NCBI RefSeq assembly: GCF_900095705.1
Contig: NZ_LT608327.1
Span: 620,001 to 684,000 of the forward strand
Length of the DNA: 64,000 nucleotides
Direction of reading: 5' to 3'
Source: Fusobacterium massiliense
GTDB taxonomy: Bacteria; Fusobacteriota; Fusobacteriia; Fusobacteriales; Fusobacteriaceae
A program made the translations under genes and the position numbers. The notes beneath the pieces are model-generated. The model worked only from the letters and a program-made list of their open reading frames with translations, made no database searches and was not told the DNA's origin. Below, piece by piece: positions 1 through 64,000 of this stretch; the first letter of the stretch is position 1; each line of letters starts with the position of its first letter.

Positions 1-2
1 AT

Positions 3-305
3 ATATATCAAGATATTATCCAAGCAATTAAACATAATAATTTTAAAAAATTTGAAGGAATAGTAGAAAAATATCTTGGAAGTAAAGAAAAAATTTCTGA
101 GAAAATGAGAGTTGCTTTAAAAACTCTTAAAAAATATATGGAATATATTAAAAATATGTTTGAAACTAATATTACTAATGGAGTAATAGAAGGTTTAAAT
201 AATAAAATTAAATCAATAAAAAGAACTGCATTTGGATATTCAAAATTTAGCAATTTTAAAAAGCGTATATTAATTCAAGAAGGAATTGTTTCAATTAATG
301 CCTAA
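3..305 (+). CDS. ISL3-type transposase, C-terminal part (5' end outside window)
   Basis: The reading frame is open from base 3, so this is the last 100 residues of a longer protein and not a gene starting at the internal ATG at 105. The end contains NGVIEGLNNKIKSIKRTAFG followed by a YSKF/NFKKRIL segment, the signature of the C-terminal part of the DDE domain of ISL3 (IS204/IS1001/IS1096/IS1165) transposases; the Glu is the last of the DDE triad. It would catalyse cut-and-paste transposition of the element. Whether the copy is intact upstream cannot be judged here. Confidence 0.85.
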   Translation: MYQDIIQAIKHNNFKKFEGIVEKYLGSKEKISEKMRVALKTLKKYMEYIKNMFETNITNGVIEGLNNKIKSIKRTAFGYSKFSNFKKRILIQEGIVSINA

Positions 306-343
306 TTTTTTTATGCAATAATGAATTTTAGTAACAATAAAAA

Positions 344-381
344 AAGAGAATTTTCAAGTTTTTATTCTCAAAAATTCTCTT
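344..381 (+). terminator. hairpin after the IS transposase
   Basis: The inverted repeat AAGAGAATTTT / AAAATTCTCTT with a 16-nt loop follows the transposase stop by about 40 bases. It is conserved in the solo IS end at 8368-8405, so it belongs to the element. It lacks a long T run after the stem, so terminator activity is inferred from its position. Confidence 0.5.
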
Positions 382-440
382 AATTATGCTAAGTCATAGT
401 CTAAACTTTTTCATCAACACTATTTGACAAATAGCCATTT

Positions 441-1481
441 TTTCTAGGTCAAGTTATTTTCTTTGTTGTACCACTTATCATAATTGGTTTTATTGCTCCT
501 GCAATAACTCAATTAAAATCAAATGCTAGTAAAATGTTGTTAACTATGTTGGGATTATCTTATATTTCTTCAGTAGGTGCTGCACTTTTTTCTGCAACTG
601 CTGGATATATTTTAATTCCTAAATTAAACATTCTTTCTAATGTTGAAGGTTTAAAAGAATTACCTCAAATACTATTTAAAGTAGAAATTCCACCTGCAAT
701 TTCAGTAATGGGAGCTTTAGTTTTAGCATTACTTTTAGGACTTGCAGTAGTTTGGACTGGTTCAAAAAGAACTGAGGAACTTTTAAACGAATTTAACAAT
801 ATTATGTTAATGGTTGTAAATAAGATAGTAATTCCTCTATTACCTATATTCATTGCAACAACTTTTGCTGGACTTGCATACGAAGGAAGTATTACTAAAC
901 AATTACCTGTATTTTTAAAAGTTATTTTAATTGTTTTAGTAGGACACTATATTTGGATATTCATACTATATAGTATCGGAGGGCTTGTTTCTGGTAAAAA
1001 TCCTTGGTCTTTATTAAAATTCTATGGTCCTGCTTATTTAACAGCTGTTGGAACTATGTCATCTGCTGCAACACTTCCTGTAAGTTTAAAATGTGTTAAA
1101 AAATCAGGAGTGTTAGATGAAGAAATAACTAACTTTGCTATTCCTTTAGGAGCTACAACTCATTTATGTGGTTCTGTATTAACTGAAACTTTCTTTGTTA
1201 TGGTTGTTTCTAAAATATTATATGGTGCTGTTCCTCCTGTTGGAACTATGATATTATTCATTGTTTTATTAGGTGTATTTGCAGTTGGAGCACCTGGAGT
1301 TCCTGGTGGAACTGTTTTAGCATCTTTAGGATTAATTATATCTGTTTTAGGATTTGATGAAGCTGGAACAGGTCTTATGATAACTATATTTGCTTTACAA
1401 GATAGTTTCGGAACTGCATGTAATATAACAGGAGATGGAGCTTTAGCACTTATTTTAAATGGAATTTTTAAAAGAAAATAA
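441..1481 (+). pseudogene. dicarboxylate/amino acid:cation symporter (DAACS family), 5'-truncated by the IS
   Basis: The frame is open from 441, directly after the IS tip, and reads FLGQVIFFVVPLIIIGFIAP, which matches the first conserved helix region of DAACS (GltP/SstT-like) sodium-coupled carboxylate or amino-acid importers. The signature near the C-terminus is present (ITGDGALALILNG, with an upstream serine-rich TMSSAATLP segment and the GSVLTETFF helix). About 346 codons remain against a usual 390-430, so roughly the first 40-60 residues with the first transmembrane helix have been replaced by IS DNA. An in-frame TAG lies at 432-434. An internal ATG at 534 exists but would give a protein lacking the first helices. 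Probably non-functional. Confidence 0.8.
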
Positions 1482-1490
1482 ATTTAGAAC

Positions 1491-1808
1491 ATTTACAAAA
1501 TTTTAATTTGTTGATTTAAAAATAGTTCGTTATAACCAGATTTCTTAACGATTAAAAATCAAGAGTTCGCTACAAATTTGGCAAAACTCGCTAACTTGCT
1601 AACAAGTTAGCTCAAACACGCCAAGATTTGTTCGGCTCACTCTATTTGATTTTTAATCTAAAATCTGGAAAAATAACTCACTTATTTTTAAATTATCCAA
1701 AAGATAGCCCCGATGTCCGTATTAGTTCGAAGAGCCTGTGTTTATTGAGCTCGTAGAACTCATACGGCTATCAGGGGCTTATATAAGGTTGATAAATTAA
1801 AATTTAAA
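1491..1808 (+). repeat. long two-hairpin palindromic repeat, copy A
   Basis: This 318-bp intergenic element consists of a long imperfect inverted repeat (arms of roughly 90 bp meeting near 1602) followed by a 74-bp hairpin at 1706-1779 whose stem ends are AGCCCC/GGGGCT. Copies occur at 51893-52245 (inverted) and 54003-54311 (direct). The three copies agree closely in the arms and differ at the apex of the long palindrome. No coding frame of note is present. Confidence 0.85.
1706..1779 (+). repeat. intergenic hairpin repeat, GCCCC-stem variant (in copy A)
   Basis: The arms GATGTCCGTATTAGTTC and GAACTCATACGGCTATC enclose a conserved loop containing GAGCC and GAGCTC. The outer clamp is AGCCCC/GGGGCT, in place of the GTCTC/GAGAC of most copies. 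Confidence 0.85.
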
Positions 1809-1819
1809 TAATAAAAATT

Positions 1820-1895
1820 AGACTCTGGAGTATATATTAGTTTGAAGATAATCTATTTATCAAACTTGTAAAACTAATATATCTATCTAGAGTCT
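1820..1895 (+). repeat. diverged hairpin repeat ahead of rubrerythrin
   Basis: The clamp AGACTCTGGAG/CTAGAGTCT and the inner arms (ATATATTAGTTT / AAACTAATATAT) pair well, although the primary sequence has drifted from the family. It is followed by a T run at 1892-1901, so it could act as a terminator for leftward-arriving or symporter transcripts. Confidence 0.65.
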
Positions 1896-1983
1896 TTTTT
1901 TATATTTTTTTCTTTAAACTTTGTAATTATTACAATTTTTTTAAATTTTTCTATTTTTTTCAAAAATATTTTTATTTTTTTAT

Positions 1984-2028
1984 TTGACATTATAGTTTGA
2001 AAGTGATAAAATACTTTCGAACTATAAT
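1984..2028 (+). promoter_or_regulatory. rubrerythrin promoter inside a 16-bp palindromic operator
   Basis: TTGACA at 1984-1989, a 17-bp spacer and TAAAAT at 2007-2012 form a near-ideal sigma70 promoter. A 16-bp inverted repeat (1989-2004 and 2013-2028, one mismatched pair) surrounds the -10 box, which sits in the 8-bp loop GATAAAAT. A repressor bound here would block RNA polymerase. A peroxide or redox-responsive regulator is a reasonable guess from the target gene; the site does not obviously match the PerR consensus. Confidence 0.75.
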
Positions 2029-2076
2029 TAATATTTTGATAAATATTTTTGTTAAGAAAAAGGAGAAAGATACGAT

Positions 2077-2616
2077 ATGGATTTAAAAGGAAGTAAAACT
2101 GAAAAGAATTTATGGACAGCATTTGCTGGTGAATCTCAAGCTAGAAACAAATATAATTTCTATGCTAACCAAGCTAGAGAAGAAGGATATGCTCAAATAG
2201 GAGAGCTTTTTGACACAACTGCTCATAATGAAAGAGCTCATGCTAAACTTTGGTTTAAAGCTTTACATGAAGATACTATACCTGATACTTTAACTAACCT
2301 TGCTGATGCAGCTGCTGGTGAAAACTATGAATGGACTGATATGTATGCAACTTTTGCTAAAGAAGCTAAAGAAGAAGGATTCTTAAAAATTGCTAAACAA
2401 TTTGAAATGGTAGCTCAAATCGAAAAAGAACACGAAGAAAGATATAGAAAATTACTTGCAAACATTCAAAATAATGAAGTATTCCATTCTGATGAAAAAG
2501 TAGCATGGGAATGTATGGAATGTGGATATATTCACTATGGAACTGATGCTCCAGGTAAATGTCCAGTTTGTGGAGTTGAAAAAGCTAACTTCAAAAGAAG
2601 AGTTGTTAATTACTAA
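2077..2616 (+). CDS. rbr: rubrerythrin
   Basis: Rubrerythrin is a non-haem diiron peroxidase of anaerobes that reduces hydrogen peroxide in the cytoplasm with electrons from NAD(P)H via a rubredoxin-like partner. The 179 residues show a four-helix ferritin-like domain with the diiron ligands in [10 protein letters not shown] (around Glu19), HNERAH (around 50-55) and IEKEHEERY (around 117-122). A C-terminal rubredoxin-type Fe(Cys)4 site uses Cys146, 149, 162 and 165. The length is typical. AGGAG at 2061-2065 precedes the ATG. The gene is monocistronic: its own regulated promoter lies upstream and hairpins plus a terminator lie downstream. Confidence 0.97.
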
Positions 2617-2623
2617 TTAAAAA

Positions 2624-2702
2624 AGTCTCTGACGTCCTATTAGTTCGAAGAACCTATGTTCATTGAACTCGTATAGAACTCTCATATGGCTGTCAAGAGA
2701 CT
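2624..2702 (+). repeat. intergenic hairpin repeat
   Basis: Typical clamp AGTCTCTGAC / GTCAAGAGACT, with a slightly altered inner stem and two or three extra bases on the 3' arm. It lies 8 bp after the rubrerythrin stop codon. Confidence 0.85.
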
Positions 2703-2741
2703 AATAACTATTTTAAATTATACTTTTCTATGAAATTAATA

Positions 2742-2775
2742 AACCTATCTGTTTAACAGATAGGTTTTTATTATT
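2742..2775. terminator. terminator between convergent rbr and trmR-like genes
   Basis: A perfect 10-bp stem AACCTATCTG / CAGATAGGTT with a 5-nt loop is followed by TTTTATTATT. It sits between two converging transcription units and between two oppositely oriented copies of the ATTTATACTTTCCTATAGAA-type motif. Confidence 0.8.
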
Positions 2776-2809
2776 CTATAGTAAAGTATAAAAATAAATA
2801 TCAAAAAAT

Positions 2810-2885
2810 AGTCTCTGACGTCCGTATTAGTTCGAAGAGCCTGTGTTCATTGAGCTCGTAGAACTCATACGGCTGTCAGAAGACT
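2810..2885 (+). repeat. intergenic hairpin repeat
   Basis: A close match to the family consensus, with clamp GTCTCTGAC / GTCAGAAGAC. It ends just before the stop codon of the methyltransferase gene at 2890. Confidence 0.88.
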
Positions 2886-2889
2886 TTAT

Positions 2890-3534
2890 TTATTTTCTAT
2901 AAACTATACCAACACCATCAGAGATTGGTAATAAGACAAAATCATAATTTTCATATAAATAATCAATGAACTCATCTAATCTTTTTACAATGGTTTTAAA
3001 TCTTTTTGGACTTTCTTTATATAGATAACCCCTGAACATTATATTATCTATAAAAATAAGTCCATTCTCATTCAATATTTTATAGGAATCTTCAAAAAAT
3101 TTTTTATACTGTCCCTTAGCAGCATCTATAAAAATAAAATCAAATTTTTTATTTAATTTTTCTATTTCTTCTGTTGCATCTCCAAAAATCTGAGACACTC
3201 CTTTCAAATTGGACTTCTTAAAATTTTCTTGAGAAATTTTAAATCTATCTTCATCAATCTCTATTGTTGTTAAAGTTCCTTCTCTATCTTGTACCTCCTC
3301 CAACATAGTTATTCCTGAATAGCCTGTTGCAGTTCCAATCTCTAAAATATCCTTTATATTTTTATTAGTCTTTATTATAAACTTTAAATATTGTCTAATT
3401 TCTTTACTTATTATAGGAACATTATTTACCTCTGCATCTTTTTCTAATTCCTTAAATAATTCTAAATTTGGATTTTTATATTTGTCTATTTTTGATGATA
3501 TATATTCGTTCGCTTCTTTTAATTCCTCTAACAT
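2890..3534 (-). CDS. O-methyltransferase, TrmR/YrrM-like
   Basis: This 214-residue protein is an SAM-dependent class I methyltransferase of the O-methyltransferase family 3. The SAM motif EIGTATGYSG lies at 65-74 and is followed by an acidic strand end (TIEIDED) and FIFIDAAKGQY, where the metal and catalytic residues of this family sit. The Bacillus member TrmR methylates 5-hydroxyuridine at the wobble position of tRNA, so a tRNA substrate is likely; small-molecule catechol-type activity cannot be excluded. The start codon overlaps the end of rsmB by 7 bp, implying translational coupling. It is the last gene of the nrdD operon. Confidence 0.8.
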   Translation of the reverse strand: MLEELKEANEYISSKIDKYKNPNLELFKELEKDAEVNNVPIISKEIRQYLKFIIKTNKNIKDILEIGTATGYSGITMLEEVQDREGTLTTIEIDEDRFKISQENFKKSNLKGVSQIFGDATEEIEKLNKKFDFIFIDAAKGQYKKFFEDSYKILNENGLIFIDNIMFRGYLYKESPKRFKTIVKRLDEFIDYLYENYDFVLLPISDGVGIVYRK

Positions 3535-4835
3535 TTACCCTCTTTTCTCAATTTTATTATGTAAAAATTATCCATTACTTCTTCTTTATAATTTATAGAA
3601 AAACCTCCAAACTTATCATAATCTCCTTCTACATTTTCAGGAACAAATAATTTTTCTACCTTAAAATCTTTTCTTTCATTTAAAAATTTTTCAATATTTC
3701 TTGTATTTTCTTCATAAGTTATAGTACATGTACTATATATCATTTCTCCATTTTCTTTCAATATATCTGCTGCTGAATTTAAAATTTCTAATTGTAAATT
3801 AGCTAACTCTTCAACATTTTCTCTATTTTTACTGTATAATATTTCAGGTTTTTTCCTTATTACACCATATCCACTACAAGGAACATCAGCTAATATTTTA
3901 TCAAATTTTCTTCCTTGTTTATTAACATTTCTAGCATCCATCACAATAGGTTTTACAATAGTTATTCCCAACTTTTGCATATTATTTTCTATTAATTTTA
4001 TTTTATGCTGATGAATATCTATTGCAATAACTTCTCCTTTATTTTCCATTGTTTCTGCTATTACAGCTGTTTTTCCTCCAGGTGCTGCACATATATCAAG
4101 AACTAAATCATTAATATTTGCATTTAAATTTAATGCTGCTAAATATGAAGACCCGTCTTGTGCTATTATTTTCCCAGTTTTAAATTCTTCGGAATTTATT
4201 ATAAATCCAGAATTTATATAATATACTGTTCCAACTTTTTTAATTATTTGAATATTATTCTTGACTAAAAATTCTTCAAATTCCTCCTCAGAATACTTTA
4301 ATTTATTAACTCTTACAGAAAGATAAGGTACTTTCTTTAAACTTATAATAGCTTTTTTTAAATTTTCCTCTCCATATTGTTTTAAGAGAACTTCACAAAA
4401 CCATTTTGGAACCGAATATAGTAGCTCGTACTTCTTTTCTTCTTCTAATTTTTGTATTTCCTCATCTTTTATTCTTATATAGTTTCTTAAACTTCCATTA
4501 ATAAATTTAGAAATCGGTAAACTATATTTTTTCTTAGTAAGTTCTGTTGCTTCCCAAACAACTCCTTTATTATCACTATTCATAAAAGTTATTTGATAAA
4601 TTGACAATCTTAAAATATTCCTAAGCCATTCTTTTTTTATTTCTTTAGTTATTTTAGATATCATATAATCTAAAAATTCTTTGTTTCTAATAACACCGTA
4701 AAATATTTCTGTAATAAATGCTTTTTCTTTTGAATTTATATCCAAAGCTTTAAAAGTTTCATTTAAAACTATATTTGAATATCCTCCTTTATCTACCTGT
4801 GTTATAAGATTTATTGCTACTTGTTTAACATTCAT
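3528..4835 (-). CDS. rsmB: 16S rRNA (cytosine-967-C5)-methyltransferase
   Basis: RsmB methylates C967 of 16S rRNA. The 435 residues comprise an N-terminal NusB-like RNA-binding domain (about 1-135), a linker and a C-terminal Rossmann methyltransferase. The SAM motif DICAAPGGK is at 247-255. The two cysteines of the m5C mechanism are visible: Cys320 in ADVPCSGYG (general acid) and Cys370 in STCTI (nucleophile). The length is normal. It is followed by the overlapping methyltransferase gene and preceded by the DUF1653 gene 23 bp upstream. Confidence 0.95.
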   Translation of the reverse strand: MNVKQVAINLITQVDKGGYSNIVLNETFKALDINSKEKAFITEIFYGVIRNKEFLDYMISKITKEIKKEWLRNILRLSIYQITFMNSDNKGVVWEATELTKKKYSLPISKFINGSLRNYIRIKDEEIQKLEEEKKYELLYSVPKWFCEVLLKQYGEENLKKAIISLKKVPYLSVRVNKLKYSEEEFEEFLVKNNIQIIKKVGTVYYINSGFIINSEEFKTGKIIAQDGSSYLAALNLNANINDLVLDICAAPGGKTAVIAETMENKGEVIAIDIHQHKIKLIENNMQKLGITIVKPIVMDARNVNKQGRKFDKILADVPCSGYGVIRKKPEILYSKNRENVEELANLQLEILNSAADILKENGEMIYSTCTITYEENTRNIEKFLNERKDFKVEKLFVPENVEGDYDKFGGFSINYKEEVMDNFYIIKLRKEGKC

Positions 4836-4858
4836 ATCTTCACCTTAATTTTATGAAA

Positions 4859-5086
4859 TTAATCTTTTAATTCAAATCTATACTTTTGTTTTATATTAGG
4901 ATACTTTTCTCTATCCACTTCCGAAGCAAACATATCATAAGGTCTAGCATATATTCCAAAGTCTCCATATAATGCTTGATAAACAACTAACAATTCTCCT
5001 GTTTCTGTATGTTTTGCAATATTTAAAACCTTGTATTCTTTTCCTTTAAAATGTTTATAAACTTTTTCTGTAAATATTTCTCTCAT
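4859..5086 (-). CDS. DUF1653 domain protein
   Basis: The 75 residues form a single DUF1653 domain: [20 protein letters not shown], then VVYQALYG, then a PYDMF segment and a closing YRFELK. These small proteins are widespread in bacteria and have no established biochemical role. It lies between nrdG and rsmB with short gaps on both sides (23 bp), so it is co-transcribed with them. Confidence 0.85.
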
Positions 5087-5109
5087 TTTTCCTGCCTATT
5101 TCTATCTAG

Positions 5110-5616
5110 CTATATATATTCAATAACTTTTCCAGATTTTAATGTTTTTTGTATGTCAATAACTCTTTGATTAGAACTTCCTCTCCACTTAAGATTTAAG
5201 TCTTTTAATTCGTCAACAAATTTCCCATCAATCAGGACATCACATTCTTTTATTAAAGAAATTCTAGCATCATCTTCTAGAATTTCCTCCCAAGTAAAAC
5301 CTGACCAAATCCAGATATCTTTTTCTTTAAATTCTGCTTTAAATTTTTTTATAAACTTTAAAAGAGGTTCAATGTTTTTAGGATAAGTTGGGTCTCCTCC
5401 TAATATAGAAAGTCCTTTTACTATAGTCGAATATTTTCTAAAATAATTTAGAATCTCATCTTCTTCTTTAATTGTGAAAGTTGAACCATAATGCTCATTC
5501 CAAGTTTCCATATTAAAACAATTCTTACAACAATGAGTACAACCACTTACAAATAAACTTACTCTTATTCCTTTTCCATTAATCATATCTGCATATTTTA
5601 TACCTGAATAATTCAT
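5110..5616 (-). CDS. nrdG: anaerobic ribonucleotide reductase activating protein
   Basis: NrdG is the radical-SAM activase that installs the glycyl radical on NrdD. The 168 residues carry the CxxxCxxC iron-sulphur cluster motif at Cys26, Cys30 and Cys33 (GCTHCCKNC) and the glycine-rich SAM-binding GGDPT segment. It starts 5 bp after the nrdD stop codon, as expected for a coupled nrdDG pair. The length is typical of the short NrdG family. Confidence 0.96.
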   Translation of the reverse strand: MNYSGIKYADMINGKGIRVSLFVSGCTHCCKNCFNMETWNEHYGSTFTIKEEDEILNYFRKYSTIVKGLSILGGDPTYPKNIEPLLKFIKKFKAEFKEKDIWIWSGFTWEEILEDDARISLIKECDVLIDGKFVDELKDLNLKWRGSSNQRVIDIQKTLKSGKVIEYI

Positions 5617-5621
5617 TTTTA

Positions 5622-7808
5622 TTAACTGTGTTTTACTCTATGCATTATTTCCTCTTGTTTACCTTTATTAAAAGGTCTAGCATTAGGTTGAGATAGATAT
5701 CCACATACTCTCCTTATTACACTCATTTCATTTCCATCATGATTTCCACATTGTGGACAAGTGAAGCCATCTTTTGTTGCTGTAAATTCTCCTTTAAATC
5801 CACATATATGACACTTATCAACAGGTTGATTTATCCCCATATAATGTATCCCAACATTTTTTGCATATCTTAAAATATCTGGTATAGCTTCTAAGTTTTT
5901 AGTTAAAGAATCTGTTTCTATATAACTTATGTGTCCTCCCTTTGAATATTTATGCCCCAGTGCTTCCATTCTTAATTTTTCAAAAGGACTAATATTAATT
6001 CTTGAAGATACATGGAAAGAATTATCATAGTATCCTTTATCTGTGATGCCTTTAATATCCCCAAATTCAGATTTATCCACTCTTGCAAATCTATCACATA
6101 GAGATTCTGAGGGAGTTCCATATAATGCAAAACCTAAATTATATGTTTTTTTATATTCTTCAACTTTTTCTGAAATATATTTTAGTATATTAAATGTCTT
6201 TTCATAAATTTCTTCTGATTCAGAAAAATCTTTTCCATATAAAAGTTGAGATACTTCACTTAAACCAATATAACCAATTGATACAGTTGAATATCCTCCC
6301 CATATCAAATCTTTAATAGTCTCTTTTGCATTTTTTTCAGCCAATGCCCCAGACATCCAAAGTATTGGAGCTACTTCTGCCGTAGTATTTTCTAAATAAT
6401 GTGCTCTAAAAATAGAATTATCTTTGCAAATTTCTAAAACTCTATCTAACTCTTTGTAAAATTCTTTTTCATTCCCTCTATTTTTTATTGCAATCCTTGG
6501 TAAATTTATAGTTGTTGCTCCTATATTAAATCTTCCAGCATATTTTTCTTTCCCCTTTTCATCTTTCCAAGGAGATAAAAAGGCTCTACACCCCATAGGA
6601 TAAACCACTGTTTCTTCTTTTAACTGTTCTTTTGTAATAAATAAAATATCTGGATAAATTGATTTAGTCATACATTCAAAGGCAAGTTGTGAAATATCCC
6701 AGTTAGGATCTCCCTCATTTAAATTTAAATCTTCACACATTGCATAAACTATTTTAGGAAATATAGCAGTTTCTTTTTTAGCTCCAAAACCTGCCATTCT
6801 AGTCTTAAAAACATATTTTTGAACTAATCTTCCTTCCCATGATATCTCAGTTCCTATTCCTATTGTTGTAAAAGGAGTTTGTCCATTTACTGTTGATAAA
6901 GAGTTTATCTCGTATTCAAGTCCTTGCATTGCTTGTTTTACTGATTCTTCTGTCATATCAACTGTATAAGCAAAGGTTCTCGGATATTTATTTTTTAATT
7001 CTTGATTTGAATACTCTATATTTTTGTCTTTTAAATTTTCTATTTCTTCTTCACTTAAATTATCTATATATTTTATTCCTCTTAAAAAATGTTTCTTAAA
7101 GGTTTTTTTTATATACTTTACTAAAGCTCTATCTAAATATGGAATTGAACAGCCTCCAAAAGTATTAGATGATACAGAAGCTATAATTTGTACTATATGT
7201 CCAACTGCAACATCAACCGAATTTGGCTCAAGCATTTTTGCATTTCCTATATTACATCCACCACTTAGCATAGTTTCTATATTTACAAGTTCACAATTAG
7301 TTTCTCTGAATAAAAGATAATCTAAGTCATGAAGATGTATTTCCCCTTTAATATGAGCTAATTTTATATGTTTAGGTACTATTTTATTTAAGTAGTAGTC
7401 TCTTGATGATATCCCGGCTAATAAATCTCTTTGAACTGATATTGTCTTAGCATCTTTATTAGCATTCTCAGATAAAAGTTTTTCATTTGAAGCATCAACT
7501 AATTCTGCAATCTGTCTGTATATACCTTTTTCTTTTTCTCTAATTTCAGTCTTTATCGTTCTATAACTTTGATAGTCCATAGCAATATCTTTTTCAGAAG
7601 AAGCCATTAATTTTTTAACAACGATATCTTGAATTTCTTCAACCGATAATATTTTTTGTTCCATATTATCAATTTGATTTGCTATTTTTTCAATCAATTT
7701 TAAATTAGGTTCTTTTGAATTTTTTTCAAAAGCTTTTTTTATTGCATTCTCAATTCTACTACTATCAAATGCAACTATTTCCCCATCTCTTTTAATTACT
7801 CTTTTCAT
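5622..7808 (-). CDS. nrdD: anaerobic ribonucleoside-triphosphate reductase
   Basis: This class III reductase makes deoxyribonucleotides without oxygen. The 728 residues contain an N-terminal ATP-cone (about 1-90, starting VIKRDGEIVAFD) for allosteric control and the ten-stranded barrel. A C-terminal Zn site has two CxxC pairs (CHICG and CPQCG), and the glycyl-radical loop RRVCGYLSQ has Gly703 as the radical residue. The ATG at 7808 lacks a well-placed ribosome binding site. The strong AAGGAGG sits about 20 bases further upstream, ahead of a five-codon TTG-initiated frame that ends 7 bp before the ATG, which suggests coupled initiation. Confidence 0.96.
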   Translation of the reverse strand: MKRVIKRDGEIVAFDSSRIENAIKKAFEKNSKEPNLKLIEKIANQIDNMEQKILSVEEIQDIVVKKLMASSEKDIAMDYQSYRTIKTEIREKEKGIYRQIAELVDASNEKLLSENANKDAKTISVQRDLLAGISSRDYYLNKIVPKHIKLAHIKGEIHLHDLDYLLFRETNCELVNIETMLSGGCNIGNAKMLEPNSVDVAVGHIVQIIASVSSNTFGGCSIPYLDRALVKYIKKTFKKHFLRGIKYIDNLSEEEIENLKDKNIEYSNQELKNKYPRTFAYTVDMTEESVKQAMQGLEYEINSLSTVNGQTPFTTIGIGTEISWEGRLVQKYVFKTRMAGFGAKKETAIFPKIVYAMCEDLNLNEGDPNWDISQLAFECMTKSIYPDILFITKEQLKEETVVYPMGCRAFLSPWKDEKGKEKYAGRFNIGATTINLPRIAIKNRGNEKEFYKELDRVLEICKDNSIFRAHYLENTTAEVAPILWMSGALAEKNAKETIKDLIWGGYSTVSIGYIGLSEVSQLLYGKDFSESEEIYEKTFNILKYISEKVEEYKKTYNLGFALYGTPSESLCDRFARVDKSEFGDIKGITDKGYYDNSFHVSSRINISPFEKLRMEALGHKYSKGGHISYIETDSLTKNLEAIPDILRYAKNVGIHYMGINQPVDKCHICGFKGEFTATKDGFTCPQCGNHDGNEMSVIRRVCGYLSQPNARPFNKGKQEEIMHRVKHS

Positions 7809-7895
7809 ACTTTTTCTACTTAAATAATTTCAAAGTAGCCCTCCTTACTTCCAAATACTTATCTTTGTTAATTTTATCATTTTTTAGCGTTTTTT

Positions 7896-7938
7896 ACAAT
7901 ATATAGTATTTGTATATTTTTGTTATACTATATATTGT
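7896..7938 (-). promoter_or_regulatory. candidate NrdR-type operator pair upstream of nrdD
   Basis: Two inverted copies of ACAATATATAGTAT (7896-7909, and 7925-7938 on the opposite strand) form a large palindrome about 115 bp before nrdD. Each resembles the 16-bp NrdR box (ACAC-w-ATATAT-w-GTGT type; about 12 of 16 positions by eye), and NrdR normally binds paired boxes upstream of nrd operons. The assignment is inference; no nrdR gene is in the window. Confidence 0.45.
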
Positions 7939-7973
7939 TGGTATAACTTCTAGGAGGTATGATTTTTTCTTGT

Positions 7974-8222
7974 TTATCCATCTATCCCTTCATCTTCTTC
8001 TATTAAATAATTAATTTGTTGCCAATCATAAAATTCAACTAATTTATATGGTATTGTATTGTTTTTATGGGCTATAGCAATTATTTCATCTTGTTCAAGT
8101 TTATACACAATATGGTGTTCTTCAAAATCATCTAATAACATTTCTTTATACTCTTCATATTTTCCATTTTCTTTTAATTCTTTTATAATTTTTTTTACTT
8201 CTTCATAATCTAATCTTTCCAT
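7974..8222 (-). CDS. hypothetical acidic 82-aa protein
   Basis: No family recognised. The 82 residues are highly charged and acidic, with a helix-rich first half (YEEVKKIIKELKENGKYEEY) and a more hydrophobic second half ending in an acidic tail (LIEEDEGIDG). AAAGGAG lies 8 bp before the ATG, so it is probably expressed. It lies between the nrd operon promoter and the IS remnant beyond the CDI-like locus. Its size and acidity fit a small immunity or antitoxin-type protein, but nothing in the sequence proves that. Confidence 0.6.
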   Translation of the reverse strand: MERLDYEEVKKIIKELKENGKYEEYKEMLLDDFEEHHIVYKLEQDEIIAIAHKNNTIPYKLVEFYDWQQINYLIEEDEGIDG

Positions 8223-8285
8223 CTAAAATTCTCCTTTATATTGATATATAATTATAACATTTTTTTATTTAATTATAAAATTAAT

Positions 8286-8324
8286 AAACATATGCTCTTC
8301 GAACTAATGTGGGAGTCAGAGGAT
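8286..8324 (-). repeat. partial intergenic hairpin repeat
   Basis: Only one arm and part of the loop remain (CTCTTCGAACTAAT), in inverted orientation. The other half is missing, next to the solo IS end. Confidence 0.6.
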
Positions 8325-8357
8325 AATTTTTTTACTATTTAATTTTATACTTTCTTA

Positions 8358-8462
8358 TAACTTGAAAAAAGAGAATTTTTAAGTTTTTATTCTCAAAAAT
8401 TCTCTCAATTATGCTAAGTCATGGTCTAAACTTTTTCATCAATACTATTTGACAAATAACCA
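8358..8462 (+). mobile_element. solo right end of the same ISL3-type element
   Basis: About 105 bp match the last part of the element at 332-436, including the terminator-like hairpin and the tip with ACTATTTGACAAATA. No transposase is attached. It is the scar of a deleted copy, in the same orientation as the element at the window start. Confidence 0.75.
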
Positions 8463-8642
8463 ATTTTTCCTATCATGATTAATATATCATATCTTTAAAG
8501 TATTATTCTTGATCTTAAAGTTATTGTTTTTTTGAAGTACATTCAATTATATTTCCATCATTTCAAGATTTATACCAATTTTACTGGTACTTCTTTCAGA
8601 CTAATAATTATTATTTTATCTCACTTCTATGTTTAAAATTAA

Positions 8643-9269
8643 TTAATAAGTATACTCATTATTTGTTAAATATTTTTTCATAAATTTTATCCATTTTTTT
8701 AAATTTCTTTTATATTCAGCATATTGTTTACCAACTTCTTCTCTTTCTTCAATTTTTTTAATAAGTTCCTCCTCTCTTTTTGGGGTATTTACTTTTTCTC
8801 TTCTTAAAATTTCTAATTCATCTAAATATTTATAATACTCTCTTCCTCTTTTTTTAAGTTCTTCTAATTTTTTATTTTTTTGGTTAATTATATCTATATG
8901 TTCTTTCTTGATATTTTCTTTTGTCCATATTATTTCATTATCCAAGTTTCTTATTTCATCAGGATAATTATAGATTGAAATTTCAATTACCAAACACCCA
9001 TCCCAATCCTCAAATTCTCCACATTTCAAATCATCTTCTTCTATTTTACTAAGAACCTTGTAAACAACTGAATCATAACCTATTTCAGGCAAATCAAAAG
9101 GTTCTTCATTACTGTAATTACTTTCTTGTTGTTCCTGGTACTTTCCTATTATTTCAATCTTTTTTTCTTTCCATATAAATTTTAAAATTTCTTCTTTACA
9201 TTTATTTAAAAAAATGTATAGCTCAGTATCTAAAAATTCATCTAAAAAAACAAATGTATCATCGTTCAT
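8643..9269 (-). CDS. candidate immunity protein for the toxin-50 module
   Basis: No family recognised. The 208-residue protein has an acidic N-terminal half (DDTFVFLDEFLDTEL; two Cys at about 83 and 91 in LKCGEFEDWDGC) and a strongly charged coiled-coil-like second half (from about 115: long KK/EE-rich helices ending in KKWIKFMKKYL). GAGGT lies 6 bp before the ATG. It starts 15 bp after the stop codon of the orphan toxin module, the usual place for a CdiI-type immunity gene, and that position is the main basis for the call. Confidence 0.55.
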   Translation of the reverse strand: MNDDTFVFLDEFLDTELYIFLNKCKEEILKFIWKEKKIEIIGKYQEQQESNYSNEEPFDLPEIGYDSVVYKVLSKIEEDDLKCGEFEDWDGCLVIEISIYNYPDEIRNLDNEIIWTKENIKKEHIDIINQKNKKLEELKKRGREYYKYLDELEILRREKVNTPKREEELIKKIEEREEVGKQYAEYKRNLKKWIKFMKKYLTNNEYTY

Positions 9270-9284
9270 TTATATACCTCTTTT

Positions 9285-11945
9285 CTATTTTGGATTTGGA
9301 TTCGCTGGAACTATATGTGCAGTTCCTTTTGAATCATAATGTATTGTAAATCTACTTGTTATACTTCTTTGTCCTGTATCTTTGTCAATAAATATACCAT
9401 TATATTTTCCTTGTGTATCCACTATTTCTTTAACAATTTTTCCATCTCTTTCAATTTTTTGTCCTGTACCTTGAAAATCATTAAGTATATTACTAGCTGT
9501 TTGCATATCTACTTCGCCCTTTCCTTGTTGAAAGTTATTGTGTCCAACTACATGTTTCCCTTGTTTTCCCTCATGTAATTTAACATTTTGTGATTTAACG
9601 GTAGTTGATAATTTTCCATTAGCTTCATTTAGTTCATTATTGGTAATATTATTTGGTTCCAATCCATTTTTCACTAAATTTCCTTCTGTAGATGTTACTC
9701 GATTAGGTATAAATTTACTTGCTCCTTTATACCCAAGTTCAAATCCTACTATATTAGCAAAAAATTTCATATCTTCTTTATAAAGCTTCTTATCTAAAGT
9801 TGGAGTTGAGTCATAATAATTTTTTATATCTCTTAAAATTGCTTTATCCATCTTCTCTGCTTGATTTCTAGGAATATTTATTCCATTTTTGTAGTTAAGA
9901 TCACTAATTACTGTATATTCTGCTCCTTTTTGTTTATAATATTCTGGAAATCTACTACTCATATATAAATCAGTTTCTGCAGATATTCTCTTTCTTGGGT
10001 CTTTCTTAGGCTCAACTAAACCTAAAGTTGTTGGATCTGGAGCTCCTGCATCTTCTGACCAAAAGAAAAATCCTCCTATTGCCATTGAACTTACACTAGC
10101 TGTTCCTGTTATTATTTTTTCTGCTAGTTTATATCCAGCACCAGTTACAGCTCCTTCAGTAATACCTTCTTTAAAGCCATCTTTATATGCTACAGTTATA
10201 TCCTCTCTATATTCTTTTGTTGTATCAATATTTCTTCTTAAGTACAAATATCTACTTTTATATGCAGCTTTTTCTAAAGTATAAGCACTACTATTCATTA
10301 ATTCAAATTGAAGGGGTACTTCTTCTCTAGCATATTTTTCATATTCTCTTACAACTCCAATTTTTTCATTAATTTTTGCAATTTTTCTATCTTTTTCTAT
10401 TCTTGCTTGTTCTTTTTCTTTGGCAATTTTATCCATTTCCTTTGGAGTAAGACTAGAGACAAACTCGTATCTATCAGCTATCTCTTTTAGCTTCTTTCTA
10501 TATTCAGCTTCTGCTTTTGCTATATCATTTTTAGCTTCTAACTCTGCTCTATAACCATCAGCAGTAACCTCACTATCAGGATTCATTTGTGCATTATCTA
10601 GTTTAGCTATATCTATTGGATTTGCCTTATTTTTTGCTATTCTCTTTTGTATTTCTTCATAAGCTATTTCTCCTGCTACTGTTGAACGTAGTTGTCCTTT
10701 ATCATTTGCTTTTCCTTTGTTATCTATTAAATCTTCTCTTATCTTCCATTCTCTTGCAAGTGACGGTCTTACTTCTTTATCTTTTGCATTTTGGTTTATA
10801 AATATCTTTTTAGTTACTTTATCATAAAAAGCTACTATTTCTTTTCCTTCTGCTTTTAACTCATCTATTCTTTCTTTTACTTTTTCTGATAATGTTGGGT
10901 CATTTGGATCAAATTTTTCTATTTCTACTCCAAGCTCTTTTTGTACTTCTTTTCTTTCTAATTTTCCTTTTGCAATAATATCCATTGCAGGTGCTGTTTG
11001 AACTCTAACTATTGCTTCCTTTATTTCTATTAGACTTCTTCTTTCTGCATCCCCTATATCTTGGCTCTTATTACCATTTATCATATTATCTATTGTTTTT
11101 ACTACTGTTCTTCCTGTTGCTTTTCCTTCTATTAAAGCAATTTGAAGATCTTCTTTAAACTTTTCAGGATTTTTAATATAGTTAATTGTTTGAGATTCTA
11201 TATTTATATCTGTTTTAAAATCTCTATCTTCTGTTATCTCTGTCATTGTATCTAAATCTCTATTTATTTCATCTCCAGAAGATTTTCCTATTTCTACATT
11301 ACCTATTACTGTATTCTTTGTTATTCCTTCTTGTTTTCTATCAGAATAATTTACTCCTATACTAGTTATTCCAGAAGTTGATACTCCTACTGAACCACCT
11401 ACTGTTTTTAATTTATCTACATTTTCTAAGTTATGTCCTACATATTCATCTATTGATAATTTTCCATTTTCACTTGTACCTATCGCAGAAGCTGTATTTT
11501 CTACCTTACCTACCTTTAGATCACTTCCATCTCCTATTATGAAAGTACTTGCATTATCTACAACTCTTCTTTCTCCATTTGTTTGTGAATAGTTTACACT
11601 TCCTGATGGAAGACCATTTGCTGATACACTTAAGCTTCCACCTTTTGTACTTCCCTTTGTTGTAGATGTATTTTGTTTACTTTCAATAGTTAGATTTTCA
11701 ATATTACCAGTAACTTTTCCACCTTCTTGATTAAATCCAGAAAGAGTCATATTCTTAGTATTGTTATGCACTTCATCTACATTTACAAATCTACCATTTT
11801 GGTAAGTAGTTCCATTACTATTCATTTTTGATTGAGAAGCTGAAATACTTACCCCATTTCCTTCTGTTTGGAAACCATTATTGTAGTTAATAGTTACACC
11901 AGCTGATATTCCACTACTTTGGTAAGTAGTTCCATTACTATTCAT
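9285..11945 (-). CDS. orphan CdiA C-terminal module with Bacterial-toxin-50 domain
   Basis: The 886 residues have no signal peptide and no TPS domain. Residues about 10-393 are nearly identical to residues about 1850-2234 of the full-length exoprotein encoded at 14036-22057. A pretoxin segment follows (GQLRSTVAGEIAY, SEVTAD), then a helical region with a hydrophobic stretch near 620-650. The last 98 residues (789-886) match the polymorphic toxin type 50 domain (LHEGKQGKHVVGHNN, then TIHYDSKGTAHIVPANP), a predicted RNase. No ribosome binding site precedes the ATG. Upstream of it the frame runs on for about 20 codons as another decayed copy of the repeat (VSASKSN) before a stop, so the module is probably silent until recombined onto the secreted protein. 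Confidence 0.85.
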   Translation of the reverse strand: MNSNGTTYQSSGISAGVTINYNNGFQTEGNGVSISASQSKMNSNGTTYQNGRFVNVDEVHNNTKNMTLSGFNQEGGKVTGNIENLTIESKQNTSTTKGSTKGGSLSVSANGLPSGSVNYSQTNGERRVVDNASTFIIGDGSDLKVGKVENTASAIGTSENGKLSIDEYVGHNLENVDKLKTVGGSVGVSTSGITSIGVNYSDRKQEGITKNTVIGNVEIGKSSGDEINRDLDTMTEITEDRDFKTDINIESQTINYIKNPEKFKEDLQIALIEGKATGRTVVKTIDNMINGNKSQDIGDAERRSLIEIKEAIVRVQTAPAMDIIAKGKLERKEVQKELGVEIEKFDPNDPTLSEKVKERIDELKAEGKEIVAFYDKVTKKIFINQNAKDKEVRPSLAREWKIREDLIDNKGKANDKGQLRSTVAGEIAYEEIQKRIAKNKANPIDIAKLDNAQMNPDSEVTADGYRAELEAKNDIAKAEAEYRKKLKEIADRYEFVSSLTPKEMDKIAKEKEQARIEKDRKIAKINEKIGVVREYEKYAREEVPLQFELMNSSAYTLEKAAYKSRYLYLRRNIDTTKEYREDITVAYKDGFKEGITEGAVTGAGYKLAEKIITGTASVSSMAIGGFFFWSEDAGAPDPTTLGLVEPKKDPRKRISAETDLYMSSRFPEYYKQKGAEYTVISDLNYKNGINIPRNQAEKMDKAILRDIKNYYDSTPTLDKKLYKEDMKFFANIVGFELGYKGASKFIPNRVTSTEGNLVKNGLEPNNITNNELNEANGKLSTTVKSQNVKLHEGKQGKHVVGHNNFQQGKGEVDMQTASNILNDFQGTGQKIERDGKIVKEIVDTQGKYNGIFIDKDTGQRSITSRFTIHYDSKGTAHIVPANPNPK
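10767..11920 (-). repeat. 1.15-kb direct repeat, distal copy
   Basis: This segment matches 15356-16509 at a constant offset of 4589 bp with no indel; only about four base differences were noticed by eye. It covers the end of the exoprotein stalk and the start of the pretoxin region, in the same reading frame in both copies. Confidence 0.9.
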
Positions 11946-12047
11946 ATTTGATTTAGAAGCTGAAACTCTAATTGCATCTACTTCTGTTTTGGAAAGTATT
12001 TATATGGGAATTATTGCTTACTTACTTTTTATTTTTAAACTATATAA

Positions 12048-12081
12048 AAGCTGAATAAATATATTTCTATCTATTCAGCTT
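12048..12081 (-). terminator. hairpin after the 103-aa gene
   Basis: AAGCTGAATA / TATTCAGCTT form a perfect 10-bp stem with a 14-nt loop, about 100 bp downstream of the 12178-12489 gene. It would end transcription arriving from the CDI-like operon before the orphan module. Confidence 0.6.
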
Positions 12082-12177
12082 AACTTTATTTATTCTGCCA
12101 TAATATCATACTATCTTTTATATATTTTTTTAATCATTTTTATCATAAATTTTATATTTTGAAATAATTACATCCTT

Positions 12178-12489
12178 TTATGTGCATTTTTTATATATAC
12201 TTTCAGTTTCAAATAAAAGATGAGATAATTCTGTATCAAATGAATAACTATCAATTAGAGGATAAGTATAACTAGGCATATATTTATTTTTATCTAGTAC
12301 TTGCATCATTATTTTTATTTGTCTTTTTGCTTCCTTTAAAATACCTCTTGGAACCTCATCAAAATTTCTCATTTCTATATCATAAGGAGTTAATTTGGGT
12401 TCTGGTTTTAATAATTCTTCTTCTATTCTATCTAATGTTTTTTGACATTGTTGTATAACTTTTTCTAAATTTTTTTTTCTTATGCTCAT
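12178..12489 (-). CDS. hypothetical 103-aa protein, immunity candidate
   Basis: No family recognised. The 103 residues are largely helical by composition (RKKNLEKVIQQCQKTLDRIE at the start) with a PEPKLTPYDIEM turn and a C-terminal half rich in Tyr, Ser and Phe. It begins 22 bp after a fragment resembling a toxin C-terminus (12512-12751) and is followed by a hairpin terminator. Small co-directional genes in this position of CDI loci are usually the cognate immunity genes of displaced toxin tails; that role is inferred. Confidence 0.5.
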   Translation of the reverse strand: MSIRKKNLEKVIQQCQKTLDRIEEELLKPEPKLTPYDIEMRNFDEVPRGILKEAKRQIKIMMQVLDKNKYMPSYTYPLIDSYSFDTELSHLLFETESIYKKCT

Positions 12490-12511
12490 TTTCTAATTCC
12501 TTTCCTTATTT

Positions 12512-12751
12512 TTAAGGTTCTAATAATGTCTTATATTTCCAAGGTTGATAAATAAATATTTGCTCAGCTCCTCCTGGATAAATATAATGTGCTTCATCTA
12601 ATTTCTGTGAATTTGCTATTCCTTTAAGTATTATTGTTCCTGGTTCAATTTGCCATTGTTTTATTCCTGTCATTTGATTCCAAGATGGAGGTAATGCTAA
12701 ACTTTCTCTATTTGTATATGAACTAAAAATTTTAAATAAAAATCGAATCAA
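12512..12751 (-). pseudogene. C-terminal fragment of a polymorphic toxin
   Basis: The open frame has only a TTG start without a ribosome binding site, and a stop lies 13 codons further up. The 79 residues have the look of the end of a toxin domain: PPSWNQMTGIKQWQIEPGTI followed by ILKGIA, YPGGAEQIFI and QPWKY, a pattern of strands and conserved Gly/Pro typical of secreted enzyme tails. I do not recognise the exact family. It is read as the remnant of an earlier toxin tail, retained with the adjacent 103-aa gene. Confidence 0.5.
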
Positions 12752-12823
12752 TTTATTAGTTTTAAGATGTCTAATTCTTTATATTACTTTATCTGTATCA
12801 ATTTTCTTTTACTACTACCTACT

Positions 12824-13066
12824 CTACATTTCATCTTTATATGGTAGTCGAACTATATTTTTAAAACATTCTTCTGAAGCTCCAAACAATTTATAATTTT
12901 TCCTAGCTGTATTTAATGACACTCTATTCGGTCCAATAATTTCATCAGGCTTCTCCTCTGACACTTTATCATATTGCCAATAGCAAACTTCACAAATATC
13001 TACAATTACTTCATCTACATTATTTATTGTTAAATAACCACAACATGGACATCTTTTTCTTTTCAT
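12824..13066 (-). CDS. CPCC-family cysteine-rich protein, immunity candidate
   Basis: This 80-residue protein starts MKRKRCPCCGYLTI and has a second cysteine pair (DICEVCYWQYD) at about 25-28, matching the CPCC cysteine-rich family, which occurs repeatedly next to polymorphic toxins and is predicted to be an immunity or zinc-binding protein. Conserved NRVSLNTARKNY lies in the middle. AAGGAG lies 8 bp before the ATG. It directly follows a decayed toxin tail at 13086-13178, which may be its former partner. Confidence 0.75.
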   Translation of the reverse strand: MKRKRCPCCGYLTINNVDEVIVDICEVCYWQYDKVSEEKPDEIIGPNRVSLNTARKNYKLFGASEECFKNIVRLPYKDEM

Positions 13067-13085
13067 AGTTGGTCTCCTTTAATTT

Positions 13086-13178
13086 TTATTTTGGTGCATA
13101 TTTTTCAATTTGTTCTAATCAATATAATTTCCCATTCTCTGGTTTATAATAAAAAATTTTTTTCTTGTATTCATTTTC
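13086..13178 (-). pseudogene. decayed toxin C-terminus upstream of the CPCC gene
   Basis: A 31-codon minus-strand frame after a TAA reads ENEYKKKIFYYKPENGKLY, then a TGA at 13119-13121, then LEQIEKYAPK and a stop 19 bp before the CPCC start codon. The residue pattern looks like protein and not random AT-rich DNA, and the internal TGA would fit a mutated Trp codon. The protein family cannot be named from so little. Confidence 0.4.
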
Positions 13179-13309
13179 TTATTTTTTCTCTCTATTATTT
13201 TCTAATATTATTTATTTAAATTATTTTTATTCAATGACTACTATATCCTTACAATATGAATTAACTGTTTTAGTTTATATATTTTATAATCCATAGATTA
13301 GAAATTCTT

Positions 13310-13882
13310 TTAATCATATAAAACTGTACAATATTTTGGATTTATTTTATTTAAAATTCTTCTTAAAATTATTGCATCTTGAGGAAATTTTTCTTTTATG
13401 TCATTCCAATTATGTAAAATAATTTTTTTAGGAAGAATAGTATCATAGATAAAATCTTCAATTGCATCCCAATTATTACCACAATGTTGAGGAAGATTCA
13501 AAGCTTTTTTGATAGAAAAAATTAATTCTAATTTATTATTGGTATTGTAAAAATTTATAAAAACTTCTTCTTTTTGTTCATATCTCTTTTTTAAAATATC
13601 TATAACTACATTATCTTCATTAGAATTAATTAAATTTTCTATATATGCATCACTTATTTCATCATATATTGATTTATAATTCTTTAACATATAATTATAT
13701 AAATATGTATTTATAGTAATTATATCTTCCTTTTTATTAAAGTTTGAAGATAAAATATTCCAATACACTTCTTCTTCTAAGGCATTCTGAAAACTATCTA
13801 TGTCTTGATAAAAAATATTTTCAAACTGTTTATCTGAAATATATTTTTTTAAATATAAACAAATAATCCTAATATACTTCAT
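13310..13882 (-). CDS. barstar-domain immunity protein (CdiI-like)
   Basis: The last ~85 of 190 residues match barstar, the tight inhibitor of barnase-type RNases: INFYNTNNKLELIFSIKKAL, then NLPQHCGNNWDAIEDFI (compare LPEYYGENLDALWDCL in barstar), then the LHNWNDIKEKF segment. The first ~105 residues form an additional helical domain (YISDKQFENIFYQDIDSF, then LEEEVYWNILSSNF) not present in classical 90-residue barstar. It is the first gene after the exoprotein whose C-terminus is barnase-like, so toxin and inhibitor match. AGGAGAAATT precedes the ATG. Expected to act in the cytoplasm against the incoming or self-made toxin. Confidence 0.88.
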   Translation of the reverse strand: MKYIRIICLYLKKYISDKQFENIFYQDIDSFQNALEEEVYWNILSSNFNKKEDIITINTYLYNYMLKNYKSIYDEISDAYIENLINSNEDNVVIDILKKRYEQKEEVFINFYNTNNKLELIFSIKKALNLPQHCGNNWDAIEDFIYDTILPKKIILHNWNDIKEKFPQDAIILRRILNKINPKYCTVLYD

Positions 13883-14035
13883 AATTTCTCCTTTTTTTAA
13901 ATAATTAGTTATTTATAAAAATCTTTTTAATTATATAAATATAGAGCTTTAAAGTTAAAACTACATTTATAACTTTCCTCTAAAATTTTTATAAAATCAT
14001 ATTTTATATTTTAAAACTTTTATAAATATAAAACA

Positions 14036-17000
14036 TTAAGGCAAAATAGGAAATACTGTTTTATAGTGATCATATGTTCCATATATCAAGCCATCACTTG
14101 AATATAGAATTCTATAACCTGGATTTTTAAAATTTGAACGACTCATTATGTAGTTAATTCCCACATCAGCTTCATACCATATTCTTCCATTTTTTATTGC
14201 TAAAATCCCAGTAGAATTATTAAAAATATCTCCTCCAATAGCCTTTCCAGGTGCATAATTATTTAATGCTTTTCCTTCCGACCATCCCAATACTTTTGCT
14301 TGAGCTTTAGTAATATAATTATTTGGCAATCTTCCTGTTTTAGTAATACTATCTACTGCATCATTAGCTAATTCACTAACTCTATATTGTTCTTTTAATC
14401 TAGCATAGTTTGTTACATTATGAGCAGGATAATTCAATTCTTTTAAAGAATTATTTAATTTATAATTTGTATATATTTCCTTTCCTTTAGAAATACCTGC
14501 TCCTACTGTTTTCATTACCATAGGAATTACTACTATATCTGTTGCTGATTCAACAGAACCTCTTATAAATTCTTGTTTTCCTTCTACCTCTTCTTTTGTT
14601 CCATATTGAGTACTTCCCTTTCCTACTCTTCCAGCTTCATCTCCTAATTTAGAACCAAATCCTAAGGTTGCAGATTTAAATAGACTGTTTACTGTTGCAA
14701 ATCCTTCACTTACTGCACCTTTCATATCTGAATTAAAAAATTTATCTCCTGCTTCAAGTAAATGAAGTGAAACATTTCCTATTTCATCTAAACTTTTTTT
14801 AAGATGATATCCATAAGATTTTGCTCTTGGATTACTTTCAATAACAACCTCTTTTTTTATACCATCTATTCTTTTATAATATTCTCTATCTGAATTATTT
14901 TTATTTAATGAATCTACTATAGGATCTGCTATTGCTATTTTTTTCTTTCCTTCTTTACTTTCTGCATAGATTAAATGTATACTCTTAACATGAAAATCTG
15001 GTCTAAAAATAAAGTCTTCAATTTTACCTTTATCTCCTCTCATTTCTTTTAAAATTTTAGGATTCTTTTTCCAAGCACCATTACTCATTGCTTCTATGTA
15101 TTTAAGTGTATTAAAATATTGAGCTTCAACATCTTTATCTGCTAAATCTGCTGTGACCTCACTATCTTTATCCATCTTTGCTACATCAAAACTTGATGCA
15201 CTTATTGGATTTTTATCACCTTTCTTTAATCTATCCTTTATCTCATCATAGGCTATCTCTCCTGCTACTGTTGAACGTAGTTGTCCTTTATTATTTTCCT
15301 TTCCTCTTCCTAGCTTTAAGTCTTCTTTTATCTTGTATTCTCTTGCTATGGAAGCTCTTACTTCTTCATCTTTTGCATTTTGGTTTATAAATATCTTTTT
15401 AGTTACTTTATCATAAAAAGCTACTATTTCTTTTCCTTCTGCTTTTAACTCATCTATTCTTTCTTTTACTTTTTCTGATAATGTTGGGTCATTTGGATCA
15501 AATTTTTCTATTTCTACTCCAAGCTCTTTTTGTACTTCTTTTCTTTCTAATTTTCCTTTTGCAATAATATCCATTGCAGGCGCTGTTTGAACTCTAACTA
15601 TTGCTTCCTTTATTTCTATTAGACTTCTTCTTTCTGCATCTCCTATATCTTGGCTCTTATTACCATTTATCATATTATCTATTGTTTTTACTACTGTTCT
15701 TCCTGTTGCTTTTCCTTCTATTAAAGCAATTTGAAGATCTTCTTTAAACTTTTCAGGATTTTTAATATAGTTAATTGTTTGTGATTCTATATTTATATCT
15801 GTTTTAAAATCTCTATCTTCTGTTATCTCTGTCATTGTATCTAAATCTCTATTTATTTCATCTCCAGAAGATTTTCCTATTTCTACATTACCTATTACTG
15901 TATTCTTTGTTATTCCTTCTTGTTTTCTATCAGAATAATTTACTCCTATACTAGTTATTCCAGAAGTTGATACTCCTACTGAACCACCTACTGTTTTTAA
16001 TTTATCTACATTTTCTAAGTTATGTCCTACATATTCATCTATTGATAATTTTCCATTTTCACTTGTACCTATCGCAGAAGCTGTATTTTCTACCTTATCT
16101 ACCTTTAGATCACTTCCATCTCCTATTATGAAAGTACTTGCATTATCTACAACTCTTCTTTCTCCATTTGTTTGTGAATAGTTTACACTTCCTGATGGAA
16201 GACCATTTGCTGATACACTTAAGCTTCCACCTTTTGTACTTCCCTTTGTTGTAGATGTATTTTGTTTACTTTCAATAGTTAGATTTTCAATATTACCAGT
16301 AACTTTTCCACCTTCTTGATTAAATCCAGAAAGAGTCATATTCTTAGTATTGTTATGCACTTCATCTACATTTACAAATCTACCATTTTGGTAAGTAGTT
16401 CCATTACTATTCATTTTTGATTGAGAAGCTGAAATACTTACCCCATTTCCTTCTGTTTGGAAACCATTATTGTAGTTAATAGTTACACCAGCTGATATTC
16501 CACTACTTTTACCAGTAGATGAATATGAATTATTTAATTCAACAGCTGTCTTATTAATATTTTCTACATTATTATAGATAAGTTTAGTATCTTGTGCTTG
16601 TGTTCCAACATATTCAACATTCTTTACAGTATTGTAAGTTATACTTGAATTTTCATCTTTTCCCTTTATTGTTGTTACAACAGCTCTTTCACTATGCGAG
16701 TTTGATTTAGAACTTGCTTTATTAAACCCTAAGTTTACTCCTACATTTGCATAGAAGTTATTATTAACTTTAAAATCACCATCTTTAATATCTTTTAAAG
16801 TTGCTTTACTTCCATCTTTTTTAGTAATATTACTACTTAAACCTTGAACTAAACCTGTAACAGTGTTAGTTGTTGAAGCTATACCTCCAAGTATATCTCC
16901 TGACTTCATTTGATTAAATGAATCTATCCCTTGTTTCGCTCTATCTAAGGCAGGTGATTTTATTCTTACTGATAGATTTATTCCACTGCTCTTTGATGAT

Positions 17001-20000
17001 GTTTCTATATCTTTTACATCTTTTCTTGCTCCATAAGTAATATTTCCATTATTTATTTCAATATTACCATGTTTGAAATTTGTTGCTGTTATTTCTGCAC
17101 CCTTATTAAGAGTTACATTATCTCCTAATACTAGATTAGATTTAGCATTTGTTAAATCTTTTTCTTTTAACTTACTTTCTGATTTTCCATATCCAACAGA
17201 AAGTCCTCCACTTCCTATACTTCCACTAAATCCTTTTTTACTTTCTTCATAGGAATATGTGCTATTTAAAGCTATTGAATCTGTTGTTAATTTACCTAAA
17301 ACTTGTGAATTATCTCCCAATATTAAATTAGAACCTACAACATCAATATCTTTTGTGATTATTCCTTGATTCTTTACATAAAGATTGCTCGCTGAATTTT
17401 CTTCATCGTGAACTTTTTCTTTTTTAGATTTTGAACTCAAGAATCCTTTTTGTTTACTTCTACTTTCTCTATCCTCTGAATCAACTTCAGATTTTACTAG
17501 AACTTTTGCATCAATTAAAGCATTATCTGCTATTACTGTTGAACCTAAAATATTTAAATTATCAGCAGAAATACTTAGATTTTCAGTTTCTAATTGAGAG
17601 CCTACATTTCTTACAAAAGCATAGGAATTAAAGTTATTATCATCTTTTCCAAACTTTTGCTCTCCACTTAATTTTAAGCCTTCAATATTTACATTAATAG
17701 CTTCTATATTTGTATTTATAGCTCTAGTTATAGCTGCTATACTTGAATAATTTTTTGCAAAAATATTTAAGTTGTTTGCGCTTATTTCTGAAATATTTTC
17801 TAGCTCCGTATGTCTTGTTCTGTTAAGTTCTCCAAAATTGTAATTAAAGCCTTTTATTGTAGTTCTATTAAAAATGTTTTCATTTGAAATTAAATTTAAA
17901 TTATTTCTCGCAAATATTTTCGAACCTTGATTTATTATACTATTTTTCCCTATTAACTCAACATCAAAACCTTTTATTTCTGCTTGGCTATTTCCTATAC
18001 TTTTATTTAAGATCTCATCTGCTTCTAAATATGTTTTTCCACTTCCACCAATAATTCCTGCATTATCAATTTTATTAGCAACTATTGTTGTTTTTTCTAT
18101 TCCAGCTATTCTATTTTTCCCACTAGAGTTAATATTATTTAAAGTATCTTTTGATAAGTAAACTCTTGGCGCTAAAACATTTAAATCATTTACTTTTTGA
18201 TACTCATACCAAAGTATATCTCTTTCTAAATTAGCTATCTGTTCTCTTGTTAAAGGACTTCCAATAGTTAAATTTTGTTTTTTGCTTTCAATTTCTGCAT
18301 TATCAATTAATTCTTTCATTGAAAATGCTTTTCCATTTAAAAATCTTGTTCCAAGTTTTTCAAATAAGGTTTTTTCTACTAATTGATTTTCATAGAAAGC
18401 ATCTCCAAGTCTTCTAACATTGTCCCACTTATCTTTATACCCTATTTTATCTAAGAAATAATCACTTCCATAGTAATTACTTTTAGAAATATATTTAAGT
18501 CTCGTTTCTAAAATATATTTTGATGTAGGATTTGTATTTTCAACAAATAGAGCTGATGGAATATTTGATATTGGTTCAATTTTCCCAGTATTTATTATAT
18601 TTTGAATCTCAGACATATTACTAACAACTTCAATTTCTCTATTTATATTCTTGTCAGTAATTTTTAATTCGTTATTTATAATAGAATTACCTTGAGCAAC
18701 AGTTTCTTTTTTCATTTCAGGAATAATGACAGGTTTATTTTCTCTTTTTCTTCCATTAGCTTCATCTATTGCTTGAACAACTTCATTTTTTACTTTTATA
18801 TCTAGAGATTTACCCTCAATTACACTTGGTTGACCTGTTACATAACCATATCTTCCTATGTATATTCTTTCATAAGGAACTCTTACTCTAATACCATCAT
18901 CTAAATAAGTGTAGTTCCTTTTTTCTACACTTCTTTCTTTTCTTCCATTTGGGAAAGTATACTCATAAACATAATCGTTTTGAAAATCTCTTACATAAGT
19001 TGTTGTATTATTTGCCTCATGATAAGGATGAAAAGGATCTACAAGACTAAAGCCCTCAAAACTTTCACTTAATCCTAAAACTTCTTCTCCTGTTTTTACT
19101 TTTATTTTGCCTCCAGAAGTACTTACAAGATTTTCTAATTTATCTGCATTGATGGTTACAATTTCTTTTGTAGAAATTATTGAATCTTTATTCAAAATAT
19201 TTTTAGCCTCAATATCAATATTATTATTAGCTAAAATTTTTCCATGATGTGTTTTCGCTTGATTTATTAGTCTTTCTTTTAAAGCAATTTTAGGTGTTTT
19301 TGAACTTCCGGTTTTTATGGTATTATTTTCTCCTAAAAAACCTCTCATATAGTCCGGGTATTTAGAAAATAAGTAAGATGGGTAAATATGATTTACCATA
19401 ATATTTTTTAATTTATCAAAATGTCTTTCTTGACCTTCTCTAGCCTCATCTCTTGCTCTTCCACCACTACTAATACTTTCCCCATGAAAGTCTGAACTTT
19501 CTCTATTTCTTTTCCACAAATTATTTACTTCATCTAAAGTTAAATAATCCACATCCCAAGTTTCATAAAAACTTTCATAACTATTGTAATCATCTACTTT
19601 TCCAATGTTCTCTACAATATCAGATTTAATTCTTAGCTTATTTTCTGCTTGAATAGTTCCAATATTATTTGTTAATTTCTTACTTTCAATGAAAATATTA
19701 TTTGCTAATATTTCGCCCTCTTGGTTTTCAATAATATTTCCTGTTATATCTAAATTCTTACCGGCATAAATTGTTTTAGCCTTTTGATTTTCTATTTTTC
19801 CTAAAGAATTTATTTTCAAATCATTTTCACTTGCAAGTAAGTCTTTATTTACCAAATCTTTAGTTTTAATATCTACATTAGTCCCACTAAGTATAGCTTT
19901 ATTTTCTATTTTTTCATTAGCTTTTAATTTTAGATCTTGAGCTGATAAATCTTTTTTGTTTGTAAAATTCCTACTATCTATTGAAATTAAATTCTTTCCT

Positions 20001-22057
20001 GTTGTTTCTCCATCATTTACAACATCTTTAGCTTTTATTGTAAGGCTATTTTCTCCGTGTAATTTTGAAACTAAATTTACATCTTGACTTGTTGTTAAGA
20101 TTACATCTGTTCCTGTAATTTCTCCAGTATTTGAGAATTTTTTTAAATCTTTCATTTCAATATTATTTGAAGCTATCTTTCCTGTATTTGCCAAATCTGT
20201 TTCATTTAACTTTATTTCTTTATTTGAAACTATTTCACCGGAATTTTTTAACTCATTATTATTTGCTTCAATTTTATTTAATGCCTTAATATTTTTTGTA
20301 TTAGTTAATTTATTCGTTGTTAGAACTATATTATTTAAAGCTAGTAAATCGCCTGTATTTTCAACTGTATTTACATTAGCAACTATATTATCAGCTTTAA
20401 TTAATGAATTATTTCCATTGTTTTTTAATTCATTTCCAATAATATTTAGATTTCCTGTTTCAATAGTATTTTCATTTATTACAGAACCTTTAGTTGTAAT
20501 ATTTTTAGCATGAACAATCCCTTTATTTTCTATAGCTCCTGAACTTATATCATCTTTAACAAAAATATTTTTTGTATTTTTTAGACTTCCAGCTATGTCT
20601 AATTTTCCTTCGGTTGCAAGTAATCCCTCATTTGTTAAATTTCCTACTACAATATTTTCTTTAGCTAATAATTTTTTTGTTGTTTTTGTATCTTTAGCTG
20701 TAAAACTTCCAGCAGTTACTATCTCTCCAGTATTTTCAGCATTCCCTGTAATCTTTATATTTCCACTAGCTTGAATATCTTTAGTATTATTTAATTTCCC
20801 ATTTATATTAAGTGTAGAACTTGTCCCAACTACTCCAGAATTTTCTAAATTCTTAACTGAAATATCGCTAACTGCAACTAATTTATTTGTTGTTTTTACA
20901 TTATCTGCTGTAAATTTTGAATTAGTAAGAATTTCTCCTGTACTATTTACATTATTAGCCTTTATATCTTTTAATGTAGCTATATTTCCAGTATTTATTA
21001 AATCTTTAGTTTCTAAAAATTCTTTAGTATATATATTGGCTGAATTTTCTACATTACCTTTTAATACTATTTCTTTTTCAGCTTGAGTTTTATCTCCAGC
21101 AAGTTTAATCTCTTGAGCATCTATTTTAATATTGTCTTGTGATAGTCCAGAATTAGTTTGTTCATATTCTTTGGCTTTAATATCTATTCCATTTCCTTGA
21201 ACATTTTTAACTTTTACCTTACCCTCAGCCGTTATTTCTAAATTTTGTTTTAATGCAAAAATTCCCCCCATATTAAGTAGAGAATTTTTGTCAGTCAGAT
21301 GGATTTTAATTTGATTGGCATACATACTTCCTGCTCCAATCATATCTCCACTGATAACTAGGGTTCCACCTTTTTTATCTTTGTTTTTAATATGTTCTTC
21401 CATATCAAAAGTATGTTCGCCAGTTACTAAATCTAATTTTTCTCCAGCAACTAATTTACCTTGTATTTCTAGTAATTTAGATAACATTTGAGATTTATCT
21501 GTACTACTTAAATCAAAACCTTTATCTCCAATTAGAATTTTCCCTTTTTCAATATCAAAATCTTTAACATTACCATCAACAAAATTTACTTTTCCTGTTG
21601 TTGCTGTGAAGTTTTTGATATTGATAGTTCCTGCTCCATTTAAGTAAATTCCATTTTCATTACTTAAAATCACATTTAATTTTTCTCTACTTAAAGCTTC
21701 AATATATCCTTCTATATCGGATCTATTCGCTCCGTTTACTTGAATAACTGCAAGATTTGCTGCTTGGTGTGGTCCTAGATTGGGATTTGAATTAATTAGT
21801 CCAGCTAGATGAGATCTTCCGACATTGTCAGCATTATTAAGAACTTGTCCTTCTTTACCGACATTGTATTCCAAAAAATTATTTACACTAACGCCTCTAT
21901 GATTAGGAGTAGCAATATTTACTATTGGAATACCTGTTTGAGATTTATCTAAACTTGTATTTTGATTTGAATTTGGATCTAAAACTAGATTAGCAGAAAA
22001 AATATTCCAACTCAGCAGAAACTGAAAAAATATTGCAATGATTTTTTTGTTTTTCAT
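14036..22057 (-). CDS. CdiA/FhaB-like exoprotein with barnase-type C-terminal RNase
   Basis: This giant secreted protein (2673 aa) is the TpsA partner of a two-partner secretion system. Residues 1-21 are a signal peptide, and about 22-290 the TPS domain (hemagglutination-activity family, with LINSNPNLGPHQAANLAV). Filamentous-hemagglutinin repeats run to about 820, a non-repetitive aromatic-rich segment from about 820 to 1315, and further repeats to about 1900. A pretoxin region (GQLRSTVAGEIAY, DSEVTAD near 2265-2310) precedes a variable tail. Residues 2580-2673 align with barnase from NYITKAQAKVLGW through APGKAIGGDIF and RILYSSDGLIY to DHYKT; Glu2629, Arg2649 and His2664 match the catalytic residues Glu73, Arg87 and His102, while Arg83 is Lys2644. 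It is 15 bp downstream of tpsB and 153 bp upstream of the barstar gene. Likely contact-dependent RNase delivery. Confidence 0.92.
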   Translation of the reverse strand: MKNKKIIAIFFQFLLSWNIFSANLVLDPNSNQNTSLDKSQTGIPIVNIATPNHRGVSVNNFLEYNVGKEGQVLNNADNVGRSHLAGLINSNPNLGPHQAANLAVIQVNGANRSDIEGYIEALSREKLNVILSNENGIYLNGAGTINIKNFTATTGKVNFVDGNVKDFDIEKGKILIGDKGFDLSSTDKSQMLSKLLEIQGKLVAGEKLDLVTGEHTFDMEEHIKNKDKKGGTLVISGDMIGAGSMYANQIKIHLTDKNSLLNMGGIFALKQNLEITAEGKVKVKNVQGNGIDIKAKEYEQTNSGLSQDNIKIDAQEIKLAGDKTQAEKEIVLKGNVENSANIYTKEFLETKDLINTGNIATLKDIKANNVNSTGEILTNSKFTADNVKTTNKLVAVSDISVKNLENSGVVGTSSTLNINGKLNNTKDIQASGNIKITGNAENTGEIVTAGSFTAKDTKTTKKLLAKENIVVGNLTNEGLLATEGKLDIAGSLKNTKNIFVKDDISSGAIENKGIVHAKNITTKGSVINENTIETGNLNIIGNELKNNGNNSLIKADNIVANVNTVENTGDLLALNNIVLTTNKLTNTKNIKALNKIEANNNELKNSGEIVSNKEIKLNETDLANTGKIASNNIEMKDLKKFSNTGEITGTDVILTTSQDVNLVSKLHGENSLTIKAKDVVNDGETTGKNLISIDSRNFTNKKDLSAQDLKLKANEKIENKAILSGTNVDIKTKDLVNKDLLASENDLKINSLGKIENQKAKTIYAGKNLDITGNIIENQEGEILANNIFIESKKLTNNIGTIQAENKLRIKSDIVENIGKVDDYNSYESFYETWDVDYLTLDEVNNLWKRNRESSDFHGESISSGGRARDEAREGQERHFDKLKNIMVNHIYPSYLFSKYPDYMRGFLGENNTIKTGSSKTPKIALKERLINQAKTHHGKILANNNIDIEAKNILNKDSIISTKEIVTINADKLENLVSTSGGKIKVKTGEEVLGLSESFEGFSLVDPFHPYHEANNTTTYVRDFQNDYVYEYTFPNGRKERSVEKRNYTYLDDGIRVRVPYERIYIGRYGYVTGQPSVIEGKSLDIKVKNEVVQAIDEANGRKRENKPVIIPEMKKETVAQGNSIINNELKITDKNINREIEVVSNMSEIQNIINTGKIEPISNIPSALFVENTNPTSKYILETRLKYISKSNYYGSDYFLDKIGYKDKWDNVRRLGDAFYENQLVEKTLFEKLGTRFLNGKAFSMKELIDNAEIESKKQNLTIGSPLTREQIANLERDILWYEYQKVNDLNVLAPRVYLSKDTLNNINSSGKNRIAGIEKTTIVANKIDNAGIIGGSGKTYLEADEILNKSIGNSQAEIKGFDVELIGKNSIINQGSKIFARNNLNLISNENIFNRTTIKGFNYNFGELNRTRHTELENISEISANNLNIFAKNYSSIAAITRAINTNIEAINVNIEGLKLSGEQKFGKDDNNFNSYAFVRNVGSQLETENLSISADNLNILGSTVIADNALIDAKVLVKSEVDSEDRESRSKQKGFLSSKSKKEKVHDEENSASNLYVKNQGIITKDIDVVGSNLILGDNSQVLGKLTTDSIALNSTYSYEESKKGFSGSIGSGGLSVGYGKSESKLKEKDLTNAKSNLVLGDNVTLNKGAEITATNFKHGNIEINNGNITYGARKDVKDIETSSKSSGINLSVRIKSPALDRAKQGIDSFNQMKSGDILGGIASTTNTVTGLVQGLSSNITKKDGSKATLKDIKDGDFKVNNNFYANVGVNLGFNKASSKSNSHSERAVVTTIKGKDENSSITYNTVKNVEYVGTQAQDTKLIYNNVENINKTAVELNNSYSSTGKSSGISAGVTINYNNGFQTEGNGVSISASQSKMNSNGTTYQNGRFVNVDEVHNNTKNMTLSGFNQEGGKVTGNIENLTIESKQNTSTTKGSTKGGSLSVSANGLPSGSVNYSQTNGERRVVDNASTFIIGDGSDLKVDKVENTASAIGTSENGKLSIDEYVGHNLENVDKLKTVGGSVGVSTSGITSIGVNYSDRKQEGITKNTVIGNVEIGKSSGDEINRDLDTMTEITEDRDFKTDINIESQTINYIKNPEKFKEDLQIALIEGKATGRTVVKTIDNMINGNKSQDIGDAERRSLIEIKEAIVRVQTAPAMDIIAKGKLERKEVQKELGVEIEKFDPNDPTLSEKVKERIDELKAEGKEIVAFYDKVTKKIFINQNAKDEEVRASIAREYKIKEDLKLGRGKENNKGQLRSTVAGEIAYDEIKDRLKKGDKNPISASSFDVAKMDKDSEVTADLADKDVEAQYFNTLKYIEAMSNGAWKKNPKILKEMRGDKGKIEDFIFRPDFHVKSIHLIYAESKEGKKKIAIADPIVDSLNKNNSDREYYKRIDGIKKEVVIESNPRAKSYGYHLKKSLDEIGNVSLHLLEAGDKFFNSDMKGAVSEGFATVNSLFKSATLGFGSKLGDEAGRVGKGSTQYGTKEEVEGKQEFIRGSVESATDIVVIPMVMKTVGAGISKGKEIYTNYKLNNSLKELNYPAHNVTNYARLKEQYRVSELANDAVDSITKTGRLPNNYITKAQAKVLGWSEGKALNNYAPGKAIGGDIFNNSTGILAIKNGRIWYEADVGINYIMSRSNFKNPGYRILYSSDGLIYGTYDHYKTVFPILP
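15356..16509 (-). repeat. 1.15-kb direct repeat, copy inside the full-length exoprotein gene
   Basis: It pairs with 10767-11920 (offset 4589 bp, no indels seen). Downstream of it the two proteins share only short islands such as GQLRSTVAGEIAY and then diverge completely, as expected where toxin tails are exchanged. Confidence 0.9.
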
Positions 22058-22072
22058 TTTACTTTCCTCTCT

Positions 22073-23872
22073 TTAAAATTTTATCTTCAATGCGCTAGCA
22101 AAATATATTTCGTGATTTTTAGGTTTCAAATAGCTTGAATGTTTATGAGCTCTTCCATAACCAAAATCTATGTCTAAATATTTTGCGCTATATCTCATTC
22201 CTATTTGTATTCCTGTCGCATAGCCTGTTCCATACTTTGATTTATCTCTGTTATTTTCTATAGCTCCGTATGAATAAGATAAATATGGGCTTAAAGTTCC
22301 TAAATTTTTAGGAATTTTTATATTATATGCTAACTCTGTTCCTATATCTATTGCTTTATCTCCCATTAAATTATCACTTCTGTGATATCCTGGGACACTT
22401 CCTATTCCACCTATTGTTTGTCTTTCTGACGAATAAAGCACATCAGATGAATATGAAGCTTGTATATTTGTTCTTGAAATTAAGTTATGTGTTAAAGGTT
22501 TGTAATACATGGCTAAAAAATTATATTTTTTGAATTGAGCTTTTGGTGTTTTATCTGTTTTGTTTTTATCTATCTCAGCTCCAAAATTTTTAAGTCCTTT
22601 TTCATATTGAAATCCCAAACTTAAAATTCCTTTTTTTATAGCTGTTGTGTAGTTTAATCCTATACTCGCAATAGATAATCTTCTATTTATCAATGTTGCT
22701 TCTTCTAAATAGTTTTCATTGTGCTTAGTTTTTATTCCAGCTTCAATGCTAAGTTTACTTTGTTTATTTCTCCAAATTATTTTTTCTATGTCAAAACCTA
22801 CTGTGTTGTTAATTGATTGCATGTCGTATATTGTATTAAAAGCATAAAAACTACTATCTTTTACACTTTTACTTGTTGAGAATTTGAAATTGTAATCTTT
22901 GTATCTTAATATATATCTAAAATTATACATATCAAGCTGTCTTTTATATGGTAGCACATCTCCTTTACTTGGGTCATATCCAGGAGGTCCTATTGGTAAT
23001 ATTCCTCCGGCTGGAAGTGTATCTGAACTTTGTTTCCAGCTTCTATCTGGATTTTTCTTGTGAACAGTCATATATGAAAAAAATAGATTATCACCAATTC
23101 CTAATGGACTGTCAATATTTAATGATATTCCTCCTCTCCAAAAGGCATTTTGATAATCTTCTCCATAGTTATTTGTATTTAATGAAAGAGTAAATTTTTC
23201 TTTCATTTCATTATTAACTTTAATTATCCAATAATTAGGCTTAGTTCCTTCAACTATATCAACTGACACATTATTTGCTCCTAAAGAATTAAAATTCTCA
23301 ACAGCTGTATCAATTTTTGTATTATCTAAAACATCTCCATTTTTTAAAGGAAACATAAAAAACTTTTTTAATTTATCAAGATTAGTTTCATCATTAAGAA
23401 CTATATTTTCAACTCTACCAACAATAAAATCTATCTTTAAAAGCCCAGCTAATACATCGCTATTATCAGAAATTTTAGCATAACTTGTTACATAGCCTTT
23501 AGAAATTAATTGATTAGTTAATTCAGAAAGTAAATTTTCTAAATCATTAGAGTTTAAATTTTTATTAATATATTTTTTTACAATTTTTTCTTCTAGCAAG
23601 TCATTTAAAAGATTTTCAGAGTCAGATATTTCTATTTTTGAAATATGATATTTAAGTGTATTCATTTTTTCTTCGTTCAAAATATTTTTATTTAATTTTT
23701 CAATTTCTTCGGAAGAAAAATTTAAGATTTCAGAATTTTTTAGATTTCTTTCATTAATTCTATTTTCTTGTTCAAAATTTCGAACATCTCTTTCAATAAG
23801 TCTATCTAAATTTTCCGTGGCAAAAGAAAAAGAACTAAGTAAAACCATCAAAAAAGAAATTAATATCTTCAT
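22073..23872 (-). CDS. TpsB/CdiB-type outer-membrane transporter
   Basis: This ShlB/FhaC/CdiB-family porin exports the exoprotein across the outer membrane. It has a signal peptide (MKILISFLMVLLSSFSFA), a POTRA-like periplasmic region (about 95-220, with ISKGYVTSYAKISD) and a C-terminal 16-strand barrel. Its conserved motif reads GGIGSVPGYHRSDNL, with VPGY in place of the usual VRGY, and it ends in an aromatic-containing strand (YFASALKIKF). Start choice: a GTG at 23881 is in frame but abuts the AAGGAGG at 23883-23889; the ATG at 23872, 10 bp from it, is preferred. It is the first gene of the CDI-like operon. Confidence 0.92.
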   Translation of the reverse strand: MKILISFLMVLLSSFSFATENLDRLIERDVRNFEQENRINERNLKNSEILNFSSEEIEKLNKNILNEEKMNTLKYHISKIEISDSENLLNDLLEEKIVKKYINKNLNSNDLENLLSELTNQLISKGYVTSYAKISDNSDVLAGLLKIDFIVGRVENIVLNDETNLDKLKKFFMFPLKNGDVLDNTKIDTAVENFNSLGANNVSVDIVEGTKPNYWIIKVNNEMKEKFTLSLNTNNYGEDYQNAFWRGGISLNIDSPLGIGDNLFFSYMTVHKKNPDRSWKQSSDTLPAGGILPIGPPGYDPSKGDVLPYKRQLDMYNFRYILRYKDYNFKFSTSKSVKDSSFYAFNTIYDMQSINNTVGFDIEKIIWRNKQSKLSIEAGIKTKHNENYLEEATLINRRLSIASIGLNYTTAIKKGILSLGFQYEKGLKNFGAEIDKNKTDKTPKAQFKKYNFLAMYYKPLTHNLISRTNIQASYSSDVLYSSERQTIGGIGSVPGYHRSDNLMGDKAIDIGTELAYNIKIPKNLGTLSPYLSYSYGAIENNRDKSKYGTGYATGIQIGMRYSAKYLDIDFGYGRAHKHSSYLKPKNHEIYFASALKIKF

Positions 23873-23881
23873 TATTTTCAC

Positions 23882-23890
23882 ACCTCCTTG
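23882..23890 (-). promoter_or_regulatory. strong ribosome binding site of the tpsB gene
   Basis: CAAGGAGGT on the minus strand is almost fully complementary to the 16S rRNA tail. Its position favours the ATG at 23872 over the GTG at 23881. Confidence 0.7.
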
Positions 23891-23906
23891 TAATTTAATC
23901 TTGTTC

Positions 23907-23936
23907 AGTATACTACACTTTTTTTATACTTGTCAA
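23907..23936 (-). promoter_or_regulatory. promoter of the CDI-like operon
   Basis: On the minus strand TTGACA (23936-23931) and TATACT (23912-23907) are separated by 18 bp, 35 bases ahead of the tpsB start. No operator-like palindrome is evident. Confidence 0.75.
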
Positions 23937-24214
23937 GAGATTTTTTATTTTTTCTTTCTCCTCCTAAATTCTAATAGTAAGTATCACACTAATAAATCTC
24001 TTTAGTAAGTTCTTCATTAGAACTAATTCTCACTATTTAATTTTATACTTTCCTATTGAGAAATAAAAAAGCTGTTGTAATTTAATGATAAAATTATCAA
24101 TTTACAACAGCTCACTGCAAACATTTAAGTCTAATTTTGATGAACTCAAAGCCTTATGGCTTCTAGATTTTAAAAAAGCAAGTGCTTTAAAAAATTTTTT
24201 TCAAGAAGTGAACC
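23937..24214. other. intergenic region between the CDI-like operon and pepF
   Basis: Besides the tpsB promoter this stretch contains a copy of the A/T-rich motif (24036-24066), the inverted repeat at 24068-24112 and about 100 bases (24113-24214) with a 33-codon minus-strand open frame that has no start. Nothing else is recognised. Confidence 0.6.
24068..24112 (-). terminator. hairpin downstream of pepF
   Basis: AGCTGTTGTAA / TTACAACAGCT form an 11-bp stem with an AT-rich, itself partly palindromic loop (ATGATAAAATTATCA), followed on the minus strand by TTTTTT. It is the likely terminator of the uraA-luxS-pepF operon. Confidence 0.65.
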
Positions 24215-26017
24215 CTATATTAATTTTATTTTTTTTAATTCTTCCTCTAAAATATCTAGTAACCTATCAAATTCTTTTGCAACCGAAATAAAAGCTTCTT
24301 TGTTTGATAAATCTACTCCAGCTAACTTTAATTGTTCCATTGGATGATTATTTCCACCAGATTTTAAAAGTTTTAAATATCTTTCTCTACTATCAGGATT
24401 TTTCTTTAAATTTTCATACAATTTAGCTGATGAAGCAAAAGAAGTTGAATATTGATAAACATAAAACGGTGAATTGAAAAAATGTGGTATTCTTGACCAA
24501 ATTATTTTTTGTAATTCATCTATAACAACTGTGTCTCCAAAATACTTTTTAAATAAAGTTTCCATTATTCCATCTAAAATATCTGGTGTTATAGCTTTTC
24601 CTTCTTCAATTAATTTATGTGCTTCATATTCATAGTTAGCAAATAAAGTTTGAATATAATAAGTTCCAACTATATTTCCTAAAGATTGTTCTAATAAAGC
24701 TATTTTTTCAAGACTATCATCAGAATTTTCTAACATATAATCCAAAAGCAATCTTTCATTAAAAGTTGAAGCAACTTCCGCTACAAAAATTGTATAATCA
24801 GCTGTAGGATAAGGTTGATTTTCACTAGATAACATACTATGTAATGTATGTCCTAGTTCATGAGCTAATGTGAATACATCATCCATAGTTTCTTGATAAT
24901 TTAAAAGCATATAAGGGTGTACATCATAAATATTTAATGAATATGCTCCACTTCTTTTATTCTTAGTTTCAAACACATCTAGCCAACCTTCACTTATGGC
25001 TTTTTTTAATTTTTCTTGATAATCTTTTCCTAAAGGTTCAACAGAATTTAAAACCATATTTTTAGCAGTATCATAATCAAATGTCTTATTATAATCAACA
25101 ATATTTATACTATTATCATAGTAATGATATTCTTTTAATTTTAATGCTTTTTTTCTAAGCTCTATATACCTTTTTAATGGAGCTACATTTTCTTGACTTG
25201 CCTCCAAAAGTGATAAAAATACTTCTCTTGGAACATTTTTATTCTCTAAAGCAACATCTAAACAAGACTCATAATTTCTAGCTCTTGAAGAAGCTACATT
25301 CTTTTGAACAATGGCTCTATAAATTGCAGCAAAAGTATTTTTACTATTTTCATAACTTTTATACAAAGCTTCAAAAGCTAATCTTCTATCGTCTTGATTT
25401 CTATTTGTAGATAATATTTTTGAGTAAACTCCATTTGAAACTGCAAGTTCCTCTCCAGTTGAAAGTTTAACAGTATTCCATTTGATATCAGATATTGAAA
25501 GTTCTGCATAAATATCTGAACTTGACCCCATAAATTGCCCATAATGTGAAAGCAATTGTTCTTTATCTTCTGATAGAATATGCTTTCTCAATCTATACAT
25601 TTCACTTATAGGAAATTCTCTTATTTTTAAAATTGGATATTTTTCTATCCATTCTTTCATAGTTTCTTCTGAAACTTCTAAAAGCTCAGGTGCTATCCAA
25701 GCTGTATCTACTGCATAATCAGTATAAGCCATTTCAATTTCTTGCATTTTTACAGAAGCTATTTCATCTGTTGAATCTAAGTCTTTCAACATATATGGAT
25801 ATAAATATAGTTTGTCCAACACTCTAGAAATTTCTTCTATTTTTTCTTCTAATTCAATATAAGCTTCTGCTTTTTTCTTTGCTTGACCTTTAAACTTTGG
25901 AATTTCTTTCACAAGTTCTTTAAATCTTTTTAAGTCTTTATCCCATTCGTCCCAAGATAAATAAATATCCTTTAAATTCCATTTATATTTATCTTCAATT
26001 AAATTTCTATCTTTCAT
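24215..26017 (-). CDS. pepF: oligoendopeptidase F
   Basis: This M3-family zinc metallopeptidase cleaves short cytoplasmic peptides of about 7-17 residues. The 600 residues match the full PepF length. The zinc motif HELGH is at 386-390 (LAHELGHTLHSM), with the third ligand in the downstream FVAEVASTFNE helix. The C-terminal helical part (SPFYVYQYSTSFASSA) is typical. It is the last gene of the thioesterase-uraA-luxS-pepF cluster and starts 23 bp after luxS, in keeping with peptide-fermenting metabolism. Confidence 0.96.
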   Translation of the reverse strand: MKDRNLIEDKYKWNLKDIYLSWDEWDKDLKRFKELVKEIPKFKGQAKKKAEAYIELEEKIEEISRVLDKLYLYPYMLKDLDSTDEIASVKMQEIEMAYTDYAVDTAWIAPELLEVSEETMKEWIEKYPILKIREFPISEMYRLRKHILSEDKEQLLSHYGQFMGSSSDIYAELSISDIKWNTVKLSTGEELAVSNGVYSKILSTNRNQDDRRLAFEALYKSYENSKNTFAAIYRAIVQKNVASSRARNYESCLDVALENKNVPREVFLSLLEASQENVAPLKRYIELRKKALKLKEYHYYDNSINIVDYNKTFDYDTAKNMVLNSVEPLGKDYQEKLKKAISEGWLDVFETKNKRSGAYSLNIYDVHPYMLLNYQETMDDVFTLAHELGHTLHSMLSSENQPYPTADYTIFVAEVASTFNERLLLDYMLENSDDSLEKIALLEQSLGNIVGTYYIQTLFANYEYEAHKLIEEGKAITPDILDGIMETLFKKYFGDTVVIDELQKIIWSRIPHFFNSPFYVYQYSTSFASSAKLYENLKKNPDSRERYLKLLKSGGNNHPMEQLKLAGVDLSNKEAFISVAKEFDRLLDILEEELKKIKLI

Positions 26018-26040
26018 ATTTTCCTCTTTCTAAAATCTAA

Positions 26041-26520
26041 TTAATCAGGATAATTCAAGTTTTCCTCTTTTATATTCTTTAAAGTTTCCTCTAAAAATTT
26101 TTTAGATTCATATCTTGCCATTGGTAAATTTTGATCTAAATAATTTCCACATTCAACTTCAGTTGCTCCTGGAATTTCTCCTTCATATTTAGAAATAAAA
26201 TCAAACATTTCTTTTATAAGTTCAACTATATCTATTGATTTTAGTTTTCCTTTTAATATTACGTAAAATCCTGTTCTACAACCCATAGGTCCAAAGTAAA
26301 TTACTTCATTTTTCCATACTTCATGATTTCTTAAAAATGTTGCTCCTAAGTGCTCCATTGTATGCATTTCTGCTATATTCATAACAGGTTCTCTATTAGG
26401 TAATTTTACTCTTACATCAAATGTTGTTAAATAGTTGCCGTTTATTTCATCAAGTCTAGATACATAGATCCCTCTATTTAATTTTTTATGATCAACTTGA
26501 AAGCTAGCTATTCTTTCCAT
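26041..26520 (-). CDS. luxS: S-ribosylhomocysteine lyase (autoinducer-2 synthase)
   Basis: LuxS splits S-ribosylhomocysteine into homocysteine and 4,5-dihydroxy-2,3-pentanedione, the precursor of the AI-2 signal, and recycles methionine. The 159 residues carry the metal motif HTMEH at 53-57, catalytic Cys81 in GCRTGFY and the third metal ligand Cys124 in VECGNY. Family length is normal. It lies between uraA and pepF with short gaps, an unusual operon context for luxS, since no methionine-cycle gene is adjacent. Confidence 0.98.
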   Translation of the reverse strand: MERIASFQVDHKKLNRGIYVSRLDEINGNYLTTFDVRVKLPNREPVMNIAEMHTMEHLGATFLRNHEVWKNEVIYFGPMGCRTGFYVILKGKLKSIDIVELIKEMFDFISKYEGEIPGATEVECGNYLDQNLPMARYESKKFLEETLKNIKEENLNYPD

Positions 26521-26553
26521 ACTTCGTTTCCTCTCTATTCTTTTTAATTTATT

Positions 26554-27777
26554 TTATTTATCTTCAGGTAAGATTTTATTTAATACTATACCAACAAAAG
26601 CAGCAAGAGCTAATCCAGATAAAGAAACTGTTCCCCATATAGTAATATCTCCTATTGCAATTCCTAGTACAAATATTAATGAAGCTATTATTAAATTTCT
26701 TGAATGAGAAAAGTCTAATTTTGCTTCAACTATTGTTCTAGCTCCAACAGCTGCTATCATACCAAATAATATTATTGATACTCCTCCCATAACTGCTGTA
26801 GGTATTGTTTGTAATATTATTCCAAATTTTCCTATAAGCCCTAAGATTATTGCAATACAAGCTGCTATTCTTAAAATTGCAGGATCATATACTTTTGTTA
26901 CAGCTAAAACTCCTGTATTTTCACCATAAGTAGTATTAGCAGGTCCTCCTAAAAATCCTGCAGCCATAGTTGCAAGACCGTCTCCTAATAAAGTTCTGTG
27001 TATTCCTGGATCTTTAAAGAAATCCTTTCCTACAACTGCTCCATTAGTTGTAATATCTCCAATATGTTCTATAAATACAACTAAAGCTATAGGAGCTATA
27101 GCTAAAACTCCTGAAAGAGTAAACTTTGGAATAGCTGTAAATGATACCCATGCATCATCTGATAGCCCTATCCATCTTGCATCTGATATTTTTGTTAAAT
27201 CTACATCTCCCATAAAATAAGCTATTATATATCCAACAGCAACTGATATAAGTATTGGCACCAATCTAAAAAATGATTTTTTCAAAATACTAATTGAAAT
27301 CATAGTTATAACGACAGCCAAAGCAATTATTAAGCTATCTGTATTAAAAGTATTATTTGAATATCCAGCCATATTTAACGCAACCGGACTTAATCTTAGT
27401 CCTATAACCATTATTATAGGTCCAACTACTACTGGCGGGAAGAAAGATTTTATTCTTTCCACTCCAAACTTTAAAACAACCAAAGACATCACAACATACA
27501 CAAGACCAGCTGAAATTATTCCACCTTTCAAAATTTCAATACCTTGAGCTTTTAAAACTAAGGCAGTCGCTCCTATAAATGCAAATGATGAACCTAAAAA
27601 TACTGGTACTATACCTTTTGTAACACTGTGAAATATCAAAGTTCCAACACCAGCACAAATTAATGCTATTGATGGATTTAATCCAGTTAAAAACGGAACT
27701 AGCACTGTCGCTCCAAACATTGCAAGCACATGTTGAATCCCTAATACAATCTTTGTTTGAAAATTAAGTTTTTCCAT
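26554..27777 (-). CDS. uraA: uracil permease (NCS2 family)
   Basis: This proton-coupled inner-membrane nucleobase importer is 407 aa long and has about 14 hydrophobic segments. The N-terminus (MEKLNFQTKIVLGIQHVLAM) and the FLGSSFAFIGA half-helix match UraA closely. The substrate-site glutamate is in the VVFIEHIGD segment, and the second conserved site lies in GGPANTTYGENTG. Specificity for uracil over xanthine is inferred from this match. Upstream is a hot-dog thioesterase gene, 23 bp away. Confidence 0.93.
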   Translation of the reverse strand: MEKLNFQTKIVLGIQHVLAMFGATVLVPFLTGLNPSIALICAGVGTLIFHSVTKGIVPVFLGSSFAFIGATALVLKAQGIEILKGGIISAGLVYVVMSLVVLKFGVERIKSFFPPVVVGPIIMVIGLRLSPVALNMAGYSNNTFNTDSLIIALAVVITMISISILKKSFFRLVPILISVAVGYIIAYFMGDVDLTKISDARWIGLSDDAWVSFTAIPKFTLSGVLAIAPIALVVFIEHIGDITTNGAVVGKDFFKDPGIHRTLLGDGLATMAAGFLGGPANTTYGENTGVLAVTKVYDPAILRIAACIAIILGLIGKFGIILQTIPTAVMGGVSIILFGMIAAVGARTIVEAKLDFSHSRNLIIASLIFVLGIAIGDITIWGTVSLSGLALAAFVGIVLNKILPEDK

Positions 27778-27800
27778 TAAAAAAATCCTCCTAAAATCTA

Positions 27801-28181
27801 TTATTTATTTCTAAGTTTTTCATAAAATTTTTCTGTATCAATTATAAATCTTGTGTGATTTCCACTTCCAACAACAACACCATCTTCTAATACTTCCACA
27901 TTGAACACTAATCTTTTTCTATCTATTTCTGTTAAAACTGATGTAATCTTAACTGTTTTTCCAACTAAAGTTCCTTTTAAATGTTTAATATTTACTTCTG
28001 TTCCAACAGTTGTAAATCCTTCTTCTAACTCTTTTTGAGCTAATTTCAAAGAAACTTCTTCCATCCAAGCTATCATTACAGGCGTAGCTAAAACTTCTAC
28101 AGACCCTGATGCTGCTTTTGCAGCTGTATCATTTTCACTAACAACTCTTTCTAGCTCTAATTTCATTCCAACTTCTAACAT
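27801..28181 (-). CDS. hot-dog fold thioesterase (FlK-like)
   Basis: This 126-residue single hot-dog domain resembles the fluoroacetyl-CoA thioesterase-like group: SGSVEVLATPVMIAWMEEVS (with the Thr/Glu region used in catalysis), then TVGTEVNIKHLKGTLVGKTV, and GNHTRFIID at the end. It probably hydrolyses an acyl-CoA in the cytoplasm; the substrate cannot be read from the sequence. It is the first gene of the operon leading into uraA. Confidence 0.85.
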   Translation of the reverse strand: MLEVGMKLELERVVSENDTAAKAASGSVEVLATPVMIAWMEEVSLKLAQKELEEGFTTVGTEVNIKHLKGTLVGKTVKITSVLTEIDRKRLVFNVEVLEDGVVVGSGNHTRFIIDTEKFYEKLRNK

Positions 28182-28238
28182 AAAAACTCCTCCATCTTTT
28201 TTATTTTATATGAAAGTATAAAATTAAATAGTAAAATT

Positions 28239-28314
28239 AGTCTCTGATGTTCGTATTAGTTCGAAGAGCCTGTGTTTATTAAGCTCGTAGAACTCATACG
28301 GCTATCAAGAGACT
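28239..28314 (+). repeat. intergenic hairpin repeat
   Basis: Consensus-like copy (AGTCTCTGATG ... CTATCAAGAGACT). The inner GATG/TATC pair differs from the GACG/TGTC of other copies. A T run follows the 3' arm. Confidence 0.88.
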
Positions 28315-28379
28315 TTTTTTATTCTTTGACTAATTTTATAATAAATAAATATAACTGTCAATTTTATTGCTAATTTATT

Positions 28380-29030
28380 TTAATTTTCTATAACACACAA
28401 TAATTCTCCAGTTTCTAAACTTAAAATAGCCTCATCTTTTATTATGATATTACTCATTAACCTAGCTTGATATTTTTTTATATATATTTCTCCGGTTTCA
28501 TACTTAAATCCTTTTAAAAAATTTATCATAACTTCACTTGTTAAAGGAATAAATGAAATTTTTTTATCTTTCATATTTTGAAATTTATAATCTTTCATTA
28601 AACTTCTTTCTACTTTAAATAATTTTTCTTTTTCTGTTAAAAAAATCATTTTTTCATATTTTGAAAGTAAATTTATATTCGAGAGTTCGTGTCCAATTTC
28701 TCCTCCAAGTCCTCCAATACAAAATATTTTTTCATATTTTTTATAAATCTCTTCTAATATTAATTCAGTATCTGTATAATCTTTTTCAGGCTTAAATTCT
28801 TTAAATAGTACTTTTTTTTCTAAATAGTATTCTTTCACTTCTCTCTTTATAGAATCTAAATCTCCCCAGACTTCCTTTGGTATCAAGCCTAATTCATAAC
28901 ATAAATTTGCTCCCCCATCTGCACAGTATAAATCTCCTTTATTTTCTTTCAAAAAGTCAATAAAAAATTCTTTATCTCCTTTAAGTTCTCCATTTAAAAA
29001 TAGGTATGCTATTCTCATCTTTTTAATCAT
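28380..29030 (-). CDS. thiN: thiamine diphosphokinase
   Basis: This enzyme transfers pyrophosphate from ATP to thiamine, giving the cofactor TPP. The 216 residues show the N-terminal catalytic motifs ADGGANLCYELG, WGDLDSI and FKPEKDYTDTELIL, plus GGLGGEIGHELSN, which line the ATP site in thiamine pyrophosphokinases, followed by the C-terminal thiamine-binding beta domain. Its ATG overlaps the stop codon region of the secreted nuclease gene by 8 bp, so the two are translationally coupled. Confidence 0.92.
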   Translation of the reverse strand: MIKKMRIAYLFLNGELKGDKEFFIDFLKENKGDLYCADGGANLCYELGLIPKEVWGDLDSIKREVKEYYLEKKVLFKEFKPEKDYTDTELILEEIYKKYEKIFCIGGLGGEIGHELSNINLLSKYEKMIFLTEKEKLFKVERSLMKDYKFQNMKDKKISFIPLTSEVMINFLKGFKYETGEIYIKKYQARLMSNIIIKDEAILSLETGELLCVIEN

Positions 29031-29877
29031 CGTCCTTTAATATATCTACAACAATAAATACTGGTATATGGTCAGATATTATTTTTCTCATAAGTTTAGG
29101 ATTTTTTTCTGAAAAATCTAATGCTCCACTAGAGCCTGTAAATTCTTGTGTATACTTTGTACTCAAAAAGAAATTATCATACGAATTTGCTCTTCCGTTT
29201 TGACCTATTGTCGTTTTTATGGCTGGGTCAATGGCATATGTTATTTTATCTTTATGTTTATACATAGGTTGGAAAGATTCATCTAAAGCATAAAGATTAA
29301 AATCTCCAGCAATCAAAATATCATTTTCTTTCCTATCTTTATCTTGAAAATAATCATAAACATCTACCATTTTAAAATTCTCAGCTTTTCTTTTAGATTC
29401 ACTATCTCCATAAATTGTATGAACTAGTATAAATGTAAAATCAAAATTTCCTATTTTAAAAGTAGCACCATACGGTTCTCTTAAAAAAGAACTTTTCCCG
29501 TTCTTATAAAAACCTTCTGACTGCAAAAATTTTACCTTATTTTTCTTATAAACATAAGCAAAATACTCTTTATATCTAGTTGACCCAACAGAGAAAGGAG
29601 AAATATGATAATCCCATTTATCATTTCCTTGTTTATTTAATTCATCTACCAATTCTTCCAAACCATCTCTATTTATAACTTCTACCAATCCAACTATATC
29701 AAAACCTTGTAAAAGTTTTGCTGTTTGAACAAAATCTTTTTTTGATTCCCCTAGCCTTAAGATGTTAAAACTTGCAATATATCCTTCTTTACTAGCAAAA
29801 GTATTTATTGAGTTAAAAAATAAAATTCCTATTGAACAGACTACAAATAATATATATTTTTTAATTTTAAAATACAT
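29023..29877 (-). CDS. secreted endonuclease/exonuclease/phosphatase-family protein (DNase I-like)
   Basis: A 284-residue protein with an N-terminal signal peptide (hydrophobic 8-26, IGILFFNSINTFA). The mature part has EEP-superfamily motifs: ASFNILRLG, VGLVEVINRDGLEEL (metal Glu), ILVHTIYGD, LIAGDFNLYALDES and the terminal ISDHIPVF with the catalytic Asp-His. It is likely a periplasmic or secreted nuclease or phosphodiesterase, possibly for nutrient nucleic acids. It heads a two-gene unit with thiN, an association without obvious functional logic. Confidence 0.85.
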   Translation of the reverse strand: MYFKIKKYILFVVCSIGILFFNSINTFASKEGYIASFNILRLGESKKDFVQTAKLLQGFDIVGLVEVINRDGLEELVDELNKQGNDKWDYHISPFSVGSTRYKEYFAYVYKKNKVKFLQSEGFYKNGKSSFLREPYGATFKIGNFDFTFILVHTIYGDSESKRKAENFKMVDVYDYFQDKDRKENDILIAGDFNLYALDESFQPMYKHKDKITYAIDPAIKTTIGQNGRANSYDNFFLSTKYTQEFTGSSGALDFSEKNPKLMRKIISDHIPVFIVVDILKDDD

Positions 29878-29934
29878 TTATTACCTCCAATTAATTTTTA
29901 CTATTTAAATTTATACTTTTCTATAGAATAAAAA

Positions 29935-30010
29935 AGTCTCTGACGTCCGTATTAGTTCGAAGAGCCTGTGTTCATTGAGCTCGTAGAACTCATACGGCTG
30001 TCAAGAGACT
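29935..30010 (+). repeat. intergenic hairpin repeat (best consensus copy)
   Basis: AGTCTCTGACGTCCGTATTA and the matching 3' arm ACGGCTGTCAAGAGACT enclose the conserved loop. The A/T-rich motif flanks it on both sides (29904-29930 and 30026-30046). Confidence 0.9.
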
Positions 30011-30044
30011 AATAAGCATTTAAATTTATATTTTCCTATAGAAT

Positions 30045-30077
30045 AAAAAAAGCTGTAAAAACAGCTTTTATTTTTTT
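30045..30077 (-). terminator. secG terminator
   Basis: AAAAGCTGT / ACAGCTTTT stem with a 4-nt loop and a T run in the minus-strand direction, directly after the secG stop codon. Confidence 0.8.
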
Positions 30078-30078
30078 A

Positions 30079-30303
30079 TTAACGAGTCAAGTAAAGTAAT
30101 AAAGAACATACTATAAATAAAAAAGCTACAGCCTCTGTTGCTTTTGCAAGTGGTCCTCCATCTTTATTTACTCCAAATATTGTATTTGATGCTCCTAATC
30201 CCATACTAGCTGTCATTCCATGACTTCTATCCGGTTGTATTAATACTAAAACTATTAATACAAAAGCTGATAAAAATAAAAGAATATTCAATAGTGTAGA
30301 CAT
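30079..30303 (-). CDS. secG: protein-export membrane protein SecG
   Basis: SecG is the small third subunit of the SecYEG translocon. The 74 residues have two transmembrane helices (about 5-23 and 53-72) separated by the conserved cytoplasmic loop LIQPDRSHGM followed by GLGASNTIFG. The gene is monocistronic: its own promoter lies upstream and a terminator follows. Confidence 0.93.
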   Translation of the reverse strand: MSTLLNILLFLSAFVLIVLVLIQPDRSHGMTASMGLGASNTIFGVNKDGGPLAKATEAVAFLFIVCSLLLYLTR

Positions 30304-30346
30304 AAATCCTCCTTACACATGACACAAAATTTTTATTAATCAATGA

Positions 30347-30375
30347 ATTATAACATTTTATTTATTTTTTTTCAA
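30347..30375 (-). promoter_or_regulatory. secG promoter
   Basis: TTGAAA (30375-30370), 17-bp spacer, TATAAT (30352-30347) on the minus strand, about 45 bp before the secG ATG, which has AAGGAGG upstream. Confidence 0.75.
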
Positions 30376-30393
30376 TTAAGTATTTCTTACATG

Positions 30394-30750
30394 TTAAAAT
30401 ATTTTACCAAAATAATAACCAACACACACTAAAACAAGTGAGACTAATACACTTGCTATTGCATATATCAATGCTTCAAAAAAATTATTATTTTTTAACA
30501 GGTTAAAAAACTCCAAAGAAAATGTAGAAAAAGTTGTAAAACCTCCACAAAGTCCTGTTATTAAAAATAATTTTAAAGTCCCATTAAACTGAGTGTATTT
30601 TTCAAAAAATGCAGACAAGAAGCCTATTAAAAATGCTCCAATTAAATTTATATAAAAAGTTTTTATATAAGGCAAAGGTAAATAATAGAATGAGTATCTA
30701 AGAATAGAACCAAGCATTCCACCTAAACCAACCAATAATATTTTTAGCAT
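30394..30750 (-). CDS. crcB: fluoride ion channel CrcB/FluC
   Basis: Fluc-type channels export fluoride passively as dual-topology dimers. The 118 residues have four transmembrane helices, the signature GGFTTFSTFSLE at 69-80 with the phenylalanine box, and the conserved Asn35 in YINLIGAFL. It is a single full-length subunit, not a split pair. The ATG lies 1 bp after the metA stop codon. No fluoride riboswitch was seen; the gene depends on the rfbB-metA transcript. Confidence 0.93.
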   Translation of the reverse strand: MLKILLVGLGGMLGSILRYSFYYLPLPYIKTFYINLIGAFLIGFLSAFFEKYTQFNGTLKLFLITGLCGGFTTFSTFSLEFFNLLKNNNFFEALIYAIASVLVSLVLVCVGYYFGKIF

Positions 30751-30751
30751 A

Positions 30752-31666
30752 TTAATCTTCTTTCAATACATAAGGTGTATTTTGATAAACATAAAAATTT
30801 AACCAGTTTGCATATAAAGTATTTGAGAAACCTCTCCAAGTCAATGTTGGTCTTGTAGTTTCATCATCATTTTCAAAATAATTTACTGGTTTTTCCGGAT
30901 TAATTCCCTTATTAACATCTCTAAAATACTCATTACTTAAAGTAAGTCTATCATATTCAGGGTGTCCTTGCACAAAAATTTGACTTCCTTTTAAATCCAT
31001 TACTAATAATACTCCTGCTTCTGGACTTTCAGCTACAATTTTTAAATTCTCATTTTTTTCTATATCTGCCTTCATGCATTCTGTATACCTTGAATGAGGA
31101 CAATTTACGTAGTCGTCCATACTTCTAACAAGTGGAATTTTTCTATCATTTATCTTATGTTTATATACTCCAGATAATTTTTTATCCATCATATGTTTAT
31201 CTATTCCATAGTGATAAAATAATCCTGCTTGAGCTCCCCAACATATATGTAAAGTTGATGTTACATGTGTTTTTGACCATTCCATAATAGTTGAAAGTTC
31301 ATTCCAATAATTAACTTCTTTAAAAGGCATTGTTTCAACCGGAGCTCCAGTTATTATCATACCATCAAAAGTTTTATTTTTTATATCATCAAAATAAATA
31401 TAAAATTTATTTAAATGACTTTGACTTGTATTTTTACTCTTATGTGTACTTAACATTAAAAAAGTACATTCGACTTGCAAAGGTGTATTCGACAACGCTC
31501 TTAACACTTGAGTTTCAGTTTCTTCTTTAACTGGCATAAGATTTAAAATTAAAATTTGTAAAGGTCTTATATCTTGAGTTGTTGCTCTCTCTTCATCCAT
31601 GACAAAGATATTTTCTGACTCAAGTATATTTCTAGCTGGTAAATCTTTTTGTATTTTTATTGGCAT
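30752..31666 (-). CDS. metA: homoserine O-acetyltransferase (MetA family)
   Basis: It activates homoserine in methionine biosynthesis. The 304 residues show the MetA fold with catalytic Cys142 in HICWGAQAG and the later His/Glu pair (the GHPEYD segment). Residue 111 is Glu (GAPVETMPF). In this family Glu111 is associated with acetyl-CoA use and Gly with succinyl-CoA, so acetyl-homoserine is the expected product despite the common homoserine O-succinyltransferase label. It is in an operon with rfbB and crcB. Confidence 0.93.
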
Positions 31667-31680
31667 AAAATTTCTCCTAA

Positions 31681-32892
31681 TTATTTTCTATCTATGTACA
31701 TTCTTTCGTAATATTTTTGATAATCTCCACTTGCTACTTCATTTACCCAATCTTGATTTTCTAAAAACCATTTTATAGTTTTTCTAATTCCTGTTTCAAA
31801 ATCAGTCTCTGGATACCAACCCAAATCTTTTGCAATCTTACTTGGATTAATAGCATATCTCATATCATGCCCTAGTCTATCTTGAACATAAGTTATTAAA
31901 TTATAATTAATATTTGATAAATCTGTTTTTAAAACTTTTTTATAATCATCATTATTCGATATTTCTTCTTTCATTAAATCTATAACTAACTTAACAATGT
32001 TTATATTTTTTTCTTCATTATATCCACCTATATTATAGATTTCTCTAATTTTTCCATTTCTTAAAACTAAATCTATTCCTTTACAGTGGTCTTCTACATA
32101 AAGCCAATCTCTTACATTTTCACCCTTTCCATAAACAGGTAATTTTTTCCCCTCTAACACATTTTTTATCATAAGAGGAATTAATTTTTCTGGAAAATGA
32201 TATGGCCCATAGTTATTAGAACATCTAGTTATATTTATTGGCATTTTATATGTTTCTCCATAAGCTATAACAATATGATCAGCTCCAGTTTTTGAGGCAG
32301 AATAAGGACTTCTCGGGTCAAGAGGAGTTTCTTCTGTAAAGAATTTTTTCCCATATGTTTTTAAATTTTTTCTATTTTTTACAACTTCTCTTACTGCTTC
32401 ATCATCTATAACAAGCTCAATAGCTTCATCGTAGTCTTTTATTAAACTACCGTAGACTTCATCTGTCGAAACTTGAAGATATTTCACTCCCTCTTTATAT
32501 AAAGGATATCCATTTTCATCTTTTTTTATAGTCCAAAACTTTTTAGCATTTTCTAACAAATTCTGTGTTCCTAAAATATTAGTTTCTAAGAATATCTCAG
32601 GATTTTCTATTGATCTATCTACATGAGACTCTGCAGCAAAATTTACAACATAATCTATATTATTTTCAGAAAAAATTCTTTCTATTTCTTTTTTATCTCT
32701 TATATCTACTTTTTCAAATTTTACTCTCTTATCTTCTAGCTCTTGTTTTATTGTTCCTAAATTTCCGGCATAAGTCAAGCTATCAACTACTATTACTTTT
32801 ATTTCTTCTACTTTATCATATTTTTTCAATATATATTTTAAAAAATTTGACCCAATAAAACCTGCTGCTCCAGTAACTAGATATGTTTTCAT
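31681..32892 (-). CDS. rfbB: dTDP-glucose 4,6-dehydratase
   Basis: This NAD-dependent short-chain dehydrogenase converts dTDP-glucose to the 4-keto-6-deoxy sugar used for rhamnose and other surface glycans. The 403 residues have the Rossmann motif GAAGFIGSN at 8-16, [24 protein letters not shown], and the [10 protein letters not shown] catalytic Tyr/Lys near 197-201. It is longer than the usual ~350, mainly through an insertion around 155-190 ([20 protein letters not shown]). No other rml genes are adjacent; methionine and fluoride genes follow. Confidence 0.94.
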
Positions 32893-32962
32893 ACTTTACT
32901 CCTTTTTTATTATCTTCTTTTCTTTTCCTATACATTATATCACAGTTATACCTCACAAAAAA

Positions 32963-33808
32963 TTATTTATTTAGATATTTTTCTAATTTTTCTATTTCTT
33001 TTCTTCCTTTTTCTAAACCTTTGTTATATATTTCCTTTATTTTTTCTTTATTTGTTTCTAATCTTCCAATATCCAAAACTTCATCAGGTCTTATTACAAA
33101 AATTTCTCCTTTATCCTCAAGTTCAATAATTTTTTTTAAAGTTTTTTTGTAATCATTTTCCATATTTACCAATCTTTCTACAAGTTTAGGATATTTTTTA
33201 TATACTATTTTAAATAACCAATTTAATTTATCTTCTTTATACTTACCCTTAGGTCTTGTAAGTACAACTATAAGCTTATCACAACCCATTTTTTTACAAT
33301 AATCTATCGGTACAGGATCTGTTATCCCACCATCTAAGTATTTTTTACCATCTATTTTTATAATTTTTGAAGCAAAAGGTAGTGCAGAAGTTGCTCTAAG
33401 ATATTCCATTTGATCAAATACATCTTTTATTAAAATATACTCTGCTTTTCCTGTTTCAATATTTGTTAAAACAATATAAAAATTAATATTAGATTCAGAA
33501 AATTTTTTCTCGTCAAAAACATCTAATTTCATAGGAAGATCATAATATGCAAATTTTTTATCTAATACATTTCCAGTTTTGAACCAATTTTTTAGACTCA
33601 TGTACCTTTTATCACCAGCAAATTTTATATTATATCTAACAGCTCTTTCTTTTTGTTGAGATACATAATTTACTCCAAATAAAGCCCCCGCTGAAACAGA
33701 AACCATGGTATCTATACATAAACTTTTTTCAAGGAAAGCATCTAAGACGCCAGCTGTAAATAAGGCTCTCATTCCTCCCCCTTCTAAAACCAAACCATTT
33801 TTCTTCAT
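32963..33808 (-). CDS. patatin-like phospholipase family protein
   Basis: This predicted cytoplasmic serine lipid acyl hydrolase of the YjjU type has the oxyanion loop GGGMRAL at 10-16, nucleophile Ser39 in SVSAGALFG (first glycine of GxSxG replaced by Ser) and the dyad Asp in YLDGGITDPVP. Start choice: a longer frame begins 20 codons upstream, but AAGGAG sits 7 bp before the ATG at 33808 and the patatin motif begins there, so the shorter 281-residue form is preferred. Monocistronic; the substrate is unknown. Confidence 0.87.
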   Translation of the reverse strand: MKKNGLVLEGGGMRALFTAGVLDAFLEKSLCIDTMVSVSAGALFGVNYVSQQKERAVRYNIKFAGDKRYMSLKNWFKTGNVLDKKFAYYDLPMKLDVFDEKKFSESNINFYIVLTNIETGKAEYILIKDVFDQMEYLRATSALPFASKIIKIDGKKYLDGGITDPVPIDYCKKMGCDKLIVVLTRPKGKYKEDKLNWLFKIVYKKYPKLVERLVNMENDYKKTLKKIIELEDKGEIFVIRPDEVLDIGRLETNKEKIKEIYNKGLEKGRKEIEKLEKYLNK

Positions 33809-33912
33809 AAAATAACTCCTTAGTAAAAACTTTTCAATTATTATAACTAAGTTTAAAACTTTATTCAAGCTTGAAAATTTTAACTATAAAACTTTACCTA
33901 ATAAGTAAAAAA

Positions 33913-33941
33913 TTGATTTTTCTTTAAATTTATGTTAAAAT
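33913..33941 (+). promoter_or_regulatory. promoter of the D-lactate dehydrogenase gene
   Basis: TTGATT (33913-33918), a 17-bp spacer and TAAAAT (33936-33941); AGGAGG at 33954-33959 follows. Confidence 0.65.
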
Positions 33942-33971
33942 TAAAGAAAAATTAGGAGGAAATAAATTTTT

Positions 33972-34976
33972 ATGGAAAAAACAAAAATTATATTTTTTGA
34001 CATTAAAGAATACGATAAAGAATTTTTTAAAAAATATGGAGTAAATTTTAATTTTGAAATGACTTTTTTGAAAGTAAAATTATCTGAAGAAACTGCTAAT
34101 TTAACAAAAGGCTATGATGTAGTTTGTGGATTTACAAGTGATGATATAAACAAAGAAACTATTGATATTATGGCTAATAATGGAATAAAATTATTAGCTA
34201 TGAGATGTGCCGGTTTTAACAATGTTTCCCTTAAAGATATTCATAATAGATTTAAAGTTGTTAGAGTTCCTGCATATTCTCCACATGCAATAGCTGAATA
34301 TACTGTTGGACTTTTAATGTCTGTTAACAGAAAAATACATAAAGCATATGCTCGTACAAGAGAAGGAAATTTTTCAATAAATGGTCTTGTTGGATTTGAT
34401 TTATATAAAAAAACTGCTGGTATTATCGGTACAGGAAAAATTGGTCAAATACTAATAAAAATCTTAAAAGGTTTTGATATGAATGTTGTTGCCTATGATT
34501 TATTTCCAAATCAAAAAGTTGCCGATGAGTTAGGTTTTGAATATGTAAGTCTTGATGAACTTTATGCAAAATCTGATGTTATTTCTCTTAATTGTCCTTT
34601 GACAAATGAAACAAAATATATGATTAATAGAAATTCAATGAAAAAAATGAAAGATGGAGTTATCATTGTAAATACAGGAAGAGGTGCTTTAATTGATTCT
34701 GTTGATTTGGTTGAAGCATTAAAGGACAAAAAAGTCGGAGCTGTTGCACTAGATGTTTATGAAGAAGAAGAAGATTATTTCTTTGAAGATAAGTCTACTC
34801 AAGTTATAGAAGATGATATTTTAGGAAGATTGCTATCTTTTTACAATGTATTAATAACATCACATCAAGCATATTTTACTCATGAAGCTCTAGAAGCTAT
34901 TACACTTACAACATTAAACAATATACAAGATTTTATCGATGGAAAAGAACTTATAAATGAAGTTCATCAAAATTAA
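33972..34976 (+). CDS. D-lactate dehydrogenase / 2-hydroxyacid dehydrogenase
   Basis: This NAD-dependent D-isomer-specific 2-hydroxyacid dehydrogenase (334 aa) shows RCAGFNNVSL and PAYSPHAIAEYTVGL of the catalytic domain, the nucleotide motif GTGKIGQ near 152-158, NTGRGALIDS with the catalytic Arg, and SHQAYFTHEA with the catalytic His. The pattern and length are those of LdhA-type enzymes that reduce pyruvate to D-lactate at the end of fermentation; a related 2-ketoacid substrate is possible. Monocistronic on the plus strand, with its own promoter. Confidence 0.92.
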   Translation: MEKTKIIFFDIKEYDKEFFKKYGVNFNFEMTFLKVKLSEETANLTKGYDVVCGFTSDDINKETIDIMANNGIKLLAMRCAGFNNVSLKDIHNRFKVVRVPAYSPHAIAEYTVGLLMSVNRKIHKAYARTREGNFSINGLVGFDLYKKTAGIIGTGKIGQILIKILKGFDMNVVAYDLFPNQKVADELGFEYVSLDELYAKSDVISLNCPLTNETKYMINRNSMKKMKDGVIIVNTGRGALIDSVDLVEALKDKKVGAVALDVYEEEEDYFFEDKSTQVIEDDILGRLLSFYNVLITSHQAYFTHEALEAITLTTLNNIQDFIDGKELINEVHQN

Positions 34977-35009
34977 TTTCCTTTTTTAATTTTATATTCT
35001 TATAAATAA

Positions 35010-35080
35010 AGTCTCCTGACAGCCGTATGACTCTTCCGAGCTCACCAAAATGCTCTCCAGAGTAATACGGACGTCGGAGT
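35010..35080 (-). repeat. intergenic hairpin repeat, second loop type
   Basis: Inverted orientation. The arms match the family (CAGCCGTATGACTCTTCCGA / AGTAATACGGACGTCGGAG), but the loop differs and is shared almost exactly with the copy at 39375-39447. Confidence 0.85.
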
Positions 35081-35113
35081 TATTAAACTTATACTTTCCT
35101 ATAGAATAAATAA

Positions 35114-35189
35114 AGTCTCTTAATAGCCGTATTAGTTCTATGAGTTTAATGAACATAGGCTCTTCAAACTGATACGGACATTAGAGACT
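35114..35189 (-). repeat. intergenic hairpin repeat
   Basis: Inverted copy with clamp AGTCTCTTAATAG / CATTAGAGACT; the TAAT/ATTA pairs replace the TGAC/GTCA of the consensus on both arms, keeping the stem. A T run follows. Confidence 0.85.
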
Positions 35190-35228
35190 TCTTTTTTTAT
35201 TTAATTTTTATTTAATTTTTATTCTTTT

Positions 35229-35960
35229 CTAATTCTTTATATTCATTATTTCTAAAATTTTCTTTCTATAAAGCACTCTTTGAATTTCTAAATCTTCATT
35301 TTTATTCATATCAATTTTTATTTCAGCTATAATTTTTCCTGGTTTACCATCTAAAATATAAACTCTATCACTTAGAAAAACTGCTTCATCAATATCATGA
35401 GTAATTAACAATGTGCTTAGTTCAAATTCTCTTTTTAAATTCAAATACCATTTATGTAGCTCTTTTTTTGTAATACTATCCAAAGCTGAAAATGCCTCAT
35501 CTAAAAGAAAAATTTTCTTTTTAAACATGTAAGTACGAATAAGAGCAACTCTTTGTCTCATTCCACCACTCAACTGCTTAGGGTATTTTTTAGCATATTT
35601 TTCCAAATTAAATTGTTTTAATATTTCCATTCCCTCTTCTATTGCTTCTTTTTTTAAAACTCCATTGATAATCAAAGGTAAAACAACATTATCTATAACT
35701 GTTTTATGCTCAAATAATAAATCTTTTTGCAACATATATGCAACATTACCTTGATTTTTTTCACTATCTGATATATGTATATCTCCACTTTGTTTATCTA
35801 AAAGTCCAGCAATAAGATTAAATAGTGTTGACTTTCCTGCTCCACTACTTCCTACTATAGAAACTATTTCATTCTTTTTTACTTCAATATTAATATTATC
35901 TAAAATTTTATTATCTGAAAATGAATATGATAGATTTTTAACAACTAATATATTTTCCAT
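35229..35960 (-). CDS. ABC transporter ATPase, ThiZ/SsuB-type
   Basis: ATPase subunit of an import system with the two upstream genes. The 243 residues have Walker A GSSGAGKST, signature LSGGMRQR, Walker B IFLLDEAFSALD and the H-loop THD. It belongs to the nitrate/taurine/thiamine-precursor ATPase group (TauB/SsuB/ThiZ). It lies 19 bp after the binding-protein gene. Confidence 0.9.
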   Translation of the reverse strand: MENILVVKNLSYSFSDNKILDNINIEVKKNEIVSIVGSSGAGKSTLFNLIAGLLDKQSGDIHISDSEKNQGNVAYMLQKDLLFEHKTVIDNVVLPLIINGVLKKEAIEEGMEILKQFNLEKYAKKYPKQLSGGMRQRVALIRTYMFKKKIFLLDEAFSALDSITKKELHKWYLNLKREFELSTLLITHDIDEAVFLSDRVYILDGKPGKIIAEIKIDMNKNEDLEIQRVLYRKKILEIMNIKN

Positions 35961-35979
35961 TGCTATCTCTTTTCAAAAA

Positions 35980-36978
35980 TTAATTTTCTAAATATTGGTT
36001 ATCAAAACCTGTATTTTCTGGAATAGCTTCTTTTACTAATCCTTTTTCATTTACCCAATTATAGAAAGCATTCCAACGAATAGGGTCTATATATCCCCAT
36101 TTTTCTTTATCTGTTGCATATTGTCCTGCTAAATATTCTTGAGAAGCAACTACCATTTCTTTTTTATTTTCTAATTCAGGTGCATATTTTATTAAAATTT
36201 CAGCAGCTTCCTTTGGATTTTCTATTGCATATTGATACCCTTTTTTTATTGCTTTCAATATTTTTTTAACTTCATCTTTATTTTCTTTTAAATAATCATT
36301 GTTTGCTATTATTACTGGAGAATAAAAATTCAACTCTGGAGCATAATCTCTATAATAGAAAAAGTTTGTTCCTATACCTAAATTATCTGCCATAACTTTA
36401 TCCCAAGCATAATATACCGGTGCTGCATCAAAAACTCCATTTGAAATTGGTGTTATTGAATTATCATCAGTATTTGGTACTAATTCTACCTTAGATAAAT
36501 CTCCTCCATCTTTTTGCATAATGAAAGATAACATCTCTTTTTCTATTGGTATATCCCATGTTCCATATCTATGTCCTTCTAAATCTTTAGGACTATTTAT
36601 ATTCAAGTTTTTATTTGTGATAATACCTGAAGTATTATTTTCTATAATAGCTGCTATTGCTGTTATTGGAGCTCCTTTAGCTAATTTTGAAGTCATATAA
36701 TCTTGAAAATATACTCCCATAGGTGCTTTATTATTAATAATTAAATCTGAAGTGCTTTCATTTGCTGGTTGTTTAATATCTAAATCTATTCCTTCTTCAG
36801 CAAAATATCCTTTTTCCTTAGCAACAAAAAGACCTGTGTGGTTTGTATTTGGAACCCAGTCTAATAAAAAATCTACTTTTTTAAGCTCAGAAGTTTTTGC
36901 TTCTTCTTTTTTTTCTCCACAAGCTACAAGTATAAATATTGAAACAACTAAAAATAATAAATAATTAATCTTTTTCAT
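35980..36978 (-). CDS. ABC transporter substrate-binding lipoprotein, ThiY/NMT1-like
   Basis: This 332-residue periplasmic binding lipoprotein has the lipobox LVAC (Cys20) and starts its mature part with LLDWVPNTNHTGLFVAKEKG, the hallmark of the NMT1/THI5-like family that binds pyrimidine precursors of thiamine (ThiY) and related ligands. The DAAPVYYAWDKV segment is also typical. The ligand is probably a thiamine precursor (a formylaminopyrimidine), but riboflavin-type ligands are bound by close relatives. It overlaps the permease gene by 14 bp. Confidence 0.88.
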   Translation of the reverse strand: MKKINYLLFLVVSIFILVACGEKKEEAKTSELKKVDFLLDWVPNTNHTGLFVAKEKGYFAEEGIDLDIKQPANESTSDLIINNKAPMGVYFQDYMTSKLAKGAPITAIAAIIENNTSGIITNKNLNINSPKDLEGHRYGTWDIPIEKEMLSFIMQKDGGDLSKVELVPNTDDNSITPISNGVFDAAPVYYAWDKVMADNLGIGTNFFYYRDYAPELNFYSPVIIANNDYLKENKDEVKKILKAIKKGYQYAIENPKEAAEILIKYAPELENKKEMVVASQEYLAGQYATDKEKWGYIDPIRWNAFYNWVNEKGLVKEAIPENTGFDNQYLEN

Positions 36979-37741
36979 TTATTTTCCCCTCCTCAATATA
37001 TTTCCATTTAATAATTCTTTTTTCACTTCTTTTTACTATTTCCATGCTTAATAAACTTATAATAGAAACCAAAATAATTATTGCAAACATTGTATCGTAA
37101 TCAAAGGCTTTTTTTGCTCTTGTCATAAACACTCCCAATCCTTCAAAACCTCCTAGCCATTCTGAAACTACAGCCGATATAAAGGCATAAGATACACTCA
37201 CTCTAAGACCTGCATAAAAATAAGTTAGAGCTGTTGGTATTTTTAAATGATACAATATTTGCCATCTATTTGCTTTCATTAATTTTAGAAGATTGATTGC
37301 ATCTTTATCACAATTCCTGAAACCATCTAATATACTTATTACAATAGGAAAAGTTGTAGTAAGCACAATTAAAACTATCTTTGGTGTCATATCATAACCC
37401 AACCATAATACAAGTATAGGAGCTAATGCTATTGTTGGTATCGTTTGAGTAAAAACTAATAAAGGATAAACAATTTTATTAACAAGTTTAAAGCTATCCA
37501 TAATTATTGCAAGTATTGTTGCAATAGCTATTCCTAGTCCTAATCCTATTAAAGCTTCCAGCATTGTTATTTTAAAATGGAACCAAAATAATGCTCTATC
37601 TCTTATAAAAGCTCTAACTATTTCTAAAGGACTAGGAAAAATAAACTTAGGCAAGAAATTTAAATTCCCACATATTTGCCAAATAATTATCAATATAAAA
37701 ATACTTATGAAACTTATATATTTATCTATAATTTTTTTCAT
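36965..37741 (-). CDS. ABC transporter permease, ThiX/SsuC-type
   Basis: Inner-membrane subunit, 258 residues with about six transmembrane helices and the BPD_transp_1 EAA-like loop (LLKLMKANRWQILYHLKIP). It belongs to the SsuC/TauC/ThiX family and forms one transporter with the flanking binding protein and ATPase. It starts 9 bp after the ctlX-type gene. No TPP riboswitch was seen upstream. Confidence 0.9.
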   Translation of the reverse strand: MKKIIDKYISFISIFILIIIWQICGNLNFLPKFIFPSPLEIVRAFIRDRALFWFHFKITMLEALIGLGLGIAIATILAIIMDSFKLVNKIVYPLLVFTQTIPTIALAPILVLWLGYDMTPKIVLIVLTTTFPIVISILDGFRNCDKDAINLLKLMKANRWQILYHLKIPTALTYFYAGLRVSVSYAFISAVVSEWLGGFEGLGVFMTRAKKAFDYDTMFAIIILVSIISLLSMEIVKRSEKRIIKWKYIEEGKINEKD

Positions 37742-37750
37742 AATTCCTCT

Positions 37751-38671
37751 TTAAATATACAATTCAGCTATCATACATCTAGCTGAACCTCCACCATATT
37801 TTTCTATAGTTTGAACATCAACCGGTACTATTACATCATATTTTTCAAGTGTAGCCTTTTGATTTTCTGTCAAAGCATTATAAGCTGACATAGACATTAC
37901 ACACACATTAACATCTTCATTATTTCTAAGTTCTAATGTATTTCCAAGAAACTTTTCAACTTGTTCTTCAGTTATAAAAATAATTTCTTTACCATCTAGT
38001 TTCAATTGATTTATGACCTCTTCTTTTTCTCTTCCACTGTCTATGCTATCAGCACATAAAATAGCATATTTTTCTCCAACAGACATCATTACATTTGTGT
38101 GATAGATTGGTTTTCTAATTTCTCCAACGGTTTGATATGAATGAAAAGCTACTTTTTTGTACCCTGCTTCCTCACAAAAAATATCTAATAATTCTTCATT
38201 AGCTCTTTCTGATAAAGAGCAATATGCTTTTTTATTTTTCCTATCTAAAACAAGTGAACCTGTTCCTTCTAAAAATATATTTTCTTTTTCTAAGTATGAA
38301 TAATCAACAATATTTAAAGTATCTATATCATCAAAAAAAGTATATAAATTTTCTGTTCTTTCAAGTCTTCTATTTTCTGCAAACATTGGATAAAGAACAA
38401 CTGTGTTATTATAATGAGTTGAAAACCAATTATTTGGGAAAATACTATCAGGAGTATGAGGAACTTTAGTATCTTGCATTACTTTTACGTCTATTCCAAC
38501 TTTCTTCAATTTCTCAACCATTTTATCAAATTCATATAATGCCAAATTTTGAATTTCTTGAACTGGCTTATTATCTTTTTTTTGGTAATGGTTATTGATA
38601 GCCGTTTCTTCATTGAAACCAAATAAAGCTGGTCTTACCATTAAGATTTTATTTGTTATATTCTTTTTCAT
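37751..38671 (-). CDS. CtlX-type arginine deiminase-related hydrolase
   Basis: A member of the guanidino-group-modifying enzyme superfamily (pentein fold), of the CtlX citrulline-utilisation type. The 306 residues carry VPHTPDSIFPNNWFSTH, the EGTGSLVLDR block, YHTNVMMSVGE with the catalytic His, and a C-terminal GGGSARCMIAE with the nucleophilic Cys. The start is set at 38671 because GGAGG lies 6 bp before it; an ATG four codons upstream would put that site inside the gene. It is the first gene of an operon with a ThiXYZ-like importer, an odd pairing. Confidence 0.85.
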   Translation of the reverse strand: MKKNITNKILMVRPALFGFNEETAINNHYQKKDNKPVQEIQNLALYEFDKMVEKLKKVGIDVKVMQDTKVPHTPDSIFPNNWFSTHYNNTVVLYPMFAENRRLERTENLYTFFDDIDTLNIVDYSYLEKENIFLEGTGSLVLDRKNKKAYCSLSERANEELLDIFCEEAGYKKVAFHSYQTVGEIRKPIYHTNVMMSVGEKYAILCADSIDSGREKEEVINQLKLDGKEIIFITEEQVEKFLGNTLELRNNEDVNVCVMSMSAYNALTENQKATLEKYDVIVPVDVQTIEKYGGGSARCMIAELYI

Positions 38672-38931
38672 AATTTCCTCCATTTATTATTAAATCTTTC
38701 AATATAGTTTATTATTTTTGATAGAAAAAAGCAATAACTATTTTAATATTTTACTTTTTTGCTCAAATAATTAAAATAAAGTCTCTTCTCAGCTTTAAAC
38801 CAATAAATATATTCCCCTCATACTACATTTTAAGTTTTTTTCTTTTTTTTATAAAAGCACTTGAAATACTTAAAATTTTATGGTATAAAATATACTACAA
38901 TCGTATTTTATTTTATTAGGAGGCTTAAAAA

Positions 38932-39207
38932 ATGACAAAAAAAGAATTTGCAAAATTATTATTTGAAAAAGGAGTTTTTAACACTAAAACTAAAGCTGAA
39001 GAAAGCGTAGATGTTATATTTGATTCTATCGAAAAATTATTACTTGAAGGAGAAAGTTTAAGTATAATTAACTGGGGTAAATTAGAAGTAGTTGAAAGAA
39101 AACCTAGACTTGGAAGAAACCCTAAAACTGGTGAAGAAGTTAAAATAGGAACTAGAAAATCAGTTAAATTTAGACCAGGTAAAGCATTTTTAGATAAATT
39201 AAACTAA
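38932..39207 (+). CDS. hup: HU-family nucleoid DNA-binding protein
   Basis: This 91-residue histone-like protein bends and compacts DNA as a dimer. It has the N-terminal helices (MTKKEFAKLLFEKG), the beta-arm with GRNPKTGEEVKIGTRKSVKF including the Pro used for intercalation, and the closing RPGKAFLDKL. AGGAGG precedes the ATG, and a perfect terminator follows 35 bp after the stop codon, so it is monocistronic. Confidence 0.95.
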   Translation: MTKKEFAKLLFEKGVFNTKTKAEESVDVIFDSIEKLLLEGESLSIINWGKLEVVERKPRLGRNPKTGEEVKIGTRKSVKFRPGKAFLDKLN

Positions 39208-39241
39208 TACTTATTTAAAGACTAATTTTTAAAATTTTAAC

Positions 39242-39275
39242 AAACTATTACATTATTTGTAATAGTTTTTTTATT
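39242..39275 (+). terminator. hup terminator
   Basis: An 11-bp perfect stem AAACTATTACA / TGTAATAGTTT with a 5-nt loop and a T run. Confidence 0.88.
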
Positions 39276-39289
39276 TATAAGGAAAATAT

Positions 39290-39356
39290 AATCTCTAATG
39301 TCCATATTAGTTCAAAGATCCTATGTTTATTGAGCTTGTAGAACTCATACTGCTAC
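39290..39356 (+). repeat. degenerate intergenic hairpin repeat
   Basis: The 5' arm (ATCTCTAATGTCCATATTAG) and loop are recognisable; the 3' arm stops after ACTCATACTGC and the closing clamp is lost. Confidence 0.7.
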
Positions 39357-39374
39357 AAATAAATAAATAAAAAA

Positions 39375-39447
39375 AGTCTCCTGACAGCCGTATGACTCTT
39401 CCGAGCTCACCGAAATGCTCTCCAGAGTAATACGGACGTCGGAGACT
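39375..39447 (-). repeat. intergenic hairpin repeat, second loop type
   Basis: Inverted copy almost identical to 35010-35080 but with the full AGTCTCC / GGAGACT clamp. Confidence 0.87.
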
Positions 39448-39483
39448 AATTTTCATATTAAATTTATACTTTCCTATAGAATT

Positions 39484-39518
39484 AAAAAAGAGCTATTACT
39501 ACATAATAGCTCTTTATT
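39484..39518 (-). terminator. gltS terminator
   Basis: AAGAGCTATTA / TAATAGCTCTT stem with a 5-nt loop and a T run on the minus strand, about 20 bp after the gltS stop codon. Confidence 0.85.
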
Positions 39519-39536
39519 TTTAATTATTTGTTTATT

Positions 39537-40736
39537 TTACCATCCACGACTTACTATAAAGTTTGCAAATGATTGAATTACAGCTGCATTACAGAAATCT
39601 ATAAATAATGATCCAACTATTGGTATTATAAAGAATGCTTTTATTGAAGGACCGTTTGCTGCTGTAAATGTTTCCATATTAGCCATAGCATTTGGAGTTG
39701 CTCCTAATCCAAATCCACAGTGTCCTGAAGCCATAACTGCTGCATCGTAATCTCTTCCCATAATATTGAAAGTTACGAAGTAAGCAAATATTGCCATTAA
39801 TACTGTTTGAACTAATAAGATAGAAACTAATGGTCCAGCAAGTGCTGCAAGTTCCCATAATTTCATTGACATTAATGCCATTGATAAGAATAATGATAGA
39901 GAAATATTTCCAACTATACCAATTTCATTAAATGGTAATTCTTTTTTCATTCCATCTACTATATTTCTCATAATAGCTGCTATAACCATACAAGCAATAT
40001 ACATTGGTAAAACTATTCCGTGTTCTTTTAATATAGGATTTATACTTGTTCCTATTCCCATTGCAATTCCAACATAAACCACTGCAGAGAAAATTCTATC
40101 TTCACTTATTGGATGGTCTTCACCTAAAAGAGAAGCATCCATTCCATTTGCACCTTCTGTAGGTTTTAAATTATTTTTAATCATAAGTCTTCTAGCAATA
40201 GGTCCACCTATTAAACATCCAGATATTAATCCATATGTTGCTGATGCAACTGCAACAACTGTTGCTCCTGTTGCTCCTAAATCTTCTAAGTAAGGACCAA
40301 ATGCTCCAGATGTTCCATGTCCTCCTGTTAGAGGGATAGATCCAGCTGCTAGACCTAATAAAGGATTTATTCCAAACATTTTTGCCATTGATACTCCTAA
40401 AATATTTTGAAGTATAACTAGAATAACTGCTGCTAATAGGAATAATGCTACCCCTACTCCACCTTTTTTAAGTATTCTCAAACTAGCTGAAAATCCAACT
40501 GTTGTAAAGAAAGCTACCATTAATAAATTTTTTATTCCAGAATCAAATTCTATTGTAAAAGTTTCACTTGTATGTCCATATAATAACAAAAGTGAAAATA
40601 ATGTACCTCCGATTACTGGCGCAGGTATAAAGAATTTTTCAAAGAAAGGTACTTTTCTTTTAATCCATCTTCCAATCAACAATAAAATAATTGCAAATCC
40701 TATTGTTTGTTCCATTGTAAACTTTAGTTCTAACAT
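39537..40736 (-). CDS. gltS: sodium/glutamate symporter
   Basis: The GltS family imports glutamate with sodium across the inner membrane. The 399 residues form about 10-12 helices in two inverted halves, each with a re-entrant GxG region (PLTGGHGTSGAFG and ASGHCGFGLGATPNA). The N-terminus MLELKFTMEQTIGFAI is typical. Glutamate is a major fermentation substrate of fusobacteria. The upstream region has a near-ideal promoter overlaid by an inverted repeat, so regulation is likely. Confidence 0.95.
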   Translation of the reverse strand: MLELKFTMEQTIGFAIILLLIGRWIKRKVPFFEKFFIPAPVIGGTLFSLLLLYGHTSETFTIEFDSGIKNLLMVAFFTTVGFSASLRILKKGGVGVALFLLAAVILVILQNILGVSMAKMFGINPLLGLAAGSIPLTGGHGTSGAFGPYLEDLGATGATVVAVASATYGLISGCLIGGPIARRLMIKNNLKPTEGANGMDASLLGEDHPISEDRIFSAVVYVGIAMGIGTSINPILKEHGIVLPMYIACMVIAAIMRNIVDGMKKELPFNEIGIVGNISLSLFLSMALMSMKLWELAALAGPLVSILLVQTVLMAIFAYFVTFNIMGRDYDAAVMASGHCGFGLGATPNAMANMETFTAANGPSIKAFFIIPIVGSLFIDFCNAAVIQSFANFIVSRGW

Positions 40737-40774
40737 ATAAATCCTCCTAAACTAACAAATAATTTTTATTACAA

Positions 40775-40836
40775 ACTAATAATACAACAAAAAAGATTAT
40801 TAGTCAATATTTAGTTGTTAAAAAAAACTAATAATT
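40775..40836 (-). promoter_or_regulatory. gltS promoter with repeated ACTAATAAT operator half-sites
   Basis: On the minus strand TTGACT (40807-40802) and TATTAT (40784-40779) are spaced by 17 bp. Half-sites ACTAATAAT at 40775-40783 and its complement at 40796-40804 overlap the -10 and -35 boxes; a third ACTAATAAT is at 40828-40836. The arrangement suggests a dimeric repressor or activator; its identity is unknown. Confidence 0.6.
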
Positions 40837-40840
40837 ACAA

Positions 40841-40882
40841 AAAAAATACTATTAATTCAAAAAACAAACAATAGTATTTTTT
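40841..40882 (-). terminator. terminator downstream of abgT
   Basis: AAAAAATACTATT / AATAGTATTTTTT stem with a 16-nt A-rich loop, about 20 bp after the abgT stop codon. Confidence 0.75.
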
Positions 40883-40903
40883 ATGTTTTTTATTTTTTTA
40901 TTT

Positions 40904-42442
40904 TTATGCTCCTATTAAACGAATTACTCCATCTACTCCAATAGGAAAACCACTTACAAACCATATTACTAAGAATAATGTCCATCCTATTAAGAAAGTT
41001 ATTGAATATGGTAGCATTACAGATATCAAAGTTCCCATTCCTGATTCTTTATCATATTTTTGCATAAATGCAACTATCATTGCAAAATATGTCATAAGAG
41101 GAGTAATTATATTTGTTGATGAATCTCCCACTCTATACGCTAACTGAGTAAATTCTGGACTATATCCTAATTGCATTAACATAGGTACAAATACTGGAGC
41201 CATTATAGCCCATTTTGCTGAAGCTGAACCCATAAATAAATTTATAAAAGCTGATACCAACACAAATAAAATTACTAAAGGAATACCTGTCAACCCTATA
41301 CTTTGAAGTATGTCTGCTCCTTTTACCGCAACATAAGTTCCTAAATGTGTGTAAGAAAAATATGCAACGAATTGTGAAGCAGCAAAAGCTAAAGCTAAAT
41401 AACCTCCCATTGTTGCCAATGATGAGCCCATCATTTTTGCAACATCTTTATCATTTTTAATTGTTCCAGAAACCTTCCCATAAACTATTCCTGGAATTAA
41501 GAAAAATAACATTAAAGTTGGAACTAAGCCATCATGGGTCCATTGTTTTAATTCTCCATCAACTCTTAAAATTCCATTTTTAGGAAATGCCATTATCCCT
41601 ATAACTATGCAGAATATTACTAAAGAAATGCCAGCCCATCTTAATGCTTTTTTTTCTTGATTTGTTAATTCATTATGGTCTACTTTTATTTCTCCTTTAT
41701 ACTCACCTAATCTAGGTTCAACTATTTTTTCAGTTACAAAAGTACCTAGAATAGTTATCAAAAATGTAGAGGCAGCCATGAAATAATAATTTGAAGCTGG
41801 ATTTACAAAATAATCTGGTCTTAATAATTTTGCAGCTTCTGTTGTTATTCCAGAAAGTAATGGATCAGTTGTAGATAGTAACAAGTTTGCAGAAAATCCA
41901 CCAGAAACTCCGGCAAAAGCTGCTGCAAGTCCTGCTATGGGATGTCTTCCAAAAGTTAAAAATACAACTGCTCCTAAAGGAATTAGTACAACATAACCAG
42001 CATCTGATGCAATATTTGACATTACTCCGGCAAGAACAACAATAGCAGTCAAAGCTTTTTTAGGTGTGGCTGTAACAACTTTTTTCATTGTTGCTCCCAT
42101 AAGACCACTTCCTTCTGCCACTCCTATCCCTATAAGTGCAACTAAAACTGTTCCTAGTGGTGCAAATCCTGTGAAGTTTTTTACCATAGAAGAGAATATG
42201 TATCTTATTCCTTCTGCATCCAATAATGATTTTATTACCAGTGTAGTCTCTTTTATTACTCCTTCTTTTTTATCAAAGGCTTCATATGTAATCGAAGCTC
42301 CAGAAGAAGCAGCAATAGCAGATATTATTGCTATTACAAGACAAAATATCCAGAATAATGTTAATGGATGTGGTAATTTATTACCTCCTTTTTCAATAAA
42401 GTCTAAAAATCTCTGTATTCCTTTTTTCTTTTCTTTTTCCAT
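40904..42442 (-). CDS. abgT: AbgT-family transporter (p-aminobenzoyl-glutamate type)
   Basis: Inner-membrane transporter of 512 residues with about 12 helices. The N-terminus GIQRFLDFIEKGGNKLPHP followed by TLFWIFC is the AbgT signature, and the second-half GDSSTNIITPLMTYFA segment holds conserved transport residues. Members import p-aminobenzoyl-glutamate or export sulphonamide-like drugs; an import role for dipeptide-like folate fragments is likely but not provable here. Single-gene unit between two terminators. Confidence 0.92.
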   Translation of the reverse strand: MEKEKKKGIQRFLDFIEKGGNKLPHPLTLFWIFCLVIAIISAIAASSGASITYEAFDKKEGVIKETTLVIKSLLDAEGIRYIFSSMVKNFTGFAPLGTVLVALIGIGVAEGSGLMGATMKKVVTATPKKALTAIVVLAGVMSNIASDAGYVVLIPLGAVVFLTFGRHPIAGLAAAFAGVSGGFSANLLLSTTDPLLSGITTEAAKLLRPDYFVNPASNYYFMAASTFLITILGTFVTEKIVEPRLGEYKGEIKVDHNELTNQEKKALRWAGISLVIFCIVIGIMAFPKNGILRVDGELKQWTHDGLVPTLMLFFLIPGIVYGKVSGTIKNDKDVAKMMGSSLATMGGYLALAFAASQFVAYFSYTHLGTYVAVKGADILQSIGLTGIPLVILFVLVSAFINLFMGSASAKWAIMAPVFVPMLMQLGYSPEFTQLAYRVGDSSTNIITPLMTYFAMIVAFMQKYDKESGMGTLISVMLPYSITFLIGWTLFLVIWFVSGFPIGVDGVIRLIGA

Positions 42443-42582
42443 AACTCCTCCTTAAAAATTTTATTTTATATGTTATTTATATTATTAAATTTATCTATTG
42501 ATTGATTTATTTTTGACGGTATAGTTTGAATATAGAAAAATTTGCATTATTTTTTTAGTTGGTATATTTACTATAATAATAT

Positions 42583-42617
42583 AAAAAAGAATAAAAAGCA
42601 ACTTTTTATTCTTTTTT
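42583..42617 (-). terminator. terminator of the lrgAB-cutC operon
   Basis: A 16-bp perfect stem AAAAAAGAATAAAAAG / CTTTTTATTCTTTTTT with a 3-nt loop. Confidence 0.75.
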
Positions 42618-42652
42618 TATTTATAAGGAAAGTATAAATTTAAATGTTTATT

Positions 42653-42728
42653 AGTCTCTGACGTCCGTATTAGCTCGAAGAGCCTGTGTTTATTGAGCTC
42701 GTAGAACTCATACGGCTGTCAAGAGACT
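42653..42728 (+). repeat. intergenic hairpin repeat
   Basis: Close to consensus (AGTCTCTGACGTCCGTATTA ... GGCTGTCAAGAGACT). Followed by a T run. Confidence 0.88.
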
Positions 42729-42770
42729 TTTTTTATTATATATAAAATTATAAATTAATAATAATTAATG

Positions 42771-42841
42771 GTCTCTGACATCCATATTAGTTCGAAGATG
42801 CTATGTTTATGGGCTCATAGAACTCATATGACTTTGAGACT
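42771..42841 (+). repeat. intergenic hairpin repeat, shortened
   Basis: GTCTCTGACATCCATATTAG at the 5' side; the 3' arm has lost part of the lower stem (ATATGACTTTGAGACT). Confidence 0.78.
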
Positions 42842-42885
42842 TTTTTATAAAATATATTAAGAAGTGTTACATCTTTTTATCTCAT

Positions 42886-43494
42886 TTACACAATTTGTTT
42901 CCCGTGAAATTCATCAGAGCTAATTAAGCTAGATAATTCACTTAGATTCTCTTTTGTAACTTTTCCAGCAACAACAATTTTTAATTTCTTATTAGATTTT
43001 CTTATCATATCATTTATCAGATCTTTCCCTTCAAGTGCTGTTGCTTTTCCACCAGAAGTTAAAATTCTTTTTATACCTATATCTATCAAAGCATCGATAT
43101 AATCTAAAGGATTAGATATTTCATCTATTGCTTTATGAAAGGTTACTTCCATAGGATAAGCCAAGTCAACCAATTCTTTTGTAGTTTCTAAGTCTATCTT
43201 ATTATCATTCGTTAAGCAACCTAAAACAATTCCTTTTACTCCTATTTTTTTAAATAGTTTTATATCTTCCTTCATAATCTCTATTTCATCTTTTGAATAG
43301 TTAAAATTTCCTCCTCTTGCCCTTACCATAGGGAAAATAGGAATATTTAATTTTTCTAGACATATTTTTACTGTACCATACGATGGAGTAGTTCCTCCTA
43401 CAGCTAAATTTTCACAAAGCTCTATTCTATTTGCTCCTTTATTTTGAGCTTCTAATGCTTTTTCAAAAGATTCTACACAAGCTTCTTTTATCAT
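42886..43494 (-). CDS. cutC: CutC-family protein
   Basis: The 202-residue TIM-barrel protein of the CutC family starts IKEACVESFEKALEAQNKGA and contains RIELCENLAVGGTTPSYG, PMVRARGGNFNYS, and EVTFHKAIDE. CutC was first linked to copper tolerance in E. coli, but its biochemical function is unresolved. It lies 10 bp after lrgB and shares its transcript. It is slightly shorter than the usual 240 at the C-terminus. Confidence 0.92.
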   Translation of the reverse strand: MIKEACVESFEKALEAQNKGANRIELCENLAVGGTTPSYGTVKICLEKLNIPIFPMVRARGGNFNYSKDEIEIMKEDIKLFKKIGVKGIVLGCLTNDNKIDLETTKELVDLAYPMEVTFHKAIDEISNPLDYIDALIDIGIKRILTSGGKATALEGKDLINDMIRKSNKKLKIVVAGKVTKENLSELSSLISSDEFHGKQIV

Positions 43495-43504
43495 TTTATC
43501 ACCT

Positions 43505-44197
43505 CTATACTAAAAATTTTAAAATTGGAGCCCATACTAATGTTAAAATTCCTGCAAAAACTATCGATAATGCACTCATCGAACCCTCTATTTCCCCAAT
43601 TTCCATTGCTTTTGATGTACCAACTGCATGACTAGATACTCCTATACCTATTCCCACAGCTACTGAATGTTTTATTCTAAATATTCTACTAATTAAAGGA
43701 GCACTTACATTACCTGTTATTCCTGTTACTATGATACCTACAACTGTTATAGCAGGTATTCCTCCTATCATTGTACTAACTTCAATTCCTATCGGTGTTG
43801 TTATTGATTTTGGCATAAGTGAAAATATTAAACCATCGTTAATTCCCATTAGTTTTCCTAATATAATAACTGTTATTATTCCGACAAATGAACCTGCAAC
43901 AGCTCCAACTAGCACCGGTATAAAATAAATTTTAAATAAGCCCCATTGCTTATACAATGGAACTGCTAAAACTACTGTTGCTGGGGATAAAAGCATAAGT
44001 ATTGTGTCTCCCCCTCTAGCATAATTTTCTGTTGGTATATTAAAGAAATATATAGTCCCTATTACAAAAATTGCAGCAACTAGAAATGGGTTAAAGATTG
44101 GAGATTGTGTTTTTTTAAATAACCATTGCCCTATTTCAAAAGCAATTAATGTCAAAATTATACCAAAAAACACATTATTGGTTAATATCTCTTTCAT
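43505..44197 (-). CDS. lrgB: LrgB/CidB-family membrane protein
   Basis: The 230-residue polytopic protein (about 7 helices) carries the LrgB signatures FLVAAIFVIG, LLSPATVVLAVPLYKQW and LMPKSITTPIGIE, plus GVSSHAVGTSKA. LrgA/LrgB pairs are implicated in control of murein hydrolase activity, and some homologues move small metabolites such as pyruvate or glycolate. It overlaps lrgA by 23 bp. Confidence 0.92.
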   Translation of the reverse strand: MKEILTNNVFFGIILTLIAFEIGQWLFKKTQSPIFNPFLVAAIFVIGTIYFFNIPTENYARGGDTILMLLSPATVVLAVPLYKQWGLFKIYFIPVLVGAVAGSFVGIITVIILGKLMGINDGLIFSLMPKSITTPIGIEVSTMIGGIPAITVVGIIVTGITGNVSAPLISRIFRIKHSVAVGIGIGVSSHAVGTSKAMEIGEIEGSMSALSIVFAGILTLVWAPILKFLV

Positions 44198-44555
44198 TTT
44201 TCTTTTTCTCCTTTCTTTCTAAATGTTCTATCATAAATTGAACAACTTTCCCTGTAACTCCCATTGTTATGACAGTGGATACAATTATTAAAACAACAAA
44301 TTTTATAAAATTTCCTTGTAATAATTGATATGAATCCATTATTTTAACTGTCGGTGGCATAAAAAAAATTGTCATATTAGCTAATAAAAAATTTGCTACA
44401 TTTTCTATCATATTTAATTTTATAATTTTATAGTACAACAATACAAATAACAAAAGCAGACCTATAATTGTCCCAGGTATAGGTAAAGCTAAAGTTTTCG
44501 ATATAATAGTACCTATATAATTTATTATAAAAATTATAATAAATTCTCTTAACAT
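44175..44555 (-). CDS. lrgA: LrgA/CidA-family holin-like protein
   Basis: The 126-residue protein with four transmembrane helices matches LrgA/CidA: LPIPGTIIGLLLLFVLLYY, then MTIFFMPPTVKIMDSY. Start choice: the frame extends 14 codons upstream, but GGAGG lies 6 bp before the ATG at 44555 and family homology begins there. It pairs with lrgB, which it overlaps, and opens the lrgA-lrgB-cutC operon. Confidence 0.9.
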   Translation of the reverse strand: MLREFIIIFIINYIGTIISKTLALPIPGTIIGLLLLFVLLYYKIIKLNMIENVANFLLANMTIFFMPPTVKIMDSYQLLQGNFIKFVVLIIVSTVITMGVTGKVVQFMIEHLERKEKKKNERDINQ

Positions 44556-44576
44556 AATTCCTCCGTATCTAAATAA

Positions 44577-44652
44577 AGTCTCTTTATAATCATACAAGTT
44601 CTACGAGCTCAATAAATACAAGCCCTTAAAACTAATATGAACTTCAGAGACT
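44577..44652 (-). repeat. diverged intergenic hairpin repeat
   Basis: Inverted copy: AGTCTCTTTATAATCATACA ... ATATGAACTTCAGAGACT. The loop keeps CTACGAGCTCAATAAA. Several stem pairs are lost. Confidence 0.75.
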
Positions 44653-44691
44653 AATTTTCATTATTTAATTTTTATGCTTCATATAAAATAA

Positions 44692-44756
44692 AAAAAAGCT
44701 AAGATTTCACACATCAGAGTTAAGAAAAACTCTGTACTGTGTGTTAAATCTTAGCT
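44692..44756 (-). terminator. lysS operon terminator
   Basis: A long hairpin: AGCTAAGATTT / AAATCTTAGCT, interior ACACA/TGTGT, and CAGAGTT/AACTCTG at the apex, followed by T residues on the minus strand. Confidence 0.85.
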
Positions 44757-44769
44757 CATCTAAAATTTA

Positions 44770-47519
<2,750 letters not shown>

Positions 47520-47534
47520 ATAATCTCCTCCTCA

Positions 47535-47930
47535 CTATTTTAAATGTTTTATTGACATTTTTATTGTATTAATCTCATTTTCATTACTATCATACAGTTT
47601 ATAGGAAAAAAACAAGATATTATTTTTTTCATCTATTGAAAAATCTTCTCCAAGCACATAAAAATTATATTTAAAATCATTATCTTCATAAACAAAATCT
47701 TTTTTTTCTCCTAAAAAATTTATACACAAATTATTCTTTTTACTAGTTTTTCTTTCTATATAAATTTCATTGCTTTTAAATTGAATCCTATATTCATTTT
47801 TATCTGAAAACATATTTATAAAAAAACTTTCTATATTTTTTTCTAATTTTCCTATTAATTCACCGCTCAATTTCTCAAAAGTTTTTTCTCCATAACTATC
47901 TTCAAATTTTAAAATAAATCTGTCTTTAAT
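47535..47930 (-). CDS. hypothetical protein, probable ATT start
   Basis: No family recognised. The conventional start is a TTG at 47870 (111 aa) without a good ribosome binding site. The frame stays open upstream to a TAG at 47934-47936, and an excellent GTAGGAGG sits just ahead of CTT ATT AAA, so initiation at the ATT at 47930-47928 (131 aa, IKDRFILKFEDSYGEKTFEK...) fits best. The protein is small, charged and beta-rich (IYIERKTSKK, NDFKYNFYVLGED), and lies 27 bp after rlmH. Confidence 0.6.
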   Translation of the reverse strand: MKDRFILKFEDSYGEKTFEKLSGELIGKLEKNIESFFINMFSDKNEYRIQFKSNEIYIERKTSKKNNLCINFLGEKKDFVYEDNDFKYNFYVLGEDFSIDEKNNILFFSYKLYDSNENEINTIKMSIKHLK

Positions 47931-47957
47931 AAGCTACCTCCTACATACCTCTTTATT

Positions 47958-48425
47958 TTATTTATGATACTTTATATTATTAGAAATAGAAAACCATCTA
48001 TATATTTGTTCCATAAGTATGAGTCTCATTAATTGATGTGGAAATGTAAAGTGTGAAAATTTCAATTTCATATCCACTGAATCTTTTAAATTTTGACTAA
48101 CTCCGTCAGAACCACCAATAATAAAGTTTATAGTACTAATCCCCGTATTTTTTAATTTTTCTATATAGTCTGACATTCCTTTTGAATCAATTTCTTTTCC
48201 TTTTAAGTCCAGTAAAATTGTATAAGTATTTTGTTTGGAGATTTTTTTCAATATCTCCTCACTTTCTTTTTCTATTGATAGTTGAATATTTCCTTCTTTT
48301 GTAAACTCTTTAACTTCAATTATTTGAAGATTGGAAAAGGCTGTCATTCTTTTTTGAAATTCAGCTATTCCATCGTTTATATACTTGTCTTTTATTTTAC
48401 CAACACAAATAATATTTATATTCAA
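47958..48425 (-). CDS. rlmH: 23S rRNA (pseudouridine-1915-N3)-methyltransferase
   Basis: This SPOUT-class enzyme methylates pseudouridine 1915 in helix 69 of 23S rRNA. The 155 residues are of standard length and show the start MNINIICVGKIKDKYI, the trefoil-knot SAM site NFIIGGSDGVS, and the C-terminal MRLILMEQIYRWFSISNNIKYHK type tail with the key Tyr-His pair near the end (written here as separate motifs RLILMEQIYRW and KYHK). It starts 8 bp after the mutL stop. Confidence 0.95.
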   Translation of the reverse strand: MNINIICVGKIKDKYINDGIAEFQKRMTAFSNLQIIEVKEFTKEGNIQLSIEKESEEILKKISKQNTYTILLDLKGKEIDSKGMSDYIEKLKNTGISTINFIIGGSDGVSQNLKDSVDMKLKFSHFTFPHQLMRLILMEQIYRWFSISNNIKYHK

Positions 48426-48433
48426 TTTTTCTC

Positions 48434-50377
48434 CTAAAGTTTTCTTTTAAACATTTTTTCTAAGTCTGTCAAAGACATTTTAACTATTATAGGTCTTCCA
48501 TGTGGGCATGTATATTCTCCAACCTCATGTAACTTTGCCACCATACTATACATCTCTTCCATTTTTAATTTATGATTAGCTTTTATTGCTCCTTTACAAG
48601 ACATTGATACTATTATATTTTCTCTAATATCTACATCTTTATTTTTTGAAAGATTATTCAAAATTTCTTTTATAATATTTTCATAACTATCTCTCAAATC
48701 CATAATAGGAGTAGCTCTAACCAAAATTTCATTTTTATCAAAGTCGTCTATATCAAACCCAAAACTAGAAAAAATTTCTGTGTTTTCTAAAGCTAACTGT
48801 TTTTCTCTGGGATCTAATTCAAATCTTAATGGAACCAATAAACTTTGTTTTGGAATAGATTTATTGTAATATTCCTGTTTTAATTTTTCATACAAAACTC
48901 TTTCGTGTATTATATGCTGATCATAAATTTCAAACATTCCTTTTCTTTCAACAAGTATGAATGTATCAAAAATTTGTCCTATAACTTTAAAATCTATATT
49001 TTTTAATTCTGAAAAGTCATCAAAAACTTTTCCTATCCTAATCTCTTTTTTATTAAAATCATAAACTTTTTTTTCTTCACTAACTTCTAACTTTTCTGTA
49101 TTAAAATTTGTAGGTTCTGTATTTTTTTTATCATCAAAATATTTTTCATTTAAGCTATATTCTTTAAATTTATTATTAATTCCTTCTTCAACCAATATAC
49201 TAGGTTTTATCATTTCTTCTCTATCTATGACAGATAATTGATCTACTTTTTTATAGACATTATTTTCTTTACTTATTTCCTCTTTAAAATCTTCAATATT
49301 CAAAAGATTTAAATTATTTTTCTCTTTTAATTCTTCAACTTTTTGGTTGAAATTATTATGGTATGTCTCTCTTTCTTGTTCTGTATCTTCAACTTCTATA
49401 TGTGGAGATATAAAGTTTTCATCATCGATAAAATATTTATCTATTTCTCCTTTTACTAGATCATAAATAGCAGATTGATTAGCAAATTTTACTATTTTTT
49501 TTGATGGGTGAACATTTACATCAATCTCTGTAGGATCGACTTCTATAAAGACTATGGCTGTGGGATACTTTCCTTTCATTAATTTTGTATGATAAGCATC
49601 AATTATTGCAGTCTCTATTATTTGAGATTTTACAGAACGACCATTTATAAATACAAAAATAGAGTCCTTATTTGATTTATATAAATTTGCATTTCCTAAA
49701 AATCCTAAAGAAAACTTTGATAAATTTTTCAAATGATTTTTTCCAAAAATTTCTAGGATTGTATTTTCTATTCCATTTCCACTAGTTTTTATACTAGTTT
49801 TCCCATCAATATTTAACTCAAATTTAGTATTATAATTAGCTAAAGCCTCTTTTAAAAATATATCTTTTATATGCACATATTCTGTGCTTTCTTTTCTTAA
49901 AAATTTTTTTCTTGCAGGTGTATTATAAAACAAATCTTTTATTTCTATTTGAGTTCCAATATTTTTTTGTACATCTTTAAGATTTGTTACTTTTCCACCA
50001 AGAACATTCATTTGGACTCCATTTTCCATTTCTTTTGTTCTTGAAGATATTATCATTTTTGAAACAGCACTTATAGAAGATAAGGCTTCTCCTCTAAATC
50101 CATAAGTTTTTATATTAAATAAATCATCTTTTGTAAAAATTTTACTAGTTGCATGTCTTTCTATTGAAAGAAGTAAATCTTCTTTTTGCATACCATGTCC
50201 ACTATCACTAAGAGATAAATCTAAACCACCATTCCAAACCTCAAGTTTTATATCTTTTGCCCCTGCATCTAGTGAATTTTCTAATAGTTCCTTAATCATA
50301 CTAGTAGGATTTTCTACAACTTCTCCGGCTGCTATTGCATTAGAAACACTTTCATCTAAAATTCTAATACGTCCCAT
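48434..50377 (-). CDS. mutL: DNA mismatch repair protein MutL
   Basis: MutL links mismatch recognition by MutS to strand removal. The 647 residues have the GHKL ATPase (SLDAGAKDI, LSDSGHGM, and YGFRGEALSS in the first 110), a long acidic linker (about 335-440) and a dimerisation domain with the metal-dependent endonuclease motif DQHIIHERVLYE, plus SMSCKGAIKA and CPHGRPI. It is therefore a nicking-type MutL, as expected in an organism without MutH. Confidence 0.96.
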   Translation of the reverse strand: MGRIRILDESVSNAIAAGEVVENPTSMIKELLENSLDAGAKDIKLEVWNGGLDLSLSDSGHGMQKEDLLLSIERHATSKIFTKDDLFNIKTYGFRGEALSSISAVSKMIISSRTKEMENGVQMNVLGGKVTNLKDVQKNIGTQIEIKDLFYNTPARKKFLRKESTEYVHIKDIFLKEALANYNTKFELNIDGKTSIKTSGNGIENTILEIFGKNHLKNLSKFSLGFLGNANLYKSNKDSIFVFINGRSVKSQIIETAIIDAYHTKLMKGKYPTAIVFIEVDPTEIDVNVHPSKKIVKFANQSAIYDLVKGEIDKYFIDDENFISPHIEVEDTEQERETYHNNFNQKVEELKEKNNLNLLNIEDFKEEISKENNVYKKVDQLSVIDREEMIKPSILVEEGINNKFKEYSLNEKYFDDKKNTEPTNFNTEKLEVSEEKKVYDFNKKEIRIGKVFDDFSELKNIDFKVIGQIFDTFILVERKGMFEIYDQHIIHERVLYEKLKQEYYNKSIPKQSLLVPLRFELDPREKQLALENTEIFSSFGFDIDDFDKNEILVRATPIMDLRDSYENIIKEILNNLSKNKDVDIRENIIVSMSCKGAIKANHKLKMEEMYSMVAKLHEVGEYTCPHGRPIIVKMSLTDLEKMFKRKL

Positions 50378-50397
50378 ATTTACCTCCAGTATTCACT

Positions 50398-50832
50398 TTA
50401 TAACATTTGAATATTATCTATACCTGTTCTTTCTTTTATTGTCATTATTAAAGCTTGTAGTAAATTATCTGAAATATTTTTATCACTAAGCTCAAGAAAA
50501 ATAATATTATCCCCATAATAAATATTTATCAAATCCAAACTTGAAGAATATTTTTTCACGATATCTGTTATTAAATTTTTTAGCATATTTTCATCTGTAT
50601 CAGTTTTCATTTCCAGTTCATAAGCTTGAGGTTGACTTGAATCATTTTCCACAAAATACCCACTTATTTTTTGTAAATTTTCCTCTTCCTTTTCTATTTT
50701 CCTAACTTTTACTTCTGAAATCTTTTCCTTTGATGGCAAAACAAGATTTCCCAACCCCAGTAATACAGTTAGTGCCAATAAAATCAATGTACTATTTTTT
50801 TTATTAACTTTTATTTTTCCCAAAGTAATCAC
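50398..50832 (-). CDS. membrane-anchored protein, possible GerMN domain
   Basis: The 144 residues have one N-terminal transmembrane segment (about 13-32, STLILLALTVLLGLGNLVL) and a periplasmic part whose last 70 residues (MLKNLITDIVKKYSSS, then LLQALIMTIKERTGIDNIQM) weakly resemble a GerMN domain. It overlaps the amidase gene by 4 bp (ATGA), so the two are translationally coupled, and a role alongside cell-wall cleavage is plausible. The domain call is tentative. Confidence 0.65.
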   Translation of the reverse strand: MITLGKIKVNKKNSTLILLALTVLLGLGNLVLPSKEKISEVKVRKIEKEEENLQKISGYFVENDSSQPQAYELEMKTDTDENMLKNLITDIVKKYSSSLDLINIYYGDNIIFLELSDKNISDNLLQALIMTIKERTGIDNIQML

Positions 50833-51857
50833 CTCGTTAAATATTCTCTTATTGAACTAGCTATTTCATCTGCTATTATTTCTTGATAATTAGAGTCTGT
50901 TAAAATAGATGAATCATATTGATTACTCACAAAACCTAATTCTATTAATACCCCAGTTCCATTAAATCCTCTTAAAACAGCAAAATTTGCACCATGAACT
51001 CCACCATTTTTTAAATTTACTCCAGTTGCAATACTAGAAGCTATTTTTTTTGCTAATCTTATAGAATTTTCTTGATTTTTCTTATAAGCTAACTCACCTG
51101 AAATTTGAACTATTTTATCACTACTTTCTCCGTATTTTTCACCTATACTATTTTCAAAATTAGCAATTCTTTCAGCATATGGAGATGATTTTTTTGAAAA
51201 ATAGAAGACTTCTACTCCATTAGCACTAGTATTTTCTGAAGCATTTGCATGAATACTTACAAATAAGGCTGCTTTATTTTTATTTCCTATTTTTGGTCTT
51301 TCACTAAGAACAACAAAAAAATCAGAATCTCTTGTCATAATTACATTAAAATCCTTAGCAAGTCTATCTCTAAGATTTTTACCAACAGAAAGAACAATAT
51401 CTTTTTCTCTTATATTTCCTCTCATTGCTCCTGGATCTTTTCCACCATGTCCCGGATCTAAAATTATTAAATGCTTATTTTTTAATGCTTTTTGCAAGGC
51501 TAGTTCTATTTTTTTATTATTAGAATCCATAGTATAAGCAACTTTAGTAGCTAATTGTAGAGTAATAGATACCGAATTCTTATCTTTTTCAATCATTACT
51601 TCTTCAAACAAATTAGAATTTTTCATATCTTCTTTTAATGATTCTGTAAATAATTTAAAAGACTTGTCATCTATATTTTGAATTTCAACATATATTAGTC
51701 TTGAATCTTCATCTGCACTAACTAAAGTTTCATTATCGTTTGATGCAAAATTTATTGAAAAAAGTCCATCTGTAAATTTTACATCTTTTAATTTAGCTGA
51801 GTAAGAAAATAAAGAAGTCATCAAAAATGTCGCTATAATTATTATTTTTCTTATCAT
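50829..51857 (-). CDS. N-acetylmuramoyl-L-alanine amidase (Amidase_3, AmiC-like)
   Basis: This zinc amidase removes the stem peptide from peptidoglycan, typically at division. The 342 residues have a signal peptide (1-20), an AMIN-like N-terminal domain (about 22-125) and a catalytic domain with zinc ligands in LDPGHGGKDPG (His), NIREKDIVL (Glu) and VSIHANAS (His), and the catalytic Glu in LIELGFVSN. First gene of a seven-gene operon through to lysS. Confidence 0.93.
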   Translation of the reverse strand: MIRKIIIIATFLMTSLFSYSAKLKDVKFTDGLFSINFASNDNETLVSADEDSRLIYVEIQNIDDKSFKLFTESLKEDMKNSNLFEEVMIEKDKNSVSITLQLATKVAYTMDSNNKKIELALQKALKNKHLIILDPGHGGKDPGAMRGNIREKDIVLSVGKNLRDRLAKDFNVIMTRDSDFFVVLSERPKIGNKNKAALFVSIHANASENTSANGVEVFYFSKKSSPYAERIANFENSIGEKYGESSDKIVQISGELAYKKNQENSIRLAKKIASSIATGVNLKNGGVHGANFAVLRGFNGTGVLIELGFVSNQYDSSILTDSNYQEIIADEIASSIREYLTR

Positions 51858-51892
51858 ATTTTTCCTTTATAATTCATTATAAATTTTTATAC

Positions 51893-52245
51893 TTAAATTT
51901 TAATTTATCAACCTTATTATAGCCCCTGATAGCCGTATGAGTTCTACGAGCTCAATAAACACAGGCTCTTCGAACTAATACGGACATCGGGGCTATCTTT
52001 TGGATAATTTAAAAATAAGTGAGTTATTTTTCCAGATTTTAGATTAAAAATCAAATAGAGTGAGCCGAACAAATCTTGGCGTGTCTGAGCTAACTTGTTA
52101 GCAAGTTAGCGATCTTAGAAGCTTTTAATGAACTTGTTCATTTAGAGCTTCTTACTGATGCCAAATTTGTAGCGAACTCTTGATTTTTAATCGTTAAAAA
52201 ATCTGGTTATAACGAACTATTTTTAAATCAACAAATTAAAATTTA
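51893..52245 (-). repeat. long two-hairpin palindromic repeat, copy B (inverted)
   Basis: The same element as 1491-1808 and 54003-54311 but inverted and longer (353 bp). An extra 50 bp at the apex of the long palindrome forms a hairpin of its own (GAAGCTTTTAATGAAC / GTTCATTTAGAGCTTC). Confidence 0.85.
51921..51994 (-). repeat. intergenic hairpin repeat, GCCCC-stem variant (in copy B)
   Basis: AGCCCCTGATAGCCGTATGA ... AATACGGACATCGGGGCT, inverted. Confidence 0.85.
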
Positions 52246-52269
52246 TGCTTTCCCAATATAATTAAAATA

Positions 52270-52300
52270 AATAAAAACGACAAAAATGCCGTTTTTATTT
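52270..52300 (-). terminator. yajC terminator
   Basis: ATAAAAACG / CGTTTTTAT with a 10-nt loop, ending 4 bp before the yajC stop codon region. Confidence 0.75.
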
Positions 52301-52303
52301 TCA

Positions 52304-52579
52304 TTAGTTGTTTAATACAGTTGCGATAGCTGACTTTCTGAATGTCATTTTAACACCCTTATCAACTCTTACTTCAACATACTCTTCCCCAACAAATGCA
52401 ATAGTTCCTTTTATTCCTCCTATAGTAACAATTTCTGTACCTTCTTTTAAAGAATTAAAAAGTTCTTGTTGTTGTTTTTGTTTTTTCTTATTAGGTCTAA
52501 GTATTAAAAAATAAAATATTGCTACCCAAACAACTACTATTATTCCTGTACTTCCATATTTAGCAAATAATTCTTGCAT
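52304..52579 (-). CDS. yajC: preprotein translocase accessory subunit YajC
   Basis: YajC is the small inner-membrane partner of SecDF. The 91 residues have one transmembrane helix (about 11-28, GIIVVVWVAIFYFLIL) followed at once by RPNKKKQKQQQELFNSLKEG and the conserved EIVTIGGIKGTI core. Monocistronic, with a terminator directly after it. secD/secF are not in the window. Confidence 0.94.
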   Translation of the reverse strand: MQELFAKYGSTGIIVVVWVAIFYFLILRPNKKKQKQQQELFNSLKEGTEIVTIGGIKGTIAFVGEEYVEVRVDKGVKMTFRKSAIATVLNN

Positions 52580-52686
52580 ATTTCCTCCTTAACTACTACG
52601 TAAGATATATTTTTTAGTATAACATGAATAAAGTTCTATTGCAAATTATAAATTTTAACTTATTTTTATATTTTTCATACTAATTA

Positions 52687-53481
52687 CTACTTTAAGTACA
52701 CCTTTCCTTCTGCTATTATTTCAACTGGTCCATCTATATAAATTTCATCATTTTCAATACTATACTCTAACCACCCATTAGGTTGATTAATTCTAGCTCG
52801 ATCCATTTTTTTATATTTTTTTAAATAATAACCAACTGCAGTTGTCCCAGAAGCACAACTATTTTCATATACTCCGCTCTCTACTTCTTTCACATATACA
52901 TAAGGTTTCATAAATAATTTTTTATCATTAAAAAACATTATACCAAAAGCTGAATAATCTTGATCAGTTAAATACTCTTTAACTAGATCTATAATTTTTT
53001 TAAAATCTATTTCTCTACTATCTTCTATATTAAAAATAAAATGACTTATTCCAGAAAATCTAACAAGTCCTAATTTATAGCCCTCTAAATTAATTTCTTC
53101 AATACTTTTAAATTTAGGCATCTTTATCCTAGCTAAAAACTTATTTTTAGTTTCTCCTTCTCTTACATCTATATCTATTTTTTTTGTTTCACCAGAACAA
53201 GTTATACTATAATTTTTCTTTTTAGAAAAATCTTTATCTCTAAAAGCCAGAAGACTTGCAAAAGCTCTACTTGCATTTCCACAAAATTCTCCCCCCATCA
53301 TTTGAAGATGATTATCCTTTATAAATCCTACTTGTTCAGCATAAAGATTTGTTTCTTTCATGATTTCTTCTGATATTTTTGGAATGTTTTTGTCCAAAAT
53401 ATCAAAATTATCAATAAGTATTGTAACATTTCCAGCAGGATTAATCTTAATAAAATCTAAAACTTGCACTTTTTTTTCCAT
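52687..53481 (-). CDS. DapF-fold amino-acid epimerase/racemase, divergent
   Basis: The 264-residue protein has the two-domain fold of PLP-independent epimerases, with one Cys in each half positioned for two-base catalysis: Cys in GGEFCGNASRAFASL and in ENSCASGTTAVGYY. The DapF signatures are altered: the N-terminal GLGNDF loop reads INPAGNVTIL, and the Cys motifs differ from the MCGNGARC and ACGTG of true diaminopimelate epimerases. Fusobacterium peptidoglycan uses lanthionine in place of diaminopimelate in several species, and from memory a cofactor-independent histidine racemase of this family is known from F. nucleatum, so a substrate other than DAP is likely. Confidence 0.82.
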   Translation of the reverse strand: MEKKVQVLDFIKINPAGNVTILIDNFDILDKNIPKISEEIMKETNLYAEQVGFIKDNHLQMMGGEFCGNASRAFASLLAFRDKDFSKKKNYSITCSGETKKIDIDVREGETKNKFLARIKMPKFKSIEEINLEGYKLGLVRFSGISHFIFNIEDSREIDFKKIIDLVKEYLTDQDYSAFGIMFFNDKKLFMKPYVYVKEVESGVYENSCASGTTAVGYYLKKYKKMDRARINQPNGWLEYSIENDEIYIDGPVEIIAEGKVYLK

Positions 53482-53580
53482 AAAAATTTCCTCCTTAAAA
53501 TTGTTTTTTATTATTTAATTAGTATAACATTTTTTATTTTTATTAACAAAAAAAATCTTATTTTTATGTAACATTTGTTA

Positions 53581-53609
53581 CTGACATTTTTTTAATAATA
53601 ATTTATAAT
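53581..53609 (+). promoter_or_regulatory. promoter of the zinc-ribbon protein gene
   Basis: CTGACA (53581-53586), 17-bp spacer, TATAAT (53604-53609); GGAGG at 53633-53637. Confidence 0.7.
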
Positions 53610-53644
53610 ATTAATAAATTTTAAATTAATTTGGAGGTAAAACT

Positions 53645-53887
53645 ATGCACGATGGTTGTTCTGGAAAATTTGACGATGGAATGCAAATTCTAGCAAAATT
53701 AAAAATGATGGGATTTAGTGATCAAAACATGCCTTTCCCTTTAACTTTTGCTTGTAAAGAATGTGGAAAAGAAATAACAATGACTACTTTTGCATTTGAA
53801 TGTCCACATTGTGGTATGATACATGCTGTTACTCCTTGTCATGCTTTTGATGCTGAAAATGTTTTAACAGCCGGAAAAAATAAGTAA
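53645..53887 (+). CDS. hypothetical zinc-ribbon protein
   Basis: No named family is recognised. The 80 residues begin MHDGCSGKFDDGMQILAKLK and carry a clear treble of metal-type pairs: CKECG (about 39-43) and CPHCG (about 57-61), with further His/Cys (MIHAVTPCHAF) behind them. It is likely a small cytoplasmic zinc- or iron-binding protein. It has its own promoter and a strong GGAGG and stands alone, followed by repeats, so it is probably well expressed. Confidence 0.7.
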   Translation: MHDGCSGKFDDGMQILAKLKMMGFSDQNMPFPLTFACKECGKEITMTTFAFECPHCGMIHAVTPCHAFDAENVLTAGKNK

Positions 53888-53932
53888 TATTTATAATCTA
53901 TAAAGAAGATACAAACTAAAAAATCAAAAATT

Positions 53933-53996
53933 AGTCCCTGATACCCATATTAGTTAAACAATTTTTATTGAGCAACTATATGACCATCAAGGGACT
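53933..53996 (+). repeat. short intergenic hairpin repeat, GTCCC-stem variant
   Basis: The clamp AGTCCCTGAT / ATCAAGGGACT differs from the consensus on both arms in a matching way; the loop is shortened (64 bp in all). Confidence 0.75.
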
Positions 53997-54002
53997 TTAT
54001 TT

Positions 54003-54311
54003 ATTTACAAAATTTTAATTTGTTGATTTAAAAATAGTTCGTTATAACCAGATTTCTTAACGATTAAAAATCAAGAGTTCGCTACAAATTTGGCAAAACT
54101 CGCTAACAAGTTAGCTCAGACACGCCAAGATTTGTTCGGCTCACTCTATTTGATTTTTAATCTAAAATCTGGAAAAATAACTCACTTATTTTTAAATTAT
54201 CCAAAAGATAGCCCCGATGTCCGTATTAGTTCGAAGAGCCTGTGTTTATTGAGCTCGTAGAACTCATACGGCTATCAGGGGCTATAATAAGGTTGATAAA
54301 TTAAAATTTAA
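54003..54311 (+). repeat. long two-hairpin palindromic repeat, copy C
   Basis: 309 bp, the same orientation as copy A and nearly identical to it, but lacking about 8 bp (TTGCTAAC) at the apex of the long palindrome. Confidence 0.87.
54210..54283 (+). repeat. intergenic hairpin repeat, GCCCC-stem variant (in copy C)
   Basis: Identical in layout to 1706-1779: AGCCCCGATGTCCGTATTAG ... CGGCTATCAGGGGCT. Confidence 0.87.
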
Positions 54312-54345
54312 GTAGTGAAGCTATTTATTTGAAAAACTATAATTT

Positions 54346-54374
54346 TTGATAAAATATAGAAAAAATGTTATAAT
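54346..54374 (+). promoter_or_regulatory. promoter of the pssA operon
   Basis: TTGATA (54346-54351), 17-bp spacer, TATAAT (54369-54374), about 40 bp before the pssA ATG. Confidence 0.75.
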
Positions 54375-54414
54375 AAAAAAGTTCTAAATAAAAATAAAAG
54401 AGAGGTACATAATT

Positions 54415-55194
54415 ATGGTAAAGAAAAAATATATAGCTCCTAATTTAATAACAGCCGGTAATATGTTTTTAGGTTATCTAAGTATAACTGAATCAATAAA
54501 AGGAAATTTTAATACAGCAATTTTATTTATATTACTTGCAATGGTCTGTGATGGTTTAGATGGTAAAACAGCAAGAACACTAGATGCTTTTAGTGAATTT
54601 GGAAAAGAATTTGATTCATTTAGCGATGCTATTTCATTCGGATTAGCTCCATCTATGTTAATATATTCAATTTTATCATCGAAAGTTCCCTCAAGTCCAT
54701 TTATAGTCCCAGTTTCATTTTTGTATGCTTTATGTGGTGTTATGAGACTTGTTAAATTTAATATAATTAATATTGCATCAAGTGAAAAAGGTGACTTTAG
54801 TGGTATGCCAATTCCTAATGCAGCAGCTATGGTTGTTTCATATGTTATGATTTGTAATGTAGTTTATGAAAAATTTTTAATAAATTTATTTGATATTAAA
54901 GTTTTCATAGGTATTTCAGTTATATCTGCAAGTTTAATGGTAAGTACTATACCTTTTAAAACTCCAGATAAAACTTTTTCATTTATTCCTAAAAAAGTTG
55001 CTTTAGGACTTATTTTAGCTCTTTTAATCACTATGTACTGGACTTTAGATTACAGTGTATTTATAATTTCATATTTATATGTTTTATTAAATATAATTTC
55101 ATACTTTAATAAAAGATTTTTAAGCAACGAAAATGATACTTCTGTTGATGAATTTATAGAAATTGAAATTGATGATGAAGAAAAAGGAGAGTAA
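54415..55194 (+). CDS. pssA: CDP-diacylglycerol-serine O-phosphatidyltransferase
   Basis: This membrane enzyme makes phosphatidylserine, the precursor of phosphatidylethanolamine. The 259 residues have about eight transmembrane segments and the CDP-alcohol phosphotransferase motif spread over DGLDGKTAR ... FGKEFDSFSD (pattern DGxxDGxxAR-8x-GxxxDxxxD). The N-terminus KKYIAPNLITAGNMFLGY is typical of the membrane-bound Bacillus-type PssA. It heads an operon with a glycosyltransferase (5-bp gap) and trkH. Confidence 0.93.
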   Translation: MVKKKYIAPNLITAGNMFLGYLSITESIKGNFNTAILFILLAMVCDGLDGKTARTLDAFSEFGKEFDSFSDAISFGLAPSMLIYSILSSKVPSSPFIVPVSFLYALCGVMRLVKFNIINIASSEKGDFSGMPIPNAAAMVVSYVMICNVVYEKFLINLFDIKVFIGISVISASLMVSTIPFKTPDKTFSFIPKKVALGLILALLITMYWTLDYSVFIISYLYVLLNIISYFNKRFLSNENDTSVDEFIEIEIDDEEKGE

Positions 55195-55199
55195 TATTT

Positions 55200-56276
55200 A
55201 TGTTTTCACAAAATGATAATATAAATATCTTAGTTGTAAGATTTAAAAGAATAGGAGATGCTATATTAAGTCTACCTTTATGTCATTCTTTAAAATTAAC
55301 TTTTCCAAATTCAAAAGTGGATTTTGTTTTATATGAAGATGTAGCTCCTCTTTTTGAAAATCATCCATATATAGATAATGTGATTACAATAAAAAAAGAT
55401 GAACAAAAAAATATTTTTAAATATTTCAAAAAAGTCTATAATGTTACAAGAAAAAAATATGATATTGTAATAGATATTATGTCTACTCCAAAAAGTGAAC
55501 TTTTTTGTGCTTTTTCAACTAAAAGTACATTTAGAATTGGTAGATATAAGAAAAAAAGAGGTTTCTTTTATAATTATAAAATGAAAGAAACAGAATCTTT
55601 AAATAAAATTGATAAATTTTTAAATCAATTACTTCCTCCATTTGAGAAAAATGGATTTAAAGTTATCAAAGATTACAGCTTTGAATTTAAATCAAGTGAG
55701 GAAGAAAAAAAGAAATACAATAATCTTTTAATTGAAGCTGGTGTTGATTTATCAAAACCAGTTGTTGCTTTCTCAATTTTTTCAAGAGTTGCTCACAAAA
55801 TATACCCTATAGAAAAAATGAAAAAATTAGTTGAACACTTAATTGCAAAATATGATGCCCAAATTATATTTTTCTATTCTCCTGACCAAAAAAATGATAT
55901 ACAAAGTATTCATAAAGAGATGGGAAATAATAAAAACATTTTCTCTTGTATTGAAACTACTACAATTAAAGATTTAGTTCCACTATTAGAGAACTGTGAC
56001 TACTATATAGGAAACGAAGGAGGAGCTAGACATCTAGCTCAAGGTGTAGGTATTTCTACTTTTGCAATATTTAATCCTAGTGCAGATAAAAAAGAATGGT
56101 TACCTTTCCCTGATAAAAAAAATACTGGTATTTCTCCTTATGATATGATTAAAATAAAAAATACATCAGAAGAAGATTTTATTAAAATGACAGCTGAAGA
56201 ACAATTTAATTTAATAGATGTTGATACTATTATAAAAATGGCTGATGAACTATTTGAAAATAATAAAAAGAAATAA
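55200..56276 (+). CDS. glycosyltransferase family 9 (heptosyltransferase-like)
   Basis: GT9 enzymes transfer heptose or related sugars to lipopolysaccharide core. The 358 residues show a GT-B fold: the N-terminal RFKRIGDAILSLPLCHSLK with the conserved GD, a central KPVVAFSIFSR strand, and the C-terminal donor site YIGNEGGARHLAQGVGISTF. It is inserted between pssA and trkH with 5- and 12-bp gaps, so an envelope role fits. The exact acceptor is unknown. Confidence 0.88.
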   Translation: MFSQNDNINILVVRFKRIGDAILSLPLCHSLKLTFPNSKVDFVLYEDVAPLFENHPYIDNVITIKKDEQKNIFKYFKKVYNVTRKKYDIVIDIMSTPKSELFCAFSTKSTFRIGRYKKKRGFFYNYKMKETESLNKIDKFLNQLLPPFEKNGFKVIKDYSFEFKSSEEEKKKYNNLLIEAGVDLSKPVVAFSIFSRVAHKIYPIEKMKKLVEHLIAKYDAQIIFFYSPDQKNDIQSIHKEMGNNKNIFSCIETTTIKDLVPLLENCDYYIGNEGGARHLAQGVGISTFAIFNPSADKKEWLPFPDKKNTGISPYDMIKIKNTSEEDFIKMTAEEQFNLIDVDTIIKMADELFENNKKK

Positions 56277-56288
56277 AGGAAGTTTTTA

Positions 56289-57734
56289 ATGAATACAAAA
56301 ATAATATCTTACGTTATATCTAATTTATTTAGAATTTTAATGTTCTTATTCCTTTTCCCCTTAGCTATAAGCATATACTATAAGGAAGGTTTAAGGATAT
56401 CTATTTCTTATATAATACCAATTATAATACTGTGTATTTTTAGTTATTTTTTAGCTCAAGAGCCTCCAGAAGAGCAAAGTTTCTTTTCAAAAGAAGGATT
56501 TTTTATTGTTTCTTTATCATGGTTACTTATTTCAATATTTGGTGCTCTTCCTTTCATTATTAGTGGAAGTATCCCAAATATAATTGAAGCTATTTTTGAA
56601 AGTGTTAGTGGTTTCACAACAACAGGAGCTACAATATTACCGGAAGTAGAACATTTAAGTAAATCCATACTTTTTTGGAGAAGTTTTACTCATATTGTTG
56701 GAGGAATGGGAGTTTTAGTTTTAGTTTTAGCTATTCTTCCTAAAGGAAATAACCAGTCTCTTCATATTATAAGAGCCGAAGTTCCAGGACCAGTTGTTGG
56801 TAAGATGGTTGCTAAAATGAGTTACAATTCTAGAATTTTATATATAATTTATATTGCTATGATTATAATAATGATAATTCTTTATGTTTTGGGGGGAATG
56901 TCACTATATGATGCCTGTATCCATGCCTTTGGTACTGCTGGAACAGGTGGATTTAGTTCAAAAAATGCCAGTATAGCTTTTTATAATAGTGCTTATATTG
57001 ATTATGTAACAGCTTTTGGTATGTTAGCTTTTGGATTAAACTTTAACTTATTTTATCTTTTAATTTTAGGAAATATAAAACAAGTTTTTAAAAGTGAAGA
57101 AGCTAAATATTATTTTTCTTTTATAATTATATCTACATTATTAATATGTTTAAATATATCAAATATGTATGACTCTGTCTCTCAATTAATAAGAGATGTA
57201 TTTTTTACTGTATCATCAATTATTACATCTACAGGATATACAACGGCTAATTTTAATTCTTGGCCAACTTTTTCAAAAACTATACTTCTATTTCTAATGT
57301 TTGTTGGAGGTTGTGCTGGTTCTACAGCTGGTGGATTTAAAGTTTCAAGAGTTATTATTATTTTTAAACAAGTAATTCGTGAATTTAAAAAAGTAGGACA
57401 TCCCAACAAAGTATTAAATATGAAACTAGAAGGAAAAACTATTGATAAAGAAATGATAAATGGAGTTAATTCGTATTTTGTTCTATACTTTTCTGTTTTT
57501 ATAATTTTGTTATTACTTGTTTCATTGGATTCTTCTACATTTTTAACAGCTTTCTCTTCTGTACTATCTATATTTAACAATATAGGACCTGGATTAGATG
57601 ATACAGCTGCAAACTTTTCAGTATATAGTAATTTTACAAAATTTGTTTTATCTTTAGGAATGTTATTAGGAAGATTAGAAATAATTCCACTTTTAATATT
57701 ATTCTCTCCTAGTATTTATAAAAAAATTGATTAA
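56289..57734 (+). CDS. trkH: Trk/Ktr potassium transporter, TrkH family
   Basis: Ion-conducting subunit for potassium uptake. The 481 residues contain the four pore loops of the SKT superfamily: SVSGFTTTGATIL, FGTAGTGGFSSKNAS, SSIITSTGYTTANF and IGPGLDDTA, with GGMGVLVL and GGCAGSTAGGFKV also characteristic of TrkH. The length is normal. It should need a TrkA-type cytoplasmic regulator, which is not in this window. Last gene of the pssA operon. Confidence 0.94.
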   Translation: MNTKIISYVISNLFRILMFLFLFPLAISIYYKEGLRISISYIIPIIILCIFSYFLAQEPPEEQSFFSKEGFFIVSLSWLLISIFGALPFIISGSIPNIIEAIFESVSGFTTTGATILPEVEHLSKSILFWRSFTHIVGGMGVLVLVLAILPKGNNQSLHIIRAEVPGPVVGKMVAKMSYNSRILYIIYIAMIIIMIILYVLGGMSLYDACIHAFGTAGTGGFSSKNASIAFYNSAYIDYVTAFGMLAFGLNFNLFYLLILGNIKQVFKSEEAKYYFSFIIISTLLICLNISNMYDSVSQLIRDVFFTVSSIITSTGYTTANFNSWPTFSKTILLFLMFVGGCAGSTAGGFKVSRVIIIFKQVIREFKKVGHPNKVLNMKLEGKTIDKEMINGVNSYFVLYFSVFIILLLLVSLDSSTFLTAFSSVLSIFNNIGPGLDDTAANFSVYSNFTKFVLSLGMLLGRLEIIPLLILFSPSIYKKID

Positions 57735-57741
57735 ATAAAAT

Positions 57742-57812
57742 AACCTAATAGTTGTATTAGTTTTACAAGTCAATAAAACAGGCTCTTCGAACTAATACGG
57801 ACGACAGAGACT
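57742..57812 (-). repeat. intergenic hairpin repeat with degenerate outer arm
   Basis: Inverted copy. The AATACGGACGACAGAGACT side is intact, while the opposite arm (AACCTAATAGTTGTATTAG) no longer pairs at the base. Confidence 0.75.
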
Positions 57813-57848
57813 AATAACCATTTAATCTATACTTTTCTATAGAATGAA

Positions 57849-57886
57849 AAAAGAGACTATTTCATATATAATAGTCTCTTTCTTTA
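57849..57886. terminator. terminator between convergent trkH and aspS
   Basis: AAGAGACTATT / AATAGTCTCTT stem flanked by A and T runs, usable in both directions. Confidence 0.8.
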
Positions 57887-57907
57887 TTCTTTTATTTCAT
57901 ATAATAC

Positions 57908-59689
57908 TTATTTATTTTCATAAGTAGACTTAATAAATAATTCATCTAATTGCTTATCATCAACAATATTAGGAGCTTCTGTCATTAGACATTGTCCTTT
58001 ATTTGTTTTAGGGAATGGAATTACATCTCTTATAGATTCTTCTTTTAACATAACCATAAGCCATCTATCAATTCCAAAAGCTAGTCCACCATGAGGAGGA
58101 GCTCCATATTTGAAAGCATCTAAGAAGAATCCAAATTTATTTTTTGCTTCTTCTTGTGAAAGACCTAATCTATCGAATACCATAGCTTGTATTTGAGGAT
58201 TAAATATTCTTATAGAACCTCCACCTATTTCAGAACCATTTAACACCAAATCATAAGTGTTAGTTCTAATATCTTCTGTTTGTCCACCTAAGAATTTTTC
58301 TAAATCTTCAGCTTTTATTGAAGTAAATGGGTGATGTTCTGCTTTATATCTTTGTTCTTCTTCATCATAATCAAACATTGGAAAATCTACAACCCATAAG
58401 AATTTGAAATCATCTTTATTAATTAACTCTAAATCTTTTCCTATTCTTAATCTTAATGCTCCTAAAGCTGAATGTACAACTTTTTTCTTATCAGCAACTA
58501 TAAAAATTACATCTCCTGTTTTAGCTTCTGTTTTTTCTATTATTGCTTTCATTTCATCTTCTGATAAGAATTTAGCAATAGGAGAGCTTATTCCTTCTGC
58601 TGTAAGTTTTATGTAAGCAAGGCCTTTTGCCCCAAAATATGTTTTTACATATTCTTCATATTCAGAAATAACCTTTCTTGAGAATTTTTCATTTGCATTA
58701 GGTGCAACAACAGCTTTAACTAATCCCCCATTTTGAACAGTAGAACTAAAAGCATTAAAACCACAATTTTTAACTAATTCTGATAAATTTTTAAGTTCAA
58801 CTCCAAATCTTAAATCTGGTTTATCTGAACCAAATCTATCCATAGCTTCTGCATAAGGCATTCTTTGGAAAGTATAATTTGCTTCTTCTCCAGTTACATT
58901 TTTAAATACATATTTTGCTAAACCTTCAATTTCATTCATTACATCTTCTTTTTCAACAAATGACATTTCAATATCAAGTTGAGTAAATTCTGGTTGTCTA
59001 TCTGCTCTCAAATCCTCATCTCTAAAACACTTTGCTATTTGGAAGTATTTTTCAACTCCACCTATCATTAAAAGTTGTTTAAAAAGTTGTGGAGATTGAG
59101 GTAAAGCATAGAATGTTCCTGGGTTCGTTCTACTAGGAACTAAGAAGTCTCTTGCTCCTTCTGGTGTAGATTTTGTAAGTATAGGAGTATCTACATCTAA
59201 GAATCCAGCTTGATCCATATAATTTCTTATAGACATTATCATTCTATGACGCATCTTTAAATTATTTAACATCTTGCTTCTTCTTATATCAAGATATCTA
59301 TAAGTCAGTCTCATATTTTCACTTAAATTATCATCTACTCCAGAAATTTGAAATGGAAGAGTTTCACATGAGTTTAATACTTCTATTTCTTTTACAAATA
59401 CTTCTATTTCTCCAGTTGGAATATTTAAATTTTTATTAGATCTTTCTTTAACTTCTCCTAATACTTTTATAACAGATTCAGATTTTAATTTTTGTACATC
59501 TTCAAGTACTTTTTCTGGTAAATTTTCAGTATTAAAAACTAATTGAGTTTTTCCTTCTCTATCTCTTAGGTCAATAAAAGTCAAACTAGTACTAACATTT
59601 CTTTTCGTATCTACCCAACCAGATAGAGTTACAGTTTTTCCAATATCTCCTATTCTTAATTCTCCCAAATTATGAGTTCTATAAAGCAT
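57908..59689 (-). CDS. aspS: aspartyl-tRNA synthetase
   Basis: The bacterial-type AspRS of 593 residues has an N-terminal OB domain ([20 protein letters not shown]), class II motif 1/2 ([18 protein letters not shown]), the bacterial GAD insertion (about 280-420) and motif 3 ([15 protein letters not shown]). The organism would need to be checked for AsnRS or GatCAB to say whether it is discriminating. It starts 1 bp after the hisS stop codon, forming a rarA-hisS-aspS operon. Confidence 0.96.
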
Positions 59690-59690
59690 C

Positions 59691-60935
59691 TTACTCTCCT
59701 TTTATTTCTTTTATAATATTTTCAAAAGCAATTTCTTTTTGTTCTCTAGTTAAAAAGTCTTTTATTAAAACTACACCTTTATTAAGTTCATCTTCTCCTA
59801 TTATTACACAGTATCTAACTGATAGTCTATCTGCTTTTTTCATATGTGCCTTCATTCCTTTAGAAGAAAAATCTATATGAACCTTTAAATTATTTTTTCT
59901 CAAATTTTCTGTAATATTCATAGCCTGTTCTATAGTATTTTCTCCAAGCCAAGCAACATAAACATCTGGATTATTTTTAGGATAATCTTCAAGTAACATC
60001 ATTACTCTTTCAACTCCAGCAGCAAAACCTACAGCTGGAATATCCTTATCTCCTAATTCTTTTAGAAGATTATCATATCTTCCTCCCCCTAAAACAGTTC
60101 CTTGTGATCCTAATTTATTTGTAACAATTTCAAAAACTGTACTTGAATAATAATCAAGTCCTCTAACAAGAGTTGGATCTTCTGTAAATTTTACTCCAAA
60201 AATTGTTAGGTATTTTTTTACTTCTTCATAATGTTTTCTTTCATCTTCAAATAAATAATCAATTATACTAGGAGCTGACTTATAGTAATCCTTTCCACTA
60301 TCAACTTTACAATCTAAAAGTCTTAACGGATTTCTATTAATTCTATCTTTACAATCTCCACACATATCATCTATATGACTTTGAAAATGTTCAATTAACT
60401 TTTCTCTATATATAGTACGAGATTCCTTTGAACCTACAGAATTTATTTTAACTTCTAAATCTGTTATTCCCAATTGTTTTAATAAGTTATATCCCATCGC
60501 TATGACTTCTGCATCAAGTATAGGAGATTTTTCCCCAAAAACTTCCACTCCTATTTGGTTAAACTCTCTTTGTCTTCCAGCTTGAGGTCTTTCGTATCTG
60601 AACATAGATCCTATATAATAAAATCTACTAACATCTTCTTTTGCATATAAAGAATTTTCTAAATAACATCTAACCATAGATGCTGTATTTTCCGGTCTTA
60701 ATGTTAAAGATCTATCTCCTCTATCTTTAAAAGTATACATTTCTTTTTCAACAACATCAGTTGCTTCACCTATTCCTCTTTTAAACAAATCTGTTTCTTC
60801 AAAAATTGGAGTTTTTGCAAAGTTATATCCATAATTTTCAAACAAATTTTGAACCGTATTAGAAATATACATATATTTTTTTGCATCTTCCCCTATTATA
60901 TCTTTTGTTCCTCTAACTGCCTTTATCAGTTGCAT
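59691..60935 (-). CDS. hisS: histidyl-tRNA synthetase
   Basis: The class II synthetase of 414 residues has the N-terminus [18 protein letters not shown], motif 2 [18 protein letters not shown], the histidine-A loop [23 protein letters not shown], and the C-terminal anticodon-binding domain ([17 protein letters not shown]). The length is standard. It directly precedes aspS, the classic hisS-aspS pairing of Gram-positive-type gene orders. Confidence 0.96.
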
Positions 60936-60947
60936 AAGTCCTCCTAT

Positions 60948-62168
60948 TTATTCCCAAATTTTATTCAATTTCTCTGCTATCTTTTTTTCATTTTTATTAT
61001 TTCCTGGGATATAGTATTTTTTCTTTTTATTCATATATTTTTGTTTTATAAAATTATCTGGATAGTCATGTGGATATTTATATCCAACATTATCATGACA
61101 AATATTTATTGGAACTTCTTGTACATTTCCATCTTTTATGTCTTTCAATACTGTATTTATAGCATTGTAAACAGAGTTTGATTTTGAAGATATTGCAAGA
61201 TAAATCGTTGCATGAGATAAAATTATTCTAACTTCTGGCATACCTATTCTCTCACAAGCATTCATTGCTGCATTTGCAATAAGTAATGCTTCTGAATTTG
61301 CCATTCCTATATCTTCACTCGCTTCAATAAATAATCTTCTTGCTATATATCTTGGATCTTCACCACCATCAAGTAATCTCCCTAGCCAATAAACAGCAGC
61401 ATCAGGATCACTGCCTCTAACGGATTTTATAAAAGCTGAAATCATATCATATTTATCTTGCTTTTTATCAAAAGAAAGTTGTCTTTCTTTAAAAATATTA
61501 TAAATTTCAGCTTCTGTCATTTGAGAATAAATATTATTATACATTTCAACATAATTTAAAGCTATTCTCGAATCACCTTGAGAAATGTCAGTAATAATTT
61601 CTCTTATTTTATCTGGGACTTCTATTTTTAAATAATCAGAAGCTTTTTTTATTATTTTATCTATATCTTTATGAGATAACTCTTTAAATTCAAATATCAT
61701 AACTCTTGATAAAAGAGCATTATTAATATTGTAGTAGGGATTTTCTGTTGTAGCACCAATTAAAGTTAAAGTCCCATCTTCAGTATAAGATAATAAAGCG
61801 TCTTGTTGAGTTTTATTAAATCTATGTATTTCATCTAAAAAAAGTATAGTCCTTTTCCCATATAACTCAATATTTTTTCTTGCTTTTTCTACAATTTCCC
61901 TTATATCACTAATACTTGCAGTCGTAGCATTCAATTTTTCAAAATTACAATCAAGTGTATTTGAAATGATTTGACCCAGACTACTTTTTCCACAACCAGG
62001 TGGTCCATAAAAAATAGAGTTAGATAAAGTTGAATTTAAAATTAATTTTCTTATAATCCCATCTTTTCCTAACAATTTTTCTTGACCTACAAAATCATCT
62101 AAAGTTTTTGGTCTCAATTTATATGCAAGTGGTTCTACATTTTTATAATTTCCTTGAAATAAATTCAT
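60948..62168 (-). CDS. rarA: replication-associated recombination protein RarA (MgsA)
   Basis: This clamp-loader-like AAA+ ATPase acts at stalled replication forks. The 406 residues show PLAYKLRPKTLDDFVGQEKL, Walker A GPPGCGKSS, Walker B LFLDEIHRF, sensor GATTENPYYNIN and the C-terminal tetramerisation part (RGSDPDAAVYWLGRLLDGGE). Family length is slightly short of E. coli (447) at the C-terminus. First gene of the rarA-hisS-aspS operon. Confidence 0.95.
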   Translation of the reverse strand: MNLFQGNYKNVEPLAYKLRPKTLDDFVGQEKLLGKDGIIRKLILNSTLSNSIFYGPPGCGKSSLGQIISNTLDCNFEKLNATTASISDIREIVEKARKNIELYGKRTILFLDEIHRFNKTQQDALLSYTEDGTLTLIGATTENPYYNINNALLSRVMIFEFKELSHKDIDKIIKKASDYLKIEVPDKIREIITDISQGDSRIALNYVEMYNNIYSQMTEAEIYNIFKERQLSFDKKQDKYDMISAFIKSVRGSDPDAAVYWLGRLLDGGEDPRYIARRLFIEASEDIGMANSEALLIANAAMNACERIGMPEVRIILSHATIYLAISSKSNSVYNAINTVLKDIKDGNVQEVPINICHDNVGYKYPHDYPDNFIKQKYMNKKKKYYIPGNNKNEKKIAEKLNKIWE

Positions 62169-62273
62169 AACAATTCCCCAAATCTTTTATTTTATATTTT
62201 AACATAAATTTAACAATAATAGAATATTTATAATTTAATCATTAGGAAAGCATAGATTTAAACAGTAAAAATT

Positions 62274-62344
62274 AATCCCTGACGTCCGTATTATTTCAAA
62301 AAGTATTTTTTGAATTTAAAACCTCATACGTCTGTCAAGGGACT
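62274..62344 (+). repeat. intergenic hairpin repeat with altered clamp and loop
   Basis: AATCCCTGACGTCCGTATTA pairs with CATACGTCTGTCAAGGGACT. The loop is replaced by an AT-rich sequence, but the stem is kept. Confidence 0.75.
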
Positions 62345-62362
62345 TTATTTGCTATTCAATTT

Positions 62363-63142
62363 TTACTTAAATTTCATATCAAGTTCTCTTTGAACTTCTT
62401 CAATTCCTTTATTAGAGCCAAAGTTTGTTTTTACTTTTTTTAAAAAAGTCCCCATCTCATCTGCTGATCCAACTATACGATTAAATATAGCTAAATATTC
62501 TGTTATAATCGGATTATCTACATCATAAGGATATCTCATGATATGGTCTATCTCACTCCAAGCTTCTTCAAAAACTGTCCTAACTTGAATTTCAACAGAA
62601 ATATTTATAAGTTTTGTAAGATCTATTCCAACAAGATAATGTACAGAACGATATCCATGTTCTCTTATAATTATTTCACAATCAATGTCTTTTATACTTT
62701 CTCTAAGTTGTTCAATATTATAATCTCCTCTCCTAATATTTACTTGAGGAGTTTCTTTCGTATCCCAAAGATTTAAAATTTCATGATGAATACTTTGCCA
62801 ATCATCTTTAAAAAGATGTAAAACTCTAATTCCAATTAAATCTGTAACTATCTCTTTATAATTATCTACACTTATATTTCTATCCTTATACTTCTTACCT
62901 TTTCTAATTATTTTTTCAATTAAATGAGTTGCTTTCTTAACTCTTCTTCTAACTGAGTGAACAGCGGGTATATCTATTAGTTTTGACACAATATGCTCAG
63001 CTTCCTTTTCCAACAAAGGAACAAGTTTAACATAGTCTTCATATATCAAAACTAAATCATCCCAATTCAAGTCAGTAGATAAAAAATAGTCTTCATCAAT
63101 AGAAAAGTCTTTAAAAAACTTTTCTTTATTCAACTTATCCAC
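62363..63142 (-). CDS. small alarmone synthetase (RelA/SpoT domain)
   Basis: The 259 residues comprise a stand-alone RelA/SpoT nucleotidyltransferase domain: VTDLIGIRVLHLF with the catalytic region, REHGYRSVHYLVGI, and the EIQVRTVFEEAWSEIDH helix. No HD hydrolase or TGS domain is present, so it is a synthetase-only protein of the YjbM/YwaC type, making (p)ppGpp from ATP and GDP/GTP. It starts with GTG, 7 bp after AGGAGG. Confidence 0.9.
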   Translation of the reverse strand: MDKLNKEKFFKDFSIDEDYFLSTDLNWDDLVLIYEDYVKLVPLLEKEAEHIVSKLIDIPAVHSVRRRVKKATHLIEKIIRKGKKYKDRNISVDNYKEIVTDLIGIRVLHLFKDDWQSIHHEILNLWDTKETPQVNIRRGDYNIEQLRESIKDIDCEIIIREHGYRSVHYLVGIDLTKLINISVEIQVRTVFEEAWSEIDHIMRYPYDVDNPIITEYLAIFNRIVGSADEMGTFLKKVKTNFGSNKGIEEVQRELDMKFK

Positions 63143-63160
63143 TGTAAGTCCTCCTCATTT

Positions 63161-64000
63161 TTATATTTTATTATATCTTAATTTTACTCTTCTTTTATTT
63201 ATATCCACATAGCCATCTTTAAAATTTGCTTCAGTCAATGGATTATTCAATTCTATCAATTCTTCTACATCAAAAGACTGCTTTGAAAAATTCATTTTAT
63301 AGACTTTTCTCAAAGTAAGGATATCTCCAACTTTTAAATCCTTTCTAGTTTTAATTTTTCCATTTATCCAACTATCTTCTTCTTTATTTTTTAAAGATTT
63401 ATACATAATTTCTACATCATAAAATTGATTTTCTAAACCAGATAAATTTTTATACTTGTACAACTTTAATTCTTCTACAACGTTTTCATAAGACTTTAAA
63501 ATATCTTTCAACAAACCAAACTTTAAACTTTCTATACCATTAGAAAAATTAAGCTCATACTTATCTTCAGAAAAATAAAATTTTATTGTAGTACCATTAA
63601 AAATATTTATAAATGTATCTATTATAGTTCTTAGTCTATTATTCTTAGTATTTGCATATATTTCGTATTCAAACATACCATTAGCACTTAAAGGATATGT
63701 GTCTTCGTGTGTTATCCCAATACCAAATTTAAAATCTCTTTTTCTAAATTCAACAATCTTAAATCTTGTATATTCTATAATTTTAACTGTTACAGCTTCC
63801 ATTACTTCAAAACCAAAATCAACATTAGTTACTCCTAACGATTTTATTTTTATTGGCTTTAGTAGTTTTGAGAAATTTTTAAATTGAATAGGAAATTTAT
63901 TTAGAAATAATGTTTTATATCTAATTTCTGAATTAGTTTCAACAAAGTCTTCCTCTAAAATATCAACAGTTATATTTCTAGTTTCTACCGGAACATCTTC
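63161..64000 (-). CDS. hypothetical protein, 5' end outside window
   Basis: The frame is open to the last base of the window (EDVPVETRNITVDILEEDF at the edge), so at least 279 codons exist and the ATG at 63802 is internal. No family recognised. The visible part is beta-rich with charged stretches and ends NKRRVKLRYNKI; a segment VGDILTLRKVYKM near the C-terminus could be a small beta-barrel. It is co-directional with the alarmone synthetase gene, 18 bp downstream, and probably shares its transcript. Confidence 0.65.
   Translation of the reverse strand, partial: EDVPVETRNITVDILEEDFVETNSEIRYKTLFLNKFPIQFKNFSKLLKPIKIKSLGVTNVDFGFEVMEAVTVKIIEYTRFKIVEFRKRDFKFGIGITHEDTYPLSANGMFEYEIYANTKNNRLRTIIDTFINIFNGTTIKFYFSEDKYELNFSNGIESLKFGLLKDILKSYENVVEELKLYKYKNLSGLENQFYDVEIMYKSLKNKEEDSWINGKIKTRKDLKVGDILTLRKVYKMNFSKQSFDVEELIELNNPLTEANFKDGYVDINKRRVKLRYNKI

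What the first reader, a model, noticed from the sequence alone, without database searches (positions are those of the whole stretch)
8643..23881. CDI-like locus carrying a stacked array of one complete and three displaced toxin/immunity modules
Reading right to left: TpsB, full-length TpsA with barnase tail, barstar immunity; then a decayed tail fragment (13086-13178) plus CPCC gene; a second tail fragment (12512-12751) plus 103-aa gene; then an 886-aa module with toxin-50 tail plus 208-aa gene. The order tail-immunity repeats four times and the tails become recognisable remnants, while the immunity-type genes keep good ribosome binding sites. This is what serial insertion of new tails upstream of old ones would leave, with immunity retained against sibling strains. 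Orphan CdiA-CT/CdiI modules are known in proteobacteria; such an array in Fusobacterium with a barnase/barstar lead pair looks little described.
Basis: partly seen in the sequence, partly recalled or inferred. Interest (0 to 1): 0.85.

Follow-up and report, generated by a model that had tools for sequence, protein, structure and literature searches.

The report
Array of spare contact-toxin/antidote cassettes
This Fusobacterium chromosome carries a contact-dependent killing protein with a barnase tail and its barstar antidote, followed by three left-over toxin/antidote cassettes in which the antidotes are kept while two of the toxins have decayed: a known kind of arrangement, with close copies of its cassettes in other fusobacterial genomes.

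Summary
Reading right to left: TpsB, a 2,673-aa TpsA ending in barnase, barstar, a decayed tail plus CPCC gene, a tail fragment plus 103-aa gene, and an 886-aa orphan with an Ntox50 tail plus 208-aa gene. Each pairing has outside support. Ntox50 + 208-aa recurs in a second locus of this genome and behind a full-length TpsA in another genus. The 79-aa tail + 103-aa gene recurs in F. vincentii. The 24-residue remnant resembles toxin ends that precede CPCC genes, Listeria best. The four antidote genes have ribosome-binding sites and low dN/dS; the two orphan frames scored have no start signal. Synonymous divergence of shared antidote genes from the other genus is 0.27-0.39, against about 2.5 for the one housekeeping gene compared (nrdD), which points to horizontal transfer. 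A simple age-ordered stack is not supported: the most distal cassette is the most intact, and 1,140 nt of it differ from TpsA at about 5 positions. This is an orphan cdiA-CT/cdiI (tpsC-like) array, a known kind that my searches did not find described in Fusobacterium. Two circular Fusobacterium records seem to consist of such cassettes, an unproven hint of cassette circles.

The parts
22073..23881 (-). TpsB/CdiB outer-membrane transporter (602 aa, GTG start)
   Evidence: Pfam ShlB 1.6e-46, POTRA_2 3.9e-13, POTRA_3 4.5e-8; strong ribosome-binding site
14036..22057 (-). Full-length TpsA/CdiA-type protein (2673 aa)
   Evidence: TPS domain 1.9e-39, Fil_haemagg_2 4.9e-18; paralogue at C6:482643-490577 of the same genome, matched at 95% (residues 1-503) and 86% (422-2188) aa identity
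14051..14356 (-). Barnase toxin domain at the TpsA C-terminus
   Evidence: phmmer to PDB barnase, E 1e-24; PF00545 6.2e-5, just below cut-off
13310..13882 (-). Barstar-type antidote gene (190 aa)
   Evidence: PF01337 2.9e-9; 85% aa and 90% DNA identity to G037 C1:605347-605916; no PDB match by sequence
13089..13160 (-). 24-residue remnant of a displaced toxin end, one in-frame stop
   Evidence: aligns to the Listeria toxin end that precedes a CPCC gene, 0 of 2,000 shuffles; other family members weaker, 6 of 11 above p 0.05
12824..13066 (-). CPCC cysteine-rich antidote-type gene (80 aa)
   Evidence: PF14206 2e-27; 88% aa over 68 residues to the G037 copy beside barstar; dN/dS 0.21, interval 0.07-0.60, over 65 codons
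12512..12751 (-). Displaced tail fragment (79-aa frame, TTG, no ribosome-binding site)
   Evidence: 78% aa identity to F. vincentii NZ_CP007066.1 and 56% over 46 aa near the end of an Rhs protein of Haliovirga; dN/dS 0.60, interval 0.24-1.82
12178..12489 (-). 103-aa antidote-type gene paired with the 79-aa tail
   Evidence: 90% aa identity to the gene directly behind the homologous tail in F. vincentii; dN/dS 0.145, interval 0.06-0.39
9285..11945 (-). Orphan CdiA-CT frame (886 aa): FHA/pre-toxin part, entry-like middle part (inferred), Ntox50 tail; no ribosome-binding site
   Evidence: Fil_haemagg_2 5e-12, Ntox50 4.2e-15; repeat of TpsA
10772..11920 (-). Direct repeat copy B (in the orphan)
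   Evidence: 98-100% per 60-nt block to TpsA at offset 4589; left end 11920 from BLAST
15361..16509 (-). Direct repeat copy A (in TpsA)
9306..9578 (-). Ntox50 toxin domain
   Evidence: PF15542 residues 790-880; DNA match to G037 starts at 9580
8643..9269 (-). 208-aa antidote gene paired with Ntox50
   Evidence: 83% aa at C3:205453-206061 behind an Ntox50 remnant and 81% at G037 C1:2633601-2634209 behind an Ntox50 tail; dN/dS 0.20 and 0.24

Best explanation
This is a chromosomal contact-dependent inhibition (two-partner secretion) locus whose lead weapon is TpsA with a barnase tail, neutralised at home by barstar. Behind it lies an array of three displaced C-terminal cassettes, each a toxin end plus its own antidote gene. 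Shown here: the anatomy, recurrence of tail and neighbour together in other genomes, missing start signals of the two orphan frames scored, ribosome-binding sites and low dN/dS of the antidote genes, and synonymous divergence that points to exchange of cassettes between genera. Inferred: antidotes are translated and protect against siblings and neighbours that fire those toxins; toxin ends decay because nothing selects for them once displaced; cassettes arrive by homologous recombination in the conserved FHA/pre-toxin repeat. The nearly identical 1.14-kb repeat on both sides of the barnase-to-103-aa block suggests that this block was inserted, or the Ntox50 cassette's upstream part re-copied, recently. 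A crossover between the two repeats would in principle load Ntox50 onto TpsA and lose barnase/barstar, so the intact distal cassette can serve as a spare.
For: Domain matches. Repeat geometry and ribosome-binding sites. Pairings: Ntox50/208-aa in three loci; 79-aa/103-aa in F. vincentii; CPCC or CxxC-rich genes directly behind the toxin family of the remnant at 8 of 8 places opened, out of 49 records matched. Barnase, barstar and CPCC in the same order in G037 but with the barnase tail as an orphan. dN/dS of antidotes 0.15-0.26; tails 0.31-0.60 with wide intervals. dS 0.27-0.39 (antidote genes shared with G037) against about 2.5 (nrdD, near saturation). Four other loci of the same genome have a ShlB-type transporter (4 of 4 scanned) next to a TpsA-like gene; one (C4:126-163 kb) has about eight tail/antidote sets by my reading. 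Precedent with experiments: orphan modules in E. coli and other bacteria (PMC3150448, passages), P. aeruginosa (PMC4725963, passages), tpsC cassettes in meningococcus (PMC3848433, passages).
Against: No expression, toxicity or protection data. VENN, the usual boundary motif, is absent from TpsA and the orphan. The 79-aa tail and the 103- and 208-aa genes match no toxin or immunity family in Pfam or NCBIfam. The tail and antidote dN/dS intervals overlap, and pairs span times when the toxin may have been whole. The G002 relative of the 103-aa gene is shortened, and the G037 CPCC copy is frame-disrupted near its end. In G037 the Ntox50 end is out of frame with its TpsA, and the F. vincentii copy of the 79-aa tail has a stop near its end, so neither is an intact lead toxin. 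CPCC genes also occur with no toxin annotated beside them (6 of 10 places). Matches to the C-terminal half of TpsA occur in only 13 of 61 family genomes, the window's own included.
Confidence: 0.87

Rival explanations
1. Age-ordered stack: each new tail was inserted directly behind TpsA, pushing older pairs outwards one at a time.
For: Pairs lie in order; the two middle tails are decayed; modules with 5'-truncated toxins fit displacement.
Against: The outermost module is the most intact and its upstream part is almost identical to the current TpsA; barnase-barstar-CPCC is a block shared with another genus at a different place.
Confidence: 0.2
2. Antidote collection: the small genes were gathered by horizontal transfer for protection only, and the toxin fragments came along as recombination handles; TpsA tail switching is irrelevant.
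For: Cross-genus dS far below the nrdD value; low dN/dS of antidotes; decayed tails; the meningococcal authors favour collection of immunity genes (PMC3848433, passages).
Against: The Ntox50 domain of the orphan is whole, with dN/dS 0.31 (0.17-0.61) to G037, and the related Ntox50 cassette lies at the end of a full-length TpsA in G037, though out of frame with it there.
Confidence: 0.35
3. The small genes are unrelated cargo or ordinary toxin-antitoxin genes that happen to lie behind a TPS locus.
For: Three of the five small frames (79, 103 and 208 aa) match no family above cut-off; CPCC genes occur in other contexts.
Against: Recurrent pairing with the same toxin ends in other genomes.
Confidence: 0.04
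4. Assembly artefact: near-identical repeats were misjoined and the orphan order is not real.
For: A 1.14-kb repeat with about 5 differences; 11 copies of the FHA repeat in the loci fetched from this genome, the two here included.
Against: Parts of the order are seen in other places: barstar-CPCC in G037, tail-103-aa in F. vincentii, Ntox50-208-aa in two further loci. The assembly has only 6 contigs.
Confidence: 0.05

Closest known systems
Orphan cdiA-CT/cdiI arrays (E. coli EC93, EC869; Yersinia), Poole et al. 2011, PMC3150448 (passages read)
   Same: 5'-truncated toxin ends mostly without translation starts, each followed by an antidote gene, behind cdiBAI; homology to the lead cdiA upstream of the variable part in some orphans; orphan tails appear as lead tails in other strains
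   Different: No VENN boundary here; proteins diverge around a SEVTAD motif; two of the three orphan tails are decayed remnants; Fusobacteriota
Meningococcal tpsC cassettes with intervening ORFs, Arenas et al. 2013, PMC3848433 (passages read)
   Same: tpsA-related cassettes interspersed with small antidote ORFs, a long 99%-identical stretch between tpsA and a cassette, recombination that swaps the tpsA end, uptake from outside
   Different: Recombination not observed here; cassettes shared between genera; DNA uptake sequences not examined
Pseudomonas CDI systems, PMC4725963 (passages read)
   Same: Orphan modules in P. aeruginosa; a barstar-domain immunity protein in a P. brassicacearum CDI system
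   Different: Barnase tail and barstar seen together here, in Fusobacterium, with decayed further modules
Polymorphic toxin systems, Zhang et al. 2012, PMC3482391 (passages read)
   Same: Barnase-barstar and Ntox50 are listed toxin families, with fusobacteria in their ranges
   Different: In the table passages that I saw, Ntox50 has no immunity partner ('-'), and T5SS is not listed as the route for Ntox50 or barnase; 'CPCC' does not occur in the held part of the text

Membership tests
CDI system (two-partner secretion) | CdiB/TpsB transporter with POTRA and FhaC-type barrel | tested here: met
CDI system (two-partner secretion) | Large TPS-domain protein with haemagglutinin repeats and a C-terminal toxin | tested here: met
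CDI system (two-partner secretion) | Cognate antidote gene directly downstream | tested here: met
   barstar 153 nt behind the barnase tail
CDI system (two-partner secretion) | Contact-dependent growth inhibition of non-immune cells | not testable with these tools
   needs co-culture
CDI system (two-partner secretion) | VENN boundary motif (typical, not required: the review passage says 'VENN (E/Q)LYN, or other') | tested here: not met
   absent in TpsA and the orphan
Orphan cdiA-CT/cdiI array | Truncated toxin ends lacking translation starts, each followed by an antidote gene with a ribosome-binding site | tested here: met
   the 103-aa gene is only moderately strong (-5.9); the 24-residue remnant's start was not scored
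Orphan cdiA-CT/cdiI array | Orphan tails related to lead tails elsewhere | tested here: met
   Ntox50 at the end of a TpsA in G037, out of frame there; barnase the reverse way round
Orphan cdiA-CT/cdiI array | Orphan pairs are functional toxin/antidote pairs | not testable with these tools
   needs expression in a laboratory strain
tpsC cassette system | Recombination between cassette and tpsA | tested here: inconclusive
   near-identical repeat is consistent; no strain pair of the same species available
Barnase/barstar | Barnase sequence match and barstar family match | tested here: met
Ntox50 | PF15542 above cut-off; C-terminal HxVP motif listed in PMC3482391 | tested here: met
   56.7 bits against 22.2; HIVP read; motif listing
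Cys_rich_CPCC (PF14206) | PF14206 above cut-off | tested here: met
   95.2 bits against 24.5

The most novel reading that the evidence does not exclude
Fusobacterial CDI cassettes travel as small DNA circles formed by recombination between the conserved FHA repeats and re-enter arrays by single crossover, which would leave the near-identical direct repeats seen on both sides of the barnase-to-103-aa block. Two records deposited as circular plasmids, F. vincentii 3_1_27 NZ_CP007066.1 (15,921 bp) and F. hwasookii ChDC F300 NZ_CP013335.1 (5,489 bp), seem to consist of such cassettes, and I saw no replication gene in either (annotation, and Pfam scans of 13 of their proteins). The F. vincentii record joins across its ends at the conserved 79-aa-tail/103-aa-gene pair.
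Probability: 0.15. Interest if true: 0.7.

Novelty: new member of a known kind. Interest (0 to 1): 0.45.

Why it matters
It describes an orphan CDI array with full anatomy in a phylum where, in the two Fusobacterium papers whose passages I read, two-partner secretion is treated mainly as adhesion, virulence or a possible competition role (PMC12940168, PMC10269558). It proposes testable partners for toxins: a 208-aa antidote for Ntox50 (none listed in the table passage seen), CPCC-type cysteine-rich antidotes for a CdiA/Rhs toxin end found in several phyla, and a 103-aa antidote for an unnamed tail. It also points to cassettes crossing genera with antidotes under purifying selection. The cassette-circle idea would make an open question, how arrays are built, directly testable by long reads.

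Tried and rejected
A genome-contig scan with alignment A1 found no relative; the second scan (PepF) returned F. gastrosuis and a Fusobacterium MAG as nearest named relatives (77-78% aa; very near records may be left out of that collection). The fetched stretch of neither has a TPS locus beside pepF, and in F. gastrosuis the nrd/pepF order differs, so no clean empty site could be read. PADLOC gave two weak matches, E 0.002 and 0.009. Barstar has no PDB sequence match. The repeat at 8283-8401, which also resembles 24027-24083, looked like an array boundary but is dispersed genome-wide (44 matches listed; 40 of 388 candidates scored). An exact count of all orphan modules in the genome was not made; counts are by eye. 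The V. parahaemolyticus toxin end has no Pfam toxin family. An NCBIfam scan of the longer relatives of the tails failed on a frame error and was not repeated.
Full report
WHAT IS THERE. On the minus strand, in reading order: TpsB (22073-23881), TpsA (14036-22057), barstar (13310-13882), a remnant (13089-13160) and a CPCC gene (12824-13066), a 79-aa tail frame (12512-12751) and a 103-aa gene (12178-12489), an 886-aa orphan (9285-11945) and a 208-aa gene (8643-9269). Pfam finds the TPS domain, haemagglutinin repeats, the transporter domains, barstar, CPCC and Ntox50 above cut-off; the ribonuclease model sits 0.1 bit below its cut-off, but phmmer matches PDB barnase at 1e-24 over the last ~100 residues. 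The nearest named relatives that a genome scan returned are F. gastrosuis and a Fusobacterium MAG (pepF 77-78% aa). The window is part of a 1.81-Mb, 6-contig genome with four further ShlB-type transporter genes, each next to a TpsA-like gene, one of which is interrupted.

THE REPEAT. The orphan's first part repeats TpsA at a constant offset of 4,589 nt: 19 consecutive 60-nt blocks at 98-100%, about 5 mismatches in 1,140 nt, starting abruptly near 16509/11920; near-identity ends near 15361/10772 and weaker similarity (55-88% per block) runs on to about 15160/10570. Both proteins pass a SEVTAD motif there and diverge. The other nine copies of this FHA stretch in the loci fetched from this genome (seven at C4:134-162 kb, two at C6:479-485 kb; eleven with the two here) are about 90-94% identical to it, so the pair in the window is unusually close. 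The upstream part of the outermost orphan is therefore the freshest, not the oldest.

THE PAIRS. (1) Barnase/barstar: in genome G037 (another genus, unnamed) a barnase tail is an orphan frame (336 aa) behind a TpsA-like open frame of 3,139 aa with its own downstream gene and one further tail/antidote-like pair. It is separated by an insert that looks IS110-like (by recall, not searched) from barstar (90% DNA identity to the window), which is followed directly by a CPCC gene (87%) and then by another orphan whose middle part resembles the window's Ntox50 orphan. (2) CPCC: the 24-residue remnant before it aligns with the end of a toxin that precedes CPCC in Listeria (0 of 2,000 shuffles, p 0.0005; Paenibacillus 0.004; Lactococcus, E. 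coli and Rhizobium 0.02-0.03; the other six of eleven comparisons above 0.05). Searching with the V. parahaemolyticus Rhs end that lies 11 nt before a CPCC gene gave 49 plasmid records. At all 8 places that I opened a CPCC or CxxC-rich small gene follows directly, once in a displaced pair behind an Imm63 gene (Pantoea). In the opposite direction only 4 of 10 opened CPCC places, of 36 records, showed a toxin or toxin end; the other six were judged from annotation. PF14206 is above cut-off in 4 of 98 Fusobacteriota genomes. (3) 79-aa tail/103-aa gene: F. vincentii NZ_CP007066.1 has the tail at 78% and the gene at 90% aa identity, adjacent across the record start; its tail copy has a stop near the end. 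Part of the tail also lies near the end of an Rhs protein of Haliovirga. In G002 what looks (by eye) like the start of a transporter gene is fused to the last residues of such a tail, followed by a shortened relative of the 103-aa gene. (4) Ntox50/208-aa: a second copy in the same genome (C3:205.4-206.2 kb) has an Ntox50 remnant before the gene. In G037 (C1:2633.6-2634.6 kb) the pair sits at the end of a 3,044-aa TpsA, though the Ntox50 end is out of frame with it there. The DNA match to G037 starts at 9580, within 2 nt of the Pfam Ntox50 domain start, whereas the orphan/TpsA similarity ends near the SEVTAD motif, so exchange seems to have happened at two nested boundaries.

EXPRESSION SIGNS AND SELECTION. 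Anti-Shine-Dalgarno pairing: barstar -8.9, CPCC -8.8, 208-aa -7.1, 103-aa -5.9 kcal/mol; the 886-aa frame and the 79-aa tail 0; background of 548 start-like codons: mean -2.7, 4.4% at or below -7. Nei-Gojobori dN/dS: 208-aa 0.20 and 0.24 (window against C3 and G037), barstar 0.26, CPCC 0.21, 103-aa 0.145; tails: Ntox50 domain 0.31, Ntox50 end against C3 0.43, barnase tail region 0.43, 79-aa tail 0.60. Intervals overlap between the groups. dS for the three antidote genes shared with G037 is 0.27-0.39 (0.43 to the C3 copy), whereas nrdD, the only housekeeping gene compared with G037, has dS about 2.5 (near saturation), and 1.1-1.2 to the two genus mates. This points to horizontal exchange rather than descent.

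MECHANISM. The lead protein is most simply a CDI effector: TpsB exports TpsA, the barnase tail is delivered to a neighbour, barstar protects the producer (established for the families; not tested here). Displaced tails lack start signals, so they would be silent; their antidotes look expressible and selected. The repeat geometry (identical sequence, unrelated tail block, identical sequence, other tail) is what insertion of a block by recombination in the FHA repeat, or re-copying of that repeat, would leave. A crossover between the repeats would give a shorter state with Ntox50 on TpsA.

CIRCLES. F. vincentii 3_1_27 NZ_CP007066.1 (15,921 bp) and F. hwasookii ChDC F300 NZ_CP013335.1 (5,489 bp) are deposited as circular plasmids. 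Their reading frames look like TpsA 3' parts, toxin tails (EndoU, AHH) and small genes; 13 of their proteins scanned against Pfam gave no replication family, and no annotated product is one; not every short frame was scanned. They could be excised circles, or repeat-rich contigs that an assembler closed. By contrast, two Leptotrichia wadei plasmids with TPS loci carry annotated replication genes. An extrachromosomal circle was proposed as one recombination route in meningococcus (PMC3848433, passage). One literature search on CdiA, orphan and circular terms listed a single paper, on Serratia genomes, which I did not open.

KNOWN OR NEW. Orphan cdiA-CT/cdiI arrays (PMC3150448) and tpsC cassettes (PMC3848433) define the kind. 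Searches of an open-licence library pairing Fusobacterium with contact-dependent growth inhibition, polymorphic toxin, CdiA (12 of 16 listed), cdiI, or two-partner secretion with toxin and immunity listed no paper whose title or shown abstract start describes such an array in Fusobacterium; most were not opened. One review mentions CDI as a possible TpsA role (PMC12940168, passages) and a pangenome paper lists cdiA as a virulence gene in two strains (PMC10269558, passages). The 2012 survey lists barnase, Ntox50 and TpsA-type systems in fusobacteria (PMC3482391, passages). A barstar-domain CDI immunity protein was noted in Pseudomonas (PMC4725963, passages), so barstar in CDI is not itself new; the 2022 review says that characterised CdiA-CT structures resemble each BECR subfamily apart from barnase (PMC9086364, passages). 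Verdict: a real and rich new member of a known kind, with three antidote pairings worth testing.

Noticed in passing
G000:C4:126339-163101 (L021, L022): A much larger array in the same genome: TpsB, TpsA and about eight tail/antidote sets by eye, including a TreTu toxin domain (PF24691) and several membrane-protein-like antidote candidates; some frames are interrupted.
   Followed up: partly
L088 (NZ_CP007066.1) and L126 (NZ_CP013335.1): Circular Fusobacterium plasmid records that seem to hold only CDI cassettes, with no replication gene seen; L126 also has a 1.7-kb EndoU/DUF5376 tandem repeat at 99.4%.
   Followed up: partly
window 8283-8401: Dispersed intergenic-looking repeat of about 75-119 bp with at least 40 matches across the genome; copies also lie near other TPS arrays.
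   Followed up: partly
L069 10938-12190 (G002:C48): What looks like a deletion remnant of a CDI locus: the start of a transporter-like gene is fused to the end of a toxin tail, followed by a shortened 103-aa-type gene, a second tail remnant and a 158-aa antidote-type gene.
   Followed up: partly
window 7974-8222: 82-aa gene between nrdD and the array with a strong ribosome-binding site, no family above cut-off, and a 60% identical relative in G037 at C1:2611935.
   Followed up: no
G000:C4:24835-28248 (L028): Three tandem copies of a ~225-aa lipoprotein-like gene, each behind a copy of the same tail end: apparent tandem duplication of one tail/antidote pair.
   Followed up: no
L033 10236-10565 (G037:C1): The Ntox50 end and the 3,044-aa TpsA upstream are in different reading frames, a possible phase-variable or decayed junction.
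   Followed up: no
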